Assembly: GCF_030063185.1 (NCBI RefSeq) | Contig: NZ_JASISP010000007.1 | Span: 62,001 to 126,000, forward strand | Reading direction: 5' to 3' | DNA length: 64,000 bases | From: Arthrobacter sp. H35-D1 | GTDB lineage: Bacteria > Actinomycetota > Actinomycetes > Actinomycetales > Micrococcaceae | Shown: positions 1 through 64,000 of the stretch, piece by piece | How the letters are laid out: the number at the start of each line of letters is the position of its first letter | Position numbering within the stretch: the stretch's first letter is position 1 | Translations under genes and position numbers: made by a program | Notes under the pieces: generated by a model | Told to the model about the DNA's origin: nothing | The model's input: only the letters and a program-made list of their open reading frames with translations | Databases searched by the model: none

Positions 1-1
1 G

Positions 2-1429
2 GTGCTGTATCTCTTCGACTTTTTGCCCGCAGCGGCGTTGGTACGGCAACTGGACGGCATGGGCTTCCACAAGATGGTGCAGGCGTTCACCAACACGCAT
101 TACAGGCGAGTCACCTACGTGCCGTCCGGGACAACCAGGTACGCCGAATACTTCCCGCAGCGGCCCATCCCCGATGACCAAGGTCTCGCTGGGGCGCCTG
201 TGGTGCTGGACATTCCTTCGTCGGCCAGGCCCGCCGCGCCGCTGGTCCTGGACGCTGTGCCGCTGCTGCGCTGGGAGCAGGGAGCCGAGTCGGGGGATCC
301 GTTCGGCTGGCGGCAGGTGCGCCGTTCCGGCGTCCGTCTGTGGCTGGCGCGCCCGTGGTTCTCCTCGGGGGAGGGCGAACTGCTGGGAGTCCTCGTTTTC
401 GATCCGCAGAAGTGGGTGGAGCTGCCGGATGGATCTTGGAGGACGCGGGCCAAGGACGTGCAAGCGCCGGACGGGGCCACGAGCCTCTGGGGGGCCGATC
501 CGATCATGCAGCACGGCGGAACCGCGACGCAAGCCACGGTGCCGCCGCTGCTCACGTTCGGGCAGCTGGTGCTGGATGAGGCGGAGACGGCCGCGGCTTC
601 AGGGGCCGGCGTCAAGCCTCCGCTCGGCGGGAAAATGCCCGGTGGGCGCAACCGCGGGTGGCCCAAGGGCCCGGGCAACCCGGTTGCAGCTGCTATCTTG
701 CCGCTGCGCGATGTGCGCGAGCACCCTTCTGTGCGGGTGCTGGGATACCAACCCGAGTATGACCTGGAGCAAGGCCGCTGGTTTGTGGACATCGCGCTGC
801 AGGAGACCCCCGCATTGTGGCCGTTCGTGCGGCTGGCCGTGGCACGGTACCAGCCGCAGTCGATCCCGGGCAGCGAGCTTTCACCGGTGGCGCTCTCCAG
901 CTGGGTGCAGCCGCTGCCCGCACGGACGTTGACTGTGGGCCGGCCGGACAGGACACACGTCCAAGTGACCCTGACGGGCGTGGTCAGCTGGTTGCGCTGG
1001 GATCCGCACGGTGCGCCGGAGTTCCCCGCGGAGTTGCTCAGTGCCGACACGCCCACGGGGGAGGCGGCCACGAGGGCCTCGCGGCTGCAACAGTCCCGGA
1101 CAGTGCGCGCAACTGTGCAAAGTCGAGCCCCGGGCGCCGGGGACCTGGAGTGGGAGACGGTTTCCAGCACTGTGCTGCTCGCGGTCAGCGTTGAGGAGAC
1201 CGGGGAATGCCACGCCAGCTGGACCGGAGCGGTGGCCCTGCCCGAAACTGCCGGGACCCCGGATGGGGATGCCGCCGGATACCCGGGCCTGCGCCGGCCC
1301 GGGGGTGCGCCGTCACAGTGGCGGGTGTTGGTGGAGGAGCACGAGTTGCTCGACGCCGACCCGGAGACACCCGGGGATGCCAATTCGCTGGTGCGGCGGC
1401 TGGTCTATGCGGACACGGTACCGTTGTAG
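2..1429 (+). CDS. C-terminal part of a large uncharacterised protein (5' end outside window)
   Basis: The frame is open from the first bases, so the true start lies upstream and at least 475 residues belong to a longer protein. There is no signal peptide, membrane segment or catalytic motif that I recognise. A stretch near residue 245 reads LGYQPEYDLEQGRWFVDIAL and is followed by LAVARYQPQSIPG. I recall similar stretches from very large uncharacterised actinobacterial proteins, some near phage-tail-like or contractile particle genes, but this is memory rather than a search. A glycine/proline-rich linker lies near residues 205-225. No tail genes are visible inside the window. The function is unknown. 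The reading frame itself is convincing because of its length and strong GC bias at third positions. Confidence 0.8.
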   Translation: MLYLFDFLPAAALVRQLDGMGFHKMVQAFTNTHYRRVTYVPSGTTRYAEYFPQRPIPDDQGLAGAPVVLDIPSSARPAAPLVLDAVPLLRWEQGAESGDPFGWRQVRRSGVRLWLARPWFSSGEGELLGVLVFDPQKWVELPDGSWRTRAKDVQAPDGATSLWGADPIMQHGGTATQATVPPLLTFGQLVLDEAETAAASGAGVKPPLGGKMPGGRNRGWPKGPGNPVAAAILPLRDVREHPSVRVLGYQPEYDLEQGRWFVDIALQETPALWPFVRLAVARYQPQSIPGSELSPVALSSWVQPLPARTLTVGRPDRTHVQVTLTGVVSWLRWDPHGAPEFPAELLSADTPTGEAATRASRLQQSRTVRATVQSRAPGAGDLEWETVSSTVLLAVSVEETGECHASWTGAVALPETAGTPDGDAAGYPGLRRPGGAPSQWRVLVEEHELLDADPETPGDANSLVRRLVYADTVPL

Positions 1430-1533
1430 GGATTCCGCGGACGGGACGGCATGGGTTCGGCGCTCTTGCGTGGGTCATGAAGTTCCCACAAAAACGGTGG
1501 GCAAACCAACGGAAGAAGATGAGAAGGCCATCA

Positions 1534-2220
1534 ATGTCCACCAGGCATCCTGTTCTCTTGCTCGTCAACCCCAACACGAACGGGTCAACCACCCGAATGA
1601 TGAGGGATTTGGCCGCCGCAGAACTGTCCGAGACCGGACTGGAAGTTGTGGGCATGACGGCTCTTCAGGGGCCGAGGATGCTCGTAGGCCCGGAGGACTT
1701 GGCTGCTTCCGGAGAATACGTTCAAGCAGTGGTGCGAACCTACCTCGCCGGTCTCCATGGATCGGATGTGGCAGCCGTGATGGTGGCGGCCATGGGCGAC
1801 CCCGGGCGCCGGGAGCTGGGCAACGAGCTGGGAATTCCCGTGGTCGGAATCGGGGAAGCCGCGATCTGGTCGGCATCCAAGAACGGGCGGAACTTTGGAA
1901 TGGCCACCAGCACCCCGCTCTTGGTGGATTCCTTGTCCCGGCTGGTATCTGAACATGGGCGGGATGCCCAGTTCTGCGGTGTGCAGCTGACGGCCTCAGA
2001 CCCGCTGGTGCTGGCAGCTGATCCGGAGAAGCAGTTTGTTGAACTCCGGGAAGCTGTATTGGCTTCGGTCGACGCTGGAGCCGAAGCGGTCATAACTGCG
2101 GGTGGCCCGCTCAGCGGCACCGCCCGCAGGCTCAGTGCCGAACAGGTCGCGGCCATCATTGAACCGATACCGAGCGCCTGTGAACTTGTCCTGGAAAGGC
2201 TGGCCCGCCGGTCTGCTTGA
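1534..2220 (+). CDS. Asp/Glu/hydantoin racemase family protein, catalytic cysteines not conserved
   Basis: The 228-residue protein has the two-lobed Asp/Glu/hydantoin racemase layout: an N-terminal LLVNPNTNGSTTRMM strand and loop, MGDPGRRELGNELGIPVVGI in the middle, and a second lobe with VITAGGPLSG. The open frame extends upstream to 1207, but ATG 1534 is chosen because it places the family-typical VNPN motif at residues 11-14. Family members normally carry one cysteine in each lobe, in contexts like CFGDPG and GCAGM, as the two acid/base residues. Here those positions read AMGDPG and AGGPLSG, so both cysteines are absent. Racemase activity by the usual mechanism is therefore doubtful. A decarboxylase, isomerase or binding role is possible. 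The gene stands alone between the upstream large protein and a convergent decayed block. Confidence 0.75.
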   Translation: MSTRHPVLLLVNPNTNGSTTRMMRDLAAAELSETGLEVVGMTALQGPRMLVGPEDLAASGEYVQAVVRTYLAGLHGSDVAAVMVAAMGDPGRRELGNELGIPVVGIGEAAIWSASKNGRNFGMATSTPLLVDSLSRLVSEHGRDAQFCGVQLTASDPLVLAADPEKQFVELREAVLASVDAGAEAVITAGGPLSGTARRLSAEQVAAIIEPIPSACELVLERLARRSA

Positions 2221-2402
2221 AGTTCAATGGCGCACCTGAAACATGGACCATGCAAATGCCATCTTGTCCAGGACACATGGTTGGAAAACCTGAAGAGTCG
2301 AGTGGAAGATTCTGAGGTGGAACAATTTCAACGCCAGCCACGTCCTGGCTGCCGTTCATGCGAAGTCCCACCACGACTAAGACAGGGAGCGCGGTGGGAC
2401 CA

Positions 2403-2651
2403 TCAAGTGCTCGGGCCTGTCCGGGGCGGCGCGGACTGGCCGCGCAGGCGGAGCGATTCCACGGAGACCAGGACAAGGCCAAGGTCCCGGATCTTGTTGA
2501 GCAGTCCGTGCAGCGCCGCCTGGTCGGAAATGAACCCGGCCAGATTCGTGGTGCCGTCGCTTTGCTGGTCCAGCGTGAGTTTGTCGAACCAGGCCGACCA
2601 GTGGTCGTCGAGGTGGCCCGCGACTTGAAGACGGTAGGCGGCGGGCGCCAC
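2403..2651 (-). CDS. Small conserved hypothetical protein (about 82 aa)
   Basis: The segment contains VAPAAYRLQVAGHLDDHWSA and later SDQAALHGLLNKIRDLGL, a pattern I associate with short stand-alone actinobacterial proteins often encoded near DUF2306 or regulator genes. It is in frame with the tail of the broken DUF2306 gene only because that gene has lost one base; in the restored frame DUF2306 ends at 2755 and this protein is separate. GTG 2651 is the nearest plausible start and no good ribosome binding site precedes it. ATG 2671 is in another frame and would require a further one-base shift. The product is probably cytosolic. Its function is unknown. Confidence 0.5.
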   Translation of the reverse strand: MAPAAYRLQVAGHLDDHWSAWFDKLTLDQQSDGTTNLAGFISDQAALHGLLNKIRDLGLVLVSVESLRLRGQSAPPRTGPST

Positions 2652-2754
2652 CGGCCGGGGGAGCGTGTCATGAGGTTCAGGCCTCCGCCGTCGTTCCGCC
2701 TGGTCTGTGATGTCTCGCCCAGCGGGGACCTGCCCGGCCGCCGCGACGGATGAA

Positions 2755-3368
2755 TTATTCCGCCACAGCCAGGTTGATGGCCCAGCCTGCCCCATCATGA
2801 GTGTGGTGGTCAGTCCGCTGGTACCAAAGAGGGCATTGCCGATCCTTTGGGTGAACACTTGCGTGGCGGCGCCTACTGCCAGCGCGTAGGCCCGTATCAT
2901 CCACACCCGGTGTCGGGCCAAACCACCGTGCCTCATGACGGCGAAACCGAGCACGAGGCAGCGGGCCAGGCCTGAGCCGAAGGCGAGCTTGAACAGGTAG
3001 AGCAAGACTTCGGTGCCGGGCTGGGCGGTGTGGAAACGTGTCGACCACAGCGCCGAGAACGCCACGGCCAAACCCAAAATCACCACAGCCCGCCCTGACA
3101 GCCGGTGTCATTTCGGGTGGCGGTGACGAAAGCCCGGGGAGAATTGGACGGCGCCAAGGACGGCGCAGCTGATGGCGCTGGTGATGTGCACGATGACGGG
3201 AATCGGCGAGGCTGTCAGCTGCGGATTCGTGGGCATCAGGTGCGGGCCGCCGGACAGCTTCAGCAGCTGGAAGGAGCCTGCCATGGCGGGGAGTAGGATC
3301 GGCGCGATAAGTGCGAATGGCACCCACGTTCCTGTCGTGTCCGGCCAGGAAAGCGCCTCCGTGCTCAT
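2755..3368 (-). pseudogene. DUF2306-type membrane protein, broken by an in-frame TGA and a one-base frameshift
   Basis: ATG 3368 overlaps the stop of the upstream membrane-protein gene (ATGA), indicating translational coupling. The N-terminal part (to 3108) has a hydrophobic first segment and ends FSPGFRHRHPK followed by TGA. After that stop, the same frame continues HRLSGRAVVILGLAVAFSAL, which is the expected continuation, so a TGG tryptophan codon has apparently become TGA at 3108-3110. Further on, the sequence leaves frame at a run of four G (read on the minus strand) at 2790-2793. With one more G it reads GAGWAINLAVAE and stops at 2755, as family members do. Two independent lesions make this a probable pseudogene. 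One sequencing error cannot explain both, and the TGA is not in a homopolymer. Confidence 0.75.
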
Positions 3369-4051
3369 TTGGTGCCAGCCGGGTCAAGCGCCGTATCAGC
3401 TGCCTGCGTCATGGAAACAGCGGAAGAACTCCTCCGGCGCCACAATGAGTAGCCGAGCCCAATCAGGGCCACACCGGTCGGTAGGGCGAACAACCTCTCA
3501 TTGACCATCGGCAGCAGCGGGATCGCCATGGTGGCGGCAGTGCCGGCGGCCAAGACGGCCGCAGCCCACCGGGCAAGGACGTTGGCGCGCAAGAGTGCGA
3601 TCCCGAATAGGACGCCGCCTGCGATGTACGTCAAGCCCAAAGCCGTGTTGAGGGGCAGCAACAAGCCTATGTCGCCTGCTGGGTAGCCGCCGGTGGCTAC
3701 GGCGAAAACGTCATTGACGTAGCCGGGCGCACTGCTCGCGATAGCGGGAATAACCACGGCCCCAATGACTTCCACGCTCATCATGATTAGGTAGCCGGCG
3801 CCGAAAACCAGATAGCCGAGGAGGCCAAGCACACCCGTCTTCTTCACGTGCGGCAGATACATTCCGGTGATACCGATGAGCGAGAGCACGGCCATCAAAA
3901 TCTTCAAGGACTGCCTGATCGTGTACTCGGCGGTGGTGGCGAAGGTGGCATCCAGGTGCGGGTGGTTGATCTGGATGCCGATGAACAGCAGTCCTGCTGC
4001 GACGGCGCTGAGTCCGGCCGTGCGGATGAGCGTGGAGGTGGTGATGGACAT
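3365..4051 (-). CDS. Multi-pass membrane protein, function unknown
   Basis: The 228-residue product has about six to seven hydrophobic segments, at roughly residues 10-28, 48-68, 75-95, 100-120, 135-158, 163-183 and 190-207, and a short charged cytoplasmic tail. No catalytic motif is visible. It is the first gene of a two-gene unit, because its TGA overlaps the ATG of the DUF2306 gene. The large LAL regulator at 4178-6920 lies just upstream on the same strand and may control both. Similar small membrane proteins next to LAL regulators and DUF2306 genes occur in other actinobacteria (general recollection). Substrate and role are unknown. Confidence 0.7.
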   Translation of the reverse strand: MSITTSTLIRTAGLSAVAAGLLFIGIQINHPHLDATFATTAEYTIRQSLKILMAVLSLIGITGMYLPHVKKTGVLGLLGYLVFGAGYLIMMSVEVIGAVVIPAIASSAPGYVNDVFAVATGGYPAGDIGLLLPLNTALGLTYIAGGVLFGIALLRANVLARWAAAVLAAGTAATMAIPLLPMVNERLFALPTGVALIGLGYSLWRRRSSSAVSMTQAADTALDPAGTK

Positions 4052-4177
4052 GTCGACTCCTGGTTTCGCAGTGTCCGCGGCGGGGCGCCGGGGGATAACT
4101 CAAATGTAGGAAGCCGCAGGGTGAAACGGCATCACCCAATGATGTGAATGACGGGGTGAGATCCCTGACCCCAGAGG

Positions 4178-6920
4178 TTACAGGCGGAGTGAGAACAGGC
4201 CGCGTTCGCGTGCTTGGCGGACGGCGGCCCTGCGGTTGCCAACCTCGAGCTTGGTGAAGATGTGCTTCGTGTGGGAGCGCAGGGTGTTGTACGAGACGAA
4301 TAGCGCGTCGGCGATCTCCGGACCGCTCAGCCCGCCGCCGAGGAGTCGCAGCACCTGCAGCTCCCGTTCGCTCAGCAGGCCGGCGGAAGACGTCGGCCCC
4401 TGGCCCGGCACTGAACCGTCGGCTACGGCTGTGGCCGAAGCTGCCAGACGGAGCAAGCGGAGGGTGTGCTCACCGGCGGGACCGGTGTCGTGCCCGGCGT
4501 CGTTGGTTACATCGCGCAGCAGTGCCGTCATGGGGACGCCCTCGTTAAGGAAGAGCCGCACCAACTCACCGGGTTCGGGTGCTTCTGCGAGCGTGAGCCA
4601 CCATGCTTGTCGAGCCTGGGGCCGGTGTCCTTGCACCTCATGTAGCAGGGCCTGAAGCATGCGGATCTCCACCAGGCTTCCGGCACGTCCGGAAGCCCGG
4701 GCGGCGTCGAACAACCGGTCCAGCAAGTCACCGGCGGCCACGGCAATGTCAGAGCCGGGATGCGCCCGGTGCTGGGCGATATACAGGCGCACCAAAGTGA
4801 GGTGGTCGAACTCCCTCGGATAACTCGCCCTGTCAGTGACGGACACTCCCCGAGCGTGTGCCCAGTCCTCGGCATCGAGAAGCCTGCCCTGCGCGATCCA
4901 GATCCGTGCCGTCATGGCCGGGATTGGGCGTACTTCCGGAAAGAACCCGAGCCGGTAGAGCGGTTCCGCCTGCTCCAACAGCTCAACGGCCCGCTCCGGA
5001 GCCCCCTCAGCACGGGCGAGCAGCCCGCTTGCAACAAACCACCGGTAGCGGCTCTCAGTCGATGGGGTGCGTTCCTGCAAGGCGGCGACGGTCTCAAGGT
5101 GCAGCCGGGCGCCACCAAGATTTCCCGCCTCGCAGTCGATCTCGCTCAGCCCCACGTGCAGCTCAGCCGCCGCCCGGTCTGCGGTTCTACCCTGCCCCTG
5201 GGCTGTTTTTAGCGCGGGCAGCATGATCCTTCGGGCCTTGCCAGGGCGGCCTGCGGCAAGCCACAAGTCCGCGAGCACCACGGTGCTGCCCAGCTCGTCG
5301 ACCAGGTTGCCGGCTTTATGCAGGCTTGCCACGGCCTGGGTGAACGTCGCCAGCGCCGCTGAAATCTCGCCCCGAGACCAAGCGGCGAGGCCCAGAAAAC
5401 CGGACGCTGCACCCCGAACCAGGTGATCGCCCGGACCGGCAAGCGCCAGTGCGTGTTGCGCCTGCTTCATCGTCTCGGCTTCATCGCCTCGCGCCTGCGC
5501 CACGGAGGCACGGTAGATGGCGATGGTCGCCGGCAACGTCTGGAACTCTTCGATGTCGGACCAGGGGGAGGTGCCCCTGCTGTGCGCCAGCCATGGCGTG
5601 CTCGGCATCCCGGAGCCGGGGTTCAACGCTCTCGAGCTTGCCGGAAGCCATGAGACTGAATGCCTGGAAAACGCTGAGTACAGGACTGTGCCGAATGACG
5701 GCCTCGGGCAGTACCCTCAGCCAGCCCAGGAACAGGGCATCTTGCCGGTTGCGCCGGATCCGGGAAGCGGCCAGCTCCATGAGGTGCGCGGCGCGGTCAA
5801 GGTCCAGTGCGGCCAAAGCGTGTTCTATTGCGCCATGAGTCATGCCATGCTGTTCGTGCCAGCAACTGGCACGTTGATGCAGCAGCGGAACCTGCTCAGG
5901 CTGCTCGCTGCGCAGGCGTGCCCGAAGCACATCGGCAAAGAGGCGGTGGTAGCGATACCACTCTCGCCGGTCGTCCAGCGGGATGAGGAACAGGTTGGCG
6001 CGCTCCAAGGCCAAGAGCGTGCCGCTGCCATCGGCCCGGTAGGTCACGGCATCACACAGTGAACCGGTCAGCCGATCCAGAACTGATGACTGCAGAAGGA
6101 AACTGCGGACCTGCTCAGGTTGATGGGCCAGCACCTCCTCGAGGAGGTAGTCCAGGACGTACCTGTCATCCCCGTCGAACCGGGAGATGAAACTTGCAAC
6201 GTCCGTGCGTCCCTGAAGCGAGAGCCCAGCGAGCTGAAGTGCGGCAATCCACCCTTCCGTTCGTTGAGAGAGGACTGTGATCTCCTCCGCGGTCAAATCC
6301 AGTCCCGGCACGGCCTTGAAGTAGTCAGCGGTCTCCTCGGTGGTGAAGCGGAGCTCCGCAGCACGGATTTCAACCAGTTCCCCACGCACGCGCCACTTGG
6401 AGAGAGGCAGCTCGGGGTCAGCACGGGTGCTGATGGCGACGTGCACGTGTGGCGGAAGGTGTTCCAGCAGGAAAGTCATGCCCTCGCCGACCTCGCGGCC
6501 ATCGGCCAAATGGTAATCATCGAGCACCAGCCACACCTCATGCGTCACCGCGGCGAGCTCGTTCAGCACGGTGGTGAGTACTCGCTCCATTTGCAAGGGC
6601 GAAGCCGCCAGTTGGTCAAGCGACGACGGGTCAAGGCTTGGCACCACCGCTTGGAGTGCGGCCACGACGCACGTGAAAAATACCCCAGGATCACTGTCTG
6701 AGGACTCGAGCGAGAGCCACGCCACCCTACGGTCTTCGCCAGCTGTCTGGTGCAGCCACTGGGTCAGGAGAGTCGTCTTGCCGAACCCCGCCGGTGCGGA
6801 GAGCAGCGTCAGCCGTGATTCAGCTCCCTGGTGCAGCGGCCCACCAATCCTTGGGCGAGGAACGAAGCCGTGCTTCAGCGTGGGAATGAACAGCTTGCTT
6901 GCAATCACCTGAGGTGTCAT
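4178..6920 (-). pseudogene. LAL-type (MalT-like) LuxR transcriptional regulator, split by one frameshift
   Basis: Two overlapping frames make one regulator of about 913 residues. The 5' part from ATG 6920, preceded by a GGGA site, starts MTPQVIASKLFIP and carries the Walker A loop SAPAGFGKTTLLTQW and Walker B VWLVLDDYH. The 3' part continues the TPR-like helical array and ends in a LuxR HTH (LLSERELQVLRLLGGGLSGP). The frames join around 5565-5575, where a run of five C (minus strand) would restore the protein if it were four. LAL regulators are ATP-binding signal sensors of about 900 residues, so the restored length fits. The lesion is either a homopolymer sequencing error or a true +1 frameshift. 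The neighbouring DUF2306 gene is also damaged. Confidence 0.8.
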
Positions 6921-7253
6921 GGATGTCCCATTCCTGCGCACACACTGCAGAGAATGGTGTGCACGTCACTGACACAAGTTTATCGCTCCCCAGCCCGCCC
7001 GCGGCACTGGATACTGAGCTCGGAAAGGGCAGCCGAACGATGCCTTCAAACTCAAGGTGGGAGTGGGTGCCGTGTTCAGCTTTGCCGCCGACTTTGCAGG
7101 GTGAATGCCATGCAGTGTGGATGCCATTCACGATGAGCTTCCCAACCCGGACTGATCGTAAAAAATCCAGATCTTGGTAGCTCAGGGCATGGTCAAAAAG
7201 ACATCTGGCGCACAGCGCCCGCAAGTGGTTAACTAAGTGTGGAAAGTGACATC
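6921..7253. other. Intergenic region between divergent LAL regulator and secreted glycoside-hydrolase-like gene
   Basis: No gene is supported here. The AT content rises around 7140-7235, including an A-rich stretch near 7160 and a GTTAACTAAG segment near 7228, which fits promoters for the rightward secreted-protein gene. A GGAAAG site at 7241-7246 precedes ATG 7254. The leftward regulator promoter should lie around 6950-7010, but no clear -35/-10 pair was identified. Confidence 0.5.
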
Positions 7254-8888
7254 ATGCACCGATATTACGGCGGAACCAGACGTCAGCGGCGATCCCCGAT
7301 GGCGCAGGTGCCAGCCCGGGTTCTGATACAAAGCATGATTGTCGCCCTCGGACTGATCATGAGTGTCCTCGTCGCGGCAACACCAGCCCAAGCCACACCA
7401 CTTTCAGGACATGATATTTCTTGGCCTCAATGTTCCCCCGCGGTTGGAGGGTACGGCTTGCCGATGCCACCCACTACAACACAATTTGTTGTTCTTGGTT
7501 TGACTCAGGGTCTGCCGTTTACAGAGAATCCGTGCTTGGGCAGCCAACTCACGTGGGTGCGGACTCACTCAAAAGTTGCCCATGCGTACGCCATGGCGGC
7601 CTTCCCCACCGCAGCGCAACTTCTGAACTACCGTTCGAAGGGTCCGTGGTCTGCAACTACCAGGGCCGGTCAACTATCCAATGTCGGTTATGCCGAGGCA
7701 TCATCCGCCGTGGCCAGCATGGCCCGGAACCGTTTCCGCCCCGCCATGGTCTGGATCGACGTCGAACCACGCCCCGCCCAGCCATGGCCCACTGCGAGCG
7801 CTGCTGCGCAGCGTGAAAATCGTCACATTGTTGAAGGGATGATGCGGGCGCTGCGGGATGCTGGCTACTCCTACGGTTTGTACTCCTATGCCAGCGGTTG
7901 GCAGTCCATCACTGGTTCCTGGCACCTCCCGGGTGTGCCGGTCTGGGCCACCGCAGGTCGCCTGGACTACCCCACGGAGGCTCAAGACCGCTGCGTGCAG
8001 CCGAGTTTCTCCGGCGGTCGGGTCTACTTGTCCCAGTGGTATGACGATGTTCGCGACTACGACATCACGTGTTCAAACTATGCGATGTTGGCGCTTCCGA
8101 TGCCGGGTTCGGTCTTGCCCGGCTCCACTGCGGATTTCAACGGTGACTGGAACAATGACGTTCTGGGCCGGGTGGCAACGACGAATGAGCTGCGCCTGTA
8201 TCCGGGAACGGGCCGCGGCACGTTCGGGCAGGCTGCGACTATTGGAACGGGTTGGGGTGGTTTCAATGTGCTGGAGACGGTTGGCGATTTCTCCGGTGAC
8301 GGCTATGGCGACGTGATCGCTCGGGTTCCAGCCACAGGCCTGTTGTGGCTCTACCGAGGCAATGGCAAGGGCGGATGGTTGCCTCCTCTTCAAATAGGGC
8401 ACGGCTGGATCGGGTTCGACTCCCTTGTGGGGCCCGGAGACTTCAACGGTGATCAAAGGGTTGACGTGTTGGCGCGTGAAACGGCGACGGGAAGGCTGTG
8501 GCTGTACCCGGGCAATGGACGCAGCGGTTGGCTCCCTCCAGTTCTTGTGGGTGTCGGCTGGGGCATATTCAACACGTTGCTGGGACCCGGTGACTTCAAC
8601 GGCGATGGGACGGTTGACATTTTGGCACGTGAACGCGCCACGGGCCTGTTGTGGCTGTATCCACGAAAGGTTGCGGGTGGTTGGAATTCGCGAGTACTCA
8701 TAGGAAACGGCTGGAATTCCCTACCGTCACTGATGAGCCCCGGTGACTTCAACGGGGATGGGACAACAGATGTTCTGGGGTACGACTCCAATGGCGCACT
8801 CTGGCTGTACCCGCGCACTGCACAAGGAACGTGGGTTGCCCGAGTCCAGGTGGGGAACGGCTGGACTGCCATCAACACGGCTTTCTAG
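7254..8888 (+). CDS. Secreted GH25-like TIM-barrel protein with FG-GAP/VCBS calcium-binding repeats
   Basis: The 544-residue product begins with a basic region, a hydrophobic signal core and an AQA-TP type cleavage site near residue 48. Residues about 50-280 form a glycoside-hydrolase-like (GH25/DUF1906-type) domain: it opens SGHDISWPQC, contains VWIDVEPRPAQPW with acidic residues typical of such barrels, and has LYSYASGWQSITG and VWATAGRLDYP. The C-terminal half holds five repeats built on DFNGDGTxDVL calcium-binding loops, each followed by LWLYPG-like and GxGW motifs, a blade-like FG-GAP arrangement. ATG 7254 has a GGAAAG site; an in-frame GTG at 7239 is less likely. A cell-wall-active enzyme or adhesin is plausible. 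The domain may be non-catalytic in some relatives. Confidence 0.82.
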   Translation: MHRYYGGTRRQRRSPMAQVPARVLIQSMIVALGLIMSVLVAATPAQATPLSGHDISWPQCSPAVGGYGLPMPPTTTQFVVLGLTQGLPFTENPCLGSQLTWVRTHSKVAHAYAMAAFPTAAQLLNYRSKGPWSATTRAGQLSNVGYAEASSAVASMARNRFRPAMVWIDVEPRPAQPWPTASAAAQRENRHIVEGMMRALRDAGYSYGLYSYASGWQSITGSWHLPGVPVWATAGRLDYPTEAQDRCVQPSFSGGRVYLSQWYDDVRDYDITCSNYAMLALPMPGSVLPGSTADFNGDWNNDVLGRVATTNELRLYPGTGRGTFGQAATIGTGWGGFNVLETVGDFSGDGYGDVIARVPATGLLWLYRGNGKGGWLPPLQIGHGWIGFDSLVGPGDFNGDQRVDVLARETATGRLWLYPGNGRSGWLPPVLVGVGWGIFNTLLGPGDFNGDGTVDILARERATGLLWLYPRKVAGGWNSRVLIGNGWNSLPSLMSPGDFNGDGTTDVLGYDSNGALWLYPRTAQGTWVARVQVGNGWTAINTAF

Positions 8889-8934
8889 CTCCATCGGGTA
8901 TGGCTCGAGACCAGTCTGCCCTGCTCATTCAGGG

Positions 8935-9495
8935 TCACTTCGAAGTGAGTGCGTCTTTGAGAGTCAGGCTGAGTCCGGGTGGAACATCGACCTCGACGGC
9001 GAGCGCCTGCAGGGCGCGGCTCAAGTAGTTGCGTGCGGATGCCGCGAGGGCGATGTCGACGATCTCGCGGTCAGTGAACCCTGCCTTCCTTAGCCGCAGA
9101 CTGTCTGCGTCCGTCATCGACGACGAGTCCTTGCTGAGCTTCGTGGCGAAGTCCATCAGCGCAACGTCCGCTTCGCTGAGGGATGCGTCGTGGTAGTCGC
9201 GGACGATGCGCTCCAGCTGCTCCTCCTCGAATAGCTTCAGCGACTTGCGCCCGTGGGCGTGCCGGCACGACTGTGAGCCCACAGCGTCCGCGGCGGCCAG
9301 CGTCGCGAGCTCGAATCGGCGTTCGCCAAGCTGCGACACAATGGTGCGCATCAGCTGCTGGAAGGCACGGAAAGCCTCGGGATTGGCGGCCATCTTGCGG
9401 GTGTGGCTCGGCACGTAACCAAGGTCTTCCAACTCGGGGCCATACAGGTCGGCCACGCCATCGTCGGATTCGTCGGGGGTGTTGATGATGGACAT
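8935..9495 (-). CDS. AhpD-like / carboxymuconolactone decarboxylase family peroxidase-related protein
   Basis: The 186-residue helical protein matches the peroxidase-related branch of the AhpD/CMD superfamily: LGYVPSHTRKMAANPEAFRAF at the N-terminus, then the active-site helix QSCRHAHGRK, then a C-terminal TDREIVDIALAASARNYLSR helix. AhpD enzymes use a CxxC pair followed by a histidine three residues later. Here the first position is serine (SQSC) and only the second cysteine and the histidine remain. That is common in the peroxidase-related branch and argues against classic AhpD disulfide chemistry. It is transcribed leftward, convergent with the secreted protein. A tandem 16-bp repeat lies upstream of it. 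Confidence 0.8.
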   Translation of the reverse strand: MSIINTPDESDDGVADLYGPELEDLGYVPSHTRKMAANPEAFRAFQQLMRTIVSQLGERRFELATLAAADAVGSQSCRHAHGRKSLKLFEEEQLERIVRDYHDASLSEADVALMDFATKLSKDSSSMTDADSLRLRKAGFTDREIVDIALAASARNYLSRALQALAVEVDVPPGLSLTLKDALTSK

Positions 9496-9556
9496 GGAAG
9501 ATCCTCCTTGCGTTCTCCCACAATTGTTTCACCATCCGGTTCCCGCCGGTAGGGCG

Positions 9557-9604
9557 AGTTGCTGCACTGAACAGTTGCTGCACTGAACAGTTGCTTCATT
9601 GAAC
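9557..9604. repeat. Three tandem copies of a 16-bp unit
   Basis: Copies lie at 9557-9572, 9573-9588 and 9589-9604. The first two are identical (AGTTGCTGCACTGAAC) and the third differs at two positions. Across the joins the unit contains CAGT-N6-ACTG dyads. The array sits in the 189-bp gap between the leftward AhpD-like gene (start 9495) and the rightward hypothetical gene (start 9685). It could be a multi-site operator or simple slippage. Confidence 0.85.
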
Positions 9605-9684
9605 TTGGGCAAGCCAGCAGGCATTCCAGGAATTGAGGCGGATGCCTCACGCCACGGTGCAGATTCCGGAACGATACTGGGGAC

Positions 9685-10401
9685 ATGAAAACTACACCAC
9701 GACAATCAGTCACTGCAGCTGCAGCCGGCCCACGACTCGTCCAAGGGGCCGACGAACGATTCACCGGGTACGGGGTGATGGGAGTGCCCTACGCCAGCGG
9801 GCACTATCTAGTCCTTCGGGACATGCTGGCGAGCTCACTTGGTACGGCGTGCCGGTCGATCTGGCATCGAGATCCGACCGGACGGTGGACTACCTTCACG
9901 ACAGCAGATCCGGCTGTTAGTTGTCCTCGCTACTTCGGCTCGGTGGCCGAGGTCGAACAAGTCCCCTCGATAGTGGTCAGCTGGCGGGACGATTGGAGGG
10001 TCCACGCCACCATGGGCACCCGCCTCTCGTGGCGGCTAGCTCTGAAGGCGACATCGGCGACCCGTGCCATGACGACGATGGGCGCCGTGATGCCGCAGCG
10101 TGCCTGGAACAGTGACGCTGTGCTGGGCTCGATGGGACCGATGGCGGGCGGTGTCCTGCGCTCCGGGCGGGTCCGGCTGCACGGACGCACCCCCAACGGC
10201 CAAGGCTTCAAAGCAGCGCCACTTCAAGTGTGGCGAGTCATTGACGGAGACGCCGAGTTGGACGGAACCAGTCTGGGTGCCCTGGGTCCGTTGGCCGAAC
10301 AATCCCGGCTTGGCGACTTTTGGCTTCCCCAGCGGGGCCTGTTCTTCGTTGGCCAGGCACGGTTCACCGCCTCGGCGGCCACTGCGCCCGTGAATGGCTG
10401 A
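9685..10401 (+). CDS. Conserved hypothetical protein (238 aa)
   Basis: A GGGGAC site lies immediately before ATG 9685. The product is soluble, without a signal peptide or membrane segment. Recognisable stretches are ADERFTGYGVMGVPYASGHY near residues 23-42 and FGSVAEVEQVPSIVVSWRDD near residues 84-103. This type of protein occurs in Arthrobacter and mycobacteria as an unassigned protein with a beta-rich, lipocalin-like or hydroxyneurosporene-dehydrogenase-like feel, but I cannot assign a function. It stands in front of the HD-GYP-LuxR gene with a 114-bp gap, so co-transcription is possible but not shown. Confidence 0.7.
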   Translation: MKTTPRQSVTAAAAGPRLVQGADERFTGYGVMGVPYASGHYLVLRDMLASSLGTACRSIWHRDPTGRWTTFTTADPAVSCPRYFGSVAEVEQVPSIVVSWRDDWRVHATMGTRLSWRLALKATSATRAMTTMGAVMPQRAWNSDAVLGSMGPMAGGVLRSGRVRLHGRTPNGQGFKAAPLQVWRVIDGDAELDGTSLGALGPLAEQSRLGDFWLPQRGLFFVGQARFTASAATAPVNG

Positions 10402-10515
10402 ACGCGGAAACAAACTTCAACGGGGCCCTGGAAGTGTGGTCTGGACCCGGACGCTGCAGGAGAACTTTGATGAACTTCGAACTCCCAGTGGAGTTGCACG
10501 GGCGTAAAATGAATC

Positions 10516-12114
10516 ATGACGAGTCCGGCGAAAAACGGCGGCGAAGATCATCCCCGCCGGGTCGAAGTACTGGCAGGGCTTTCCGTCGCGATCGATCTGG
10601 GCCTGGGCCAACCCGCTGAGCACATGCTTCGCTCGGCAACGATCGCCTGTCGGCTTGCCGACCGGCTCGGGTTGGATCGTGAGCAGCTGCGCACCGTCTA
10701 CTACGCCACGTTGGTGATGTGGATCGGTTGCCACGCCGACTCCCAAGAGTACGCCCGCTGGTTCGGTGACGACATCGCGGTCCGGCGCGAATCCTATCTG
10801 GTCGACTGGTCCGGCCTGCCCTACATGTTTTTCCTGCTTGGCAATGTCGGCAAGGGTGAACCGCTGCCGCAGCGGCTGAAGGTGATGGGCACGCTCTTCC
10901 GGGACGCCCGCGGACAGCTGGCGAAACTGATTCATTCGCACTGCGCATCGGCGGCAGTCCTGGCTGCGCACATCGGCCTGTCACAGGAGGTTGCCAACGC
11001 ACTCGCCTACACCTTCGAACGGTACGACGGCGAAGGGCTGCCGGTCGGTGCTTCAGGGGACATGATCCCCATCGAGATGAGGATCGCGCAGTTCGCCGAC
11101 ACGGCCGAGGTGCACCACCGGATGTACGGACTGGACGCGGTGACGGCGATGGCTCGCAGCAGGCGCGGAGGCCACTTCGACCCCGCCGTGGTCGACGCCG
11201 TGCTAGCCTCCCCTGAAGGGATCTTTGCCGCCTCTCCGCACGGGGATGTGTGGGAGGAAGCCCTCGGCCACGCGCCCGACCCGGAGGTGCGGATGAACAA
11301 CGGCGACTTCGACCGGCTGGTCTGCGCGATCGGCGACTTCGTCGATCTCAAGTGCCCGTTCACGCTGGGCCACTCACGGGCAGTGGCGACACTCTCGGCG
11401 TCGGCCGGCAAGCAGCTGGGCCTGGGTGCCGCGGAGATCCGCACGCTCCAACAGGCGGGACATCTGCATGACCTCGGCAGGCTCGGGGTCTCCAACCAAG
11501 TGTGGTCCAAGCCCGGCGAGCTGAGTCCCTCGGAGTGGGAGCGGGTGCGGCTGCACCCCTACCTGACCGAGCGTGTTCTGGACCGGATCCCCGGGCTGGC
11601 CGATGTGCGCACCGTAGCCCGTGCGCACCATGAGCATCTCGACGGCACCGGGTACCAGCGCGGGGCCGTGGGTTCGATGCTCGGGCGCAGCGAGCGTATC
11701 CTCGCCGCAGCTGTGGCCTACCAGTCGGCGTTGGAGCCACGGCCGTACCGCGAAGCGATGAACCCCGAGCAGGCGAAGAAGCGGTTGCTGGGCCGGAGTG
11801 CGTCCGGGTTGCTCGATCCCGATTGTGTGGAAGCGATCCTCAGCGTCGCTGGGCACCGCACGCCCACGCCCAGGCTCCGGCTCCGGCGAGATGACCTGCT
11901 TACCTCACGCGAACGCGAGGTCCTGGGACTGGTCTCCCGCGGATACTCCAACCGCGAGATCGCCCGCCGGTTGTTCCTGAGTGAAAAAACCGTCCGCAAC
12001 CACGTTGAACGAACCTACACGAAGGTCGGGGCGAGCAACCGGGTCGGAGCGAGCCTCTATGCGCTCCAGCACGGCTTGGCCGCGCCGCTGAACGAAGCGG
12101 ACGCGGGATTCTGA
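10516..12114 (+). CDS. HD-GYP domain protein with C-terminal LuxR helix-turn-helix
   Basis: The 532-residue protein has two metal-dependent phosphohydrolase-like regions followed by a DNA-binding domain. The first region (about 1-235) has a degenerate FERYDGEGLPVG motif. The second (about 285-440) has the HD pair in GHLHDLGRLGV and the extended HHEHLDGTGYQRG motif typical of HD-GYP proteins, with the second P replaced. Residues about 460-520 are a LuxR HTH: LTSREREVLGLVSRGYSNRE and SEKTVRNHVERTYTKVGASN. HD-GYP domains often hydrolyse cyclic dinucleotides. Joined to a LuxR domain it may act as a ligand-sensing transcription regulator. No receiver domain is present. It ends 14 bp before the convergent second LAL gene. 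Confidence 0.82.
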   Translation: MTSPAKNGGEDHPRRVEVLAGLSVAIDLGLGQPAEHMLRSATIACRLADRLGLDREQLRTVYYATLVMWIGCHADSQEYARWFGDDIAVRRESYLVDWSGLPYMFFLLGNVGKGEPLPQRLKVMGTLFRDARGQLAKLIHSHCASAAVLAAHIGLSQEVANALAYTFERYDGEGLPVGASGDMIPIEMRIAQFADTAEVHHRMYGLDAVTAMARSRRGGHFDPAVVDAVLASPEGIFAASPHGDVWEEALGHAPDPEVRMNNGDFDRLVCAIGDFVDLKCPFTLGHSRAVATLSASAGKQLGLGAAEIRTLQQAGHLHDLGRLGVSNQVWSKPGELSPSEWERVRLHPYLTERVLDRIPGLADVRTVARAHHEHLDGTGYQRGAVGSMLGRSERILAAAVAYQSALEPRPYREAMNPEQAKKRLLGRSASGLLDPDCVEAILSVAGHRTPTPRLRLRRDDLLTSREREVLGLVSRGYSNREIARRLFLSEKTVRNHVERTYTKVGASNRVGASLYALQHGLAAPLNEADAGF

Positions 12115-12127
12115 AGATCACCATCTG

Positions 12128-15056
12128 TCAGCCAACGCCCGGGATTCCCCCAGCTGTGCCACTGGCTGGCAGGGTCGCCAGACGCGAGAGGTCCAGCCGA
12201 TTCGAGGTTCCCGTTTTACGCAACAGGTTGGAGATGTGTGAGCTCACCGTTTTCTCGCTGATCACCAGGGCCCGTGCAATTTCACTATAGGTTCGTCCGG
12301 CGACAACGTAGTGAAGAATTTCCCGTTCCCGCGGTGTGAGTCCCGGCAGCTCGGCGTGGGCGCCCTGTGGTGTCCCTGCAGCCGGAAGGGTGATGTTGAT
12401 CCGGGCCCGGGCAGCAAATGCAACCAGCTGCGTCCGAATGGACTCGGCATGAAGGTCCTCGGCGAGCACCAGGCCGCGCCGCAGGAAGGACTTGGCCTGC
12501 TCGCGTTGGCCGTGTCCGTGCAACAGCAGCGATGCCACGGTCCGCCAGCAGGAGTAGGCCTCTTCCCACGGAAGCGTGGCTGCTCGGCAGGCGTCGGCGG
12601 CGCAGGTCCAGTCCTTGGCATTGTTGGCGCTGTTGCGGGCGCGGCCCACCTCGGCGATGTAGAGCTGGTTGAAGGCTGTAACCTGCAGGTCATATAATTC
12701 GGTGCCGTCGCCAGGTTCCCGGAGTGCGGCCGGAAAGCGACGCACGAGCTCGTCAACGAGTACCATGATGCCGTCCGCGGGGGCGGAAGCATCGTGGGCA
12801 TGCTGGATGCGGTCGGCGAGGGATCGGGCCGCAAGGGGAATGAGCCATTCGCACATGGTCGGCTTCATGCCAGTGGCGGTGGCGCCATTCATGGCGGCAG
12901 CGTAGGCGGCCTCGGGGTTTCCGGCCCCCAGCCAGACCTCGGCGCGGATGGCATCGAAGTTCATATTGATGAAGTCGGAAGTATGTGCGTAGAGCTCTTC
13001 CGCCCGGGCAAGGTGCGCCTGAGCCTCCACCTGACGGCCCTGCCAGAGGGCTAGACGCGCGGCCGACAACCGGGCGGCAACATCGCCGATGGTGCCGGGG
13101 TCCGATCCCAGTGCCACTCGCAGGGCCTGCTCACATCCTCGCCAGCGGCCGATGGCCAAATAGCTGTCCCCCTCTTGTGCGGCGATTTTCGCGATATAGA
13201 CGTGCGGCGCCCCGACCGTCGCCAGCTGTTGCCGCGCCTTGTGCATGAGGTTGGCGAACTGCTCGCTGGTCCACGTCTCGGTGGCATTGGCATGCCACAT
13301 CGCGGCGTGGACAAAGGCCCAAAAGTCCCGAGCCTGCGCAGCGGCCGCCATGGCCTCGAGCCCCCAAGCCAGGGCCGACAGTGAGTTGCCTTTGATCACC
13401 GAGGCCATGACATTTGCCGTGAGTGCGTAAGAAAGTGCGCGGGGGTTGCCAGCAGCGCGGGCAATGGTGAGCGCTCGGGTTGCGTGGCTTCCGGCGTCGG
13501 GCTTGTCTTTCCACAGCTCGACGTGGGCAAGTTCAGCCAGTGCCAGTGCATATTGCCAGCTGGACTGGTCTGCGCTGGCGTGCCGGAGGGCCTCGCGCAT
13601 GTCTTCGACGGTCATAAAGGACCGTCCCGTGGAAAAGAGCAGGTGCGTCCGGCGCACCAGCAGTTCGGCTGCATCCAATGGCTGGGCGCCGACGTCGATC
13701 CTTGCCAGCAGTTCCTGTACCGCGGTCAGTTCCTCCTCCAGTGCCCCAGTCGTCTCTGCGGCAGCGCGCAGCCTGGACCACAACTCCAGCTCGCTTTCAT
13801 GCGCCTCTGGCACAGCTTTACGAAGAGCGACGGCGCGGCGGAGCAGGCGCAGCATCTCTGCCGCACCTCCGGCATCCCCCGCAGCAGTGGAAGCGCGCAG
13901 GGCCCACCGGTAAGCATCGGCTGTGTGACCTGCGCTGTAATAGTGATCCGCCAGCGCCACCAGTGACTCAAAGTTCGGTGTATTCTCAGCGTTGATCTGG
14001 TCCTGCTGGTGGGCGGCGAAGGCTGCGTGCCAGCTTTGCCGCCCGTCCGCGTCCTGCTCCTGCTCGAGGATCTCGACGATCAGCGGATGGTGAAACCACC
14101 AGTGCGTTCCGTCCGCGCCGCACTCCGCGATACCCGCATCGGCTGCCTCTTTCAGGAGCGCGAGGACGTTCTCCTGGCTTCTTTGTGGATGTGCGACGGC
14201 GGCGAGATCCTGAGCGCGTAGTGGCCGGCCACCAACAGCCATGAGCGCGGTGAGCTGCCGGGCTTCGGGGGAGAGGCTACGCCAGGACCGCAGCTCTCAG
14301 GTCCAGGGGCAGCTTCGGAGGCAGGTGCCGGGCCTCCGGAGGAATGCCCGAAACCAGCAGGCGGTTCAGGTAGGCGTTTCCTGCGGTGTGGGTGAAGATC
14401 TCCTGCAGCAAGGTCTGGTGCGGGGGAGCGCCCAGTAGATGTGAGACTTGGGCTCCGGTGTCCAAGCGGTCCAAAGGTCCCAGTGCCATCCAATGGATTC
14501 GAGGCATGCGCCGGATGTCGGCGAGCCAGCGCTGCAATGGGTGGCCCTCGCCGACTTCGCCACTGCGCAAGGTGGCGACGATGCCCAGGCGCCGTTCGGG
14601 TGGCCCGGCGATGAGGTACATCAGTACATCCAGGGTGCTCTGGTCCGCCCATTGCAGATCGTCAATCACCAGCACCACCGGCCGGAGCAAGCAGAGCTCG
14701 TCCAGCCAGTCGTCAATCCTGCCCGGCACGTCATGGGACGCCTCACCGGCAGTTCTCAGCGTGGGGTAAGCAACGCCGTCGAACTGTGGGGCCCGGCGAA
14801 ATGCCGATCGGAGGGCCAAGAACGGGACCGTCATTGACGCCAACGGCAGACAAGCCCCGGCGAGAACCCAGGCCGGGGAGTGAAGGGAAGCGCAGGCGCG
14901 TTGCACGAGTGCCGTCTTTCCGACGCCGGGGTCCCCGGAGACCACCAGCGTTCCTGCCGTCCCGGTGCAGACGCTGGCCAGAAAGGCGCCTGCTGCAGCC
15001 AGTTCCGTCGCCCGCCCCACGAGGTCGGGATCAATCGCCTCCACGTTTTGGCTCAC
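12128..15056 (-). pseudogene. Second LAL-type LuxR regulator, split by one frameshift
   Basis: The 5' part (from GTG 15056, weak GGGAA site) begins with VGRATELAAAGAFLASV and contains Walker A SGDPGVGKTALVQRA and Walker B VVLVIDDLQWAD, an AAA_16-type STAND ATPase. It stops at 14277 just after PLDLRAAVLA. The next frame continues at once with SLSPEARQLTALMAVGG, the expected sequence, runs through a long helical repeat region and ends with a LuxR HTH (LTPREREILHYVVAGRTYSE, SEKTVSSHISNLLRKTGTSN). A single-base change at about 14278-14290 restores one protein of about 975 residues, normal for LAL regulators. The open frame extends upstream to 15350 but lacks domain sequence there. It is transcribed away from the small secreted protein gene. 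Confidence 0.78.
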
Positions 15057-15201
15057 TTTACAAGTTTCCCACAGCTGTGCCAGAAGGGAGGGAATCTGAG
15101 GGCTTTTGTTGGATTTCTGAGGGGGAAGCCCCGATGCGTCGAGGGCGGTCCGGGGAGGACTGTAGAGGTATCGCAAAAGACACTCAATGAAAGGCAAGAC
15201 C

Positions 15202-15438
15202 ATGAATGCAACACATCGGGCATTGCGTCCGGCGAGCATTGCAGTCGCAGCCCTGCTGATGTCCCTCACCGTCCCAGCCACGGCAAATGCTCGCCAGGAT
15301 CCCGGAACACTGGAAGGCACGGTGACGGTTGTAACCAACCAACACTGCAAGCAGACCAGGATCGGAACTCAATTTGTCCGCTGCGACGCTCTCACCGGCG
15401 CAGGGGCCGCTGCCCCGTCTTGGGTCCCGGAGAGCTAA
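15202..15438 (+). CDS. Small secreted protein
   Basis: The product is 78 residues from ATG 15202, which has AAAGG about 8 bases upstream; ATG 15187 in the same frame lacks such a site. An N-terminal signal peptide (RALRPASIAVAALLMSLTVP, then ATANA-RQ as likely cleavage) is followed by about 50 residues of mature protein with two cysteines (HCKQT and VRCDA), which could form a disulfide. No family is recognised. It is divergent from the second LAL regulator and could be its target. A strong hairpin follows the stop. Confidence 0.65.
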   Translation: MNATHRALRPASIAVAALLMSLTVPATANARQDPGTLEGTVTVVTNQHCKQTRIGTQFVRCDALTGAGAAAPSWVPES

Positions 15439-15450
15439 GCAATCCGACGC

Positions 15451-15487
15451 CCGTCCGGCGGGGCGCGCCAAGGCCGCCGCCGGACGG
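15451..15487 (+). terminator. Strong GC-rich hairpin downstream of the small secreted protein gene
   Basis: A perfect 11-bp stem (15451-15461 with 15477-15487) encloses a 15-base loop, starting 12 bases after the stop codon. No U-tract follows, as is usual for actinobacterial terminators. Confidence 0.7.
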
Positions 15488-15608
15488 ACGAGGGTTTGAA
15501 TGCCGTGGAAAGTCGCTCCCGGGCCAGTCGCATTTACGGCGCCGCGACCTCCGCCCCACAGGGAAACGGAAACTTTTTCGTCCGGCTGGGGAGGCCACCG
15601 GACGGCTG

Positions 15609-16262
15609 TCATGCGCGGGGATGTGTAAGTGCGGTCAGCGTGTCGGTGATGAGCGACCGGTGCGCGGAGGCAGACCAGCCGTGGGTCCTGCGAAGGTGCA
15701 CGATGGTGTCTGCGCAGAGCAGCACATCAGTGAGGATAGCGAGGCGTTCAGGGTTGAAGTCCTCCGTGATGAGGCCATCGGCGGCAGCATCGTCCCAGAA
15801 CGACCTGCACAGCCCGCTGGTGGCGCGGCGTCCGGCCTGGGCGGCTTCGGCGAGCTCCCGTTCGAGACCCTCAGCCTGGGCGGCCACTTCGAACAGAGCC
15901 CCTGCACGGCCCGCGATGCCCACTGAGAGGTCGGCGAAGCTCGCAATCCGTTCGGCCAAGGTATCGGCTGTCATCGCGTCGTGCGTCCGGGCGCGGTGGG
16001 CGAGATCGATTGGCTCTGCGTCTCCCACGAGGGCGTGGTCCACCACACGCTTGAAAAGGGCTGCTTTCGTCCCGAAACGGATGTAGACGGTGCGGGCAGC
16101 GACTCCGGCGTGCTCGGCGATCTGCGCAAGAGTGGTGGCAACGTAACCCTGATCGAGAAAAAGCGCACCGGCGGCCTCGATGAGCCGGGCCTCGGTCCGG
16201 GCCACCCGCATGGCTCTCAGGTCTGGAGTGGGCTGGGATTGCCGCTTGACGTTTTCACTCAT
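15609..16262 (-). CDS. TetR family transcriptional regulator
   Basis: The 217-residue protein has the TetR N-terminal HTH: TEARLIEAAGALFLDQGYVA then VAARTVYIRFGTKAALFKRV. The C-terminal ligand domain is helical and unassigned. It is divergently transcribed from the VOC-family gene at 16318, with only 55 bp between starts. That gap holds two copies of a CAGT-N3-ACTG operator-like element. Autoregulation and repression of the VOC gene are therefore likely. Confidence 0.9.
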   Translation of the reverse strand: MSENVKRQSQPTPDLRAMRVARTEARLIEAAGALFLDQGYVATTLAQIAEHAGVAARTVYIRFGTKAALFKRVVDHALVGDAEPIDLAHRARTHDAMTADTLAERIASFADLSVGIAGRAGALFEVAAQAEGLERELAEAAQAGRRATSGLCRSFWDDAAADGLITEDFNPERLAILTDVLLCADTIVHLRRTHGWSASAHRSLITDTLTALTHPRA

Positions 16263-16266
16263 AAGT

Positions 16267-16300
16267 TGCAGTATAACTGTATAGATGCAGTTGAACTGTA
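16267..16300. promoter_or_regulatory. Paired operator for the divergent TetR/VOC genes
   Basis: Two near-identical 15-bp elements, TGCAGTATAACTGTA and TGCAGTTGAACTGTA, contain the dyads CAGTATAACTG (16269-16279) and CAGTTGAACTG (16288-16298). Their starts are 19 bp apart, about two helical turns, as for cooperative TetR-family binding. The first overlaps a TATAACT sequence that could be part of a -10 element. Confidence 0.7.
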
Positions 16301-16317
16301 GTTAGAGAGGTTTTGCG

Positions 16318-16830
16318 ATGATTCCGACACTATCCGGGGTGCACCACCTCAAGCTGCCCGTCTCAGATTTGGACCAGTCCATCCGTTGGTACGGCTCTCG
16401 GCTCGGCTATCACGTTGTCATCGAGTTCCGCGAACACGGCCGACTCACTGGCGTCGCAATGGCGCATCCCGACGGCGGGCCCGACTTCGCGCTGAACCTG
16501 AAGCCGGACCGGGCGCTTGCGTCGGCAGGATTCGACTACTTCTCGATAGGAGTGCCAGACCGGGAAAGGATCGAGGCATTGGCGACCCACCTCAGCAGCC
16601 TTGGTGAAAAACATGCCGGGGTTCACTTCGCCACGATCGGATGGATCCTGCCGATGCTGCACGACCCCGACGGCCACGAGATTCGCTTCTACTCGATGGA
16701 ATCCCACACCGAGATCGACACGGCTTCGCCATTGGTCATCGACGACGCCGTTGCGAGCGCCCAGGCCAATGAGAAGCTGTGGCGTGCCGATCTGGCCGCG
16801 TCCCAAAGCCCAAGGCGTGGGACGCCGTGA
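16318..16830 (+). CDS. VOC (glyoxalase/bleomycin resistance) family protein
   Basis: The 170-residue protein is a single glyoxalase-fold unit. It starts SGVHHLKLPVSDLDQSIRWY, with the first metal-ligand histidine in HH, and ends with LHDPDGHEIRFYSME, which carries the C-terminal ligand glutamate. These are the typical VOC metal ligands, so a metal-dependent isomerase, dioxygenase or lyase acting on a small toxic or phenolic compound is likely. It is divergent from a TetR regulator that probably responds to the substrate. The tail after residue 145 is extra. Substrate unknown. Confidence 0.85.
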   Translation: MIPTLSGVHHLKLPVSDLDQSIRWYGSRLGYHVVIEFREHGRLTGVAMAHPDGGPDFALNLKPDRALASAGFDYFSIGVPDRERIEALATHLSSLGEKHAGVHFATIGWILPMLHDPDGHEIRFYSMESHTEIDTASPLVIDDAVASAQANEKLWRADLAASQSPRRGTP

Positions 16831-16876
16831 ACGGCACGGCACAGCTCGTCGTTCCCTCGGCGGCTGCTGAACCCGG

Positions 16877-17896
16877 TTATGGCTGCAGGAGCACCTTGAT
16901 GGCGCGCCGTTCGTCCATGGCTTTGTAAGCCTCGGCTGCCTCGTGCAGGGGCAGCGTGAGGTCGAAGACTTTTCCAGGGTTGATTTTGCGATCCCAAATC
17001 AGCGCGATGAGTTCGGGAAGGAAGCGACGCACGGGCGCCGGCCCACCGTGCAGGTGGATCGTTGCGGAAAACAGTTCCTTGCCGGGAAGCTCAACGTCAT
17101 GTGAGACGCCGACAAAGCCGACGTGACCGCCAGGGCGGGCAGAGCGCATGGCCTGCAACATGGACTCTTGGGTGCCAACGGCCTCGATCACCGAGTGGGC
17201 TCCGAGACCGCCGGTGAGTTCCTTGATTTTCGCAACGCCCGCTTCCCCGCGTTCTGCGACAATGTCGGTGGCACCGAACTCGCGTGCCAGCGACTGCCGG
17301 TCGGCGTGGCGCGACATCGCGATGATCCGTTCGGCGCCAAGCTGCTTGGCGGACAGGATTCCCAGGAGGCCAACGGCCCCGTCTCCAACAACGGCGACAG
17401 TTTTGCCTGGTCCAACCTCGGCGGCGACGGCCGCGAACCAGCCGGTGCCCAAAACATCCGAGGCCGCCAACAAGGACGGGATCAAGTCCGCATCGGGCAT
17501 CCCGGGCGTCGCCACGAGGGTGCCGTCGGCGTGCGGGATGCGAGCAAATTCGGCCTGGGTACCGATGCCTCCCATGGGATAAACATGGACGCAGCGGGAC
17601 TGGTATCCAGCCTGGCAGATTTCACACGTGTTGTCCGAAGCCATGAAGGAGCCCACCACGAAGTCGCCGGGCTTGACGGTTTTGACGTCGGGGCCAATTT
17701 CTTCGACCACACCGACGTATTCGTGGCCCATGGGCGCGTCCGCTGCCTCATCTGCACCCCTGTAGGGCCAGAGGTCGGACCCGCACACGCACGACGCCGT
17801 GACGCGGATGATCGCATCGGTGGGTTCGATGATGGTGGGGTGCTCTCGTTCGGCGACGCGCACATCGCCGGGGGCGTGCATGATGACTCCGCGCAT
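16877..17896 (-). CDS. Zinc-dependent alcohol dehydrogenase family protein
   Basis: The 339-residue medium-chain dehydrogenase has the catalytic zinc site CVCGSDLWPYRG with GHEYVGVVEEIG, a cysteine-containing lobe (DNTCEICQAGYQSRCVHVYP) and the Rossmann motif VAVVGDGAVGLLGILSAKQL. Length and order match the zinc-binding dehydrogenases that act on alcohols, aldehydes or quinones with NAD(P). The C-terminus HEAAEAYKAMDERRAIKVLL is typical. It may form a redox unit with the AhpD-like gene 145 bp upstream on the same strand, although that gap could contain its own promoter. Confidence 0.88.
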   Translation of the reverse strand: MRGVIMHAPGDVRVAEREHPTIIEPTDAIIRVTASCVCGSDLWPYRGADEAADAPMGHEYVGVVEEIGPDVKTVKPGDFVVGSFMASDNTCEICQAGYQSRCVHVYPMGGIGTQAEFARIPHADGTLVATPGMPDADLIPSLLAASDVLGTGWFAAVAAEVGPGKTVAVVGDGAVGLLGILSAKQLGAERIIAMSRHADRQSLAREFGATDIVAERGEAGVAKIKELTGGLGAHSVIEAVGTQESMLQAMRSARPGGHVGFVGVSHDVELPGKELFSATIHLHGGPAPVRRFLPELIALIWDRKINPGKVFDLTLPLHEAAEAYKAMDERRAIKVLLQP

Positions 17897-18040
17897 GGTG
17901 GGTCTGCTCCTTGCAGTAGATTTTTTCTGTCAGGACAAGAACACTACCCCCCTGGGCTCTTGTCCTCTTGTCCTCGTGGCCTCACCGGGGGAGACGCTGC
18001 GGGCATTGACCCGCAGCGTGTCCGTCAGGCTGTCCGGCGT

Positions 18041-18403
18041 CTACACGCTGTGGACGTGGGGCCCGGGCTCGTGGGGCACTTCACCGATGGCGTTGAGCGC
18101 GAGCGTGGAGTGGGCATACGCGCCGCCGGCCCGCATTTCTGCCGCCACCCAGATGGCCTCCATGATCTGCTCGGCGCTTGCCCCCTTCCGTTTGGCCATC
18201 TTGCTGTGCCCGGTGATGCAGTAGGGGCACTGAGTCACGTGTGCCACCGCGACGGCGATCAGCTGCTTGGTCCGTTCGTCCAGGGCCCCTTCGGCGAAGA
18301 CCGCCTTGGAGAAGTTCTCGAAAGCCTCTGTGGCACTCGGCGAAAGCTCTTTGCGGCGTTGTGCCACCTCTGGAGTTGCTTGGGGGTAGAGATCCTCTGA
18401 CAT
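18041..18403 (-). CDS. AhpD-like carboxymuconolactone decarboxylase family protein
   Basis: ATG 18403 is chosen over the upstream in-frame ATG 18484 because AAAGGAAAGG lies at the right distance before it. The 120-residue product is one CMD domain with the complete AhpD active site CPYCITGHSKMAKRKG, two cysteines in CxxC spacing and the histidine three residues later. It should act as a small thiol-dependent peroxidase or reductase, normally trimeric. It is upstream of the alcohol dehydrogenase on the same strand and may share transcription. Confidence 0.88.
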   Translation of the reverse strand: MSEDLYPQATPEVAQRRKELSPSATEAFENFSKAVFAEGALDERTKQLIAVAVAHVTQCPYCITGHSKMAKRKGASAEQIMEAIWVAAEMRAGGAYAHSTLALNAIGEVPHEPGPHVHSV

Positions 18404-18538
18404 CGGTTCATCCTTTCCTTTGCGCGGACGCCACAGCAGTGAGACGTCCATTTCCCATCTTACGAAGTTCGTTGTCACCGGCAAGTTAAACTGGCGGCTC
18501 CCGGCAAATTGCTTTGCCCGCCGGCTATTGATGCATCG

Positions 18539-19192
18539 TCAGTCATTGATGCCGCCGACCAGCAGCTCTACCAATCCCTCCTTGAATTTCACGTTTCCCC
18601 CATGGGCAGGGTGCCGCACCTTGGGTGCCGATCCGCCACCGAGAACGATGCTGCGTTGCGCGACGTTGCCCACGGCGACGATGGACTTGATGGCGAACAG
18701 CTCCGCCAGGGCCTGCCAGTGCAAACGGCCGGCGGCACACTGGGCCGCAGTGGGGGCGCGATTGGTCAACGGCAGGCCCGCGCGGTGCGGGTGGAAGGGG
18801 TAAGCGCTCCAGAGCAGCGGAAGGAAGTCCAAGTCCGTCAGCGTCCGCCACATCACGGCTGCGGTTGGCTCGTTCATGATGGTGGGCAGGTCCGACGGAG
18901 CCGCGTAGCCCTCATCCGGCCCGAAGAGGCCGAAGCAGCTGGAACCGTTCCCGAGCAGGAACCTGCGGTCGGTGAAAGGCACGCCGGTGATGCGCATGCC
19001 CCGGTAGCCGGGAGCCTCGCCCAGGAGCAGCACCTTGGGCTCGCGGTCCGCCATCTTGCGCAGGTACTTTTCCAGGTTCAGCCGTCGCAGGGCGTTGTTG
19101 TCCCCGGCACCGTCAAACGGGTTGAAGCTATTCGGCCCGGGATTGGCGGCGGCCAGCTGCTCGATGAAGGATTCAATGGAGCTGGAGTTCAC
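18539..19192 (-). CDS. Uracil-DNA glycosylase superfamily protein
   Basis: The 217-residue product from GTG 19192 carries the UDG-type motif LLLGEAPGYRGMRITGVPFT near residues 54-73 and HPAHGG near residue 200, corresponding to motifs A and B of the fold. A longer open frame starts at 19405 inside pgi and is not needed. It begins 11 bp after the pgi stop on the same strand, so it is the last gene of a gnd-HAD-pgi unit. The expected role is removal of uracil or related damaged bases from DNA. Exact family and substrate range cannot be settled by eye. Confidence 0.8.
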   Translation of the reverse strand: MNSSSIESFIEQLAAANPGPNSFNPFDGAGDNNALRRLNLEKYLRKMADREPKVLLLGEAPGYRGMRITGVPFTDRRFLLGNGSSCFGLFGPDEGYAAPSDLPTIMNEPTAAVMWRTLTDLDFLPLLWSAYPFHPHRAGLPLTNRAPTAAQCAAGRLHWQALAELFAIKSIVAVGNVAQRSIVLGGGSAPKVRHPAHGGNVKFKEGLVELLVGGIND

Positions 19193-19202
19193 ACCCAGGG
19201 TC

Positions 19203-20894
19203 TCACCCGCGTCCCCGGCCCGTGCGGTAGCGGCGGATGAGTTCGGTGGTGGAGCCGTCGTGGTCCATGGACGCCACGTGCTCCGCGGTGAGTTCCCCGG
19301 CGATGGTGTCCGCGAGCAGCTTGCCCAGTTCCACGCCCCACTGGTCAAAGGAGTCCACATCCCACACCACGCCTTCGGTGAAGACCTTGTGCTCGTACAG
19401 CGCAATCAGCGTGCCCAGGCTACGCGGGTCCAGCCGGTCAAGCAGCAGCGTGGTGGTGGGCTGGTTTCCTTTGCAGACGCGGTGCGGGATTTGTTCCTCG
19501 GGCGAGCCGGCGTCGCGCAGTTCCTGCTCGGAACGGCCAAAGGCCAGCCCCTCGGTTTGGGCGAACACGCTGGCGTTCAGCAGATCGTGCTGGTGCTCCA
19601 AATGGCTAAAGGGTTCGACGACGGCGATGAAGTCGCACGGGATCAGCTTGGTTCCCTGGTGGAGGAGTTGGTAGAACGCGTGCTGGCCATTGGTGCCCGG
19701 CTGGCCCCAAATGATCTGGCCGGTCTGGTAGTCCACCTGTGCACCGTCGAGGGTGACGTGCTTGCCGTTGCTTTCCATCTCCAGCTGCTGCAGGTACGCC
19801 GGCAGGTGGGAAAGGTAGTTGCTGTAGGGGAGCACGGCCTGGGATTGTGCACCCATAAAATTGTTGTACCAGACGGAGATCAGTCCCATCAGCGCCGGAA
19901 TATTGCGTTCCAGCGGCGTGGTGCGGAAGTGCTCGTCAACGTCGTGGAAACCACCCAGCATCTCGGTGAAGTTCTCCGGCCCGATCCCCACCATCAGGGA
20001 GAGCCCGACGGCGGAATCCACCGAGTACCGTCCGCCCACCCAATCCCAGAAGCCGAACATGTTCGCCGAATCGATGCCAAACTCCGTGACGCCTTCGGTG
20101 TTGGTGGACACAGCTACGAAGTGCCGGGCGACGGCGGAGGCGTCGCCGTCGAACGCGGCCAGCGTCCACTCGCGCGCGGTGGCGGCATTGGTGAGCGTCT
20201 CCAAGGTGCGCCAACTCTTTGAACTGACAATGAACAGTGTCTCGGCCGGGTCCAGGCCGTGGGTCGTTTCGGCAAATTCGGCACCGTCAATGTTGGAAAC
20301 GAACTCCAGCCGCAGGTCCCGGTCGGTGAACGGGTGCAGTGCCTGGTATGCCATCCGGGGGCCCAGGTCCGAGCCGCCGATGCCGATGTTGATGACGTTG
20401 CGGATTCGTTGGCCGGTGTGGCCCTTCCACTGCCCGCTGCGAACTGCGGTGGCGAAACCTGCCATCTTCTCCAGCACCTCGTGGACCTCGGGCACCACAT
20501 CGTGGCCGTCCAACTCGATAGTTGTTTGGCGCGAGGCACGCAAGGCGGTGTGCAGCACGGCGCGGTCTTCTGAGACGTTGATCTTTTCGCCGCTGAACAT
20601 GGCGTCAATCTTTTCCTTCAGGCCGCACTGTTCCGCCAGCTCCGCCAGCAGTGCCAGCGTTTCGGCGTTGATGCGGTTTTTGGCGAAGTCGGCGTACATC
20701 CCGAGGTCCTCGACGGCGAACGCGGAGGCGCGTTCCGGGTCGGAGTCAAAGAGTACGCGCAGCGTTGTCTCGCCCATCCGGTCGGCATGCTCCTCCAGCT
20801 TCCGCCACGCTGGAAGGTCCTTGCGGCTCCGCGGCTCGGCGCGTGATGCTGCGGGGCTGCCGTGCGTGCCGTTGTCCGGGGCTGGTGTCGACAT
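19203..20894 (-). CDS. pgi: Glucose-6-phosphate isomerase
   Basis: The 563-residue protein is full length. Family signatures are visible: [19 protein letters not shown], the second signature region [36 protein letters not shown], and [20 protein letters not shown] near the C-terminus with the catalytic glutamine and histidine region. The usual family reading in the second region is KTFTT; here it is KSWRT, an unusual variant. It converts glucose-6-phosphate and fructose-6-phosphate in the cytosol. It lies 30 bp after the HAD gene and 10 bp before the UDG gene, in an apparent operon headed by gnd. Confidence 0.95.
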
Positions 20895-20924
20895 CGTTTT
20901 GCTCCTGATGATAGGGGGGTGTGA

Positions 20925-21599
20925 TTAAAATTCCGGGAATGGTTCGGTGAGGGATCGCAGCACGTGGTCGGCCTCGGCTGCCTGCAGATCCTCGGCTGCG
21001 TAGTGGCCCGTGGCAACCCCGACGGCGGTGGCGCCGGCTGCGCGGGCAGAATCGACGTCGTGCGGTGTGTCGCCGACGACGAACACCTCCCGGGGTGCCA
21101 AGGACCGGCCATGCAGCCGTGAGGCCTTGGCGATGGCGAGCCTTGTCACTTCCGTCCTGTCGGGGGAGTCCGAGCCATAGGCGCCGAAGACGAAGTACCG
21201 GTTGAGGTTGCCCGGTTCCATCTTCATCCGAGCAGCGCCCTCCATGGCACCGGAGATCACTCCCAGAATCACTCCCGCATCGGAAAGCCGGCCCAGCAGG
21301 TCCGTGGCACCGTCCAGCACCCGGTATCCGTCCGCGGTCCAGATGTCCTCGGAGAGGTGCCAGAGATACTTCGAGTACAGCCGGCTCATTTCCGCATGGC
21401 CGGGGTCCCGGCCCAGCACGGCCTTGAACGTTGCCCTGCCCACTTGGGGATCGGTCTCCCCGGCGGAGCTGTGTTCGCCTATGTCGGCGGACACCCCATG
21501 GAGTTGCTCAAAGGCCCAGGTCCAGCTCCGTGCCCCGGAGCCGCCTGTGTGCACCAGGGTTTCATCAATGTCGAACAGCACCGCTAGTGGTTGTGCCAT
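20925..21599 (-). CDS. HAD-superfamily phosphatase
   Basis: The 224-residue protein has HAD motif I (VLFDIDETLVHTGG, nucleophile and acid Asp), a helical cap, motif II serine in LGVISGAMEG, and motif IV GDTPHDVDSARAAGATAVGV. It resembles phosphoglycolate phosphatase-type enzymes (beta-phosphoglucomutase/PGP subfamily). Substrate cannot be read from sequence. Its place between gnd (18 bp upstream) and pgi (30 bp downstream) suggests a sugar-phosphate or phospho-acid side product of the pentose phosphate route. Confidence 0.88.
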   Translation of the reverse strand: MAQPLAVLFDIDETLVHTGGSGARSWTWAFEQLHGVSADIGEHSSAGETDPQVGRATFKAVLGRDPGHAEMSRLYSKYLWHLSEDIWTADGYRVLDGATDLLGRLSDAGVILGVISGAMEGAARMKMEPGNLNRYFVFGAYGSDSPDRTEVTRLAIAKASRLHGRSLAPREVFVVGDTPHDVDSARAAGATAVGVATGHYAAEDLQAAEADHVLRSLTEPFPEF

Positions 21600-21617
21600 G
21601 GTTGTGGACCCTCGTCT

Positions 21618-22637
21618 TCAGTCGGATGGTTTCTCGTCGTGCCCGCCGAACTGCTTGCGCATGGCGGACAATGCCCGGTCCGCGAACTCATCCAGATGGC
21701 GGGAGGAGAACCGCGAGTCCAGCGCCGCACCGAGGATGGGCGCCGGGACTCCCTCTTCAATGGCGGCAATGGCCGTCCAGCGTCCTTCGCCGGAGTCCGA
21801 AACCCGGCCGGCGTAGTCGGCCAAGTCCGGTGATTTGGCCAACGCAGCCGCATTCAAGTCGACCAGCCAGGAACCGATGACGCTGCCGCGCCGCCAGACC
21901 TCTGCCACTTCGGCAAGATCGATGTCGTAGCGGTAATACTCCGGGTTCTCCATGGGAGCGGTTTCGGCATCCCCTTGGTGCGTCTCCGAACCGATGTTGG
22001 CCTTGTGCAGGATGTTCAGGCCCTCCGCGATGGCGCCCATCATTCCGTATTCGATGCCGTTGTGGACCATTTTTACAAAGTGTCCGGCACCGGTGGGTCC
22101 GCAGTGCAGGTAGCCCTTCTCCGACGGCGCCACCTCTCCGTCGCGTCCCGGGGTGCGCTCGGCCGCCTCCACGCCGGGTGCCACGGACGCAAACACCGGT
22201 TCCACTTGGGCGAAGGCGTCGTCGTCTCCGCCAATCATCAGCGAATATCCTCGCTCCAGTCCCCACACCCCGCCGCTGGTCCCGCAGTCCAGCAGCCGGA
22301 TGCCGTGCTCGGCAAGCTTGCTCGCATGGCGGATGTCGTCGCGGTAATAGGAATTTCCACCATCAACAACGGTGTCGCCTGCATCCAGTGCACCGGCCAG
22401 CTGCTCGATCACGGAAGTGGTGATTTCCCCGGCAGGCACCATCACCCACACCGCCCGGGGTGCTGCCAGCCCCTGGACCAGCTCGTCCATCGAACCCACT
22501 CCGGTGATTCCTTCGCCCGAGAGGGCCTTGACGGCTTTGGGGTCGGGGTCGTAGGCGACGCATTCGTGCCCGTCGCGGGCCAGCCGTCGCACCAAGTTGG
22601 CCCCCATCCTGCCGAGACCGATCATTCCTATTTGCAT
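21618..22637 (-). CDS. gnd: 6-phosphogluconate dehydrogenase, decarboxylating (short GndA/YqeC type)
   Basis: The 339-residue protein begins with the Rossmann motif MIGLGRMGANLVRRLARDGH. It carries DGGNSYYRDD, the substrate signature LLDCGTSGGVWGLERGY, and GPTGAGHFVKMVHNGIEYGM with the catalytic lysine. The length matches the short, often NAD-preferring class rather than the 470-residue class. It oxidatively decarboxylates 6-phosphogluconate to ribulose-5-phosphate. It heads the gnd-HAD-pgi-UDG unit. No glucose-6-phosphate dehydrogenase gene is in the window. Confidence 0.93.
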   Translation of the reverse strand: MQIGMIGLGRMGANLVRRLARDGHECVAYDPDPKAVKALSGEGITGVGSMDELVQGLAAPRAVWVMVPAGEITTSVIEQLAGALDAGDTVVDGGNSYYRDDIRHASKLAEHGIRLLDCGTSGGVWGLERGYSLMIGGDDDAFAQVEPVFASVAPGVEAAERTPGRDGEVAPSEKGYLHCGPTGAGHFVKMVHNGIEYGMMGAIAEGLNILHKANIGSETHQGDAETAPMENPEYYRYDIDLAEVAEVWRRGSVIGSWLVDLNAAALAKSPDLADYAGRVSDSGEGRWTAIAAIEEGVPAPILGAALDSRFSSRHLDEFADRALSAMRKQFGGHDEKPSD

Positions 22638-22765
22638 TGCGCTTTTCCTTGCCTCTGCTCCTGGGCGGGTTCCAGGTGTGCTCGATCACGTCCGGCGCTG
22701 GATGGCAGTCTCCCCGGAGCCGGACTCTGCCGGTCAGGTCCCCGCCTCAACGTTCGTGCTTGCTT

Positions 22766-22783
22766 GACCGGAGGGCTCCGGTC
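22766..22783 (-). terminator. Hairpin after the acidic protein gene
   Basis: A perfect 8-bp inverted repeat (GACCGGAG at 22766-22773, CTCCGGTC at 22776-22783) begins 6 bases beyond the end of the acidic protein gene at 22790, ahead of gnd. The two-base spacing means the outer pairs form the stem in RNA. Confidence 0.6.
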
Positions 22784-22789
22784 CGTGCG

Positions 22790-23251
22790 TTAGCGCCCTG
22801 ATGCGTCGTCGTCGGATTCGGAGGAGAAGGAGTCACGGCCCGAGCGCGTGGGGCCGGCGTTGCCTTCGTCCAGCGGGGCGTCGGTTGAAGGTGCCTCCAA
22901 GGGGGATTCATCGGCGGGGTCCACGTGTGCTGCATCGGCGTCGGACTCGTCCATTTCGGCGTGCAACTGGTCCTCGGTTCCGCCCAAGGCCCCGGCACCG
23001 GGTTCACCGTCGCTTCCAGTCTCTTCGTCCTGCAGGAAGTTCCTGTCGGGCACACCCAAGCTGGCATCTGCATCCAGGGCTTCTGCGTCCGTCTCCTGTC
23101 CGCGGAGCGTGGGGTCCGGCGAACCTGGATTGTTGCTGTCTGCGGGAGGCATTTCATCCTCCGGGGCAGGGGACCCGTAGCCGGATTCTGCCGGTACGGA
23201 CTTTTGGTTCTTGTTGTCGGCCCGATCGTTGCTCGTCGCATCGTTGCTCAT
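22790..23251 (-). CDS. Acidic, low-complexity (probably disordered) protein
   Basis: The 153-residue product starts at ATG 23251 behind an AAGGAGAAG site. It is rich in Asp, Glu, Pro, Ser and Gly with almost no hydrophobic core, so it is predicted to be intrinsically disordered and strongly acidic. Segments such as EDQLHAEMDESDADAAHVDP are typical. Comparable small acidic proteins near stress genes occur in Arthrobacter relatives. It lies downstream of the YtxH-like gene (161 bp) on the same strand. A role in stress tolerance is a guess from context. Confidence 0.75.
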   Translation of the reverse strand: MSNDATSNDRADNKNQKSVPAESGYGSPAPEDEMPPADSNNPGSPDPTLRGQETDAEALDADASLGVPDRNFLQDEETGSDGEPGAGALGGTEDQLHAEMDESDADAAHVDPADESPLEAPSTDAPLDEGNAGPTRSGRDSFSSESDDDASGR

Positions 23252-23385
23252 GAACTTCTCCTTGATCGTTGTCACGCTACTTGGTGCCCGGGAAACGGGA
23301 AGTGGGAATAGGGAACTGCCGGGATGGTCGGAAAGTGGGTGCGGTTTCCGGCCGTCCGCGCTTTGGCCGCCGTCCATGCATTGGT

Positions 23386-23412
23386 CAATGCGCCTTGGCC
23401 AATGCGCCTTGG
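23386..23412. repeat. Two 13-bp direct repeats just after the YtxH-like gene
   Basis: CAATGCGCCTTGG occurs at 23386-23398 and 23400-23412, a 14-bp period, immediately adjoining the stop of the YtxH-like gene. A partial third unit (ATGCATTGG) precedes it. Function is unknown. Confidence 0.8.
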
Positions 23413-23826
23413 TTAAGTTGCCGGACCGGAAGGCAGGGCTCCGCCTTCGTCGGCCCAATCCTGGCCCACTTCACTGTTCAAGGCCGGGTCGGACTCCACA
23501 TCGGGGAGAGTATTCTGCCCGGCGGCCGTGGAAGGCTTGTCACGCGAGGCTCTGCGCCCCGATTCCGCACCGCTTGATTTTCCCGACTCGGACGTGTCGT
23601 CGGCGGATTGGCCGCCACCGGACACCTTGTCCACCAAACGGGAGCCCAGCTCCTTCGCTTCGTCCTTGATGGAGCCTTCCAAGTTCTGGACGGTCTCCTG
23701 AACGGTGTCCATCTCCCAGACGGCCCGCGCATTCTTCTTCAGGCTCTCATAGCCGCGGCGTCCCACGCGGGTGCCCACCACGTATCCAACGGCCAGACCT
23801 GCTACGAAGGCTAATTTTGCTTTCAT
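23413..23826 (-). CDS. YtxH-like single-pass membrane-anchored stress protein
   Basis: The 137-residue product from ATG 23826 has a GCAAGGAG site about 7 bases upstream. It opens with MKAKLAFVAGLAVGYVVGTR, a glycine-rich membrane helix followed by GRRGYESLKK, the typical start of YtxH-domain proteins. A helical stretch with EMDTVQETVQNLEGSIKDEA follows, then a disordered Ser/Gly/Asp tail. Family members are general-stress envelope proteins of unknown mechanism. It is followed by the acidic protein gene. Confidence 0.8.
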   Translation of the reverse strand: MKAKLAFVAGLAVGYVVGTRVGRRGYESLKKNARAVWEMDTVQETVQNLEGSIKDEAKELGSRLVDKVSGGGQSADDTSESGKSSGAESGRRASRDKPSTAAGQNTLPDVESDPALNSEVGQDWADEGGALPSGPAT

Positions 23827-24206
23827 CAATGACTCCTTGCCTGAACGTTTTCCGTGCTTCTGCATTGTGCTCTTGCAGGATCGCCGCGGAAGCAAGGACG
23901 CCCGCTGGCACTGTCGCTTCCGCATAAAAGGCGGTTCCTGCTCTCACTGTAACCACGGACGCACCGTTGCGAAACCCCGCCACGCTGATGCTTCTCCATT
24001 GCTCCATCCCTCCCGGTGCCTCGGCCGTCCAGTATCAGCGCGGCAGGGGTGCGGCTGTGCAGGCTTCACTGCTGGATCAACGTGCACCGCAGTGGCGCTC
24101 CAAGCCAACAGGGCACGCAGCATGGCCGCATGGACTCTGAATGGTGCAGCACGATGAATCCCGCCAAAACTTTGTTCTTGGCGTGTTAGCCACACAAGGC
24201 TCCGGC
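23827..24206. other. Non-coding stretch between YtxH-like gene and GAF-ANTAR gene
   Basis: No supported gene is seen; the short open frames here lack recognisable sequence and start sites. The promoter for the YtxH-like gene should lie around 23850-23950. The 3' region of the ANTAR gene lies at the right end. Confidence 0.5.
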
Positions 24207-24929
24207 TCAGTGGTTGAGGAGCGCCTGCGCATCGATGGTTCCGTTGATGACCGAGGCGGCGACTGCACTCAATCCGAGGCCATTTGTGCGAGCATGCGAA
24301 CGCATCAGCCTGAACGCCTCCGTCACGTCCAAACTGGTTCTTCCGGCCAACACCCCTTTTGCCTGTTCAATCAAGACCCTGCTATTGAGCGCACTTTGAA
24401 GTTGCTCGGCCAGCACCGATTGCTCTCTTACGGAGCGTTCCTGCAACAATCCAATGGTGGCGACATCGGCCAAGGCTTGCGCCAAGGTTATGTCGGCTTG
24501 AGTCAACGGGACGCGGGCGGTGCAGAACAGGTTAAGTGCACCAATTACTTCGTCTCGCAACCGCAGGGGAAGGGCATGTGAATAACTGAATCCGGCGGCG
24601 CAGGCAGCCGCCGCAAAACGTGGCCACTTGACCTGCTCGCATTCAAGATCGATGTTGACGATCGCGTTGCCCGTGCTGAAACTGTCTAAGCAGGGGCCCT
24701 GGTCATGCTGAAGCTGAAAGAGTTCAAGGGTCTGCGCACGATCATCCGAAGTGGCCATTATTGTCAGGGCACCGCGTTGATTGGCGAGCATCAATCCAGC
24801 CGCGTCAACTTCCAGCAGCTCCACGCTGCGCACCGTGACGTTGTGCAGAAAATCAACAACATCGAAGTCCTTGACAAGTGTGTCAGCCAGCTCAACGAAT
24901 ACTTCGCCCAAATGCCCCAAGCGTGTCAT
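24207..24929 (-). CDS. GAF and ANTAR domain RNA-binding antitermination regulator
   Basis: From ATG 24929 (GAAAGGG site upstream) the protein has 240 residues; an in-frame ATG at 25001 would add 24. The start MTRLGHLGEVFVELADTLVK matches the usual N-terminus of these proteins. The GAF domain follows (FDVVDFLHNVTVRSVELLEV, MLANQRGALTIMATSDDRAQ, QGPCLDSFSTG). The C-terminal ANTAR helices are SRVLIEQAKGVLAGRTSLDV and FRLMRSHARTNGLGLSAVA. ANTAR proteins bind paired stem-loops in leaders to prevent termination. The GAF domain likely senses a small ligand. Target genes are unknown. Confidence 0.9.
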   Translation of the reverse strand: MTRLGHLGEVFVELADTLVKDFDVVDFLHNVTVRSVELLEVDAAGLMLANQRGALTIMATSDDRAQTLELFQLQHDQGPCLDSFSTGNAIVNIDLECEQVKWPRFAAAACAAGFSYSHALPLRLRDEVIGALNLFCTARVPLTQADITLAQALADVATIGLLQERSVREQSVLAEQLQSALNSRVLIEQAKGVLAGRTSLDVTEAFRLMRSHARTNGLGLSAVAASVINGTIDAQALLNH

Positions 24930-25706
24930 GGCAAATACCCTTTCAATCACCGTCGGCAGTCTCGATTGTTCAATCCTTGGTGTTTGCGTGGCCTCCGTCA
25001 ATCAACGGCATCGAAATTGCCAAGATCGCGTTGGCAGAACACGCCGTCTCGACACGGAGGAGTCGATGCATGGTGGTCCGTCGAGACTGGAATCTGAAGC
25101 AGGCGCCAGCAGCTCTGCAAGAATCCGGATTGCCCGCCTGCCGACATCTCAACCCTTTCTGGTGAGAGGCGAAACCCCACCGCGACGATTCGATCCCGTG
25201 TCCCCACACGGCGCCCACCTGGCCGACAAGCGCTTGACTTGGGTGAAAATTCCCCAAGGGCGACTACCGCAATGAGCATACCGCCAACAGCAACTGGCAC
25301 AGCCCCCTCAATAAGAACGAAGTGCATGTTTACCCGGCCCGCCGACGGGACTAAAGTAATTAAGTAGGCGCTCCAAATAGCGCCCCTGCCCTGGACCCGG
25401 CGGTGTCTTGCTGCACACTAGTGGTGGGGACCGATCCCATGGATCAAACGTCAGACATGCTTGCTCAAGGAGCGATGACAGCTCCGGTGGCACCATCTCC
25501 GTTGTCGGGTTGCGCGGCCAGCCACGTCTTACACCCGACCCTCGGGGATGAACACTCCCAGCCCCTGCACGATGCCCATGGCTGGGTTCGGACCCCCTCA
25601 AACGGCCCATTGGCATCATCACGCGAAGCCTGCGCAAACGCGTTCCGCGGACGTCCATCTTCCCTGCTGTCTGGGTCCGTTTCGATCCTGTGTGAAGGAG
25701 AGCAAC
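24930..25706. other. 777-bp region without a supported gene, left of the DUF3040 gene
   Basis: Open frames on both strands lack family features and ribosome binding sites, so none is called. A small hairpin GGCGCT-N6-AGCGCC occurs at 25367-25384. A GGGACTAAAGT element at 25347-25357 resembles one half of a DosR-type box but has no second half. The GAAGGAGAG site at 25693-25701 belongs to the DUF3040 gene. The region may be a decayed gene. Confidence 0.45.
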
Positions 25707-26060
25707 ATGTCACTGTCGGAGCATGAGAAGAGGGTTCTGGATGAGCTGGGAAGGCAGCTTGATGCCGAGGATCCAAAGTTTGCGAGGTCGCTGGGTCCCC
25801 GCCCCGTCCATGCCCGGCCCACAAGGCGGATGAGTTGGGGCGTGCTGCTGGCGCTGGCAGGGGTGGTTCTTCTCCTGTTCGGGGTGGGCCTGGAAGCCGT
25901 CCCCTTGGGAGTGGCAGGTTTCCTCATCATGATTGGCGGGGCGTACTACGCAGGGAGCACAGGGAAGCCCTCAGCCGGAACCGTGCCACAGGGCCGGTTT
26001 TTCACCGCTTTCAGCAACGTTCGCAAAGGACACCGGGACAAGAAACGGCAAGACCACTAA
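25707..26060 (+). CDS. DUF3040 family small membrane protein
   Basis: ATG 25707 follows a perfect GAAGGAGAG site. The 117-residue product starts MSLSEHEKRVLDELGRQLDA, the hallmark of DUF3040, then has a basic segment and two adjacent membrane helices at about residues 42-60 and 64-83, with a basic cytoplasmic tail. DUF3040 proteins are widespread in actinobacteria and of unknown function. It is convergent with sdhB, 20 bp away. Confidence 0.9.
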   Translation: MSLSEHEKRVLDELGRQLDAEDPKFARSLGPRPVHARPTRRMSWGVLLALAGVVLLLFGVGLEAVPLGVAGFLIMIGGAYYAGSTGKPSAGTVPQGRFFTAFSNVRKGHRDKKRQDH

Positions 26061-26080
26061 CCTCGCCCCCGCGGTGTGTT

Positions 26081-26830
26081 TTAGTCCTGCTTGCGGGGCA
26101 ATGCGGATAGCACGTCGGCGTTGAGGAATGAGATCATGTCCAGCGGGATTCCGACAGGGCAAACGGCCGTGCATTCGCCGATCTGCGTGCAACCGCCGAA
26201 GCCCTCGGCATCGTGCTGGTTGACCATGGCCAGTGCCCGCTCGTGGCGTTCTGTCTGGCCTTGTGGGAGAACGCCCAGGTGGTTTGCCTTGGCACCGGTG
26301 AAGAGCATCCCCGAGCCATTGGGGCAGGCGGCGATGCACGCTCCGCAGCCGATGCAGACGGCGGCGTCGAAGGCGCGGTCGGCGTCTTTCTTGGGCACGA
26401 GTGTTGCCGCGGCATCCGGCGCCGATCCTGTCGGGGCGCTGATGTAGCCGCCCGCCTGGATGATCCTGTCCATGGCGCTTCGATCCACCACGAGGTCCCG
26501 GAGGATGGGGAAGGCTTGGGAACGCCAGGGCTCGACGTCGATGGTGTCGCCGTCGTTGAAGTGGCGCATGTACAGCTGGCAGGTGGTGGTGAGAGCCTCG
26601 GGGCCGTGGGCGATGCCGTTGATGACAAGGCTGCACATGCCGCAGATGCCTTCGCGGCAGTCGTGGTCAAAGGCGACGGGATCATCCCCGACGGCGGTGA
26701 GCTGGTCGTTGAGGACGTCGAGCATTTCCAAAAAGGACATGTCCGGTGAGATCCCGTCCACGCCGTAACTGACCATCCGGCCGGCTGCGGCTCGGTCGTG
26801 TTGGCGCCAGATGCGCACGGTGATGTTCAT
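26081..26830 (-). CDS. sdhB: Succinate dehydrogenase / fumarate reductase iron-sulfur subunit
   Basis: From ATG 26830 the protein has 249 residues. It carries the [2Fe-2S] cysteines in [11 protein letters not shown] with a further cysteine in TTTCQLYM, and the ferredoxin-like cluster motifs [16 protein letters not shown] and [16 protein letters not shown] for the [4Fe-4S] and [3Fe-4S] centres. It passes electrons from the flavoprotein to the membrane cytochrome. The start overlaps the sdhA stop by four bases. It is the last gene of sdhCAB. Confidence 0.95.
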
Positions 26831-28767
26831 TTGTAGCTCCTCTGGGCCAGCTCGACGTTGTGGTACTCCAGGTTCTCCTTGCGCAGCCGTGGAGGGGAGT
26901 CCTCGCCGGTGAATTCCCACGCTGCGACGTAGGCGAACTCAGCGTCGTCCCGCAACGCCTCGCCGTCGTCCGTTTGGCTTTCCGTGCGGAAGTGGCTGCC
27001 GCAGGATTCCGCCCGGTGAAGTGCATCGATGCACATGAGCTCGGCCAGTTCGAAGAAGTCGCCAACGCGGCCGGCCCTTTCCAGGGTCTGGTTCAGCTCC
27101 TCGTTCACACCCGTGACCTTGACGTCCGTCCAAAACTCTTCCTTGAGCGCGCGGATCAGACCAACGGCATGCTCAAGGCCCTCGGCGTTGCGTTCCATCC
27201 CGCAGTACTCCCACACGATGGCCCCAAGCTCCTTGTGGAACGAATCAACGGTCCTGCTGCCGTTGATGGAGAGGAAGCGCTCGAGGCGTCCGCGGACCGT
27301 GTCCAGCGCTTTCACTGCCTCCGGGTGGGAAGAGTCGGCGGCGGCTACCGGGTTTTTGGCCAAGTAGTCGTTGATGGTGTTGGGCAGAATGAAGTAGCCG
27401 TCAGCCAAGCCCTGCATCAGCGCGCTGGCGCCGAGCCTGTTGGCGCCGTGGTCGGAGTAGTTGGCCTCGCCGATGACGAACAACCCGGGGATGGAGCTCT
27501 CCAAATCGTAGTCGACCCACAACCCACCCATCGTGTAGTGCACGGCCGGGTAGATGCGCATCGGCACGCGGTACGGGTCCTCGTCGGTGATCTTTTGGTA
27601 CATGTCCAGGAGGTTGCCGTATTTCTCCTCGATCGCGTCCCTGCCCAGCCGGGCGATGGCGTCCGCCAAGTCGAGGTACACACCACGCCCGCCCGGTCCC
27701 ACCCCATGGCCGGAGTCGCACTGGTTCTTGGCAGCACGCGAGGCGACATCCCGGGGGACGAGGTTGCCGAAGGCCGGATATTGGCGCTCGAGGTAGTAAT
27801 CCCGCTCGGCGGCGGGAATGTCCCCGGGTGCACGGGTGTCCCCGGCCTTCACCGGCACCCAGATGCGCCCGTCATTGCGCAACGATTCGCTCATCAGCGT
27901 CAACTTTGACTGGTGTTCGCCGCTTACCGGAATGCACGTCGGGTGAATCTGCGTAAAACACGGATTGGCGAACAATGCGCCCTTGCGGTGTGCCCTCCAC
28001 GTGGCACTGGTGTTGCACCCCATGGCATTGGTGGAGAGGTAATAGACATTGGAGTAGCCTCCGGTGGCAAGCACGACGGCGTCGGCCAGGTGAGTCTCCA
28101 GCGTTCCGGACACCAAATCCCGAACCACAACGCCCCTCGCCTTGCCGTTGATGACGATGAGTTCGAGCATCTCGTGCCGGGTGTTTACTTCCACGGTTCC
28201 GGCGTTGACCTGGCGTTCGAGGGCCTGATAGGCGCCAAGCAGCAGCTGTTGGCCCGTCTGGCCGCGGGCATAGAACGTCCTGGACACCTGAACCCCGCCA
28301 AAGGATCGCGTGTCAAGCAGCCCGCCGTAGTCGCGGGCGAAGGGCACCCCTTGGGCAACGCACTGGTCGATGATCGATGAACTGACCTCTGCGAGCCGGT
28401 AGACGTTGGACTCCCTGGACCGGTAGTCGCCGCCCTTGACGGTGTCGTAGAAGAGACGGCGGATGCTGTCGCCGTCATTGCGATAGTTTTTGGCTGCATT
28501 GATCCCACCTTGGGCTGCAATGCTGTGGGCACGCCGGGGGCTGTCCTGGTAGCAGAAGCTCTTGACGTGGTAGCCGGCCTCGCCCAAGGTTGCTGCCGCC
28601 GAGGCGCCTGCCAGCCCGGTGCCGACCATGATGACGGAGAGCTTGCGCCGGTTGGCAGGGTTGATCAGCTTGGCACCAAAACGGCGGGCCTCCCACTGGT
28701 CTTGGAGAGGGCCGGCGGGAGCCTTCGCATCTTGAATCGGTTCTCCCACCGTGAACAATTGCTCCAT
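26827..28767 (-). CDS. sdhA: Succinate dehydrogenase / fumarate reductase flavoprotein subunit
   Basis: From ATG 28767 the product has 646 residues. The FAD-binding start is [20 protein letters not shown]. The covalent-flavin histidine lies in [18 protein letters not shown], and the active-site region includes [20 protein letters not shown] and [20 protein letters not shown]. These forms are typical of the type B (non-classical) enzyme. ATG 28779 is an alternative start. The chosen start shares one base with the sdhC stop. The open frame extends upstream to 29268 only as the shadow of sdhC. Confidence 0.95.
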
Positions 28768-29588
28768 CAGCTCACCCATCCTGCAAAGATCACCAACGGT
28801 GGAACCAAGAAGCCCACCAGAATCAACAGCGCAACAATGGTGGCCAGCTGGTTGAGGAAGCGTCGCCCTGCCACTGATTTGTTGGCGCCCAAGGAGGCAA
28901 AGGCGCTCCAGATCCCGTGGCGCAAATGGAAACCGAGGGCGATCAGGGCGATCACGTAGGAGAGCACCACCCACCAGATTTCGAAGCCGTTGACCATTCT
29001 TTGGTACGGGCTTGCCGAGGCGCCGCCGGGGGCAATGGCATTCACCGACAGGTGCAGGAGGTGGTAGATCACGAAAAGCCCGATGACCACCCCGCCCCAG
29101 CGCATCGTGAACGAGGCATAGCTTCGTTGGACGCCGCGGCGGTTCCTGGTGGTCTCGTATCTCCATCCGCCCTTGCCTGCCGTGGCATGGCGCGAGCGGT
29201 GCCAGAGGACGAACGCCGAAAAGATATGGAGCAGGACGCTGGCCAGCAGAATCACCCGCAGTATCCACAACGCTCCGGCGTGCGGCAGCAGGGGTTGACC
29301 GATCTCCCGCAAGTACGCAGCGTACCCGTCAAACCCCTGTTGGCCCTCGAAGACCTTCAGATTGCCGTACATGTGGGCCAGCAGGAAAAGGATCATGATC
29401 AGCCCGGTGACCGCCATCGCAGCATGCAACATCACCGATGACCGCACCGCGGTGGAGCGTACACTTCTCAGCTGGCCCGTTCCCATGTGCCAACCATAAG
29501 CCCGGCCCAGCCAACACGCCAGCATGCGATGAGACTTAGCCAAAGTGCTCGCGAAACGGGGCGCGTGCCGCATCTGCGAAATGCTCAT
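28767..29588 (-). CDS. sdhC: Succinate dehydrogenase cytochrome b subunit, type B
   Basis: ATG 29588 has an AGAGG site six bases upstream. ATG 29487 ([11 protein letters not shown]) is an alternative close to the first helix. The 273-codon gene encodes five membrane helices, with histidines in [53 protein letters not shown] and [17 protein letters not shown] that can bind two hemes b. This is the single-subunit, five-helix membrane anchor of type B complex II, so no separate sdhD is expected. It reacts with menaquinone in the membrane. Confidence 0.9.
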
Positions 29589-29707
29589 GAAACCTCTGAT
29601 CACTGCCGGGCACCCTTGGCGTGCTGGAGGCACGGGTTATGGATTGATGAAAGTCTGCGCGCAGGGGACTCACGAACTAAGAAACTGCTGAATATTCCTG
29701 GGCTTCA

Positions 29708-29900
29708 ATGCAGGGCAAGAGTGAGGTGCTGACTCGCCTGATGTCCGAGATCGGCTGGGCCCGGGCCTATGCCCGCCGCCAACTCCACAACGCGCTGATC
29801 CGGCGCGGGCCGGACTGGGAGCTGAAGCGGAAGCCACGTGCGCGCGGCTACGGCTATGACGCGGTGCTGGTGTTGCAGCGGGCGCGGGTGATTGCCCGGC
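29708..29900 (+). pseudogene. Integrase/transposase N-terminal remnant
   Basis: The frame reads VLTRLMSEIGWARAYARRQL, then RKPRARGYGYDAVLVLQRAR and a final RQPCG. This is the N-terminal DNA-binding part of a family of IS integrase-type transposases, whose members continue with a DDE catalytic core after the PCGK motif. No core follows. The open frame continues to 30244 with unrelated sequence. No flanking inverted repeats were recognised. Confidence 0.6.
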
Positions 29901-30452
29901 AGCCCTGCGGAAACCCTGCCCCGGCGCCGATATGCGCTCACGCCCACCGTGAATGGATCCAGCAAAAACAAACCACCAAATGGGCAGCTCAAGCATTGGC
30001 GGAAATTCAGCACCCATTTCCGTGCCCCGTCGTTGCTTGGGCTGCCCTGGATCCAACAGGCCACGGCCAGCACCAAGGCAACACGAAGATAGTCATTTCA
30101 GGTACCCACACTGGCTCGAAATCCCTTCCCGCATGTGTCCGACACACCGTACGGGGCATACGGAACGTTCAGCAGCGAGTGCTTGCAATATGCAGCTCAG
30201 AGGCGGGTGTGTCCTGTCGAGGACAGGCCTGCGGGAACCGGTGACAAATGCTGAATTGCCATTACGCAACGACCATCAGATACGGACCAAACAGGACGCA
30301 TGGACAATATTTGGATCGTGGGATCCCATTCAGACGGTGCCGCCTTCAACGCCGACAACTGCTCGAATGGCTTTCGGTTACCAAGACCAAGCACGTGTGG
30401 ACTGCAATCGTGCTCCCGCTGATACTCCACACCTCATGGCTAGAATTGAGGG
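29901..30452. other. Region between integrase remnant and methyltransferase gene
   Basis: There is no supported gene. Base composition is less GC-rich than the neighbours, especially from 30240 to 30450, consistent with imported or decayed DNA. A degraded mobile element is the simplest reading. The methyltransferase promoter should lie at the right end. Confidence 0.45.
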
Positions 30453-31031
30453 GTGGACTGGACAAATTTTATCGACGGCTCCCCGGGTCGCGATGTGCGG
30501 GCGCTGGTTCCTCGAGTACTTGAACTGCGCGGGCAGACGCCCCCCGGGGTAGCTGTGGACCTGGGTAGCGGGGACGGTACCGAATCCCGGTTTCTCGCCG
30601 TCAACGGCTGGCGTGTACATTCCTTCGACAGTGCCCCAGACACCCAAACGAGAACTGTCGCCGGCTTGACACAGTTGGATGCTGCGCGCATCACACCCAT
30701 CCGCATTGAATTCGAAGAGCTCCATGCACTGCCCCGCAATGATCTGACGTATGCTGGCCGGTCGTTGCCCTTCTGCGCGGAGGCGGTATTCCCCAGTCTG
30801 TGGAGTGCCATTCGTGCGTCCATTCGACCGTCCGGTTGGTTCGTTGGTGACTTCTTCGGATTGAATGACTCGTGGTTTGGTCGTTCCGACATGAACTTTC
30901 ACAGTAGGGAGGGGATCGAACTTCTTCTCCATGGGTTCGAGATTTTTGAAATAACCGAGACCGAGGGACCCGCGGACACACCGTTCGGTGCTAAGCACCT
31001 GCACATTCTGACGGTAATTGCTCGCTCGTGA
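30453..31031 (+). CDS. Class I SAM-dependent methyltransferase
   Basis: The 192-residue protein shows motif I VAVDLGSGDGTESRFLAVNG near residues 33-52, an acidic end of strand 2 (VHSFDSAPDT), and a C-terminal half with SIRPSGWFVGDFFGLNDSW and FEIFEITETEGPADTPFG. This is the layout of small tellurite-resistance/TehB-like or generic methyltransferases. Substrate is unknown. It is isolated between remnants and starts in less GC-rich DNA, so it may have come with the mobile fragment. Confidence 0.8.
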   Translation: MDWTNFIDGSPGRDVRALVPRVLELRGQTPPGVAVDLGSGDGTESRFLAVNGWRVHSFDSAPDTQTRTVAGLTQLDAARITPIRIEFEELHALPRNDLTYAGRSLPFCAEAVFPSLWSAIRASIRPSGWFVGDFFGLNDSWFGRSDMNFHSREGIELLLHGFEIFEITETEGPADTPFGAKHLHILTVIARS

Positions 31032-31249
31032 TGGCTGCGTGGAAAAACGACAATTTGGTGCTGCTAATTCAGCCCGGACTCCCTGTGGGAGCATAATAGA
31101 CCCAATGGCACACGGTTGGCGCCGAGTCGAGGTTTTCAGGCTTCACGGTTCCACGGCAAGCACTCTATACGTGCGCGCCGTCAGCGAGGAGGCTGGGCGA
31201 TGTCAAAGGGGGCGGCGTTCCGGTACGCCTGGTCCAAAGAGGTCTCGCC

Positions 31250-31462
31250 CGTCAACGGAACTACGCAAGTGGTACGACCATGACCCCGCCAAGTTCGCTA
31301 AATTTAACGGAGGTTGCAAGAGCAACATCCGGGCCGACGCTCGCGTGTGGGCCCTGGAGAACTCGCGTGAACCTGCCCCATCCGGGAGGCTGACACTGAT
31401 GACTGTCTGCAAGGCTGACGACGTCAGCGGGGTGACCGTCTTCGTTGGCTTGCTCCACCGAC
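31250..31462 (+). pseudogene. DUF488 protein remnant
   Basis: The frame contains STELRKWYDHDPAKFAKFNG, then SGRLTLMTVCKADDVSGVTV, which match the middle and end of DUF488 proteins. Family members precede this with a VDRLWPRG-like segment; only a distorted trace (VRLVQRGLARQ) is found in another frame near 31215-31245, and the start is missing. The gene is therefore decayed. It ends about 50 bp before the first universal stress protein gene. Confidence 0.6.
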
Positions 31463-31513
31463 AACGGCCCGGAGATGCCCACGCTGGAATAACCTTTTGG
31501 AAGGAAGCGAACC

Positions 31514-32050
31514 ATGACTACGAAGGCAAACACACCTGAGGCGGTCAAAAATAACGAGAACCAGGGTGCGGAACTTGCACACCGGCAAGTTCTTGTGGTG
31601 GGGGTGGACGGTTCCGAAAGATCACTGGCCGCGCTGCATTGGGCGGTGGCCGAAGCACAACTGCACGGGGCCGACATCCATCTCGTGATGGCGTGGCAGC
31701 AGCCCAGGTATGACGGTGCCGGCAACAGTATGGTGCTGGGCATGGACCCTTCCGCTGACGCGGGAGCAATACTGGCTGATGCTGCTGCGTCCGAACTTGC
31801 CCGGCTCGGAACCGAGGTAAACGCGAAAGAGCGTGCAGCGGTCACGTGGGAAGCCGTTGAAGGACACCCCGCGGCGGTTCTCATTCGTGCCAGCGAGGAC
31901 GCGGCCATGCTGGTGGTGGGTTCCCGCGGCCATGGCGGATTCGTCGGCGCGCTGCTGGGCTCGGTAAGTCAACATGTGGTGGCCCACGCGCGTTGCCCGG
32001 TGGTCATCATCCCGGATTCCCAGTGGAACCGGGCCGAAGACAACCCCTGA
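31514..32050 (+). CDS. Universal stress protein (UspA family)
   Basis: The 178-residue protein is a single USP domain: VLVVGVDGSERSLAALHWAV at the N-terminus and the ATP-binding signature GSRGHGGFVGALLGSVSQHV, then CPVVII. The G-x2-G-x9-G(S) pattern indicates the ATP-binding class. A GGAAG site lies before ATG 31514. It is followed 150 bp later by a close paralogue, so the pair probably arose by duplication. Such proteins are induced by hypoxia, starvation or oxidative stress in actinobacteria. Confidence 0.92.
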   Translation: MTTKANTPEAVKNNENQGAELAHRQVLVVGVDGSERSLAALHWAVAEAQLHGADIHLVMAWQQPRYDGAGNSMVLGMDPSADAGAILADAAASELARLGTEVNAKERAAVTWEAVEGHPAAVLIRASEDAAMLVVGSRGHGGFVGALLGSVSQHVVAHARCPVVIIPDSQWNRAEDNP

Positions 32051-32200
32051 GCTAATATCGGGGACGACTCATTGCTCTCAGGCACGAGAACCACGGCAGG
32101 GCCGGGGGCGTGGATCCGGTGGCCCCAGGACCTGAGGGCTGCAGCTGTCGAAGGATGGAATGTTGGACCAAGAAAAAAATGTGTGAAAGGAACTGCCACG

Positions 32201-32734
32201 ATGAGTGAAGACCAGCCTGCAAGTAAACCGGACGCAATCGGATCCAGCGCGTGTTCCGGCACCCCGGTGAGGACTGGGAGGATCGTGGTCGGGGTCGATG
32301 GCTCGGAAGGATCAATGGCGGCCTTGACGTGGGCCGTGGCTGAGGCAATGCTGCGTGGGGCTCCCATTCACGCGGTTCTGGCCTGGCAGCCTCCCCAGTT
32401 CTACCCGTCTCCGAACGACTGGTCCCCGCGGAAGGGGCCATCGGGGGAATCGGCGCAACAATTGGCCGACGCCGCGCTGACACAGGTGAGCGGCTACGGG
32501 AAGGCCGCAGTGGCGGGAAAAGATGTGAAGATCAGCTGCGAGGCACTTGAGGGCGATCCAGCACAGATTCTGGTGTTCAGTGCGGTGGGTGCTGCCATGG
32601 TGGTGGTGGGTTCCCATGGCCATGGCGGATTCGTCGGGGCGTTGCTGGGTTCGGTGAGCCAGCATGTGGTGGCCCACGCCGCCTGCCCGGTGATTGTCAT
32701 CCCAGTGTCCACCGACTTGAGAGCCCGGCCATGA
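32201..32734 (+). CDS. Universal stress protein (UspA family), paralogue of the preceding gene
   Basis: From ATG 32201 (GAAAGGAAC site) the product has 177 residues. It shares the core IVVGVDGSEGSMAALTWAVA and the ATP-binding loop GSHGHGGFVGALLGSVSQHV with its neighbour, including an almost identical C-terminal half. The first 24 residues form an unstructured leader. The open frame reaches back to 32072, but the upstream part has no ribosome site. Function is as for the neighbour. Confidence 0.92.
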   Translation: MSEDQPASKPDAIGSSACSGTPVRTGRIVVGVDGSEGSMAALTWAVAEAMLRGAPIHAVLAWQPPQFYPSPNDWSPRKGPSGESAQQLADAALTQVSGYGKAAVAGKDVKISCEALEGDPAQILVFSAVGAAMVVVGSHGHGGFVGALLGSVSQHVVAHAACPVIVIPVSTDLRARP

Positions 32735-32940
32735 TCATTGCCACTTCAACAGGCTCACAAGGACACCCGTGGTCAACGCGCCGGCATTCTGCAGGGTTTC
32801 GGCACAACACCTAGAACCAGATTGGGCAACCGTACCGTGGACCTTGTCGGAGTCGGGTTTGGTCGGAGCCTGGACGAGGGCGAAACACAAGAGTGGACCG
32901 GGGACACTTTGCTCAGGCGGCTGTGTCGTCGAGATCTTGC

Positions 32941-33435
32941 CTACCATCCGTAAATTCGTTGCACGATTTCATGCCGTGGTGCCTTGTCCGGCCCTGGATA
33001 GGTCACCATTACCGGAACACGGTCCGGCCCCTGTCCCTCCACCAGAGTGAAACCATCGATTGTTTGGCGGGTCACCTGGGTGGAGAACTTCCGCAGGATC
33101 TGCTCGCAGCGGTCCAGGTCTTCCTCATCCCGGGCCGTCCAGATGAGGTATTGGAGACCGATTTGCCCTAGCGGATGCTGCGCCCGGGTTCCCCTGGTGC
33201 GCAAGTACAGCTGGTATCCGTCCGTGCTGACCAGCAACGCCACGGATTCATTGTGGACAGTGACATCCCATCCCAAAAACTCCCGGTAGAAGGCCACGGA
33301 GCGGTCGAGTTCAGACACAAACATCACGGCCGAGGCCAGTTGCAGGGGATGGCCTCCAACCTGACCCGAAGGAACCCGTTCACCTGGGACGCTCTCCCGG
33401 GACTTGCCCGGCTTTCCCGAATTCTCTGCATTCAT
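32941..33435 (-). CDS. VOC (glyoxalase) family protein
   Basis: The 164-residue product has an extended charged N-terminus, then LASAVMFVSELDRSVAFYRE and FLGWDVTVHNESVALLVSTD, the beta-alpha-beta start of a glyoxalase-fold domain. The C-terminal half has LVEGQGPDRVPVMVTYPG, where a metal-ligand acid would be expected. The metal ligands are not all recognisable, so it may be a binding protein rather than an enzyme. An AAAGGAA site precedes ATG 33435. A 9-bp inverted repeat lies about 35-55 bp upstream. Confidence 0.75.
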   Translation of the reverse strand: MNAENSGKPGKSRESVPGERVPSGQVGGHPLQLASAVMFVSELDRSVAFYREFLGWDVTVHNESVALLVSTDGYQLYLRTRGTRAQHPLGQIGLQYLIWTARDEEDLDRCEQILRKFSTQVTRQTIDGFTLVEGQGPDRVPVMVTYPGPDKAPRHEIVQRIYGW

Positions 33436-33468
33436 CTGGAAAGATTCCTTTTTCTGTCAACGCAATTC

Positions 33469-33489
33469 CCACCATGGAGCCCATGGTGG
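33469..33489. promoter_or_regulatory. Nine-bp inverted repeat upstream of the VOC gene
   Basis: CCACCATGG (33469-33477) and CCATGGTGG (33481-33489) are exact inverted repeats separated by AGC. The position, about 34 bp upstream of ATG 33435 on the minus strand, fits an operator or an mRNA leader hairpin. Confidence 0.55.
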
Positions 33490-33705
33490 ACCTTCTCAGG
33501 CTATTGCCCAGTCCGGGCGACGTAAAGGGGCCAGTTGTCGCGTCTCGGATGATCAGCTGGCAAGGGAGGACGGCCATCGGCATGAAGTCACGGGAAGAGA
33601 CAGCGGTGTTCACTCCGGCGTCGCACCCCGCCCTTGACCGCGACCCGGCCCCTCGACCGCATGGTCGCCTTCATCTACGCTGAAGTGGTGACCACGGATA
33701 GGAAA

Positions 33706-34758
33706 ATGGTGGACAGCAGACGGATCGTTGTGGCAGTTGCTGCGGCCATCGAACCGAGATGGGTGGCCGCCATCAAGGCGGTCGATGACCGCCTTGATGT
33801 GCGCTATGAACCGCAACTGTTGCCTGCGGCGGGCTTCCCCAGGCCCGGGAGCGGGATCGGCGGATCTCACCAGACCCTGGACCATGAATTCCACTGGAAG
33901 AAAACGTTGGCCGAGGCAGAGGTCGTCCTGGGTTGGCCCCAAAACACCCCGGAGGGCTTGGCGGACTTGGTGCGCAACAACACCGGGCTGCGCTGGGTAC
34001 AGGCAACGGTGGGTGATGCGGCCAGCCGGGTGGGGGCCGCCGGGTTGAGCGCCAAAGAACGAGACCGGTTACAGATTACCGGGTTCGAAAGCATCCTTGC
34101 CGGCCAGCGGGCGGCATTCGCAATGTTTGCCTTGCTCGCTTTTACCCAGGGACTTCCGCCGCTGGGCTACCCTTCCCTTGGGCACTCGGCGCAGCCTGAA
34201 ATGGCTGAGCTTGCCGGGCAGAGCCTACTTGTTGTGGGACTCGGCCCGACGGGCGCCGAAGTTGCCCGGCTGGGCAAGGCGTTCGGAATGCATGTGCTGG
34301 CTGTCACCCGGACAGGGAACGGGCAGGCGCCGAACGTGGACCAGCTGCGACCCGCACGGTTTTTGGGGGACCTGCTCCCGGTCTCCCATGCGCTTGTGTT
34401 GGCCTCGCCTCTAACGGAGAAGACCAGGGGCATGATCGGTGCCGGTGCGATGAGCCGGATGCGTGCCGATTCGGTATTGGTGAACATTGGGCACGGGGCT
34501 GTCATTGACGAGCACGCGCTGGTCAAGGGCCTGGAACACGGCCAGCCGGCAGCAGCCGTTCTGGATGCGTCTGCGGCTAAAACATTGTCATCCGGGAGCG
34601 CGCTCCGGTCCTTGTCCAACGTCTTCATCGGTCCCCCTGCTGCCGCCTTTTCCCGCTACGGGAACGAACGACTGATAGCCGTGTTTACGAAAAATCTCCG
34701 CAAGTACTTGGCCGGGGATGAACTTGTTGACTTGCTCGGGACGCCCTTGAACTACTGA
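33706..34758 (+). CDS. D-2-hydroxyacid dehydrogenase homologue lacking catalytic residues
   Basis: The protein has 350 residues from ATG 33706, with AGGA just upstream; TTG 33634 and ATG 33661 are alternatives without sites. The C-terminal two-thirds is a Rossmann domain with LLVVGLGPTGAEVARLGKAF and the later VLVNIGHGAVIDEHALVKGL and VFIGPPAAAFSRYGNERLIA. In active enzymes these positions hold Arg (NxxRG), Glu before PL and His (TPH). Here they read NIGHG, AAKTL and GPP, so the Arg, Glu and His are all absent. The cofactor site appears intact. A regulatory or binding role is likely. The last seven bases overlap the convergent FAD reductase gene. Confidence 0.75.
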   Translation: MVDSRRIVVAVAAAIEPRWVAAIKAVDDRLDVRYEPQLLPAAGFPRPGSGIGGSHQTLDHEFHWKKTLAEAEVVLGWPQNTPEGLADLVRNNTGLRWVQATVGDAASRVGAAGLSAKERDRLQITGFESILAGQRAAFAMFALLAFTQGLPPLGYPSLGHSAQPEMAELAGQSLLVVGLGPTGAEVARLGKAFGMHVLAVTRTGNGQAPNVDQLRPARFLGDLLPVSHALVLASPLTEKTRGMIGAGAMSRMRADSVLVNIGHGAVIDEHALVKGLEHGQPAAAVLDASAAKTLSSGSALRSLSNVFIGPPAAAFSRYGNERLIAVFTKNLRKYLAGDELVDLLGTPLNY

Positions 34759-36011
34759 GTGTGCGGGTGTTGTGCGGCGGCCAGGACGTCTGCCAACTCG
34801 GTGTCGGTGTTCGCAAGGTCCGTCGTGTCGACACGGCGGCCGCAGCGCACCAACGCCTTGATGGTCTCGGTCTGGTCCCAGACGTTGATGTTCATCCCAG
34901 CCAACACCTTGCGGTCTTTGAGCCAAAAGACAATGCATTCCAGTTTTTCCCTGTCCCCACGAAAGAGAACCTTGTCGCAGTCTCCCGGTGCCACGTAGCC
35001 GGAGTACTCCATTCCCAACTCGAACTGGTCGCTGTAGAAGTACGGCACTTCGTCATAGGATGCATCCATGCCCAGCATGGACCGGGCTGCCACAGCCGGC
35101 TGGCTCATTGCGTTGAACCAGTGCTCAATGCGGAGGTGTTTGCCTAGCAGGGGGTGGAAAGCGTTGGCGACATCCCCTGCGGCGTAGACATCTGGATCTG
35201 AAGTGCGCAGGTGCTCATCCACCACGATTCCATTGTCCAGGACCAGGCCGGCAGCCTCGGCCAATGAAGTGTTGGGTACGGCGCCGACGCCGACCACGAC
35301 CAGATCAGCAGCGATGCGCGACCCATCGGAGAGTTCCAGCCCTGCCGCCCGGCGCGGATCATCACCCAAGACTTTCCGGACCTGGACACCCAAGCGCAGG
35401 TCCACCCCGTGGGCGCGGTGCAAGTCCGCGAACAGTTCAGCTGCCTCGGCACCCAGCACGTGCAGCAGCGGCACCTCGCCGCGCTCGAGCACTATCACCT
35501 CAAGACCGGCGGCCCGGGCGGCAGCGGCGACTTCCAGTCCAATCCACCCGGCACCGATGATCACCACACGCGACGCGGTTGTAAAAGCGAACTTGAGCTG
35601 CATGCAATCCTCAATCCGCCGCAGGTAATATACGCGATGCGGGTCGGCGCCGGGTACGGGCAACAGCCGCGGTGACGCACCGGTAGCGATGAGCAGCTTG
35701 TCGTAACCCACTGGTTCCCCGACAGCCAAACTGACTCGATGGCCCGCACGCTCAATGGCCGTTACCTTTGTGCTGGTGCGTAGTTCGACGTCGTGCTCTG
35801 CATACCAGTCCTTGGGGTGAACATAGATCTTTTCTTTTTCAGACTTGCCTTGCAGATAGTCCTTGGAGAGCGGCGGCCGCTCATAGGGCCGTTCGGGTTC
35901 CTCCCCCATCAGCACCACGCGTCCGGTAAAGCCCTCTCCGCGCAGTGCCTCGGCGGCTTTTGCCCCCGCCAGCCCGGCGCCAACAATCGCGAAAGTCTCC
36001 CGTGTCCCCAT
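34752..36011 (-). CDS. FAD-dependent NAD(P)H ferredoxin/rubredoxin reductase-like oxidoreductase
   Basis: The 419-residue protein from ATG 36011 has an FAD motif (FAIVGAGLAGAKAAEALRGE), the NAD(P) motif (VVIIGAGWIGLEVAAAARAA), and GDVANAFHPLLGKHLRIEHW with the second FAD motif. PYERPPLSKDYLQGK is typical of the BenD/ferredoxin-reductase class. The C-terminal domain matches the reductase dimerisation domain. Such proteins pass electrons from NAD(P)H to a ferredoxin, rubredoxin or oxygenase. It lies 38 bp downstream of the cytochrome b561-molybdenum fusion gene and is probably its functional partner. Confidence 0.9.
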   Translation of the reverse strand: MGTRETFAIVGAGLAGAKAAEALRGEGFTGRVVLMGEEPERPYERPPLSKDYLQGKSEKEKIYVHPKDWYAEHDVELRTSTKVTAIERAGHRVSLAVGEPVGYDKLLIATGASPRLLPVPGADPHRVYYLRRIEDCMQLKFAFTTASRVVIIGAGWIGLEVAAAARAAGLEVIVLERGEVPLLHVLGAEAAELFADLHRAHGVDLRLGVQVRKVLGDDPRRAAGLELSDGSRIAADLVVVGVGAVPNTSLAEAAGLVLDNGIVVDEHLRTSDPDVYAAGDVANAFHPLLGKHLRIEHWFNAMSQPAVAARSMLGMDASYDEVPYFYSDQFELGMEYSGYVAPGDCDKVLFRGDREKLECIVFWLKDRKVLAGMNINVWDQTETIKALVRCGRRVDTTDLANTDTELADVLAAAQHPHTQ

Positions 36012-36049
36012 GTCCCCTCTTCTCTTGTCCCCACTCAGCGGTGATTCAT

Positions 36050-37885
36050 TTAGATGGATTGGCTGTAGCCAAAGAACTCGTGGTCGTTGTTGTAGCCGCC
36101 TTGGCCGCCGCCGACTCCGGAGAAATCCTCGACGAATTCGATGCCCTTGATCCACTTGACCATTTTGAACCCGAGCTGCACCTCGTTGCGCAGCCGCAGC
36201 GGCGCGCCGTGGCCGTAGGAGAGGGCCTGATCGTTCATGTCGAATGCGAGCATTGTCAGCCCATAATGCATCTGCTCGATGGGTTGGGCATCGTAGTACG
36301 TTCCCTCGTCCGATCCTTCGGCAAAGGAATAGAAGATCACCCATTTCGCCTCCGGTGCCGGCTTGACGAGATCCAGGATGGTCGCCATGGAGACGCCGCC
36401 CCATTTGGCGACCCCCGACCAGCCCTGGATGCAGAAGTGCTGGGTGATCTGCTCATGCATGGGGAGGGCACGCAACTGCATCAGGTCCAGGTCCACCGGG
36501 TTCTCCACCAGCCCGCTGATTTGCAGGTGGTAGTTGGCAAAGTTTCCGTCCCGCAGATCTGCGTACTCCCGGGATTCGGGATATTTGCCGTTGTGCCAGA
36601 AGTACGGGGAGATGTCCTTCTCCGTGTACTGGCCCGGCTTGGAATCAATATGCTCAAACAATCGTTGTGCGGGGCCAATCAGGGCGTACCCGATCCGCTG
36701 GACCTTCCGCGGGTAGCGGTACGTTAGCGGGGTGGCTGCCACCCATCCGACAATGACGACCACCATGGACGCGGCGAAGATCCAGAACCCTGTCCAGGAT
36801 TCGTTGTCCTGTGAGGCGTACATGTGATTGAGGTTGCGCAGCGCGCCCGTCGTCAGGACCAGCGTGACGTGGATGACGATGAAGAACACAAACCAGCACA
36901 TGACCAAAAAGTGCAGCGACCGGGCCACCTGAATGCTGAAAATGCTGCTGATCCACCTGAATTTGGTGGAAAGTGCCGGTGACATTCCAAGTCCTGTGAT
37001 TAGGGCCAGCGGGGCGGCGACGAAGACCGTGATGAAGTACGCGATGAGCTGCAGGCTGTTGTAGTTGGTCCAGCCGGTTTCCACAGGCCAGTTCAGCGAA
37101 AGATATTGGAGCGCGACCGAGATGGAATTGGGGATGACATCCCAGTGCAGCGGGACAAGGCGCAGCCACTGCCCGGTGGAAAAAAGCAGGACATAGAACA
37201 CCAGGCCGTTGAGCAGCCACAGCGTGTCGATGCCCAGGTGCCACCAACGCGCCAGCCCGATGGTGTGGCGCCTGCCCGGCAAGCCGATACCGGAGGGCAG
37301 GGTGATGGAGTCCTGCTTGGCGGTGTACAGCGGATCGGAGGGTACTGGTTTCTGCATCCGGAACCAGTTTCGCCCCGGGGTGCTGTGACGAGTCCAGTAC
37401 AACCGGGGGTGGTCGGCGAGGATCTGCCAGCCGGATCGGATGATGAAAATCATGAAAAACAGGTTCAGGAAGTGCTGCCAGCCCAGCCATGCCGGGAAAC
37501 CCACAGGTGCACCTTCGGGAAGGCTTGATGTCCCGGGGTACGCCGTCATGAAGGCCTGCACCCCCGGGAGCCCGCGGATGCCCTTCGCCACCGCGATCCC
37601 GATGACAAGCAGCACGAAACCGATGGGAATCAGCCAGAGCAGGTTGAACCATTTGCCGGCACCGATCCGCACCCGGGGAGCGACCCCGTACTGTGCCGGA
37701 ATCGAGCCGGCCCACTCAGCGTCGATGACGTCGTCGTCCTTGTGCGTCAGCTCCGACTGGAAGCTCTTATAGGCGTGCGGCCCCTCATCGGCTGCCGGTG
37801 GCGGCAGCTGAGCGTGCGCATCCTCCGGAGAGAAGGATGACGTTTCTGGTGGGAGTTCCGGATGAGGGCCTGGGGGAGGTTCCAT
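36050..37885 (-). CDS. Cytochrome b561-type membrane domain fused to a sulfite-oxidase-fold molybdenum domain
   Basis: The 611-residue protein has a disordered, acidic/proline-rich N-terminus (about 1-75), then a multi-helix domain to about residue 390 with heme-type histidines (FPAWLGWQHFLNLFF, HTIGLARWWHLGIDTLWLLN, VARSLHFLVMCWFVFFIVIH). The C-terminal 190 residues form a sulfite-oxidase-type molybdopterin domain with the Mo-ligand cysteine in HFCIQGWSGVAKWGG (about residue 485) and SYGHGAPLRLRNEVQLGFK. After the last helix comes YRYPRKVQR, so the molybdenum domain is probably cytosolic. No Tat motif is seen. The FAD reductase follows 38 bp downstream. Substrate unknown. Confidence 0.85.
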   Translation of the reverse strand: MEPPPGPHPELPPETSSFSPEDAHAQLPPPAADEGPHAYKSFQSELTHKDDDVIDAEWAGSIPAQYGVAPRVRIGAGKWFNLLWLIPIGFVLLVIGIAVAKGIRGLPGVQAFMTAYPGTSSLPEGAPVGFPAWLGWQHFLNLFFMIFIIRSGWQILADHPRLYWTRHSTPGRNWFRMQKPVPSDPLYTAKQDSITLPSGIGLPGRRHTIGLARWWHLGIDTLWLLNGLVFYVLLFSTGQWLRLVPLHWDVIPNSISVALQYLSLNWPVETGWTNYNSLQLIAYFITVFVAAPLALITGLGMSPALSTKFRWISSIFSIQVARSLHFLVMCWFVFFIVIHVTLVLTTGALRNLNHMYASQDNESWTGFWIFAASMVVVIVGWVAATPLTYRYPRKVQRIGYALIGPAQRLFEHIDSKPGQYTEKDISPYFWHNGKYPESREYADLRDGNFANYHLQISGLVENPVDLDLMQLRALPMHEQITQHFCIQGWSGVAKWGGVSMATILDLVKPAPEAKWVIFYSFAEGSDEGTYYDAQPIEQMHYGLTMLAFDMNDQALSYGHGAPLRLRNEVQLGFKMVKWIKGIEFVEDFSGVGGGQGGYNNDHEFFGYSQSI

Positions 37886-37941
37886 AAAATCGAGCGTATC
37901 CTCACAGACCCGGAACGGCTAGGGCTTGTGCGGTGCACCGT

Positions 37942-37962
37942 GGCCGGTGGCTCGATCCGGCC
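37942..37962 (-). terminator. Weak hairpin between sugar transporter and fusion gene
   Basis: GGCCGG (37942-37947) and CCGGCC (37957-37962) form a 6-bp stem beyond the transporter stop at 37978. It may terminate transporter transcription. Confidence 0.35.
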
Positions 37963-37977
37963 CAGTGTTTGCGGACG

Positions 37978-39381
37978 CTATGTTTTCGTCGATGGTTTGT
38001 GGCGGATCAGTTTGTTCTTGTCCTCAAGTTCCAGCCCGCTGACCTCAGGAAGCAGGGCCTTGACGAACCAGAACGACAGGACGGCGAAGAACGCGAACCC
38101 GGCATACACGAAGCCAAGGCCGACGGCGGCGCTCATGATCGGAAAGAGCAGTGTCACGATGAAATTGAAGATCCAGTTGAAAGCTGTCGCGATTCCCAAG
38201 GCAAGGCCACGAATCTTGTTCGGAAAAACCTCCCCCAAGACCACCCACATCACCGGCCCCCACGTGGCGGCAAAGAAGATGACGAACAGATTGGCGCCGA
38301 CCAACGCGATCGGTCCCCACGGCGCAGCGAGCGTGAGTGAGTCCCCTGAACCCGTGGCCTGGGAGAAGGAGATTGCGGCCGCTATCAGTCCCACAAACAT
38401 GCCGGCGGAACCAACCAGCAACAGGCGCTTGCGCCCAACCTTGTCGACGAAGAAGATGGCAACGAACGTGAGCAGCACATTGATGGTGGCGGTGATGACG
38501 GATGTTGTGAACGAGTCTTCCTGGCTGAAACCCACCGACTGCCACAACGTGGTGGAGTAATAGAAGATCGCATTGATGCCCACCAGCTGTTGAAAGGCAG
38601 CCATGCCGATGCCAATCCACAAAATGGGTTGCAGACCGAGTGCGGGGCCGCGCAAATCACGGTAGGTGGAACGCCGTTCGTTTTCCAGGCTCTCCTGAAT
38701 GTCCTTCAGACGCTGGTCCGGATTCGCCGGATTGGCAACACGGCGGATAACGGCCAGCGCATCCTTGCTCCGACCCTTGCGGATGAGGAAGTGCGGCGAC
38801 TCGGGAATCGTCAAGGAGACCAGGCCGTAGACGACGGCGGGAATGACCCCGACCAGCAGCATCCACCGCCAGGCAGGCATGCCCCACCACAGCTCGTTGC
38901 CGGCGCCGCCGGCAACCCTTGCCAGGCCGGCGTCGGAAAGCAGCGCCAGGAAGATGCCCAGTGTGATGGCCAATTGCTGGAGCGAGCTGAGTGCGCCGCG
39001 CATCCGTGCAGGGGCCATCTCACCGATGTAGGCGGGTGCTATGACCGAGGCGATGCCAATGGCCAGCCCGCCAATGAACCTCCACGACATCAGGTCCCAA
39101 ATGGCGAAGGCATACCCCGAGCCGATCGAACTGGCAACAAACAAGCATGCTGCCAAAACCATGACGGGCTTGCGGCCCCAAACATCGGCAAGCTGGCCGG
39201 CGAACCAAGCGCCGACGGCACACCCGATCAGCGTGATGGCGACGGTGATCCCCACTGCTGCGGAGCCTAGATTGAAGTCCGACTGGATCGAATTGACCGC
39301 TCCGTTGATGACGGAGGTGTCGAAACCAAACAACAGACCGCCCAATGCGGCCGCGATGGTGATGATGATGATTTTTCCCAT
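37978..39381 (-). CDS. Sugar porter family MFS transporter
   Basis: From ATG 39381 the protein has 467 residues and 12 predicted helices. It starts IIITIAAALGGLLFGFDTSV, the sugar-porter beginning, and has the conserved ADVWGRKP loop between helices 2 and 3, PESPHFLIRKGR after helix 6, the QQLVGINAIFYYS signature in helix 7, and FVDKVGRKRLL in the second half. The open frame extends upstream to 40545 only as the shadow of tkt. It should import a hexose or pentose by proton symport. It is divergent from tkt, so uptake and pentose-phosphate use may be co-controlled. Confidence 0.93.
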   Translation of the reverse strand: MGKIIIITIAAALGGLLFGFDTSVINGAVNSIQSDFNLGSAAVGITVAITLIGCAVGAWFAGQLADVWGRKPVMVLAACLFVASSIGSGYAFAIWDLMSWRFIGGLAIGIASVIAPAYIGEMAPARMRGALSSLQQLAITLGIFLALLSDAGLARVAGGAGNELWWGMPAWRWMLLVGVIPAVVYGLVSLTIPESPHFLIRKGRSKDALAVIRRVANPANPDQRLKDIQESLENERRSTYRDLRGPALGLQPILWIGIGMAAFQQLVGINAIFYYSTTLWQSVGFSQEDSFTTSVITATINVLLTFVAIFFVDKVGRKRLLLVGSAGMFVGLIAAAISFSQATGSGDSLTLAAPWGPIALVGANLFVIFFAATWGPVMWVVLGEVFPNKIRGLALGIATAFNWIFNFIVTLLFPIMSAAVGLGFVYAGFAFFAVLSFWFVKALLPEVSGLELEDKNKLIRHKPSTKT

Positions 39382-39777
39382 GTGGGGATTGCCTTCAGCC
39401 CCGGGGCTTGGGGCCGCTTTCCCTGCTGGACTTGTTCCCACGGTGCACCGCGATCCTGGCCCTCTTGGGTGGTCAATAGCGCAGCAGGGCCGGTGCTTGG
39501 GCTGTGGCCTCCAGCTGCCTTGCAGCTCGGCAACCTTGGGGGAAATGTACCACTTTGCCCAGGAAGGCAACAGGGGCAGCAGGTGCTGCAGCAATCGCCG
39601 CAACAGCACCGGCGGGACGCTGTTTGGCCGTGCTCCGGGCTCTGGCCGGTGGGTGCCCGCGGGTGTAGCTTGGGTATAGGTGCCGCCTGGACCCTGCAGC
39701 TCCCTGTCTTTTATGCCCATGGACCTTTTACGTCCAGGGAAGTTTCCCAAAATTACCTCTTTGGCAGGAGAGCCACC
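39382..39777. other. Divergent promoter region between sugar transporter and tkt
   Basis: No gene is supported. The region is C/G-rich with several CAGCAGG-like repeats. The two adjoining palindromes near 39720-39748 are listed separately. A TATAGGT element near 39673 could be the tkt -10. Confidence 0.5.
39720..39748. promoter_or_regulatory. Two adjoining palindromes upstream of tkt
   Basis: TGGAC-N7-GTCCA (39720-39736) is immediately followed by GGGAA-GT-TTCCC (39737-39748), 30-58 bp before the tkt start. They are candidate operators or a 5' leader element. The GGCAGGAGAG site of tkt lies at 39763-39772. Confidence 0.5.
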
Positions 39778-41640
39778 ATGAATGAAGATCAGTTTGACCT
39801 TGCCCGGAGACTGGCCGTGCAATTGCGTGTGGATTCCATCCGGTGCAGCACCAGCGCCGGCTCCGGACATCCCACCTCGTCCTTGTCGGCGGCAGACTTG
39901 ATGGCCGTCCTGCTGACTGAGCATCTGCGCTATGACTGGGAGAAGCCCGATTCCCCGGACAATGATCACTTGGTCTTCTCCAAGGGCCACGCGTCCCCGC
40001 TGCTTTACTCCATGTACCGGGCCGTCGGGGTGGTCGACGAGGAAGAGCTCATCAACACGTACCGCAGGCTGGGCGCGCGTCTGGAGGGGCACCCCACCCC
40101 GGCACTGCCGTGGGTTGATGTGGCCACGGGTTCCCTGGGTCAGGGCCTGCCCGATGCCGTCGGGATCGCCTTGGCTGGCAAATACCTGGACAAATTGCCT
40201 TACCATGTGTGGGTTTTGTGCGGTGACAGCGAGACTGCCGAAGGCTCCATCTGGGAGGCCCTGGACAAGGCCGGCTATTACAAGCTGGGGAACCTGAGCG
40301 CAATTGTGGACATCAACAGGCTGGGCCAGCGCGGCCCCACCGAACTCCAATGGGACGTGCAGCGGTATGCCGCCCGGGTGGAAGCATTTGGTGCCCGGCC
40401 CATCGTCGTGGACGGCCACGACCTGGTTGCCATCGACGCGGCCCTGGGCCAGGCCCGCGACAGCATCGATATGCCCACGGTAATCCTGGCGAAGACCGTC
40501 AAGGCCAAGGGCGTGCCGGAGCTGGAAGACAAGAACGGCTGGCACGGAAAGGCCCTCCCTCCCGAGATGGCGGAACGGGCCATCTCAGCGTTGGGCGGAC
40601 CCACCAACTTGCGGATCACCACTGCTTCGCCCAGCCCGGGCACGGCGGACCCGGCCAGCAAGGCCAACCCGGGTGCCGACGTCGTTCTTCCCAGCTATGA
40701 ACTCGGCGAGAAGGTGGCCACCCGGGTGGCCTTCGGTGCAGCCATCGCCGCTCTGGCGGCCCGCCCCGAAGTTGTTGTCCTTGACGGGGAAGTTGGGAAC
40801 TCCACGCACGCTGAAGAATTTCAGAAGGTGTGCCCGGAACGGTACTTTGAAATGTTCATCGCCGAACAGCAGCTCGTCGCATCGGCCGTGGGCTTCGCGG
40901 TGCGCGGCTACGTCCCCTTTGCTTCCACTTTCGCCGTGTTTTTCTCCCGCGCTTTCGACTTCATCCGCATGGCCGGGATCTCGGAAGTCAACATTCGCTT
41001 GGTGGGGTCCCACGCCGGAGTTGAGATCGGGGAGGACGGACCGTCCCAGATGGCGTTGGAAGACCTTGCGTCCCTGCGTGCAGTGCACGGTTCCGTTGTC
41101 CTCTACCCAGCCGACGCCGCCTGTGCCGCCCGGCTCACCCTGACCATGGCAGACACCGACGGAATTGTGTACCTGCGCACCACAAGGGGCGCCTACCCGG
41201 TGATCTACCCGGCGGGGGAGACGTTCCCGATCGGTGGCTCAAAGGTCCACCATGCCGGAACCGAGGACCAGGTGGCGCTGATCGGGGCCGGTGTGACGCT
41301 GCACGAGTGCCTGGCCGCGGCCGAGGAACTCGGGAAGCTGGGCGTCAAGGCCCGGGTCATCGACGCCTACTCGGTCAAGCCCATCGACAAGGCTGCCCTG
41401 GTTGAAGCCTGCCGGGTCACCGGCAGCCGCCTGGTGGTGGTGGAGGACCACTATCCCGAAGGGGGACTGGGCAGCGCCGTGCTCGAAGCGCTGGCCAATG
41501 CCTCCGTGCCTGCACTGCATGTTGCACACCTCGCAGTGCAGGGCCTGCCCGGCTCCGGCAAGCCGGCCGAGCTCCTTGACGCCGCGGGCATATCCTGCCG
41601 ACACATTGTGGCGGCCGCGCGCGAACTGGCCGGGCACTGA
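39778..41640 (+). CDS. tkt: Transketolase (short type)
   Basis: From ATG 39778 the product has 620 residues, near the human-type rather than the 660-700-residue bacterial length. The thiamine diphosphate signature is present (CGDSETAEGSIWEALDKAGY, GDS with ADINRLGQ-like DINRLGQRG), along with SAGSGHPTSSLSAADLMAVL, YFEMFIAEQQLVASAVGFAV (acidic activation residue) and SHAGVEIGEDGPSQMALEDL. The frame open from 39382 is upstream noise. It moves two-carbon units between sugar phosphates and forms an operon with tal (16 bp gap). Confidence 0.94.
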   Translation: MNEDQFDLARRLAVQLRVDSIRCSTSAGSGHPTSSLSAADLMAVLLTEHLRYDWEKPDSPDNDHLVFSKGHASPLLYSMYRAVGVVDEEELINTYRRLGARLEGHPTPALPWVDVATGSLGQGLPDAVGIALAGKYLDKLPYHVWVLCGDSETAEGSIWEALDKAGYYKLGNLSAIVDINRLGQRGPTELQWDVQRYAARVEAFGARPIVVDGHDLVAIDAALGQARDSIDMPTVILAKTVKAKGVPELEDKNGWHGKALPPEMAERAISALGGPTNLRITTASPSPGTADPASKANPGADVVLPSYELGEKVATRVAFGAAIAALAARPEVVVLDGEVGNSTHAEEFQKVCPERYFEMFIAEQQLVASAVGFAVRGYVPFASTFAVFFSRAFDFIRMAGISEVNIRLVGSHAGVEIGEDGPSQMALEDLASLRAVHGSVVLYPADAACAARLTLTMADTDGIVYLRTTRGAYPVIYPAGETFPIGGSKVHHAGTEDQVALIGAGVTLHECLAAAEELGKLGVKARVIDAYSVKPIDKAALVEACRVTGSRLVVVEDHYPEGGLGSAVLEALANASVPALHVAHLAVQGLPGSGKPAELLDAAGISCRHIVAAARELAGH

Positions 41641-41656
41641 CAGAGAAGAAAATACG

Positions 41657-42745
41657 ATGAAACCCACACAACAGCTTCACGAGTTCGGCCAGAGCCTCTG
41701 GGTGGACAACATCACCCGGAACCTGCTCGATTCCGGCACGCTTGAGCGCTATATTGCCGAGGACTCGATCACCGGGTTGACGTCCAATCCGACCATTTTT
41801 GACAAGGCCATCGGCGCTGGTGCCGACTATGACGATGACATAGCCGCCGGCAAACGTGCCGGGAAGAAAGATGAGGAGGTCTTCTTCGCTCTCGCGCTGG
41901 CCGACTTGCGGCGGGCCGCGGATCTTTTCGCGCCGATTCATGCGCGCACCGACGGGGTGGACGGTTGGGTCTCCCTTGAAGTCTCCCCGCTGCTGGCCCG
42001 CGATACGGATGCCACCGTTGAGCAAGCCAAGGCGCTGCACGCCAGGTCGGCGCGACCGAATATTTTCATCAAGATCCCCGGGACGGACGAGGGCCTGCCA
42101 GCCATCGAGGAATGCATCTTTGCCGGTGTCCCCATCAACGTGACGCTGCTGTTCTCTGCCGGGCAATATCAGAAGGCCGCCGAGGCGTATCTTCGCGGCA
42201 TCGAGCGGCGGGTGGCCGCCGGGTTGAACCCCGTTGTCCCCTCGGTTGCTTCGCTGTTCGTCAGCCGGTGGGACAAGGCTGTCGACGGCAGGGTCCCGGG
42301 CCATCTTGAAGACCGTTTGGGCATCGCCGTGTCAACGCTTGCCTACAAGGCCTACCGGACGTTGCTTGATTCGCCGCGCTGGGGCAGGTTGGCCAACGAG
42401 GGCGCCAGGCCGCAACGCCTGCTCTGGGCCAGCACCTCCACGAAGAACCCGGATGCGCCGGATATTTTGTACGTTCAGGCATTGGCCGCACCCTTCACCG
42501 TCAACACCATGCCGGAGGCGACGCTTTCTGCCTTCGGAGACCACGGAGTGGTGGGCGACCTGGCAGCGGCCAAAGCTGGGGCCGCAAAGCAGGCCTTGGC
42601 GTCTTTCGCCGAGGTCGGCATCGATCATGACGAGCTGGCCGGGCAACTCCAGCGTGAAGGAACGGAATCCTTTGACGCCTCGTGGAGGAACCTGCTGGCC
42701 AGCATCGGAGGCAAGGGCGACAAACTGGCCGCCAGTGGCCAGTAG
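41657..42745 (+). CDS. tal: Transaldolase
   Basis: The protein has 362 residues from ATG 41657, usual for actinobacterial transaldolase. It carries GLTSNPTIFDKAI, VSLEVSPLLARDTDATVEQA, NIFIKIPGTDEGLPAIEECI with the Schiff-base lysine in the FIKIPGT strand, GVPINVTLLFSAGQY, and LWASTSTKNPDAPDILYVQA. It transfers dihydroxyacetone units between sugar phosphates. It is the middle gene of tkt-tal-oxidoreductase (28 bp to the next start). Confidence 0.96.
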   Translation: MKPTQQLHEFGQSLWVDNITRNLLDSGTLERYIAEDSITGLTSNPTIFDKAIGAGADYDDDIAAGKRAGKKDEEVFFALALADLRRAADLFAPIHARTDGVDGWVSLEVSPLLARDTDATVEQAKALHARSARPNIFIKIPGTDEGLPAIEECIFAGVPINVTLLFSAGQYQKAAEAYLRGIERRVAAGLNPVVPSVASLFVSRWDKAVDGRVPGHLEDRLGIAVSTLAYKAYRTLLDSPRWGRLANEGARPQRLLWASTSTKNPDAPDILYVQALAAPFTVNTMPEATLSAFGDHGVVGDLAAAKAGAAKQALASFAEVGIDHDELAGQLQREGTESFDASWRNLLASIGGKGDKLAASGQ

Positions 42746-42772
42746 AACACCATCATCGGAACGGAATTCACC

Positions 42773-43495
42773 ATGTCACTGCCAAGAACCAAGCTCGTGA
42801 AAAAGGAAGCAGCAGCTGAAGGGACCATGCTGTTCCAATTTGAAAAGCCGGAAGGCTTTACGTACAAGGCCGGTCAATTCGCCGACTACACGCTGATCGA
42901 CCCGACGGACACCGATGCGGAGGGAAACACCCGCGGATTCACCCTCTCCAGCGCCCCGTGCGAGCCCAATCTGATGTGCACAACCCGCATGCGCGACACG
43001 GCATTCAAGCGGGTTCTCAAGGACCTGCCGATCGGGACGGAGGTGGAGCTGGACGCTCCCTACGGATCCTTCACCCTGCACAACAAGGTGGACAGGCCCG
43101 CTGTTTTTTTGACCGGGGGAATTGGAATCACGCCCGTGCGCAGCATCATCTTGCAGTCGGTCCATGACAAGACCGGACACAGGATTATTGTGTTCTACTC
43201 CAACAAGCGCCCGGAGGATGCGGCGTTTCTGGACGAACTGGGACGCGTCGCCGACGGCGAAGCCAATATCACCGTCGTGGCCACCATGACCGAGCCTGAA
43301 AAGTCTCGACATGGCTGGACCGGGGAAACCGGGTACATCGACCAAGCCATGCTGGCCAGGCACATCGAGGGCCTGGCCGCGCCGATCTACTATCTTTGCG
43401 GGCCTGCAGGCATGGTGACGGCCATGCGCAGCCTCCTGAACAGTGCAGGCGTCGACGACGACGACATCCGCACCGAAGAATTCACCGGTTACTAA
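42773..43495 (+). CDS. FAD/NAD(P)-binding ferredoxin reductase-type oxidoreductase
   Basis: The 240-residue protein is a single ferredoxin-NADP reductase unit without a 2Fe-2S domain. It has the FAD motif RGFTLSSAP near residue 45, GSFTLHNKVDRPAVFLTGGI with GGIGITPVRSIILQ, and LCGPAGMVTAMRSLLNSAGV near the C-terminus, followed by DDDDIRTEEFTGY. It is transcribed with tkt and tal, whose activity provides pentose phosphates and supports NADPH formation, so a role in passing NAD(P)H electrons to a carrier is plausible. The partner is unknown. Confidence 0.88.
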   Translation: MSLPRTKLVKKEAAAEGTMLFQFEKPEGFTYKAGQFADYTLIDPTDTDAEGNTRGFTLSSAPCEPNLMCTTRMRDTAFKRVLKDLPIGTEVELDAPYGSFTLHNKVDRPAVFLTGGIGITPVRSIILQSVHDKTGHRIIVFYSNKRPEDAAFLDELGRVADGEANITVVATMTEPEKSRHGWTGETGYIDQAMLARHIEGLAAPIYYLCGPAGMVTAMRSLLNSAGVDDDDIRTEEFTGY

Positions 43496-43577
43496 AAGTA
43501 GGATGTCCGGACGCACTCACGTTTCTTGCCACCGTGTGGCGCCGGGCAGTTTTACTTCATTTTTCCAGGACGGAACC

Positions 43578-44249
43578 ATGACATGGCAGATGGTTGGCAA
43601 GGCTCGATTCTCCAGGATAGTGGTGGTCTTCGAGTCGCACGGGCGTGAGCTGGCGAGGACGGCTGCACAGTGGTCCGCGCCTTCCCAATCTGGAGGAGAA
43701 GGCCCGCTCGGGTTGCCGGTGCTGATAGTGTCCGTCGTCGACGGGATCGTCACCGGGCAAATCCGCCGCATGGACCTGTTGAAATTGGTGGGAGGGGACG
43801 GGTGCGTGAACTGATGGGTGTGGCAAGAACACTTCCCGGGCTGCAGTCCTCTGAGATCGAGCAGCCGGACGGGGCCCGTGCCCGGTTCGACACCCTGATT
43901 CTGGCCAACATCCACCGAATGGCAGAATACGGGACGGTGAGCGACTCCAGGATTCCCGCTGACGGGAAGCTCGAGGTGGTTTACCTGCCCCACAGCACGC
44001 GCTGGGCCTTGGCCCTGATGACCCTTCGCGCCGTTACCGTGGGACTCGGTCGCCAGATGAGCGTTGCTCGCTACGAATTCGGCACTGAAGTGCCCTCTGC
44101 CGGGCCAATTCGACGGTGAGGTTTTTGATGTCCCTGCCGGTGCCTCCGTCCTAGTGAAAAGCGCGCACCTTGCGCTCCGAACACTTGGTTGGGAGGCGGC
44201 CGTCACAGATTCCGCAGTGCTGCGGTCATCACTTGGTGCCTTGAGGTGA
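43578..44249 (+). pseudogene. Decayed diacylglycerol kinase-family (YegS/BmrU-type) gene
   Basis: Three frame-shifted pieces line up with a diacylglycerol kinase catalytic protein. The first, from ATG 43578, ends LKLVGGDGCVN, the diagnostic GGDG loop, then meets a stop. The second continues ELMGVARTLPG, jumps over a missing middle part, and gives TLILANIHRMAEYGTVSDSR and ADGKLEVVYLPHSTRWALAL. The third, after a one-base shift near 44090, reads LPGQFDGEVFDVPAGASVLV, the family's C-terminal DGE motif. The N-terminal NPxAG motif and about 100 residues are missing. It is a pseudogene. Confidence 0.65.
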
Positions 44250-44261
44250 TGACCCCCGTTG

Positions 44262-45905
44262 TCAGTGTCTGCCTCGCGGTCGGCGTCGACCCGTCCACGC
44301 CAGATAGGTGGTCAACGCACCCACTGCACCAACTGCGCCGGCAACAAGGGGCTTGCCCCACGTCGTTAGTTTCTCACTGTCCGCCGTCGCCACGTCCCCA
44401 ATACCGCGGATAAATGCGGCCGCAACCATCCCGGCAACCAGCCGGTTGCCTATGCGTTCCGCCCGGAGCACCAGGGGTTCCAATTCGGAGGCGCGCAAAT
44501 GCACTTCGACACCGTTGTCCATGTGCCCCACCAGGCTTTCAAGCTTTTCCGGCAGGTCCGAGCCAAGCTCGGCCACCGTCAAGCCCAGCCGGGAGAGGGC
44601 CCGGGCCAGGTTGCGGGGTTCAAAACGTTCCATGGCCAATCGCGTGGCATAGGGCTTGAGGACTTTCCCCAAGCTGAAATCCGGATCCAGGCGCGCACCC
44701 ATCCCTTCGGTCATCAGCAGCATCTTGGCGAGCAGTGCCATTTCGCGTGGAAGTTGGAGGTGGTGGTTGCGCAGGATGGCCAGCAGCTGCACCACCAATG
44801 GTGCGATTTCGAGTTGTCCCAATTTTTTGCCTTGGTACAGCTGGATAAATATGGCCGTGTCCTGGTGCAGTGCACTTCGGTCGGTTGTTGGCGGAGCTGT
44901 GGAAAGTTCCAGGAGTGCGCTGCTGATTCGACCGGGGCTGTTTGCGGTGAAGGCCTGCAGGAGTTTGGCCAAACGTTCGCGGAGCGGGTCACTGATCTCG
45001 CCGACCATGCCAAAGTCGATCAGGCCAATGGTGCCCGTCGTTTCGACGAACAAGTTGCCGGGGTGTGGATCCGCGTGGAAGAAGCCGTCGTCGAAGACCA
45101 TTTTGGCTGCGGCCCGGGCCGCGCGGTCGGCAAGTTCGTGCCTGTCGATCCCGGCGTCCGCAAGCCCTTGGATGTCGTCGACCTTGATCCCGCGGATCCG
45201 TTCGATGGTGAGCACCCGAGAGGTTGTCCTGTCCCAATAAATTTTGGGAATGTGAATGCCAGGGACGGCATCGAAATTTACCGCAAAGCGTTCCGCGTTG
45301 CGTCCTTCCTGCAGGTAGTCAAGTTCTGCGCGCAGGGTTGCTGCGAAATCAGCGGCGATTCCGCTGACGTTGTAGTCGACGGCTGCCGGCCAATTATGAC
45401 TGGCGTACGTGGCCAGATTTTGCAGAATCTCCAAGTCCTCGTTGATCTGGGCGACAACCCCCGGTCGGCGAATTTTAACGACGACGTCGGTGCCGTCGAA
45501 AAGTGTCGCCACATGGGCTTGTCCGATCGACGCACTGGCCAGGGGAGCGTCGTCGAAAGCAGCGAACAGTCCCTCCGGAGGTGCGCCCAACTCCTGCTGG
45601 ATGACTGAGCGGACAGCATCCGCTGCCACGGGAGGCGCGCCATCTTGAAGTTTGGAGAGTTCGGTGATGTAGCCCGTGGGCATCAGGTCCGGGCGGGTGG
45701 ACAGCATCTGACCGAGCTTGATGAACACGGGTCCGAGTTCTTCCAGTGCAAGCCTGATGCGGTGGGGGTTGGAGATCTGCGGTTTCGATCCCATGGCCTG
45801 CACCACGCGCCACCTGTCCACCCCCGTCGCCGCTGCGAGAGAGCCAAGTCCATGTCTGCTCAGAATCTCTGCGACCTGGGCCAGGCGTTCAAGGTGGGCA
45901 TTCAT
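44262..45905 (-). CDS. AarF/ABC1/UbiB family kinase-like protein
   Basis: The 547-residue protein has the KxGQ motif in FIKLGQMLSTRPDLMP, the A-rich loop in PLASASIGQAHVATL, the conserved lysine in VVKIRRPGV, the ExD motif in AELDYLQEGRNAERF, HADPHPGNLFVETTG and LIDFGMVGEI. These are the family's hallmark motifs. A C-terminal hydrophobic pair of helices (about 500-535) anchors it to the membrane. Family members act as atypical kinases or ATPases in quinone/isoprenoid-lipid homeostasis. It is transcribed leftward, convergent with the decayed kinase gene. Confidence 0.92.
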   Translation of the reverse strand: MNAHLERLAQVAEILSRHGLGSLAAATGVDRWRVVQAMGSKPQISNPHRIRLALEELGPVFIKLGQMLSTRPDLMPTGYITELSKLQDGAPPVAADAVRSVIQQELGAPPEGLFAAFDDAPLASASIGQAHVATLFDGTDVVVKIRRPGVVAQINEDLEILQNLATYASHNWPAAVDYNVSGIAADFAATLRAELDYLQEGRNAERFAVNFDAVPGIHIPKIYWDRTTSRVLTIERIRGIKVDDIQGLADAGIDRHELADRAARAAAKMVFDDGFFHADPHPGNLFVETTGTIGLIDFGMVGEISDPLRERLAKLLQAFTANSPGRISSALLELSTAPPTTDRSALHQDTAIFIQLYQGKKLGQLEIAPLVVQLLAILRNHHLQLPREMALLAKMLLMTEGMGARLDPDFSLGKVLKPYATRLAMERFEPRNLARALSRLGLTVAELGSDLPEKLESLVGHMDNGVEVHLRASELEPLVLRAERIGNRLVAGMVAAAFIRGIGDVATADSEKLTTWGKPLVAGAVGAVGALTTYLAWTGRRRPRGRH

Positions 45906-46377
45906 GCGAGTGGCTCCGAATCCTTGGCGCTACTGTGGCAAATCGCGTGGTCAGCAGGTTCTGTCATGTTCCTCAGTATGGGTAGTGCGGCGCCAACTTA
46001 CTAGAGGCGAGGGCTCTTGCCGGCCGTGGCGACCGCCAGACTCTCCTCGATTGCCGAGCCCGTTGAAACGGAGATCTCTCCTGGTGCGGGGACATGAAAT
46101 CTGCGCTGAAAAGTATTCTTGTCGCGGGTGTGCCGGACCGGCGTAGGATAAATCGTATCGACGGCATTTAGTACGAGAAGAGCCAATGCAGCGCCGCCGC
46201 AAATTGGAATGAACGTGGCCGGCCCGCAGCCGAGCCCCCAGCTGGCCCGGACCCGCCAGCGAACTTCATACGTCGCGGCTTGGTCCCTGAGGGCTTGAGC
46301 CCAATTCTCCAGTACGACGCAGTGTGGCCGAACCCCACTCTGGCAGCGTCCAGCTGGAATTCTCAAGGGATGAAGCC
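45906..46377. other. Divergent region between AarF kinase and phosphoketolase genes
   Basis: No supported gene. A leftward open frame (46001-46366) contains one hydrophobic segment but has no recognisable family or start site. Promoters for aarF and xfp are expected here. A ribosome site AAGGGATGAAG precedes ATG 46378. Confidence 0.45.
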
Positions 46378-48804
46378 ATGACAGAGAACATTGACGTCGA
46401 AGCGTCCACTGCGAGTGCCCTGCCGGGGTCGCCGCTGAGCGCCAAACTGCTGCACCGAATGGATGCGTATTGGCGCGCGGCGAACTACCTCTCGGTGGGG
46501 CAGCTCTATCTCTATGACAATCCGCTGCTCAAGAGACCGTTGGTGCTCTCGGATGTGAAACCGCTGGTGGTGGGGCATTGGGGCACCACGCCGGGACAGA
46601 ACTTCATCTACGTGCATTTGAACCGGGCGATCGTGAAGTACGGGCTGGACATGTTCTACGTTTCCGGGCCCGGGCATGGCGGACCGGCATTGGTGGCCAA
46701 CACCTACCTGGAGGGCAGCTATTCGGAGATCTACCCGGACGTCAGCCAGGACGAGGCCGGCATGAAGAAACTGTTCAAGCAGTTTTCGTTCCCGGGCGGT
46801 ATTTCAAGCCACGTGGCCCCCACCACACCGGGATCGATCCATGAGGGAGGGGAGCTGGGCTACTCGCTCAGCCATGCGTTCGGGGCGGTGTTTGATAATC
46901 CAGGTTTGGTGGTCGCCTGCGTGGTGGGCGACGGCGAGGCCGAAACAGGGCCGTTGGCCACATCGTGGCAGTCCACGAAGTTCCTCAACCCCGCCAGCGA
47001 CGGGGCAGTCCTTCCCATCCTGCACCTGAACGGGTACAAGATCAGCAACCCCACCCTGCTGGCTCGGATCGAGCACGAGGAACTGGATGCGTTCCTGCAT
47101 GGCTGCGGGTGGGACCCGCGTTACGTCGAAGGCAGCGACCCGGAGGAGATGCACCAGCTGATGGCCGGCGTGCTGGATTCGGCCGTTGCGGACATCCGCA
47201 CCATTCAATCCGACGCCCGTGACGGTGGCAGCACCACCAGGCCGCGCTGGCCGATGATCGTTCTGCGTTCACCCAAGGGGTGGACAGGGCCCCAGGTAGT
47301 TGACGGGTTGAAGGTCGAGGGCACGTTCCGGTCGCACCAGGTTCCGCTGCTGGTGGACGAGGGCCACCCCGGCCACGTCAACCAGTTGGAGCAGTGGATG
47401 CGCAGCTACAAGCCCGAAGAGCTGTTCGACGCGGACGGGCGGCTGCTGCCGGATCTGGAGGCGCTGGCACCCTTTAGTGAACGGCGGATGGGTTCCAATC
47501 CGCACACCAACGGCGGGCTGCTGCTGCGCGACCTGCGCATGCCCGACTTCCGGACGCACGCCGTCGTCGTGGCCGCACCCGGAGCCGTCGAGGCCAAGGA
47601 CACGCTGGTGCTGGGGGATTTCCTGCGCGATGTGATCGCGTTGAATACGGAACGGCGGAACTTCCGTCTCTTCGGTCCGGATGAGACATTGTCCAACCAA
47701 CTGGGAGCGGTGTTCGAGGTCACCGACCGCCAATGGGATGCCCGCACAGAAGTAAACGATGAGTTTTTGGCCCCGTCTGGTTTGGTGCTGGACTCGATGC
47801 TCTCCGAGCACCAGTGCCAAGGTTGGCTGGAAGGCTACCTGCTGACGGGCCGCCACGGCCTGTTCAACTGCTATGAGGCCTTCATTCACATTGTCGACTC
47901 GATGTTCAACCAGCATGCCAAATGGCTGAAAATCACCAAGGCGCTGCCGTGGCGGCGCGACATCGCCTCGCTGAACTACCTGCTTGCCTCCCACGTGTGG
48001 CAGCAGGACCACAACGGTTTTACCCACCAGGATCCCGGCTTCCTTGACCATGTGGTGAACAAGAAGGCAGACATTGTCCGGGTGTACCTCCCGCCGGATG
48101 CGAACTGCCTTCTCACCGTTGCCGACCACTGCCTGCGAAGCCGCCACTACGTCAACGTCATCGTCGCCGGCAAGCGCGATATGCCCCAATGGCTTTCCAT
48201 GGATGACGCCGAGATCCACTGCACCAAGGGAATCGGGATCTGGGAGTGGGCGGGCAACGACCGCGGCGCCGAGCCCGACGTCGTTCTTGGATGCTGCGGT
48301 GACACGCCCACCCTCGAGGTGCTGGCGGCCGTCTCGATTCTGCGCGAGCACCTGCCCGAGCTGAAGGTTCGGGTGGTCAACGTCGTGGACCTGATGAAGC
48401 TCCAATCAGCGAGTGAGCATCCGCACGGGCTCTCCGATGCGGACTACGACTCGTTGTTCACCAAGGACAAGCACATTGTGTTCGCCTTCCACGGATATCC
48501 GTCCCTGATCCACCGCCTCACCTACCGGCGGACAAACCACAATCTGCACGTGCGCGGCTACATCGAAGAGGGCACCATCACCACCGCCTTCGACATGCGC
48601 GTGCAAAACCGGCTCGACCGATTCCACCTTGTCCAGGACGTCGTCGACAGGCTGCCCCAACTCGGTGCCACAGCGGACTACCTCAAGCAAGAAATGACTA
48701 ACAAGCTCGTCGAGCACAACCTCTACATCAACCAACACGGTACGGACCTGCCAGAGATCCGCAACTGGACCTGGAACCCCACCGGAGCAGGCTGTGGCCA
48801 CTGA
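46378..48804 (+). CDS. xfp: Xylulose-5-phosphate/fructose-6-phosphate phosphoketolase
   Basis: From ATG 46378 the product has 808 residues, normal for the family. It shows [67 protein letters not shown] (thiamine diphosphate/Mg site) and [20 protein letters not shown]. It cleaves xylulose-5-phosphate or fructose-6-phosphate with phosphate into acetyl phosphate plus a triose or tetrose phosphate. Its stop lies inside the next gene's first codons, so the two are translationally coupled. Confidence 0.96.
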
Positions 48805-51325
48805 GACACCGGCGGTCGACAACCCGGGGAAACCCGTCTCCGGGACCGGTACCGCGTCTGCGGACATCCTGAAGACGCTGCCGATGCAGGAAGTGCAGCG
48901 CCAGCTGGGAACGTCGCCGGATGGGCTGGGCCAGAGGGAAGCTGCGAAGCGGCTGATCCACTACGGTCCGAACGAGATCGCCGAGCACCATGCGAATGCG
49001 CTGCTGAAGTTCTTGTCCTACTTCTGGGGGCCGATCCCCTGGATGATCGAGGCCGCCGTCATCCTGTCCGCTGTGGTGGGGCACTGGCCGGACTTCTTCA
49101 TCATCTTGGTGCTGCTGCTGGCCAACGCCCTTGTGGGCTGGAGCGAGGAACGCCAGGCCGGCAATGCCATCGAGGCATTGCGGGCGAAGCTGGCGGTCAC
49201 AGCCCGCGTCCGACGCGACGGAACGTGGGTCACCCCGGCGGCCCGCGACTTGGTGCCAGGAGACGTCATCAGGCTTCGGCTCGGCGACATCATTCCCGCC
49301 GATGCCCGTCTTTTGGACGGCGATGAGATCGAAGTTGACCAATCGGCGTTGACCGGCGAGTCGCTGCCGCTCACCTGTGCGCCCGGCGATCCCGTGTATT
49401 CCGGCTCGATTGTCCGCCGTGGCGAGATTGACGGGTTGGTCTACGCCACAGGCGCCAGCACCTACTTCGGCAAAACCGCCGAGCTGGTGCAGGGTGCGCA
49501 CACCGTCAGCCACTTCCAAAAGGCCGTGCTGAAAATCGGCAACTACCTCATCATTCTCGCAGCGGTGTTCGTTGCCGTGATAGTTCTCGTGTCGCTGCTG
49601 CGGCATGATCCGCTGTTGACCACCCTGCAGTTCGCCCTGGTGCTCACGATCGCAGCGATTCCTGTCGCCATGCCCACCGTGCTGTCGGTGACCATGGCCG
49701 TGGGTGCCAGGATACTTGCCGCGAAACAGGCCGTCGTCTCCAGGCTTGTGGCGATTGAGGAACTCGCCGGTGTTGACGTTCTCTGCTCCGACAAGACAGG
49801 CACGCTGACCCAAAACTCACTGACACTGGGGGATCCCTTCTGCACCGCCGGAGCCACCGCCAGCGAAGTGATCATCGCAGGGGCGCTGGCCTCCCGCGCA
49901 GACAATGACGACCCCATAGATCTCGCCATCCTGGGCGGGCTCAGCGACCCGAATGCACTGGACGGATACACCGTGACGGGCTACCAGCCTTTTGACCCGG
50001 TCAGCAAGCGTACTGAGGCGACCGTCACCGCCATCGGCACGGGAACCGAGCAGGACACGTTCAAGGTCAGCAAGGGGGCGCCACAAGTGATCATGGCCGT
50101 GGCCGCGGACGCCTCCGCGGTGAAGGCCGCTGTCGACACAGCGGTTAACGACTTCGCCGCCCGCGGGTACCGTTCCCTCGGCGTGGCCCGGACAGGCCCT
50201 GGTGGAGACTGGCGCTTTCTGGGTGTCCTGCCGCTGTTCGATCCTCCGCGTGAAGATGCTGCGGCCACCATCACCACCGCCCGGAAGATGGGCGTGGAAG
50301 TGAAGATGGTGACGGGGGACGCCTTGGCGATCGCGAAGGAAACCGCCGTCAAAGTCGGACTGGGAGCAAACATCCTCGACGCCGCCGGCCTGGGGGAGGT
50401 GGCGAAGACTGAAAGCGCCGCAACTGCCGAGTCCATTGAGAGGGCCGACGGTTTCGCCCAAGTCTTCCCGGAACACAAATACCACATTGTTGACGTCCTG
50501 CAGCAGCACGGCCACATCGTCGGCATGACGGGCGACGGGGTCAACGACGCCCCGGCCCTGAAGAAAGCGGACTGCGGCATCGCCGTCTCTGGCGCCACCG
50601 ACGCCGCCCGGGCAGCCGCAGCCATTGTGCTGCTCACCCCGGGCCTGTCGGTGATCATCGATGCGATCAAGATCAGCCGCAGGATCTTCCAGCGGATGAA
50701 CTCCTACGCCATGTACCGCATTGCCGAGACGCTGCGCGTGCTGCTGTTCGTCACCCTCACCATCCTCGTGTTCAATTTCTACCCGGTCACCGCGATCATG
50801 ATCGTGATGCTCGCTTTGCTCAACGACGGCGCAATCCTCTCGATCGCCTACGACAACGTCCGTTACCGCAGCCAACCCGAAGCGTGGAACATGCGCCTCG
50901 TGCTCGGGATAGCGACAGTGCTGGGCGTCCTTGGGCCGATCGCGGCCTTTGGCCTGTTCTTTCTTGGAGACCGGGTCTTCGGTATTGGCCATCCCCAGCT
51001 GCAGACCATGATGTACCTGATGCTCTCGGTGGCCGGGCACCTGACCATCTTCCTGACCCGAACACGCGGCCCGTTCTGGTCCATCCGCCCCGCCCGCATC
51101 CTGCTGCTCGCTGTGCTCGGTACCCAGGCACTTGCAACGCTCATCGCCGTCTACGGCCTGTTTATGACCCCGCTGGGCTGGGGATGGGCGGCATTCGTCT
51201 GGGGATATGCCATCATCTGGGCGTTGGCGAGCGACCGCGTCAAGCTTCTCGCGTACCGCATCCTGGACCCCGTCAAGACCACTCCCGTCCCAGACGGCGC
51301 GACGTTGGCCGTCGGCACAATTTGA
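48794..51325 (+). CDS. P-type (P3A) plasma-membrane proton ATPase
   Basis: The 843-residue protein starts at GTG 48794, 11 bases before the end of xfp. It has the actuator motif [11 protein letters not shown], the phosphorylation site [12 protein letters not shown], the nucleotide site SKGAPQVIM, the hinge [16 protein letters not shown], and [14 protein letters not shown] in the M6-like segment, where the proton-binding Asp lies in P3A pumps. The fungal/plant regulatory tail is absent. It should expel protons using ATP. It has about ten membrane helices. The coupling to xfp suggests disposal of acid from acetyl-phosphate/acetate production. Confidence 0.93.
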
Positions 51326-51442
51326 CGTGCGGGCGGTTTAGCCCGGATGCCTGCCTCGGGCTGCACGATGTGACGGCAGCAAGCCTCTCCACAAGACGCC
51401 GGTTGCGGATATCGGCTATATTCTCACTCTAAAGGGGGCGCT

Positions 51443-52726
51443 GTGGAAGGCGCAGCTGGACAACACTGATTGTGAGCGAGGCTGGGCCTGGACCCTGCTG
51501 GCCGCGGTACTGGTAGTCATTGGTGCGCTGCTGGCCCCCGCTGCTGTTGTTTCCGCGTGGGCAAGGTCAAACTTGCTGACACCACACGCTTCGTTGCGAA
51601 CTTTGCGCCGCTGGCACAGGACCCGGCCTTTCAAGATTTCATCACCGACAAAACCATGGACGTGATCAATGAGCACGTCGACATTAAGCGATTGACCGCG
51701 GAGGGGGTCGATGGCATTACCAACTTGGGAACAGGACCCGCGGCGACCAAGGCCTTGAAAACGTTCGAAGGCCCGATCGCCGCCGGACTTGAGTCGCTGA
51801 TCGAGTCCCGCGTTTCTGCGTTCGTGGCCTTTCCGGACTTCGCGGCTGTCTGGTCGACCGCATTGCACGTCAGTCACGCCCAATTCATCGCAGCCATGTC
51901 CAACAACCCCAAGGCAGCCGTCGCCTTGGGCTCGGATGGGTCGATTGGCATTCAGCTCGCACCGATTATTGAGGTCGTGAAGACAACTTTGGTGCAACAC
52001 GGCATTGCGTTCGCCAGCCAGATACCGGCCATTGATCGGACGATCACCGTGGCCCAAGTGGATGCGGTCCCCACCATCCAGCTTGGCTACAACCTTGCAC
52101 TTGCCGCCGGCTCCTGGCTTCCCTGGGTTGCGGTGCTCTTCTTTGCCGCCGGTGTCCTCGTGGCCCGGCGCCGATCCATGGCACTTGTCTGGGCAGCCCT
52201 TCTCCTGGCGCTGGCGTTGGCAGCCATCCTGGCTGCAGCCGGAATTGGCGGCATCCTGTTTCCGCCGTCCGTGAGCCCGGCCCCGCTTTCAGCGGACGTG
52301 GCATCTCTGCTGTTCTCAACTACGTTGGGCACCCTGCTCGCCATCTCCAAGGCTGTGCTGGTGCTCGCCGTGGCTGTGGCCATTGTCGGCTGGTTTTCAG
52401 GTCCCTTCAGGGGTCCGAGGAAATGGAGAGGCCTCTTCGTCTCGGGCGTTGTGTGGATCCGGGAAAGGGCCGCCAACCATGGAATTGCCACCGGGCGGGT
52501 GGGGGAGTGGATCTACTCCTTGCGTGCTCTTGTGCGTGCAGTGGTGGCGATTGCCGCCGCATCGGTCATCGTCTTTACCTGGCCACTGACGGTGGGCCTG
52601 GTGGTCTGGACACTGTTGATCGCCGTGGTTATGATCGCCATCCTGGAACTGGTCCAAAAACGTCCAAGCCTGTCCAAAGACACTTCGGGGGGCCTCAAGG
52701 CCCCTGCAAACACGGAAGTTCCATGA
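51443..52726 (+). pseudogene. Multi-pass membrane protein with frameshifted N-terminus
   Basis: The open frame from 51557 (389 residues) has two helical clusters (about residues 180-270 and 330-370) and a large extracytoplasmic N-terminal region with FVANFAPLAQDPAFQDFITD and AIDRTITVAQVD. Relatives have a first membrane helix before this. That helix is encoded just upstream in another frame (LLAAVLVVIGALLAPAAVVS, ending SAWA), joined near 51561-51565 by adding one A. A second shift near 51460 would link it to GTG 51443, which has an AAAGGGGG site. The body is well preserved, so sequencing error is possible. Function unknown. Confidence 0.65.
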
Positions 52727-52727
52727 C

Positions 52728-53840
52728 ATGAGAATGCTAAGGAAGAACCCTGCCGTCAGCCTGCCTCCAGCAGCAGCACAGCCGGACAGGGCACGGAGCG
52801 GACCACTGCTGTCCGCTTACGTCATGACGCTGGGCGGCATCGGCGGGATTGCCGCCGGGTTCGCGCTCTATGGGCTGCGGGCGATAGTTTTCTCGGTGTT
52901 TCCGGCGGTGTTTCCGGCGTTGTTTGCGGCCGTCGGAGTCGATCCGCTTGTGCGCTGGTTCCAACGGCACCGCATGTCCAGGACGTGGGCAATGGTTACT
53001 GTCATCCTGATTATCGTCGGGATATTTGTGGCGTTGGTGTGGGGACTACTGCCACTTCTCATCCGCCAGATGCAGTTGCTCGCCACGGCCATCCCAGCGC
53101 AGATTTCGCAACTGAGAGCCCAAGGATGGTTTGACCAGGCCAATGAAACGAGCAATGGTGTGCTGGGCGGACTGGTCAACTCGATCGCGACTGAGATTAG
53201 GAACCCAGCAGTGTGGGCCGTGCTGGGGTCCGGCGTCGCCGGCTTCGGAGTCTCGGTGGTCAACGGGCTGGCGAGTGGATTTTTCATCGCAATTCTCACC
53301 ATTTACTTCGTCGCCACCTATGATTCCATCAAGGACGCAAGCTACAAGCTGGTTTCAGCGTCCCGCCGGCCGGCTTTCATCAGCTATACCGAGCGCATCC
53401 TGAAGAATTTCGGCAGGTACATCAGCGGCATGGTGGTACTCGCTTTCAGCAATGCCGTCTACAGCGTGATCCTTTTGGTGATCATGGGCGTGCCCGGGGC
53501 CTTTCTGATTGGCGTTGTGGCCTTCTTCATCACCCTCATTCCGCTGATCGGCACCATCCTGACCACGATCTCCATGACGATTCTGGCATTTATTCATTCA
53601 CCCGTTGCCGGGCTGGTGGTGCTGATCTTCATGCTCATCTACATGCAGATCGAGGCCTGCATACTCACCCCGAAGGTCATGGGGAAGGCTGTCCAAATAC
53701 CAGGTTCTGTGGTCCTGATCTCGGCACTGGCTGGCTCCACGTTGTTCGGACTCCCCGGTGCCCTCGTGGCCATCCCGATCTCAGCCGGCATCATCTTGAT
53801 CATCAAGGAAGTCGTCATGCCGCACAAGCAACTGTCCTGA
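52728..53840 (+). CDS. AI-2E (YdiK/PerM) family transporter
   Basis: The 370-residue protein has the family's helix arrangement: two N-terminal helices, a long amphipathic external stretch (residues about 110-160), then FAIAIL-like SGFFIAILTIYFVATYDSIK, GVPGAFLIGVVAFFITLIPL (family motif), and LMLIYMQIEACILTPKVMGK near the C-terminus. AI-2E proteins export or exchange small molecules; some are sodium/proton antiporters. The ATG is one base after the upstream gene's stop. The last 200 bases overlap a leftward chimeric frame. Confidence 0.9.
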   Translation: MRMLRKNPAVSLPPAAAQPDRARSGPLLSAYVMTLGGIGGIAAGFALYGLRAIVFSVFPAVFPALFAAVGVDPLVRWFQRHRMSRTWAMVTVILIIVGIFVALVWGLLPLLIRQMQLLATAIPAQISQLRAQGWFDQANETSNGVLGGLVNSIATEIRNPAVWAVLGSGVAGFGVSVVNGLASGFFIAILTIYFVATYDSIKDASYKLVSASRRPAFISYTERILKNFGRYISGMVVLAFSNAVYSVILLVIMGVPGAFLIGVVAFFITLIPLIGTILTTISMTILAFIHSPVAGLVVLIFMLIYMQIEACILTPKVMGKAVQIPGSVVLISALAGSTLFGLPGALVAIPISAGIILIIKEVVMPHKQLS

Positions 53841-54742
53841 CTCGCCACCTGGATGCCGTCACAGCAGGTGATGGGTGCCTTGGGCGCGGCCGGTGAACTG
53901 TCGGATTCCCCAATTCCCGTCAGGCCAGTTTCAGTGTGCACCTTGACAGCAAAGGCGTCCTCCGCCCAGTCGCAGGGCTGACCACAAGCAGGGATGTGCA
54001 ACCACGTGTCGCGGCGACGTGGTTGGTCGTGCAGGACGGCCATCGACGCGGTGAGGAAGCACTGCTGGATGCCCTTCACGGTGCGGATCCACAGTGTCGC
54101 CAAGATCAGCGCGCGCGAGGGGAAACGGTGGTGGATCGAGCCCGTTGGGGCGTGCATCCGAGCAGCGAGGACCCGGCCAGGCTTGCCGGCAAGCTCGTGT
54201 TCGGCGAGCGCGCGCAGGACAAGCAGTTGCTTGCGCATCATGACCACGTCGCCCCACGCCAGCCAGTAGCGGCGGAATCGGGCAAGCACCCGACCGACGG
54301 GTGGCATCCACAGGACAGCGCTCAGTCGGGAACGTTGCCCGGTGACATGTTCGACGTCGTACATCGCCGTGATTGGCACAAAGGCCCGGGTTGGCCATCC
54401 CTGCTTCCTGCGAAGGGTCAGGGACCTGCCGGGCACGAACGCAACGAGGGTGAAGATGGTCATGAACGTCTGGCCGACCTTCAGTGCCTGCAATGCCGGA
54501 TCGGCGCTCCGAGGGCTGCGACGGCCCCAGTTGTCGATCCAGTCGTAGCTGTAGGGGGCGCGGCGCAACTGGCATAGCCACAGAAACAATGCCTCGGGGC
54601 GTGCCGTGGTGGCGACCGAACGGGTTGCCACGCAGCCGTCCGGCTCGGCCGGGACCCCCGTGCAGGTGGAGGGCCGGACCGTGACTGGTTCACCCCATGC
54701 CCATGGCAAGCGATTCGGCACGGATGCACCCACATCATTCAT
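53639..54742 (-). CDS. SRPBCC (polyketide cyclase-like) protein with chimeric C-terminal extension
   Basis: The first 184 residues form an SRPBCC ligand-binding domain: PEALFLWLCQLRRAPYSYDW, NWGRRSPRSADPALQALKVG and a C-terminal RRYWLAWGDVVMMRKQLLVL. That part could be a functional protein of normal size. The open frame then continues without a stop through pieces of two unrelated genes (see next entry) and finally antisense to the end of the AI-2E gene, reaching 367 residues. The natural stop of the SRPBCC gene seems to have been lost by deletion. Whether the long product is made is unknown. Confidence 0.6.
   Translation of the reverse strand: MNDVGASVPNRLPWAWGEPVTVRPSTCTGVPAEPDGCVATRSVATTARPEALFLWLCQLRRAPYSYDWIDNWGRRSPRSADPALQALKVGQTFMTIFTLVAFVPGRSLTLRRKQGWPTRAFVPITAMYDVEHVTGQRSRLSAVLWMPPVGRVLARFRRYWLAWGDVVMMRKQLLVLRALAEHELAGKPGRVLAARMHAPTGSIHHRFPSRALILATLWIRTVKGIQQCFLTASMAVLHDQPRRRDTWLHIPACGQPCDWAEDAFAVKVHTETGLTGIGESDSSPAAPKAPITCCDGIQVASQDSCLCGMTTSLMIKMMPAEIGMATRAPGSPNNVEPASAEIRTTEPGIWTAFPMTFGVSMQASICM
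53867..54190 (-). pseudogene. Fused remnants of a TetR regulator and an enolase-superfamily enzyme
   Basis: Residues 185-240 of the frame read GRVLAARMHAPTGSIHHRFP and LWIRTVKGIQQCFLTA, the helix-turn-helix and start of the ligand domain of a TetR regulator. Residues 250-292 read CDWAEDAFAVKVHTETGLTG and IGESDSSPAAPKAPIT, the N-terminus of a mandelate racemase/muconate lactonising enzyme. Both are truncated at both ends and joined in one frame, so this is a site of deletions. Confidence 0.6.
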
Positions 54743-54859
54743 GACGCCACCTTCCGGCCAGGCAATGAAGGAGACTGCTCCCTATTGTAGGCGGCGGGTG
54801 TTCGCACAGTGTTTTGGTTCCGTAAGAAATTCTGCTCTCACATTGTCTGCAGTTTTGGC

Positions 54860-55780
54860 ATGATGAGAGCTATGCCCTCACACCACGACTCCCGGACCTC
54901 GTTCGATGAACGTCCATCCCGCCCCAGGATTGCGATCGTGGGCGGGTCCGGGCTGTACCGGCTGGCGGGAGCCGAAGTGCTGTTGGAACGCGACATCAAA
55001 ACACCCTTTGGTCCTCCTTCGGGACCCGTGGCGGTTGCCATGCTCAACGGGCTGGAAGTTGCCTTCTTGAGCCGCCATGGCCGTGCCCATGGCGTCGCCC
55101 CGCAGCAAATCAACTACCGGGCCAATATGTGGGCCTTGAAGTCCCTGGGGGTGGAGGCCGTCATATCCTCGTCCGCTGTGGGTGGCTTGGACGCCAACCA
55201 CGGGACGGACTCGTTTGCCGTCCCCGACCAACTAATTGACAAGACCTGGGGACGGGCGGACACGTTCTACGACGGCACACTGCCTACCGGGGTGCAGCAC
55301 CTGTCAGCGGCCGATCCGTATTGTGCGCGGCTTCGCCACGTGCTGATCAAGGCTTTGGAGAGTTGCGGCGAGAGGTTCGTTGGCGAAGGAACCGTGGCCG
55401 TTGTGAACGGCCCGCGGTTCGCCACCCGTGCCGAGTCGGAAATTCTTGTGGCCGGCGGTGCACACCTCATTAGCATGACCCAATATCCGGAGCCCGTGCT
55501 GGCCGCGGAACTGAACATGGGCTTTGTGAACGTGGCCTACGTCACCGATGCCAACACCGGGCATGACGGTTCCGCCCCCGTGACTGCCGAGCTGGTGCTG
55601 GAACGGCTCGTTGCCGCACAGCCCCGGATCATGGCAGTGCTGGAGACAACCATCGACTTGCTCAAGGCCGGTTATGCCGCCCCGCAGCTCATCGATCCTG
55701 CCGCAGTGGCCGCCGTCCTTGCTGCCCCGCCATCCGCCCCGGATGAAGTCCCCGTTGGTGGGCGGCAGAGCCAGCCATGA
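54860..55780 (+). CDS. S-methyl-5'-thioadenosine phosphorylase family protein
   Basis: From ATG 54860 the product has 306 residues (alternatives 54863 and 54872). It has IAIVGGSGLYRL at the N-terminus with the phosphate-binding loop, AFLSRHGRAHGVAPQQINYR with NMWALKSLGV, SSAVGGLDANHG, VNGPRFATRAESEILVAGG, and ISMTQYPEPVLAAELNM, all typical of MTAP/PNP family II. It cleaves methylthioadenosine (or a purine nucleoside) to adenine and 5-methylthioribose-1-phosphate. Its stop overlaps the epimerase start (ATGA), linking the two products. Confidence 0.9.
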   Translation: MMRAMPSHHDSRTSFDERPSRPRIAIVGGSGLYRLAGAEVLLERDIKTPFGPPSGPVAVAMLNGLEVAFLSRHGRAHGVAPQQINYRANMWALKSLGVEAVISSSAVGGLDANHGTDSFAVPDQLIDKTWGRADTFYDGTLPTGVQHLSAADPYCARLRHVLIKALESCGERFVGEGTVAVVNGPRFATRAESEILVAGGAHLISMTQYPEPVLAAELNMGFVNVAYVTDANTGHDGSAPVTAELVLERLVAAQPRIMAVLETTIDLLKAGYAAPQLIDPAAVAAVLAAPPSAPDEVPVGGRQSQP

Positions 55781-56829
55781 GAGTGCTCATTACAGGGGGC
55801 GCCGGATTCATTGGCTCCCACATTGTCACGGCGGGGCTGGCGCGCGGCTGGGAGGTGCGGGTGTTGGACTCCCTCACCGAGGATGCGCACCCGCGCCGGC
55901 CCGTGCCCCACCCCGGTGTCGACTTCATCGAAGGCGACGTCTGCAACCCGGACGCTGTCACCCGGGCACTTGACGGGATCGACGTCGTGCTTCACCAAAG
56001 CGCCAAGGTGGGACTCGGCGTGGACTTCTCCGATGCCCCGGGCTATGTACGCAACAACGACCTTGCCACGGCGGTGCTGCTGGCTGGAATGGTCCGGGCA
56101 GGGGTTGGACGGTTGGTGCTGGCATCCTCAATGGTGGTGTACGGCGAAGGTGCATACCGGGACCGCAGCGGCGCGTTGGTGAGGCCCGGGCCCCGGCGTC
56201 GGGAAGACCTTGAGGTGGGCATTTTCGATCCGCGTAGTCCGGCGACGGGAGAGCTGCTGGTGCCGACGCTGGTCACCGAGGACGCCTTGCTGGATCCGAG
56301 GAATGTTTATGCCGCCTCCAAAGTGGCCCAGGAGAACCTCGTCTCAGTGTGGGCGCACACAACAGGCGGGCACGCCGTGGCACTTCGCTACCACAATGTC
56401 TACGGCCCCGGAATGCCCAAGAACACCCCGTATGCCGGGGTGGCGAGCCTTTTCCGCTCGGCGTTGTCCCGTGGCGAGGTGCCGCGCGTCTTTGAGGACG
56501 GCGGACAACGGCGCAGCTTCATCCATGCCGCCGACATTGCCCAGGCCAACCTTGCTGCTGCCAAGGCGCTCTTCGGCGGACCCCGCGAACCCTTTCGGGC
56601 CTACAATGTTGGCGCCGATGAAGTGCATACCGTGGGGGAGGTGGCCCAGGCGATGAGTGCTTGCAGCGGCGGGCCGGATCCGCAGGTCACCGGGGAGTTC
56701 CGCCTGGGAGACGTTCGCCATGTCACGGCGTCGTCGGCGCGCATTAAAAGCGAGCTCGGCTGGGCACCCCACCGGGACTTTGCCGAGGGCATGGCTGAAT
56801 TCATGCTCGCCCCGATGAGGGGAGACTAG
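55777..56829 (+). CDS. NAD-dependent epimerase/dehydratase (extended SDR)
   Basis: The 350-residue protein has the NAD motif LITGGAGFIGSHIVTAGL, the conserved DFIEGDVCNPD and ALDGIDVVLHQSAKVGLGVD strands, the serine of the ASSMVVYGEG strand and the catalytic YAASKVAQENL. RRSFIHAADIAQANLAAAKA and the C-terminal VRHVTASSARIKSELGWAPH are typical of sugar epimerases. The ATG overlaps the MTAP stop. A role in changing the configuration of a sugar moiety fits its neighbours. The 3' end overlaps the convergent histidine kinase by four bases. Confidence 0.92.
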   Translation: MRVLITGGAGFIGSHIVTAGLARGWEVRVLDSLTEDAHPRRPVPHPGVDFIEGDVCNPDAVTRALDGIDVVLHQSAKVGLGVDFSDAPGYVRNNDLATAVLLAGMVRAGVGRLVLASSMVVYGEGAYRDRSGALVRPGPRRREDLEVGIFDPRSPATGELLVPTLVTEDALLDPRNVYAASKVAQENLVSVWAHTTGGHAVALRYHNVYGPGMPKNTPYAGVASLFRSALSRGEVPRVFEDGGQRRSFIHAADIAQANLAAAKALFGGPREPFRAYNVGADEVHTVGEVAQAMSACSGGPDPQVTGEFRLGDVRHVTASSARIKSELGWAPHRDFAEGMAEFMLAPMRGD

Positions 56830-57953
56830 CCTCCGGCTCCGGCCGTCGGTATCCGCAAGGTGACCCTGCAGCCGTCGCCGGCGTTCTCCACCGCCACGAC
56901 CCCGTGATGGGCGTGGGCAATGCCCGCCACCATGCTCAGCCCCACGCCCGCACCGCTGAAGGCGCTCTTGCTGCGTTCGGAGACGCTGCGCCATCCCGCG
57001 GTGAACAGTCTCGGCAGGTCCTGCTCCGGGATCCCGCCGCACGCGTCCTCCACCGCCACCACCGCCCAGCCCGGCTCGGCATCGACGGCAATGCGGACTG
57101 TGGTCTCGGGCTTGGTGTACATGAGGGCGTTGAGGATGACGTTGCGCACTGCCCGGCCCATCGATGCACTGTCAACGGATGCCAGCGTGGAGGTGACCCG
57201 TTCGCCGTTCACATCCACTCCGCGCTGGACAGCCAACGGGGATAGATCGGCAATGGCGTCGCTGACCAGGTCGTAGAGGTCCATGGTTTCCATGGTGACC
57301 ACCAGCGTCCCGGCCTGGATTTTGGACAGTTCCAACAGGTCGTTGACCATCACGTTCATGCGGTCGGACTGGGCGATGATCTTGCGATAGTAATCGGAGA
57401 CGTCGTCCACCACGCCATCTTCCAGGGCCTCTGTCATGGCGCGCATGCTGGCCAGCGGTGTCCGCAAGTCATGGGAAACCCAAGCCACGAGCTCGCGGCG
57501 CGCCCCCTCCACCGCTTCCACCCGGCGTCGGGATTCCTCGAGTTTCTCGCTGGTTGACTTCATTTCCAAGGCGAGCGCCGCCAACTCCGAACTCATGTTC
57601 CGGGTAGTGGCCACAGTTTCGCCACGGCCGATGCTCCGGGCTGCGCTGATCAGGGCCCTTGCATTGCGGGCCATGCCCATTCCCAGAACGACGGCGACAA
57701 GCACGGACAGCACGGATGCGATCCCGACGATGTACCACATCACTTCGAGGTCGTGGGCGGAAATGAACATGGCGTTGAAGGCTCCCACCAGGCCCGCAAC
57801 GAGCACTGCCACGGCAGAAACAACCACAAGGCAAATCTGCAGCACAATGGAGGACCGGCGCAGCAGCCACTGCAATACCATCGTGGCGGCAGCTATGGGA
57901 ACGGCCCAGACGAGCACGAGCAGCAAGATGGTCAAAAGGTCACTGCTGGCCAT
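56826..57953 (-). CDS. Sensor histidine kinase
   Basis: From ATG 57953 the protein has 375 residues. Two or three N-terminal membrane helices (about 5-30, 38-55, 60-90) precede a HAMP-like linker and AWVSHDLRTPLASMRAMTEA, the H-box with the phosphorylated histidine. The ATPase domain has the N-box NVILNALMYTKPETT, VEDACGGIPEQDLPRLFTAG and GAGVGLSMVAGIAHAHHGVV. The start lies inside the response regulator's last codons (14-base overlap), so they form a pair. It is convergent with the epimerase. Confidence 0.93.
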   Translation of the reverse strand: MASSDLLTILLLVLVWAVPIAAATMVLQWLLRRSSIVLQICLVVVSAVAVLVAGLVGAFNAMFISAHDLEVMWYIVGIASVLSVLVAVVLGMGMARNARALISAARSIGRGETVATTRNMSSELAALALEMKSTSEKLEESRRRVEAVEGARRELVAWVSHDLRTPLASMRAMTEALEDGVVDDVSDYYRKIIAQSDRMNVMVNDLLELSKIQAGTLVVTMETMDLYDLVSDAIADLSPLAVQRGVDVNGERVTSTLASVDSASMGRAVRNVILNALMYTKPETTVRIAVDAEPGWAVVAVEDACGGIPEQDLPRLFTAGWRSVSERSKSAFSGAGVGLSMVAGIAHAHHGVVAVENAGDGCRVTLRIPTAGAGG

Positions 57954-58701
57954 GGGAACCCTCCCCAACCTGCTCTGCTTCGGCATCCATGTCGAAGCGG
58001 TAGCCCACGCCCCACACTGTTTTGAGCAGAAGCGGCTTTGTGGGGTTGTCTTCGATTTTTTCGCGCACCCTGCGAACATGCACTGTCACAGTGGACAGAT
58101 CGCCAAAATCCCATCCCCAGACGTAACTGATCAGCTCCTCGCGGCTGAACACCTGATTGGGACGTCGCAGGAAGAACGCCAGCAGGTCAAATTCCCGCGC
58201 CGTCAGCACCAACGGCACGCCGCGGGCGGTGATGGCCCGGGCCGCCGGGTCGAGGAGGAACCCTGAATGTTGGACGGGCGGTTCAGGCATGAAGTCATGG
58301 ATGCTGCGCCGCAGCTGCGACTTCACCCGGAGTACGAGCTCACGGGGCGAGAAGGGTTTGGTGACATAGTCGTCGGCACCCATTTCCAAGCCAAGGATGC
58401 GGTCGTCCTCCGTCCCCAACGCGGTGAGCAGGATAATGGGCATGGACATGGTTTCACGTATCCGGCGGCACACTTCGGCACCGTCCAGACCCGGCAGCAT
58501 GCGGTCCAAAATGATGAGATCCGGGGAATGCTCCTGGGCCAGATGAAGCGCGGAGAAACCATCCGCGGCCATGTCCACGAGGAAGTCCGCTTGCTGCAAG
58601 TAGCCGCGCACCACGTTGGCGATCGGCTCCTCATCCTCCACCAGCAGGATGCGCCGGCCGCTGAGGTCGCCAGCGGCGTCGGGGTTCTTTCCGGTACTCA
58701 C
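57940..58701 (-). CDS. OmpR/PhoB-type response regulator
   Basis: From GTG 58701 the product has 253 residues; ATG 58770 in the same frame is a less likely start. The receiver domain has ILLVEDEEPIANVVRGYLQQ, the phospho-acceptor Asp in LIILDRMLPGLDGAEV, and DDYVTKPFSPRELVLRVKSQ with the conserved lysine. The winged-helix effector domain has ITARGVPLVLTAREFDLLAF and VWGVGYRF. It is the first gene of the RR-HK pair and divergent from the GT2 gene at 58823, which is a likely target. Confidence 0.93.
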   Translation of the reverse strand: MSTGKNPDAAGDLSGRRILLVEDEEPIANVVRGYLQQADFLVDMAADGFSALHLAQEHSPDLIILDRMLPGLDGAEVCRRIRETMSMPIILLTALGTEDDRILGLEMGADDYVTKPFSPRELVLRVKSQLRRSIHDFMPEPPVQHSGFLLDPAARAITARGVPLVLTAREFDLLAFFLRRPNQVFSREELISYVWGWDFGDLSTVTVHVRRVREKIEDNPTKPLLLKTVWGVGYRFDMDAEAEQVGEGSHGQQ

Positions 58702-58822
58702 CCCTTCATCATAGATTCGGTGCCGGGCAAACGGGCCCCTCCATCGGGCTGCACATGATTTTGTCCCCATTCCGTAAGGAATTGGACTACCCCCGCTCAG
58801 GCCGTTCTTCTATCGTGAAAGA

Positions 58823-59533
58823 GTGAGAGATCTATTTACCCCGCAGCAGGGCCCATCGGACGCGCAGCCGCTGGTGGACGTTGTCCTTCCCTGCCTGAAC
58901 GAAGCGATGGCGTTGCCGTCGGTTCTGGCAGCCATGCCTTCCAGTTTCCGGGCCATCGTGGTGGACAACGGATCCACCGACGGTTCCGGGGTGCTTGCCG
59001 AGTCTCTGGGTGCAACAGTGGTCCGGGAACCGCGGCGCGGTTTCGGTGCCGCAGCCCAAGCCGGACTCGAGGCCGCCCACGCGGGCCTGGTTGCCTTCTG
59101 CGACTGCGACGGTTCAATGAATCCCGCCGAACTAGCAGCACTAGCGTGGCCTGTGCACCAGCACAGCGCCGATCTGGTGTTGGGTGCACGGCACCCGGAG
59201 CCGGGGTCGTGGCCGGCCCATGCCCGGCTCGCCAACAAGGTCCTTGCCGCCAGAATGCGCCGAATGACAGGGGTCCAGCTGACGGACTTGGGACCCATGC
59301 GGGTGGCCCGCCGGGACATGCTCCTGGACCTCGGGCTGCTGGACAGGCGCAGCGGGTATCCGTTGGAGATGGTGCTCAAGGCCCACCTCGCCGGCTGGAG
59401 AATCACCGAATTGCCCGTCGCGTACCGGCCCAGAATCGGAAAGTCGAAGGTGACGGGGACGCTGCGGGGAACCTTGACCGCCGTGGCGGACATGTCCACG
59501 CAGCTGCAATTCGCCAAGCGGGCCCTGTCATGA
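58823..59533 (+). CDS. Family 2 glycosyltransferase (polyprenyl-phosphate sugar synthase-like)
   Basis: The 236-residue protein starts at GTG 58823 and has the GT-A motifs VVLPCLNEAMALPSVLAAMP, IVVDNGSTDGSGVLAESLGA, LVAFCDCDGSMNPAELAALA (metal-binding DCD) and ARRDMLLDLGLLDRRSGYPL with MVLKAHLAGWRITELPVAYR. No C-terminal membrane helices are seen. It resembles polyprenyl-phosphate mannose synthase-like enzymes. Its stop overlaps the DUF2064 start. From memory, Rv0539 of M. tuberculosis has the same position in its cluster. Confidence 0.9.
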   Translation: MRDLFTPQQGPSDAQPLVDVVLPCLNEAMALPSVLAAMPSSFRAIVVDNGSTDGSGVLAESLGATVVREPRRGFGAAAQAGLEAAHAGLVAFCDCDGSMNPAELAALAWPVHQHSADLVLGARHPEPGSWPAHARLANKVLAARMRRMTGVQLTDLGPMRVARRDMLLDLGLLDRRSGYPLEMVLKAHLAGWRITELPVAYRPRIGKSKVTGTLRGTLTAVADMSTQLQFAKRALS

Positions 59534-60207
59534 GCTTGCCTGCCGAGAACTCCACCATGGCTGGGAACTTCACCATTGCCGTCATCGCCAAGGAATGCCT
59601 GCCGGGCAAAGTGAAAACGAGGTTGTCGCCGCCCCTGTCCCTCGAACAGGCCGCCGAGCTGGCGCAGACCAGTCTCAGCCAGACCCTGCGAGCTGTGCGC
59701 CAAGTGCCTGCCAGCCGCCGCCTTTTGGTGATGGAAGGGACGCCGCTGGCCAGCGACAGCGCCGGTTTCTGCGTAGTGGCCCAAGGCGCGGGCGGACTCG
59801 ACGAACGGCTCGGGAGCATTTGCGATGCGGCCGACGGTCCGCTGTTGATCATGGGCATGGACACGCCCCAGTTCACCCCCGAACTACTCGAGCCCCTCGT
59901 GGCGGACTGGGGCAGTTCCGAACCCGCTTGTCACTCATGGCTGGGCAGGGCGGACGATGGCGGCTACTGGGCCATCGCCCTGCTCCGTCCTGCCGGCCAC
60001 TTGATCCGCGGCGTGCCCATGTCCACCCCGCACACCGGCCGCGAACAATTGTCCCGGCTCCGCGCAGCCGGACACAGGGTGGGCAAGCTGGTGCCCTTGA
60101 CCGACGTTGACACGTTCCCGGCAGCACTTCTGGCAGCCGGCCAATGTCTCGGAACGCCGTTTGCCGACGCTGTTCAGATGCTGTCCGCTCGGAAGGAAGT
60201 CGCATGA
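59530..60207 (+). CDS. DUF2064 / TIGR04282-type GT-A fold transferase
   Basis: From ATG 59530 (overlapping the GT2 stop) the protein has 225 residues. The nucleotidyltransferase-like start is AVIAKECLPGKVKTRLSPPL, followed by the metal-site MGMDTPQFTPELLEPLVADW and ADDGGYWAIALLRPAGHLIR, ending with LVPLTDVDTFPAALLAAGQC. Family members occur with GT2 enzymes in arsenosugar and mycobacterial methylthioxylose clusters. A role in forming an activated sugar is probable; the chemistry is unproven. The stop overlaps the next start. Confidence 0.85.
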   Translation: MSLPAENSTMAGNFTIAVIAKECLPGKVKTRLSPPLSLEQAAELAQTSLSQTLRAVRQVPASRRLLVMEGTPLASDSAGFCVVAQGAGGLDERLGSICDAADGPLLIMGMDTPQFTPELLEPLVADWGSSEPACHSWLGRADDGGYWAIALLRPAGHLIRGVPMSTPHTGREQLSRLRAAGHRVGKLVPLTDVDTFPAALLAAGQCLGTPFADAVQMLSARKEVA

Positions 60208-60989
60208 GCCTCCTCGAAAGGCCTGCCGCCCCGCTGCGCGGGTCATCCCGGCTCCACTGGTTCGGCCAGGGCGCCGAAGAACCCTATGCTGCGGCCTTGC
60301 GCCAAGGGAAGGGCATCTTGACCCTGGAACCCCATGCCCCGAATGAGCGTGTGACAGACGAGGCCGTGACTCACGAGGCCGTGACTGCCGTCCATCTCAG
60401 GGTGCAACAGTGGTGTGAACCGGCCACGCCTGCCGAAGTGTCGCTCCTGCTGGCGACTGGTGGACCCGTCCTGGATGCAGGATGCGGCCCGGGCAGGATG
60501 CTGGTGGCTGCGGAGAGAATCGGGCTGCGGGCACTGGGAATCGATGTCAGCCGCGAGGCGGTGGCCCAGGCCCGGTCCCGGGGGGCCAAGGCGCTCCACC
60601 AATCCATTTTCCAGGCCTTGCCGCACGAAGGCGCGTGGGGGACTGCCTTGTTGTTGGATGGAAACGTAGGGATCGGCGGCAACGTTCCGGTACTGTTGCG
60701 GCGCATGGATCAGGTGCTGTGCCCCAGCGGCAGCATTTTGATCGAAGTCGACGTCCAGGACGGCCTCGATGTGAGCTACTCCGCCGTGTTGCGTGGCGAG
60801 GGCACCGAAGCCAGTGAGCCATTCGCGTGGGCACGCGTGGGCTCGGAGGCACTGGAGCGCTACGCGGCCGGCGCCGGCTGGGATATCTCCAAGCGGATCA
60901 CCATCCCCTCCACCCGGCGCGTGCCCGGTTCTCCGGCGTCGGGCCCTTGTCAGGAACGGGTCGTCTGCCGACTGTTGCGGCGCGAATAG
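60204..60989 (+). CDS. Class I SAM-dependent methyltransferase
   Basis: From ATG 60204 the product has 261 residues. It carries motif I PVLDAGCGPGRMLVAAERIG, the acidic strand GIDVSREAVAQARSRGAKAL, ALPHEGAWGTALLLDGNVGI and the PSGSILIEVDV strand. The first 85 residues hold LTLEPHAPNE and a substrate-binding helix. Substrate unknown. It is the last gene of the GT2-DUF2064-methyltransferase unit, all with ATGA overlaps, so a sugar or lipid intermediate is probable. The 3' end overlaps the convergent membrane protein gene by 40 bases. Confidence 0.88.
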   Translation: MSLLERPAAPLRGSSRLHWFGQGAEEPYAAALRQGKGILTLEPHAPNERVTDEAVTHEAVTAVHLRVQQWCEPATPAEVSLLLATGGPVLDAGCGPGRMLVAAERIGLRALGIDVSREAVAQARSRGAKALHQSIFQALPHEGAWGTALLLDGNVGIGGNVPVLLRRMDQVLCPSGSILIEVDVQDGLDVSYSAVLRGEGTEASEPFAWARVGSEALERYAAGAGWDISKRITIPSTRRVPGSPASGPCQERVVCRLLRRE

Positions 60990-61456
60990 CGTTCGACGAC
61001 GACCACGGCTGCCACTGCCACCAGGACCAGAACACCCCAGAAGACACCCAAGGCCAGCGCGTAGTTCCCCTGCAGAACAGTGGCGTTCACCGGAGGATTC
61101 CCGGCCACTTGTTGGGCCGCCACCAGCGGCACGACGATCAGTGTGCAGACGGCCGCAAGCACCAACGCGCCGCGGATCAGCGCGCGGGAGAGTGGGCGCA
61201 GGTGCCGGCCCGCACAGCGCACACCGTGTCCTGTCGCCGTGGACACCGGCACCACCACGCCGTCGTGCAACAACAACGCCACGGCCATCCATGCCGCAAG
61301 GCCCAAAAGCGCAGCCAGGCCAAGGTGGGTGAGCAGGGAATAGGCGCCAAAGCCCACCGCGACGGCGCCCAGGGCTCCCACGCCGAGACGAACCGTGGTC
61401 ATTGGGCTCATTGTTGGAGTCGGTGCAGTAGTTGGAGTCGTGCGTGGCTTTTTCAC
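60950..61456 (-). CDS. Small integral membrane protein
   Basis: GTG 61456 overlaps the stop of the molybdenum oxidoreductase gene (GTGA) and has GAGG six bases upstream, so 168 residues are translated by coupling. Four membrane helices are predicted at about residues 23-43, 45-66, 90-110 and 130-152, with a basic C-terminus (VVVERYSRRNSRQ). No family is recognised. It probably works with the oxidoreductase, perhaps as an accessory or assembly protein. Confidence 0.75.
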   Translation of the reverse strand: MKKPRTTPTTAPTPTMSPMTTVRLGVGALGAVAVGFGAYSLLTHLGLAALLGLAAWMAVALLLHDGVVVPVSTATGHGVRCAGRHLRPLSRALIRGALVLAAVCTLIVVPLVAAQQVAGNPPVNATVLQGNYALALGVFWGVLVLVAVAAVVVVERYSRRNSRQTTRS

Positions 61457-62673
61457 AGTACCTCGATGCGCTGAACCCATTTGGTTTGCAAGACACCGGG
61501 ACGGCCCGGCGCCATGATTCGGGCCGGATATCCGTGGTCCAAATCCAGCGGGGCACCGTTGAGTTCCAGGACCAGAAGCGTCTTGTCATTCCCGGTGTAG
61601 GGGGCGGGCATGGTCATCACCCGGTAGTTTCCGTTCTTTTCCATGCTGACGACTTCCAGTTCGGAATCTGCCGGTGCACCGACCTCGGCCAGCAGGTCCT
61701 TGATGCGAACACCACGCCACAACGCCGATTGGCTCCACCCCTCCACGCACGCCACCGTCAGCACGTGTTCGGTCTGGGGCAAGGCTCTGAGCTGGGGCAG
61801 GGAGAATGTCCTTTCCCCGTTCTTTGTGGTGACGCTCATGGTCCAATCCGTCCCGATGTCGCCCTGCGCGACCTGCGCCTCCATGGCAGTGCGGTTCACG
61901 GGGACTCCCTGCGGGCCGGTGTTCTGACGACGGGGAGCAAAGATATTCAGGGGGGCGAGCCAAGCGAAGGACTGGCCCGCGGTGCTCAGCACAACGAAGG
62001 CCGTGGTGACCGTGACCGTGGACAGGAAGGCCCGCCGTCCCATTCCTGCCGGTTGCTTGTCTTCGGTACGCCCATCGTTGGGACTTTCATCGTGTGAATG
62101 CTTGTCATTGTCACGTTCGTCGGGTTTCCCTTCCGTCCCGTTGCGGCGCCAATGACGGGTGATGACGGGCAGCTTCACTGCAATGTGAAGGGCCAACGAA
62201 CCAACCACCACCCAGGCCAACCAGTAGTGCGTTTGACGGAAGGGGAACGTCCACGGATACCACTTGTAGGTGTTGAGCAAGCCGGTGGCGACTTCCACCA
62301 GCGAGGCAGCCACAAAAAGCCCGATTGACGCTCGTTCCAGTGCGTTGATCCAGGACTTGATCGGCGGCCATTGCAACAGGAGCGGGAAAACCGACCACAA
62401 CTTGGCGAGCAGCAGGGGGATGGCGGCAATCCCAGCCGCCACATGGACACCCTGGGTTAGCTGGTAAAGCCCGGCAGGCCACGTGGGATAGAGCATCCAC
62501 GCAGGAGGGTCCTGCAGCAAGTGGCTGAACAGGCCCGTGGCGAAACAGATGACGAAGGCCGCACCCAGCCAACGGCCCAACACCACTGTCAGCCGCTTGC
62601 TTCGGACGGGGGAAGCAAATTTGCCGGCGGTGGCATCCATCCTGTCCTGGAGAAATCTGGTCATGCGATCCAT
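61453..62673 (-). CDS. Membrane-anchored molybdopterin oxidoreductase with cytochrome b561 domain and internal Tat motif
   Basis: From ATG 62673 the protein has 406 residues. Residues about 25-185 form four or five helices with heme-type histidines (LFSHLLQDP, QGVHVAAGIAAIPLLLAKLW, HYWLAWVVVGSLALHIAV). A charged linker follows (DERDNDKHSHDESPND), then MGRRAFLSTVTVTTAFVVL, a twin-arginine-type motif leading into a final helix. The last 150 residues are a sulfite-oxidase-fold Mo domain with the Mo-ligand cysteine in VACVEGWSQSALWRG (about residue 309) and GYPARIMAPGRPGV. The Mo domain should be outside, unlike the fusion at 36050-37885. Sulfur-oxide substrates are known for relatives such as YedY/MsrP. 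Confidence 0.88.
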   Translation of the reverse strand: MDRMTRFLQDRMDATAGKFASPVRSKRLTVVLGRWLGAAFVICFATGLFSHLLQDPPAWMLYPTWPAGLYQLTQGVHVAAGIAAIPLLLAKLWSVFPLLLQWPPIKSWINALERASIGLFVAASLVEVATGLLNTYKWYPWTFPFRQTHYWLAWVVVGSLALHIAVKLPVITRHWRRNGTEGKPDERDNDKHSHDESPNDGRTEDKQPAGMGRRAFLSTVTVTTAFVVLSTAGQSFAWLAPLNIFAPRRQNTGPQGVPVNRTAMEAQVAQGDIGTDWTMSVTTKNGERTFSLPQLRALPQTEHVLTVACVEGWSQSALWRGVRIKDLLAEVGAPADSELEVVSMEKNGNYRVMTMPAPYTGNDKTLLVLELNGAPLDLDHGYPARIMAPGRPGVLQTKWVQRIEVL

Positions 62674-62785
62674 ACTGAAATTCCAGCACTTTCGGGTTCG
62701 CGATGGGGCGTTCAAACCTTACGAAAGCCGAACGGGGCAGACCCGCGGCTCCCCAAAGGGGAGTTTCCGAGGCAGGATCAAGAGT

Positions 62786-64000
62786 GTGGATGTAGTGAAG
62801 AGACCCGCGGCACCAGCGGCCCATGGAACACGATGGGTGCTCCTCACTGCGTTCCTTCTGGGTGTGTTGGCTGCCGTGATCTGGTACCTGGTGTCGTTGC
62901 CGCACCCGGATGCGTTGAACCGGATGGCCGGAACCTTGCTGGCATGGGCAATCTTTGGAGCAGCGATCCTCTCGCTGCGCCGGGTGCCGACGAAGCTGAT
63001 GGGCGCCGTCGTCATGGCGGGAGCACTCCTGCTGGGTGCCGCCGCAGTGTCCGGTCCGCCGGCCACCAGCTCGGACTCCGCTCGTTACGCCTGGGACGGC
63101 ATTGTCCAGAAAGCCGGCATTTCCCCGTATCGCTACGTGCCGGCAGATCCGGCGTTGCAGGATCAGCGGCCGGACTGGCTGTTCCAGGGCCGGGTCCCGG
63201 ACGGCCGGTGCACTCCGGGGCTCTACCCGGCCAGCACCAGCCCGGGATCCGCAAATTCGGCGGACCGTCCCGGAAGCGACAGGCTCTGCACTGCCATCAA
63301 CCGCCCCCAAGTTCCCACCATCTATCCGGCATTGGCCGAGATCTACTTCCTGGCGGTCAGGCTCGTGCCCGGCCCCGGCGTCGGCTACATCGCATTTCAG
63401 CTGGCCGGGCTGGTCCTTAGCTTGTCCTTGACGGCGGGACTGCTTCACTTCCTGCGGCGGACCTCCCGCCTCCTGTCCAATGCAGCGTGGTGGGCTTGGT
63501 CTCCGCTGGTGCTTTCCGAGGCTGTCAACAACGCACACGTCGACGTCTTGGGTGCCGTGCTTGCCACGGCCGCCGTCCTGTTGCTGTTTCGCGGCAAGGT
63601 CTTCTCTTCCGGTGTGGCCTTTGGAGCGGCGGTTGCAGTGAAGCTGATACCCGTCATGATGGCGCCGGGGATGCTTTTCCGGCGCCCGCTGCGCTTTTCA
63701 CTCACTGCGGCGCTGGCATTTGTGGTCCTGTCCCTGCCCTACGTCCTGATCAGCGGCTGGGCCGTGATCGGATATCTTCCCGGGTATCTGGTCGAGGAGG
63801 GCTATGGAACCGGAGAGAGTGATCGCTTCTCGCTGGTGCGCCTGCTGGTTCCGGACCGGTGGGCCACACCGGCCGGGGCCATACTCCTGCTCATCACTGC
63901 CATCTACATCTGGCGCACCGTGGATCCGCAACGGCCCTGGGACAAGCAAGTGGTCATGGTGGGAGCCACCTTGCTGATCGTCAGCCCCGGCTACCCCTGG
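62786..64000 (+). CDS. GT87/DUF2029-type polytopic membrane glycosyltransferase (3' end outside window)
   Basis: The frame from GTG 62786 (GAGGCAGG site) is open to the window edge, 405 codons so far. Helices occur at about residues 15-35, 45-60, 70-85 and many times after residue 185. The external loop DSARYAWDGIVQKAGISPYR, then INRPQVPTIYPALAEIYFLA, and AVNNAHVDVLGAVLATAAVL match the GT-C glycosyltransferases that use polyprenyl-phosphate sugars. From memory it resembles the mycobacterial Rv0541c/MtxT type. It is divergent from the molybdenum enzyme. The C-terminal helices are missing. Confidence 0.85.
   Translation, partial: MDVVKRPAAPAAHGTRWVLLTAFLLGVLAAVIWYLVSLPHPDALNRMAGTLLAWAIFGAAILSLRRVPTKLMGAVVMAGALLLGAAAVSGPPATSSDSARYAWDGIVQKAGISPYRYVPADPALQDQRPDWLFQGRVPDGRCTPGLYPASTSPGSANSADRPGSDRLCTAINRPQVPTIYPALAEIYFLAVRLVPGPGVGYIAFQLAGLVLSLSLTAGLLHFLRRTSRLLSNAAWWAWSPLVLSEAVNNAHVDVLGAVLATAAVLLLFRGKVFSSGVAFGAAVAVKLIPVMMAPGMLFRRPLRFSLTAALAFVVLSLPYVLISGWAVIGYLPGYLVEEGYGTGESDRFSLVRLLVPDRWATPAGAILLLITAIYIWRTVDPQRPWDKQVVMVGATLLIVSPGYPW

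Follow-up and report, generated by a model that had tools for sequence, protein, structure and literature searches.

Genes at the fusion locus

The window is a stretch of 64,000 nucleotides corresponding to positions 62,001-126,000 of contig NZ_JASISP010000007.1 from Arthrobacter sp. H35-D1, and all coordinates are given as window positions. The gene of interest encodes a 611-residue protein with an N-terminal proline-rich tail, a six-helix putative diheme b561-like membrane domain and a C-terminal MsrP-like molybdenum (Mo) domain. The features of the region are listed below.

26081..29633, minus strand: succinate dehydrogenase cluster, downstream of the fusion (SdhB 26081-26920; SdhA 26827-29268 and Sdh cytochrome b 28767-29633, both as mechanical open reading frames)
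34752..36011, minus strand: FAD/NAD(P) reductase of the putidaredoxin reductase / BphA4 type, 419 aa
36050..37885, minus strand: b561-Mo fusion, 611 aa (ATG start, Pfam domains, alignment and model)
36125..36541, minus strand: PF00174 match of the Mo domain, fusion residues 449-587, with Cys485 in HFCIQGWS (Pfam and alignment)
36716..37654, minus strand: membrane domain of the fusion, residues 78-390, six helices (model and alignment)
37978..39381, minus strand: MFS transporter (sugar porter), upstream of the fusion on the same strand at a distance of 92 bp
39778..41640, plus strand: transketolase, divergent from the MFS-fusion-reductase cluster
41402-42745: transaldolase open reading frame, after the transketolase
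61453..62715, minus strand: second b561-Mo fusion of the window, 420 aa, of the Sco3746 (Sec-Tat) kind by architecture

The flavoprotein gene lies downstream of the fusion across a gap of 38 bp (36012-36049), and the 550-residue frame given at this position by the mechanical list of open reading frames is the same gene with an in-frame upstream ATG. The MFS transporter also adjoins the fusion in genomes G020 and G005.

A full-length fusion was present in 12 of 23 same-genus genomes and is a genuine conserved gene. The wider family, with at least 541 confirmed relatives among at least 589 matched stretches, is conserved and widespread in bacteria. Neighbouring genes were counted by a translated search of the DNA at the best 80 of the at least 541 loci, requiring an alignment over 40% or more of the query; the counts are lower bounds because the flanks were at most 7 kb and some contigs ended sooner. 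Among these best 80 loci a small cupin was found in at least 17 (15 of them with the gene no more than 3 kb away, and 8 with it no more than 400 bp away on the fusion's strand). The narrower limit, 400 bp and the same strand, was kept by a SLAC1/TDT transporter gene in at least 6 loci and by aconitase in at least 4. MoaA was the next gene in at least 4, followed in two by a ThiS/MoaD-like gene. No more than 3 kb from the fusion there was a CRP-like regulator in at least 4 loci, SdhA in at least 4, including L114, where the identity was only 28%, and transketolase in at least 3. The neighbours were thus varied, and no one shared substrate was indicated by the genes at the best 80 loci.

The molybdenum domain and the adjacent flavoprotein

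The C-terminal domain of the fusion matched PF00174 with 105 bits, and the Mo ligand Cys485 was conserved. Its closest relatives in the PDB were the MsrP/YedY structures 1xdq and 1xdy, both by sequence and by Foldseek, although its score against the NCBIfam MsrP model was 71 bits, under the cut-off of 207. Alignment with 1ogp and 2blf revealed a short loop after the ligand cysteine, of the MsrP type and without the extended segment of the sulfite oxidases, and no Mo-co dimerisation domain was found in the fusion, for which Pfam gave PF00174 and PF01292 alone. A sulfite oxidase or dehydrogenase (SorA, SorT, SoxC) was set aside because the post-cysteine loop is short and the dimerisation domain is missing; by sequence the domain is MsrP-like and not sulfite-oxidase-like.

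An active site like that of MsrP tips the balance slightly towards a reductase acting on an S-oxide, N-oxide or similar compound. A cytosolic quinone-reducing dehydrogenase, for example for sulfite or an aldehyde, would also agree with the SUOX fold of the Mo domain and with the SLAC1/TDT gene near the fusion at some of the loci, and the relatives of the membrane domain beside EtfBA (see below) presumably work in the oxidising direction. However, the form of the post-cysteine loop and the missing dimerisation domain argue against it, and no sulfur gene other than SLAC1/TDT was recognised among the annotated neighbours; a dehydrogenase is therefore considered rather unlikely, but a serious candidate.

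The sequence-only reading had placed the fusion apart from the characterised YedYZ (MsrPQ) systems, and the Pfam domains and the Mo-domain alignment agree with this. MsrP is exported and soluble, and MsrQ comes from another membrane family. The protein studied here is a single fused chain with no conserved twin arginine and only PF00174 and PF01292 by Pfam, so that neither Tat export nor a separate MsrQ applies to it.

The flavoprotein contained PF07992 and PF14759 (FAD and NAD domains, Reductase_C) and matched 1q1r with 262 bits. The earlier description of a BenD/ferredoxin-reductase-like flavoprotein 38 bp after the fusion was right in the spacing and in the presence of a flavoprotein; the name BenD, which is a different enzyme, has to be replaced, as the sequence belongs with putidaredoxin reductase, BphA4 and AndAa. 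As a rule, such reductases pass electrons to a ferredoxin. The domain make-up is common to that family, but the ferredoxin or oxygenase neighbour is not seen here, none having been noticed beside the flavoprotein.

It had also been proposed that NAD(P)H reduces this flavoprotein, as a dedicated donor, and that electrons then pass through the Mo/heme protein to quinone. The close spacing of the two genes favours such a chain, as does their distribution within the genus, where a reductase orthologue (at least 68% identity) occurred in 9 of 12 fusion-bearing genomes and in 0 of 11 fusion-less ones (p = 2.7e-4, phylogeny ignored). Adjacency of fusion and reductase also recurs in Nocardia vaccinii and in an Acidimicrobiia MAG. 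However, among the best 80 of the at least 541 loci the reductase was the next gene in at least 4 and present in the flank in at least 6, and within the genus the orthologue was missing from three of the 12 genomes with a fusion. In genomes G001 and G022 the reductase lies beside SdhCAB, far from the fusion, and at three further loci (L190, L191 and L198) reductase relatives adjoin a transaldolase-like gene and there is no fusion in the vicinity. The class-wide reductase search scored six candidates per genome, and in the reductase tree, which had long branches and several weak forks, the Arthrobacter copies clustered together. The idea of a dedicated reductase was thus not borne out by the neighbourhood survey, in which the rare adjacency named beforehand in the sequence-only reading as a refutation was seen across the family, and with a reductase type that normally requires a ferredoxin the proposed chain appears improbable. 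The flavoprotein looks like a facultative companion of the fusion, not a fixed partner, and is perhaps a second electron entry.

The membrane domain and its predicted orientation

The membrane domain matched PF01292 at residues 132-352 with 28 bits, just below the cut-off of 30.1, while TIGR02125 gave 20 bits, far below its cut-off of 121.5. Four histidines resembling heme ligands (His138, His216, His325 and His339) were kept in 94 of 94 non-redundant fusion orthologues. Structure prediction with 15 orthologues as input gave a poor model (pLDDT 51), which was discarded; an input of 85 rows yielded a good one, with a pLDDT of 88.4 and a pTM of 0.87. Structure comparison with VIA aligned residues 68-304 of this model with residues 8-192 of FdnI, the membrane subunit of formate dehydrogenase (1kqf_C), over 180 residues with a Z-score of 11.7, a level that helical bundles can attain by chance, and matched HyaC (4gd3) with a Z-score of 9.1. 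NarI was absent from the 50 matches listed, which has no bearing either way. In the FdnI superposition helices 2-5 of the model corresponded to FdnI helices I-IV, and PF01292 and TIGR02125 mapped onto the same helices. When the profile of the membrane domain was aligned directly with the single FdnI or HyaC sequences, nothing significant emerged, and the helix correspondence therefore rests on the structure comparison together with the matches to PF01292 and TIGR02125, which score below the curated cut-offs. The domain has a four-helix core with four ligand-like histidines, as in the PF01292-like b-type cytochromes of Ni-hydrogenase and formate dehydrogenase.

Lysine and arginine residues in the loops of the 94 orthologues were counted according to the positive-inside rule. 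The mean was 20.8 inside and 5.2 outside, which placed the Mo domain inside in all 94 fusions; the same orientation was obtained for 11 of 11 stand-alone relatives, and a single protein among the 11 in the 40%-identity class pointed the opposite way. An automatic count of helices and charges placed the C-terminus inside in 94/94 fusions, 11/11 stand-alone proteins and 10/11 of the 40%-identity class (with one tie). This count was correct for the controls FdnI and HyaC and agreed with the orientation shown for Sco3746 in five of six Sco3746-type proteins. Helix 1 is missing from most members of the 40%-identity class, which have the same predicted core orientation nonetheless. The charge pattern predicts both ends of the fusion to be inside. 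On helices 2-5 it is the reverse of that of FdnI and HyaC, and so does not predict a core with its N-terminus inside and its partner outside.

The stand-alone relatives of the membrane part share 40-54% identity over the domain, and at 8 of the 11 loci fetched their genes come immediately after etfB-etfA, with ETF Pfam domains confirmed at L073 and L076. A canonical ETF-QO domain was found in 0 of 36 genomes of the host's bacterial family, and these stand-alone b proteins suggest a possible route of fatty-acid electrons to menaquinone in that family.

Taken together, the claims of the sequence-only reading on topology held: the stretch after the last helix reads YRYPRKVQR, a Tat motif is lacking, and the prediction of a cytosolic Mo domain is supported by the charge counts and by the stand-alone relatives behind etfB-etfA. 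In 15 aligned orthologues the conserved twin arginine of a Tat motif was absent, since R205 of 'GRRHTIG' was variable and only R206 invariant. Mo-loaded domains are exported by Tat, and the cytosolic location of the EtfBA proteins likewise argues against an external Mo domain, as does the opposite charge pattern in every fusion. An external domain would imply that the FdnI orientation is kept, that the positive-inside rule fails and that the protein, though related to Sco3746, uses Sec only. The core helices do match FdnI and HyaC, which have their N-terminus inside. A published study also places the Mo part outside in both Sco3746 and MsrPQ (PMC5449189). We nevertheless regard an external Mo domain as very improbable.

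The Sco3746 family, which according to Tooke et al. 2017 (PMC5449189) combines heme b and MoCo with dual Sec-Tat targeting, has five helices, a twin arginine before the last helix and its Mo domain outside. The 420-residue fusion of the window, with GRRAFL before its last helix, is of this kind by architecture, with its Mo domain predicted outside. In the 611-residue fusion no twin arginine precedes helix 6, and the in silico C-terminus is inside in every orthologue. Profile alignment of the membrane parts of the P0003 family with the 611-residue fusion detected no significant similarity. The presence of two fusions in 64 kb had been called unusual; both occurred together in 2 of 23 same-genus genomes, against an expected 2.1, about as often as chance alone predicts.

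Proposed electron path and relation to known systems

From the topology call, the relatives linked to etfB-etfA and the FdnI-matching model with its four histidines, we infer that helices 2-5 form an FdnI/HyaC-type diheme core, upside down relative to FdnI and HyaC. Both domain folds, the ligand residues, the six helices and the charge pattern were computed, from which the core orientation, quinone site and electron flow were deduced. A membrane part resembling an inverted FdnI would probably exchange electrons with the membrane quinone pool, and on balance the fusion is probably a membrane-bound molybdoenzyme that is linked to quinone and has its MsrP-like catalytic domain in the cytosol. The heme ligated by His216/His325 would face the cytosolic Mo domain, that ligated by His138/His339 would lie with the quinone site near the outer face, and electrons moving between menaquinone and the Mo centre would cross the membrane.

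Nitrate reductase NarGHI conserves energy using menaquinol, and by analogy a fusion reducing its substrate with menaquinol may do the same. For the Bacillus succinate dehydrogenase the membrane potential has been proposed to aid electron entry into menaquinone, and if the fusion oxidises its substrate a similar push could operate. More tentatively, FdnI-like diheme b proteins may form an entire family that lies upside down and acts as a cytosol-facing port to menaquinone with flow coupled to the pmf. Its users would be either EtfBA, with the stand-alone protein replacing the missing ETF-quinone oxidoreductase, or, as in the present protein, an MsrP-like Mo domain fused to it. With the few terms tried, no description of a b561-EtfBA pair or of an inward-facing b561-Mo fusion was found in the open-access literature. 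MsrPQ and Sco3746, the heme-b/Mo pairs of this type that have been described, act outside the cytosol; a conserved, widespread inward-facing version would, if true, represent a new wiring for molybdenum chemistry and a natural example of a respiratory cytochrome b flipped in the membrane.

The fusion resembles MsrPQ in its Mo domain fold, CxxxWS motif and heme-b membrane partner, but is a single chain that is predicted to face the cytosol and whose membrane part is b561/FdnI-like. With Sco3746 it shares a membrane heme-b domain, a fused C-terminal Mo domain and an actinobacterial origin, and differs in its six helices, lack of a twin arginine and predicted internal Mo domain. The four-helix core and four ligand-like histidines are those of the diheme b subunits FdnI and HyaC, whereas the fusion adds a first and a last helix, has the opposite predicted orientation and carries a fused catalytic domain that is predicted to be cytosolic. 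NarGHI and the diheme succinate:menaquinone reductase likewise combine a cytosolic catalytic part, two hemes across the membrane and menaquinone, but their catalytic domains are unrelated to that of the fusion, and the likeness is an analogy of wiring only.

Fusion gene, its relatives and the neighbouring reductase

In the b/Mo fusion a Pro-rich tail, variable among homologues, is joined to six membrane helices and a Mo domain; the genes around it in the window are listed below.

Features around the b/Mo fusion
26081-29633, Sdh cytochrome, SdhA and SdhB genes, downstream of the fusion
34752-36011, minus strand, flavoprotein of 419 residues, 38 bp after the fusion
36050-37885, minus strand, b/Mo fusion of 611 residues, with the Mo domain at residues 449-587 (Pfam match, PF00174)
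37978-39381, minus strand, sugar-porter MFS gene, 92 bp upstream of the fusion, same strand
start at 39778, transketolase, divergent from the MFS gene and followed by transaldolase

The fusion is a conserved, real gene. Complete copies are carried by 12 of the 23 same-genus genomes and, counting those of at least 53% identity, by 12 of the 296 in the class sample. G021, a genome without the full gene, retains an 82-residue leftover of the C-terminus at 82% identity with an internal stop (G021:C1:3520935-3521180). The matches listed for named genomes covered 589 stretches and yielded at least 541 confirmed relatives, the best 80 of which formed the named-locus set. These 80 came for the most part from Actinomycetota, plus Myxococcota and MAGs labelled Dormiibacterota, Acidobacteria, Gemmatimonadetes and Proteobacteria. 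A small cupin of about 115 aa, below the Pfam cut-off, occurred in 17 of the 80 loci (L110:8953-9312 and 16 more), directly behind the fusion on the same strand in 8. CRP/FNR-type regulators sharing a CAQPHHCP motif near the N-terminus adjoined the fusion on the opposite strand in two loci (L087:7682-8653 and L109:5996-6901).

The flavoprotein was of the putidaredoxin reductase/BphA4 type. A homologue lay in the flank of 6 of the 80 named loci and was the next gene in four (Arthrobacter sp. E3, A. psychrochitiniphilus, Nocardia vaccinii and an Acidimicrobiia MAG), counts that were confirmed by translated search. Within the genus it was next to the fusion in 4 of 12 fusion genomes, two of which (G008 and G020) were taken as the two named Arthrobacter genomes, and was 4-13 kb away in two more. 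Nine of the 12 fusion genomes and none of the 11 others had an orthologue of at least 68% identity (Fisher p = 2.7e-4; 5e-4 when the own genome is left out; both without regard to phylogeny). At 60% or more in the class sample the figures were 3 of 12 and 5 of 284 (p = 0.003, rising to 0.02 when the own genome is left out). Elsewhere the reductase stood beside SdhCAB or a transaldolase-like gene. The sequence-only reading had called this reductase dedicated; co-occurrence within the genus speaks for this and the low rate of adjacency against it, and we read the association as real but loose. The gene at 42773-43495, behind transketolase/transaldolase, encodes a protein of 240 aa that has an NAD-binding domain (PF00175) and is possibly another reductase; PF00175-type proteins occurred in 5 of the 80 loci.

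The same reading had found two fusions within 64 kb unusual, a view that the genus did not sustain. Of the 23 same-genus genomes, four carried the Sco3746-type fusion and two had both kinds, 25 kb (G000, the own genome) and 28 kb (G005) apart, against 2.1 expected. The pairing has no general meaning. The own genome also carries a third b-Mo fusion (L071, G000:C19, 8509-9813; 434 aa, about 40% class), which lacks the helices 4-5 stretch and has Tyr as first ligand, and thus has lost three of the four heme-ligand His. The gene for a TPP-requiring enzyme lies on one side of it and a trehalase-like gene on the other, an arrangement also seen in loci L101 and L102.

Membrane domain and predicted orientation

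The predicted model of residues 61-611, built from 85 sequences, had a pLDDT of 88.4 and a pTM of 0.87. Using VIA, the membrane part matched FdnI (1kqf_C) with Z 11.7 over 180 residues, aligning model residues 68-304 with FdnI 8-192, and HyaC (4gd3) with Z 9.1. The next matches were cytochrome bc1 chains, with Z near 8-9 and rmsd values of mostly 5-6; among them, 6q9e (Z 9.4) was level with HyaC. By sequence, PF01292 and TIGR02125 covered the same helices with scores below their cut-offs. The candidate heme ligands His138, 216, 325 and 339 were conserved in 94/94 fusions and 11/11 stand-alone relatives, and all four in 10/11 of the 40% class.

Predicted inside loops of the 94 non-redundant fusions averaged 20.8 Lys+Arg versus 5.2 outside, the difference having the same sign in all 94 (minimum 11). 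An automatic hydropathy and charge count likewise placed every C-terminus in the cytosol, and gave the correct result for FdnI and HyaC, judged by their known topologies. P0003 and five relatives were assigned to the Sco3746 type by their architecture and the RR preceding the last helix rather than by comparison to Sco3746 itself. For these six proteins the count gave N-in throughout, and for five of them five helices and an external Mo domain; in the sixth, L210, an extra helix was called inside the Mo domain. The cytosolic Mo domain proposed earlier is thus also what both approaches predict, and the reported lack of a Tat motif agrees with the absence of a conserved twin arginine among 15 aligned fusions.

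In the model, helix 2 of the fusion corresponds to FdnI helix I, yet by the charge rule it runs in the opposite direction. If that rule holds, the FdnI-like core would therefore lie upside down in the membrane.

Stand-alone relatives and ETF

Stand-alone proteins, found in the own genome and in related genomes, shared 40-54% identity with the fusion membrane domain in 11 fetched loci, and as much as 62% across the second half of that domain. All 11 had the charge pattern of the fusions. In eight, etfA was directly upstream on the same strand, preceded by etfB; in a ninth (L082) some 7 kb separated the pair from the b gene. Pfam confirmed the ETF domains in L073 and L076, the other ETF genes being called by similarity.

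etfB-etfA-b gene order
L073 (G000:C23), 6473-9198; also L074-L080

EtfBA is cytosolic, so electrons most likely enter this membrane family from the cytosolic side. None of the 36 genomes searched within the bacterial family gave a match to PF05187, the canonical ETF-QO domain. The CCG matches of the own genome fell in two frames of 295 and 980 aa, which were provisionally judged not to be EtfD, the ETF-menaquinone link of mycobacteria (PMC13083937). The stand-alone b protein behind etfB-etfA is a candidate ETF:menaquinone link. Those of L077 (8632-10497), L078 and L079 have N-terminal extensions of about 300 residues, Pro/Ala-rich in L077 with the segment RRGLPRVPGGEPWPPAG repeated.

Mo domain, proposed electron path and known systems

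The best Foldseek match of the Mo domain was MsrP/YedY (E ~1e-11), and VIA gave SorA, MsrP and nitrate reductase domains at Z 20-21. Cys485 was conserved in 93/94 fusions, the exception being a broken-up copy (L099). CIQGWS of the fusion aligned with CVEAWS of MsrP without the longer loop that plant sulfite oxidase and SorA have at this position, and a Pfam search found no dimerisation domain in the fusion; the Mo domain is therefore MsrP-like, as judged by sequence.

The Mo domain and the nearer heme would lie inside and the heme equivalent to the FdnI quinone-side heme outside. Such an arrangement would give electrons a transmembrane path linking menaquinone to the Mo centre in the cytosol. 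A reductase working in this way would build proton motive force, while a dehydrogenase of a mild reductant would consume it.

No description of such an inward-facing b/Mo fusion was found in targeted searches of an open-access library, and the upside-down core is the point most worth testing. The core helices correspond to those of FdnI, but their predicted orientation is reversed. The Mo domain resembles MsrP in sequence, but MsrP acts outside the cytosol. Sco3746, shown experimentally to have five helices and a Tat requirement (PMC5449189), has RR immediately before its last helix, whereas the fusion family has no conserved twin arginine.
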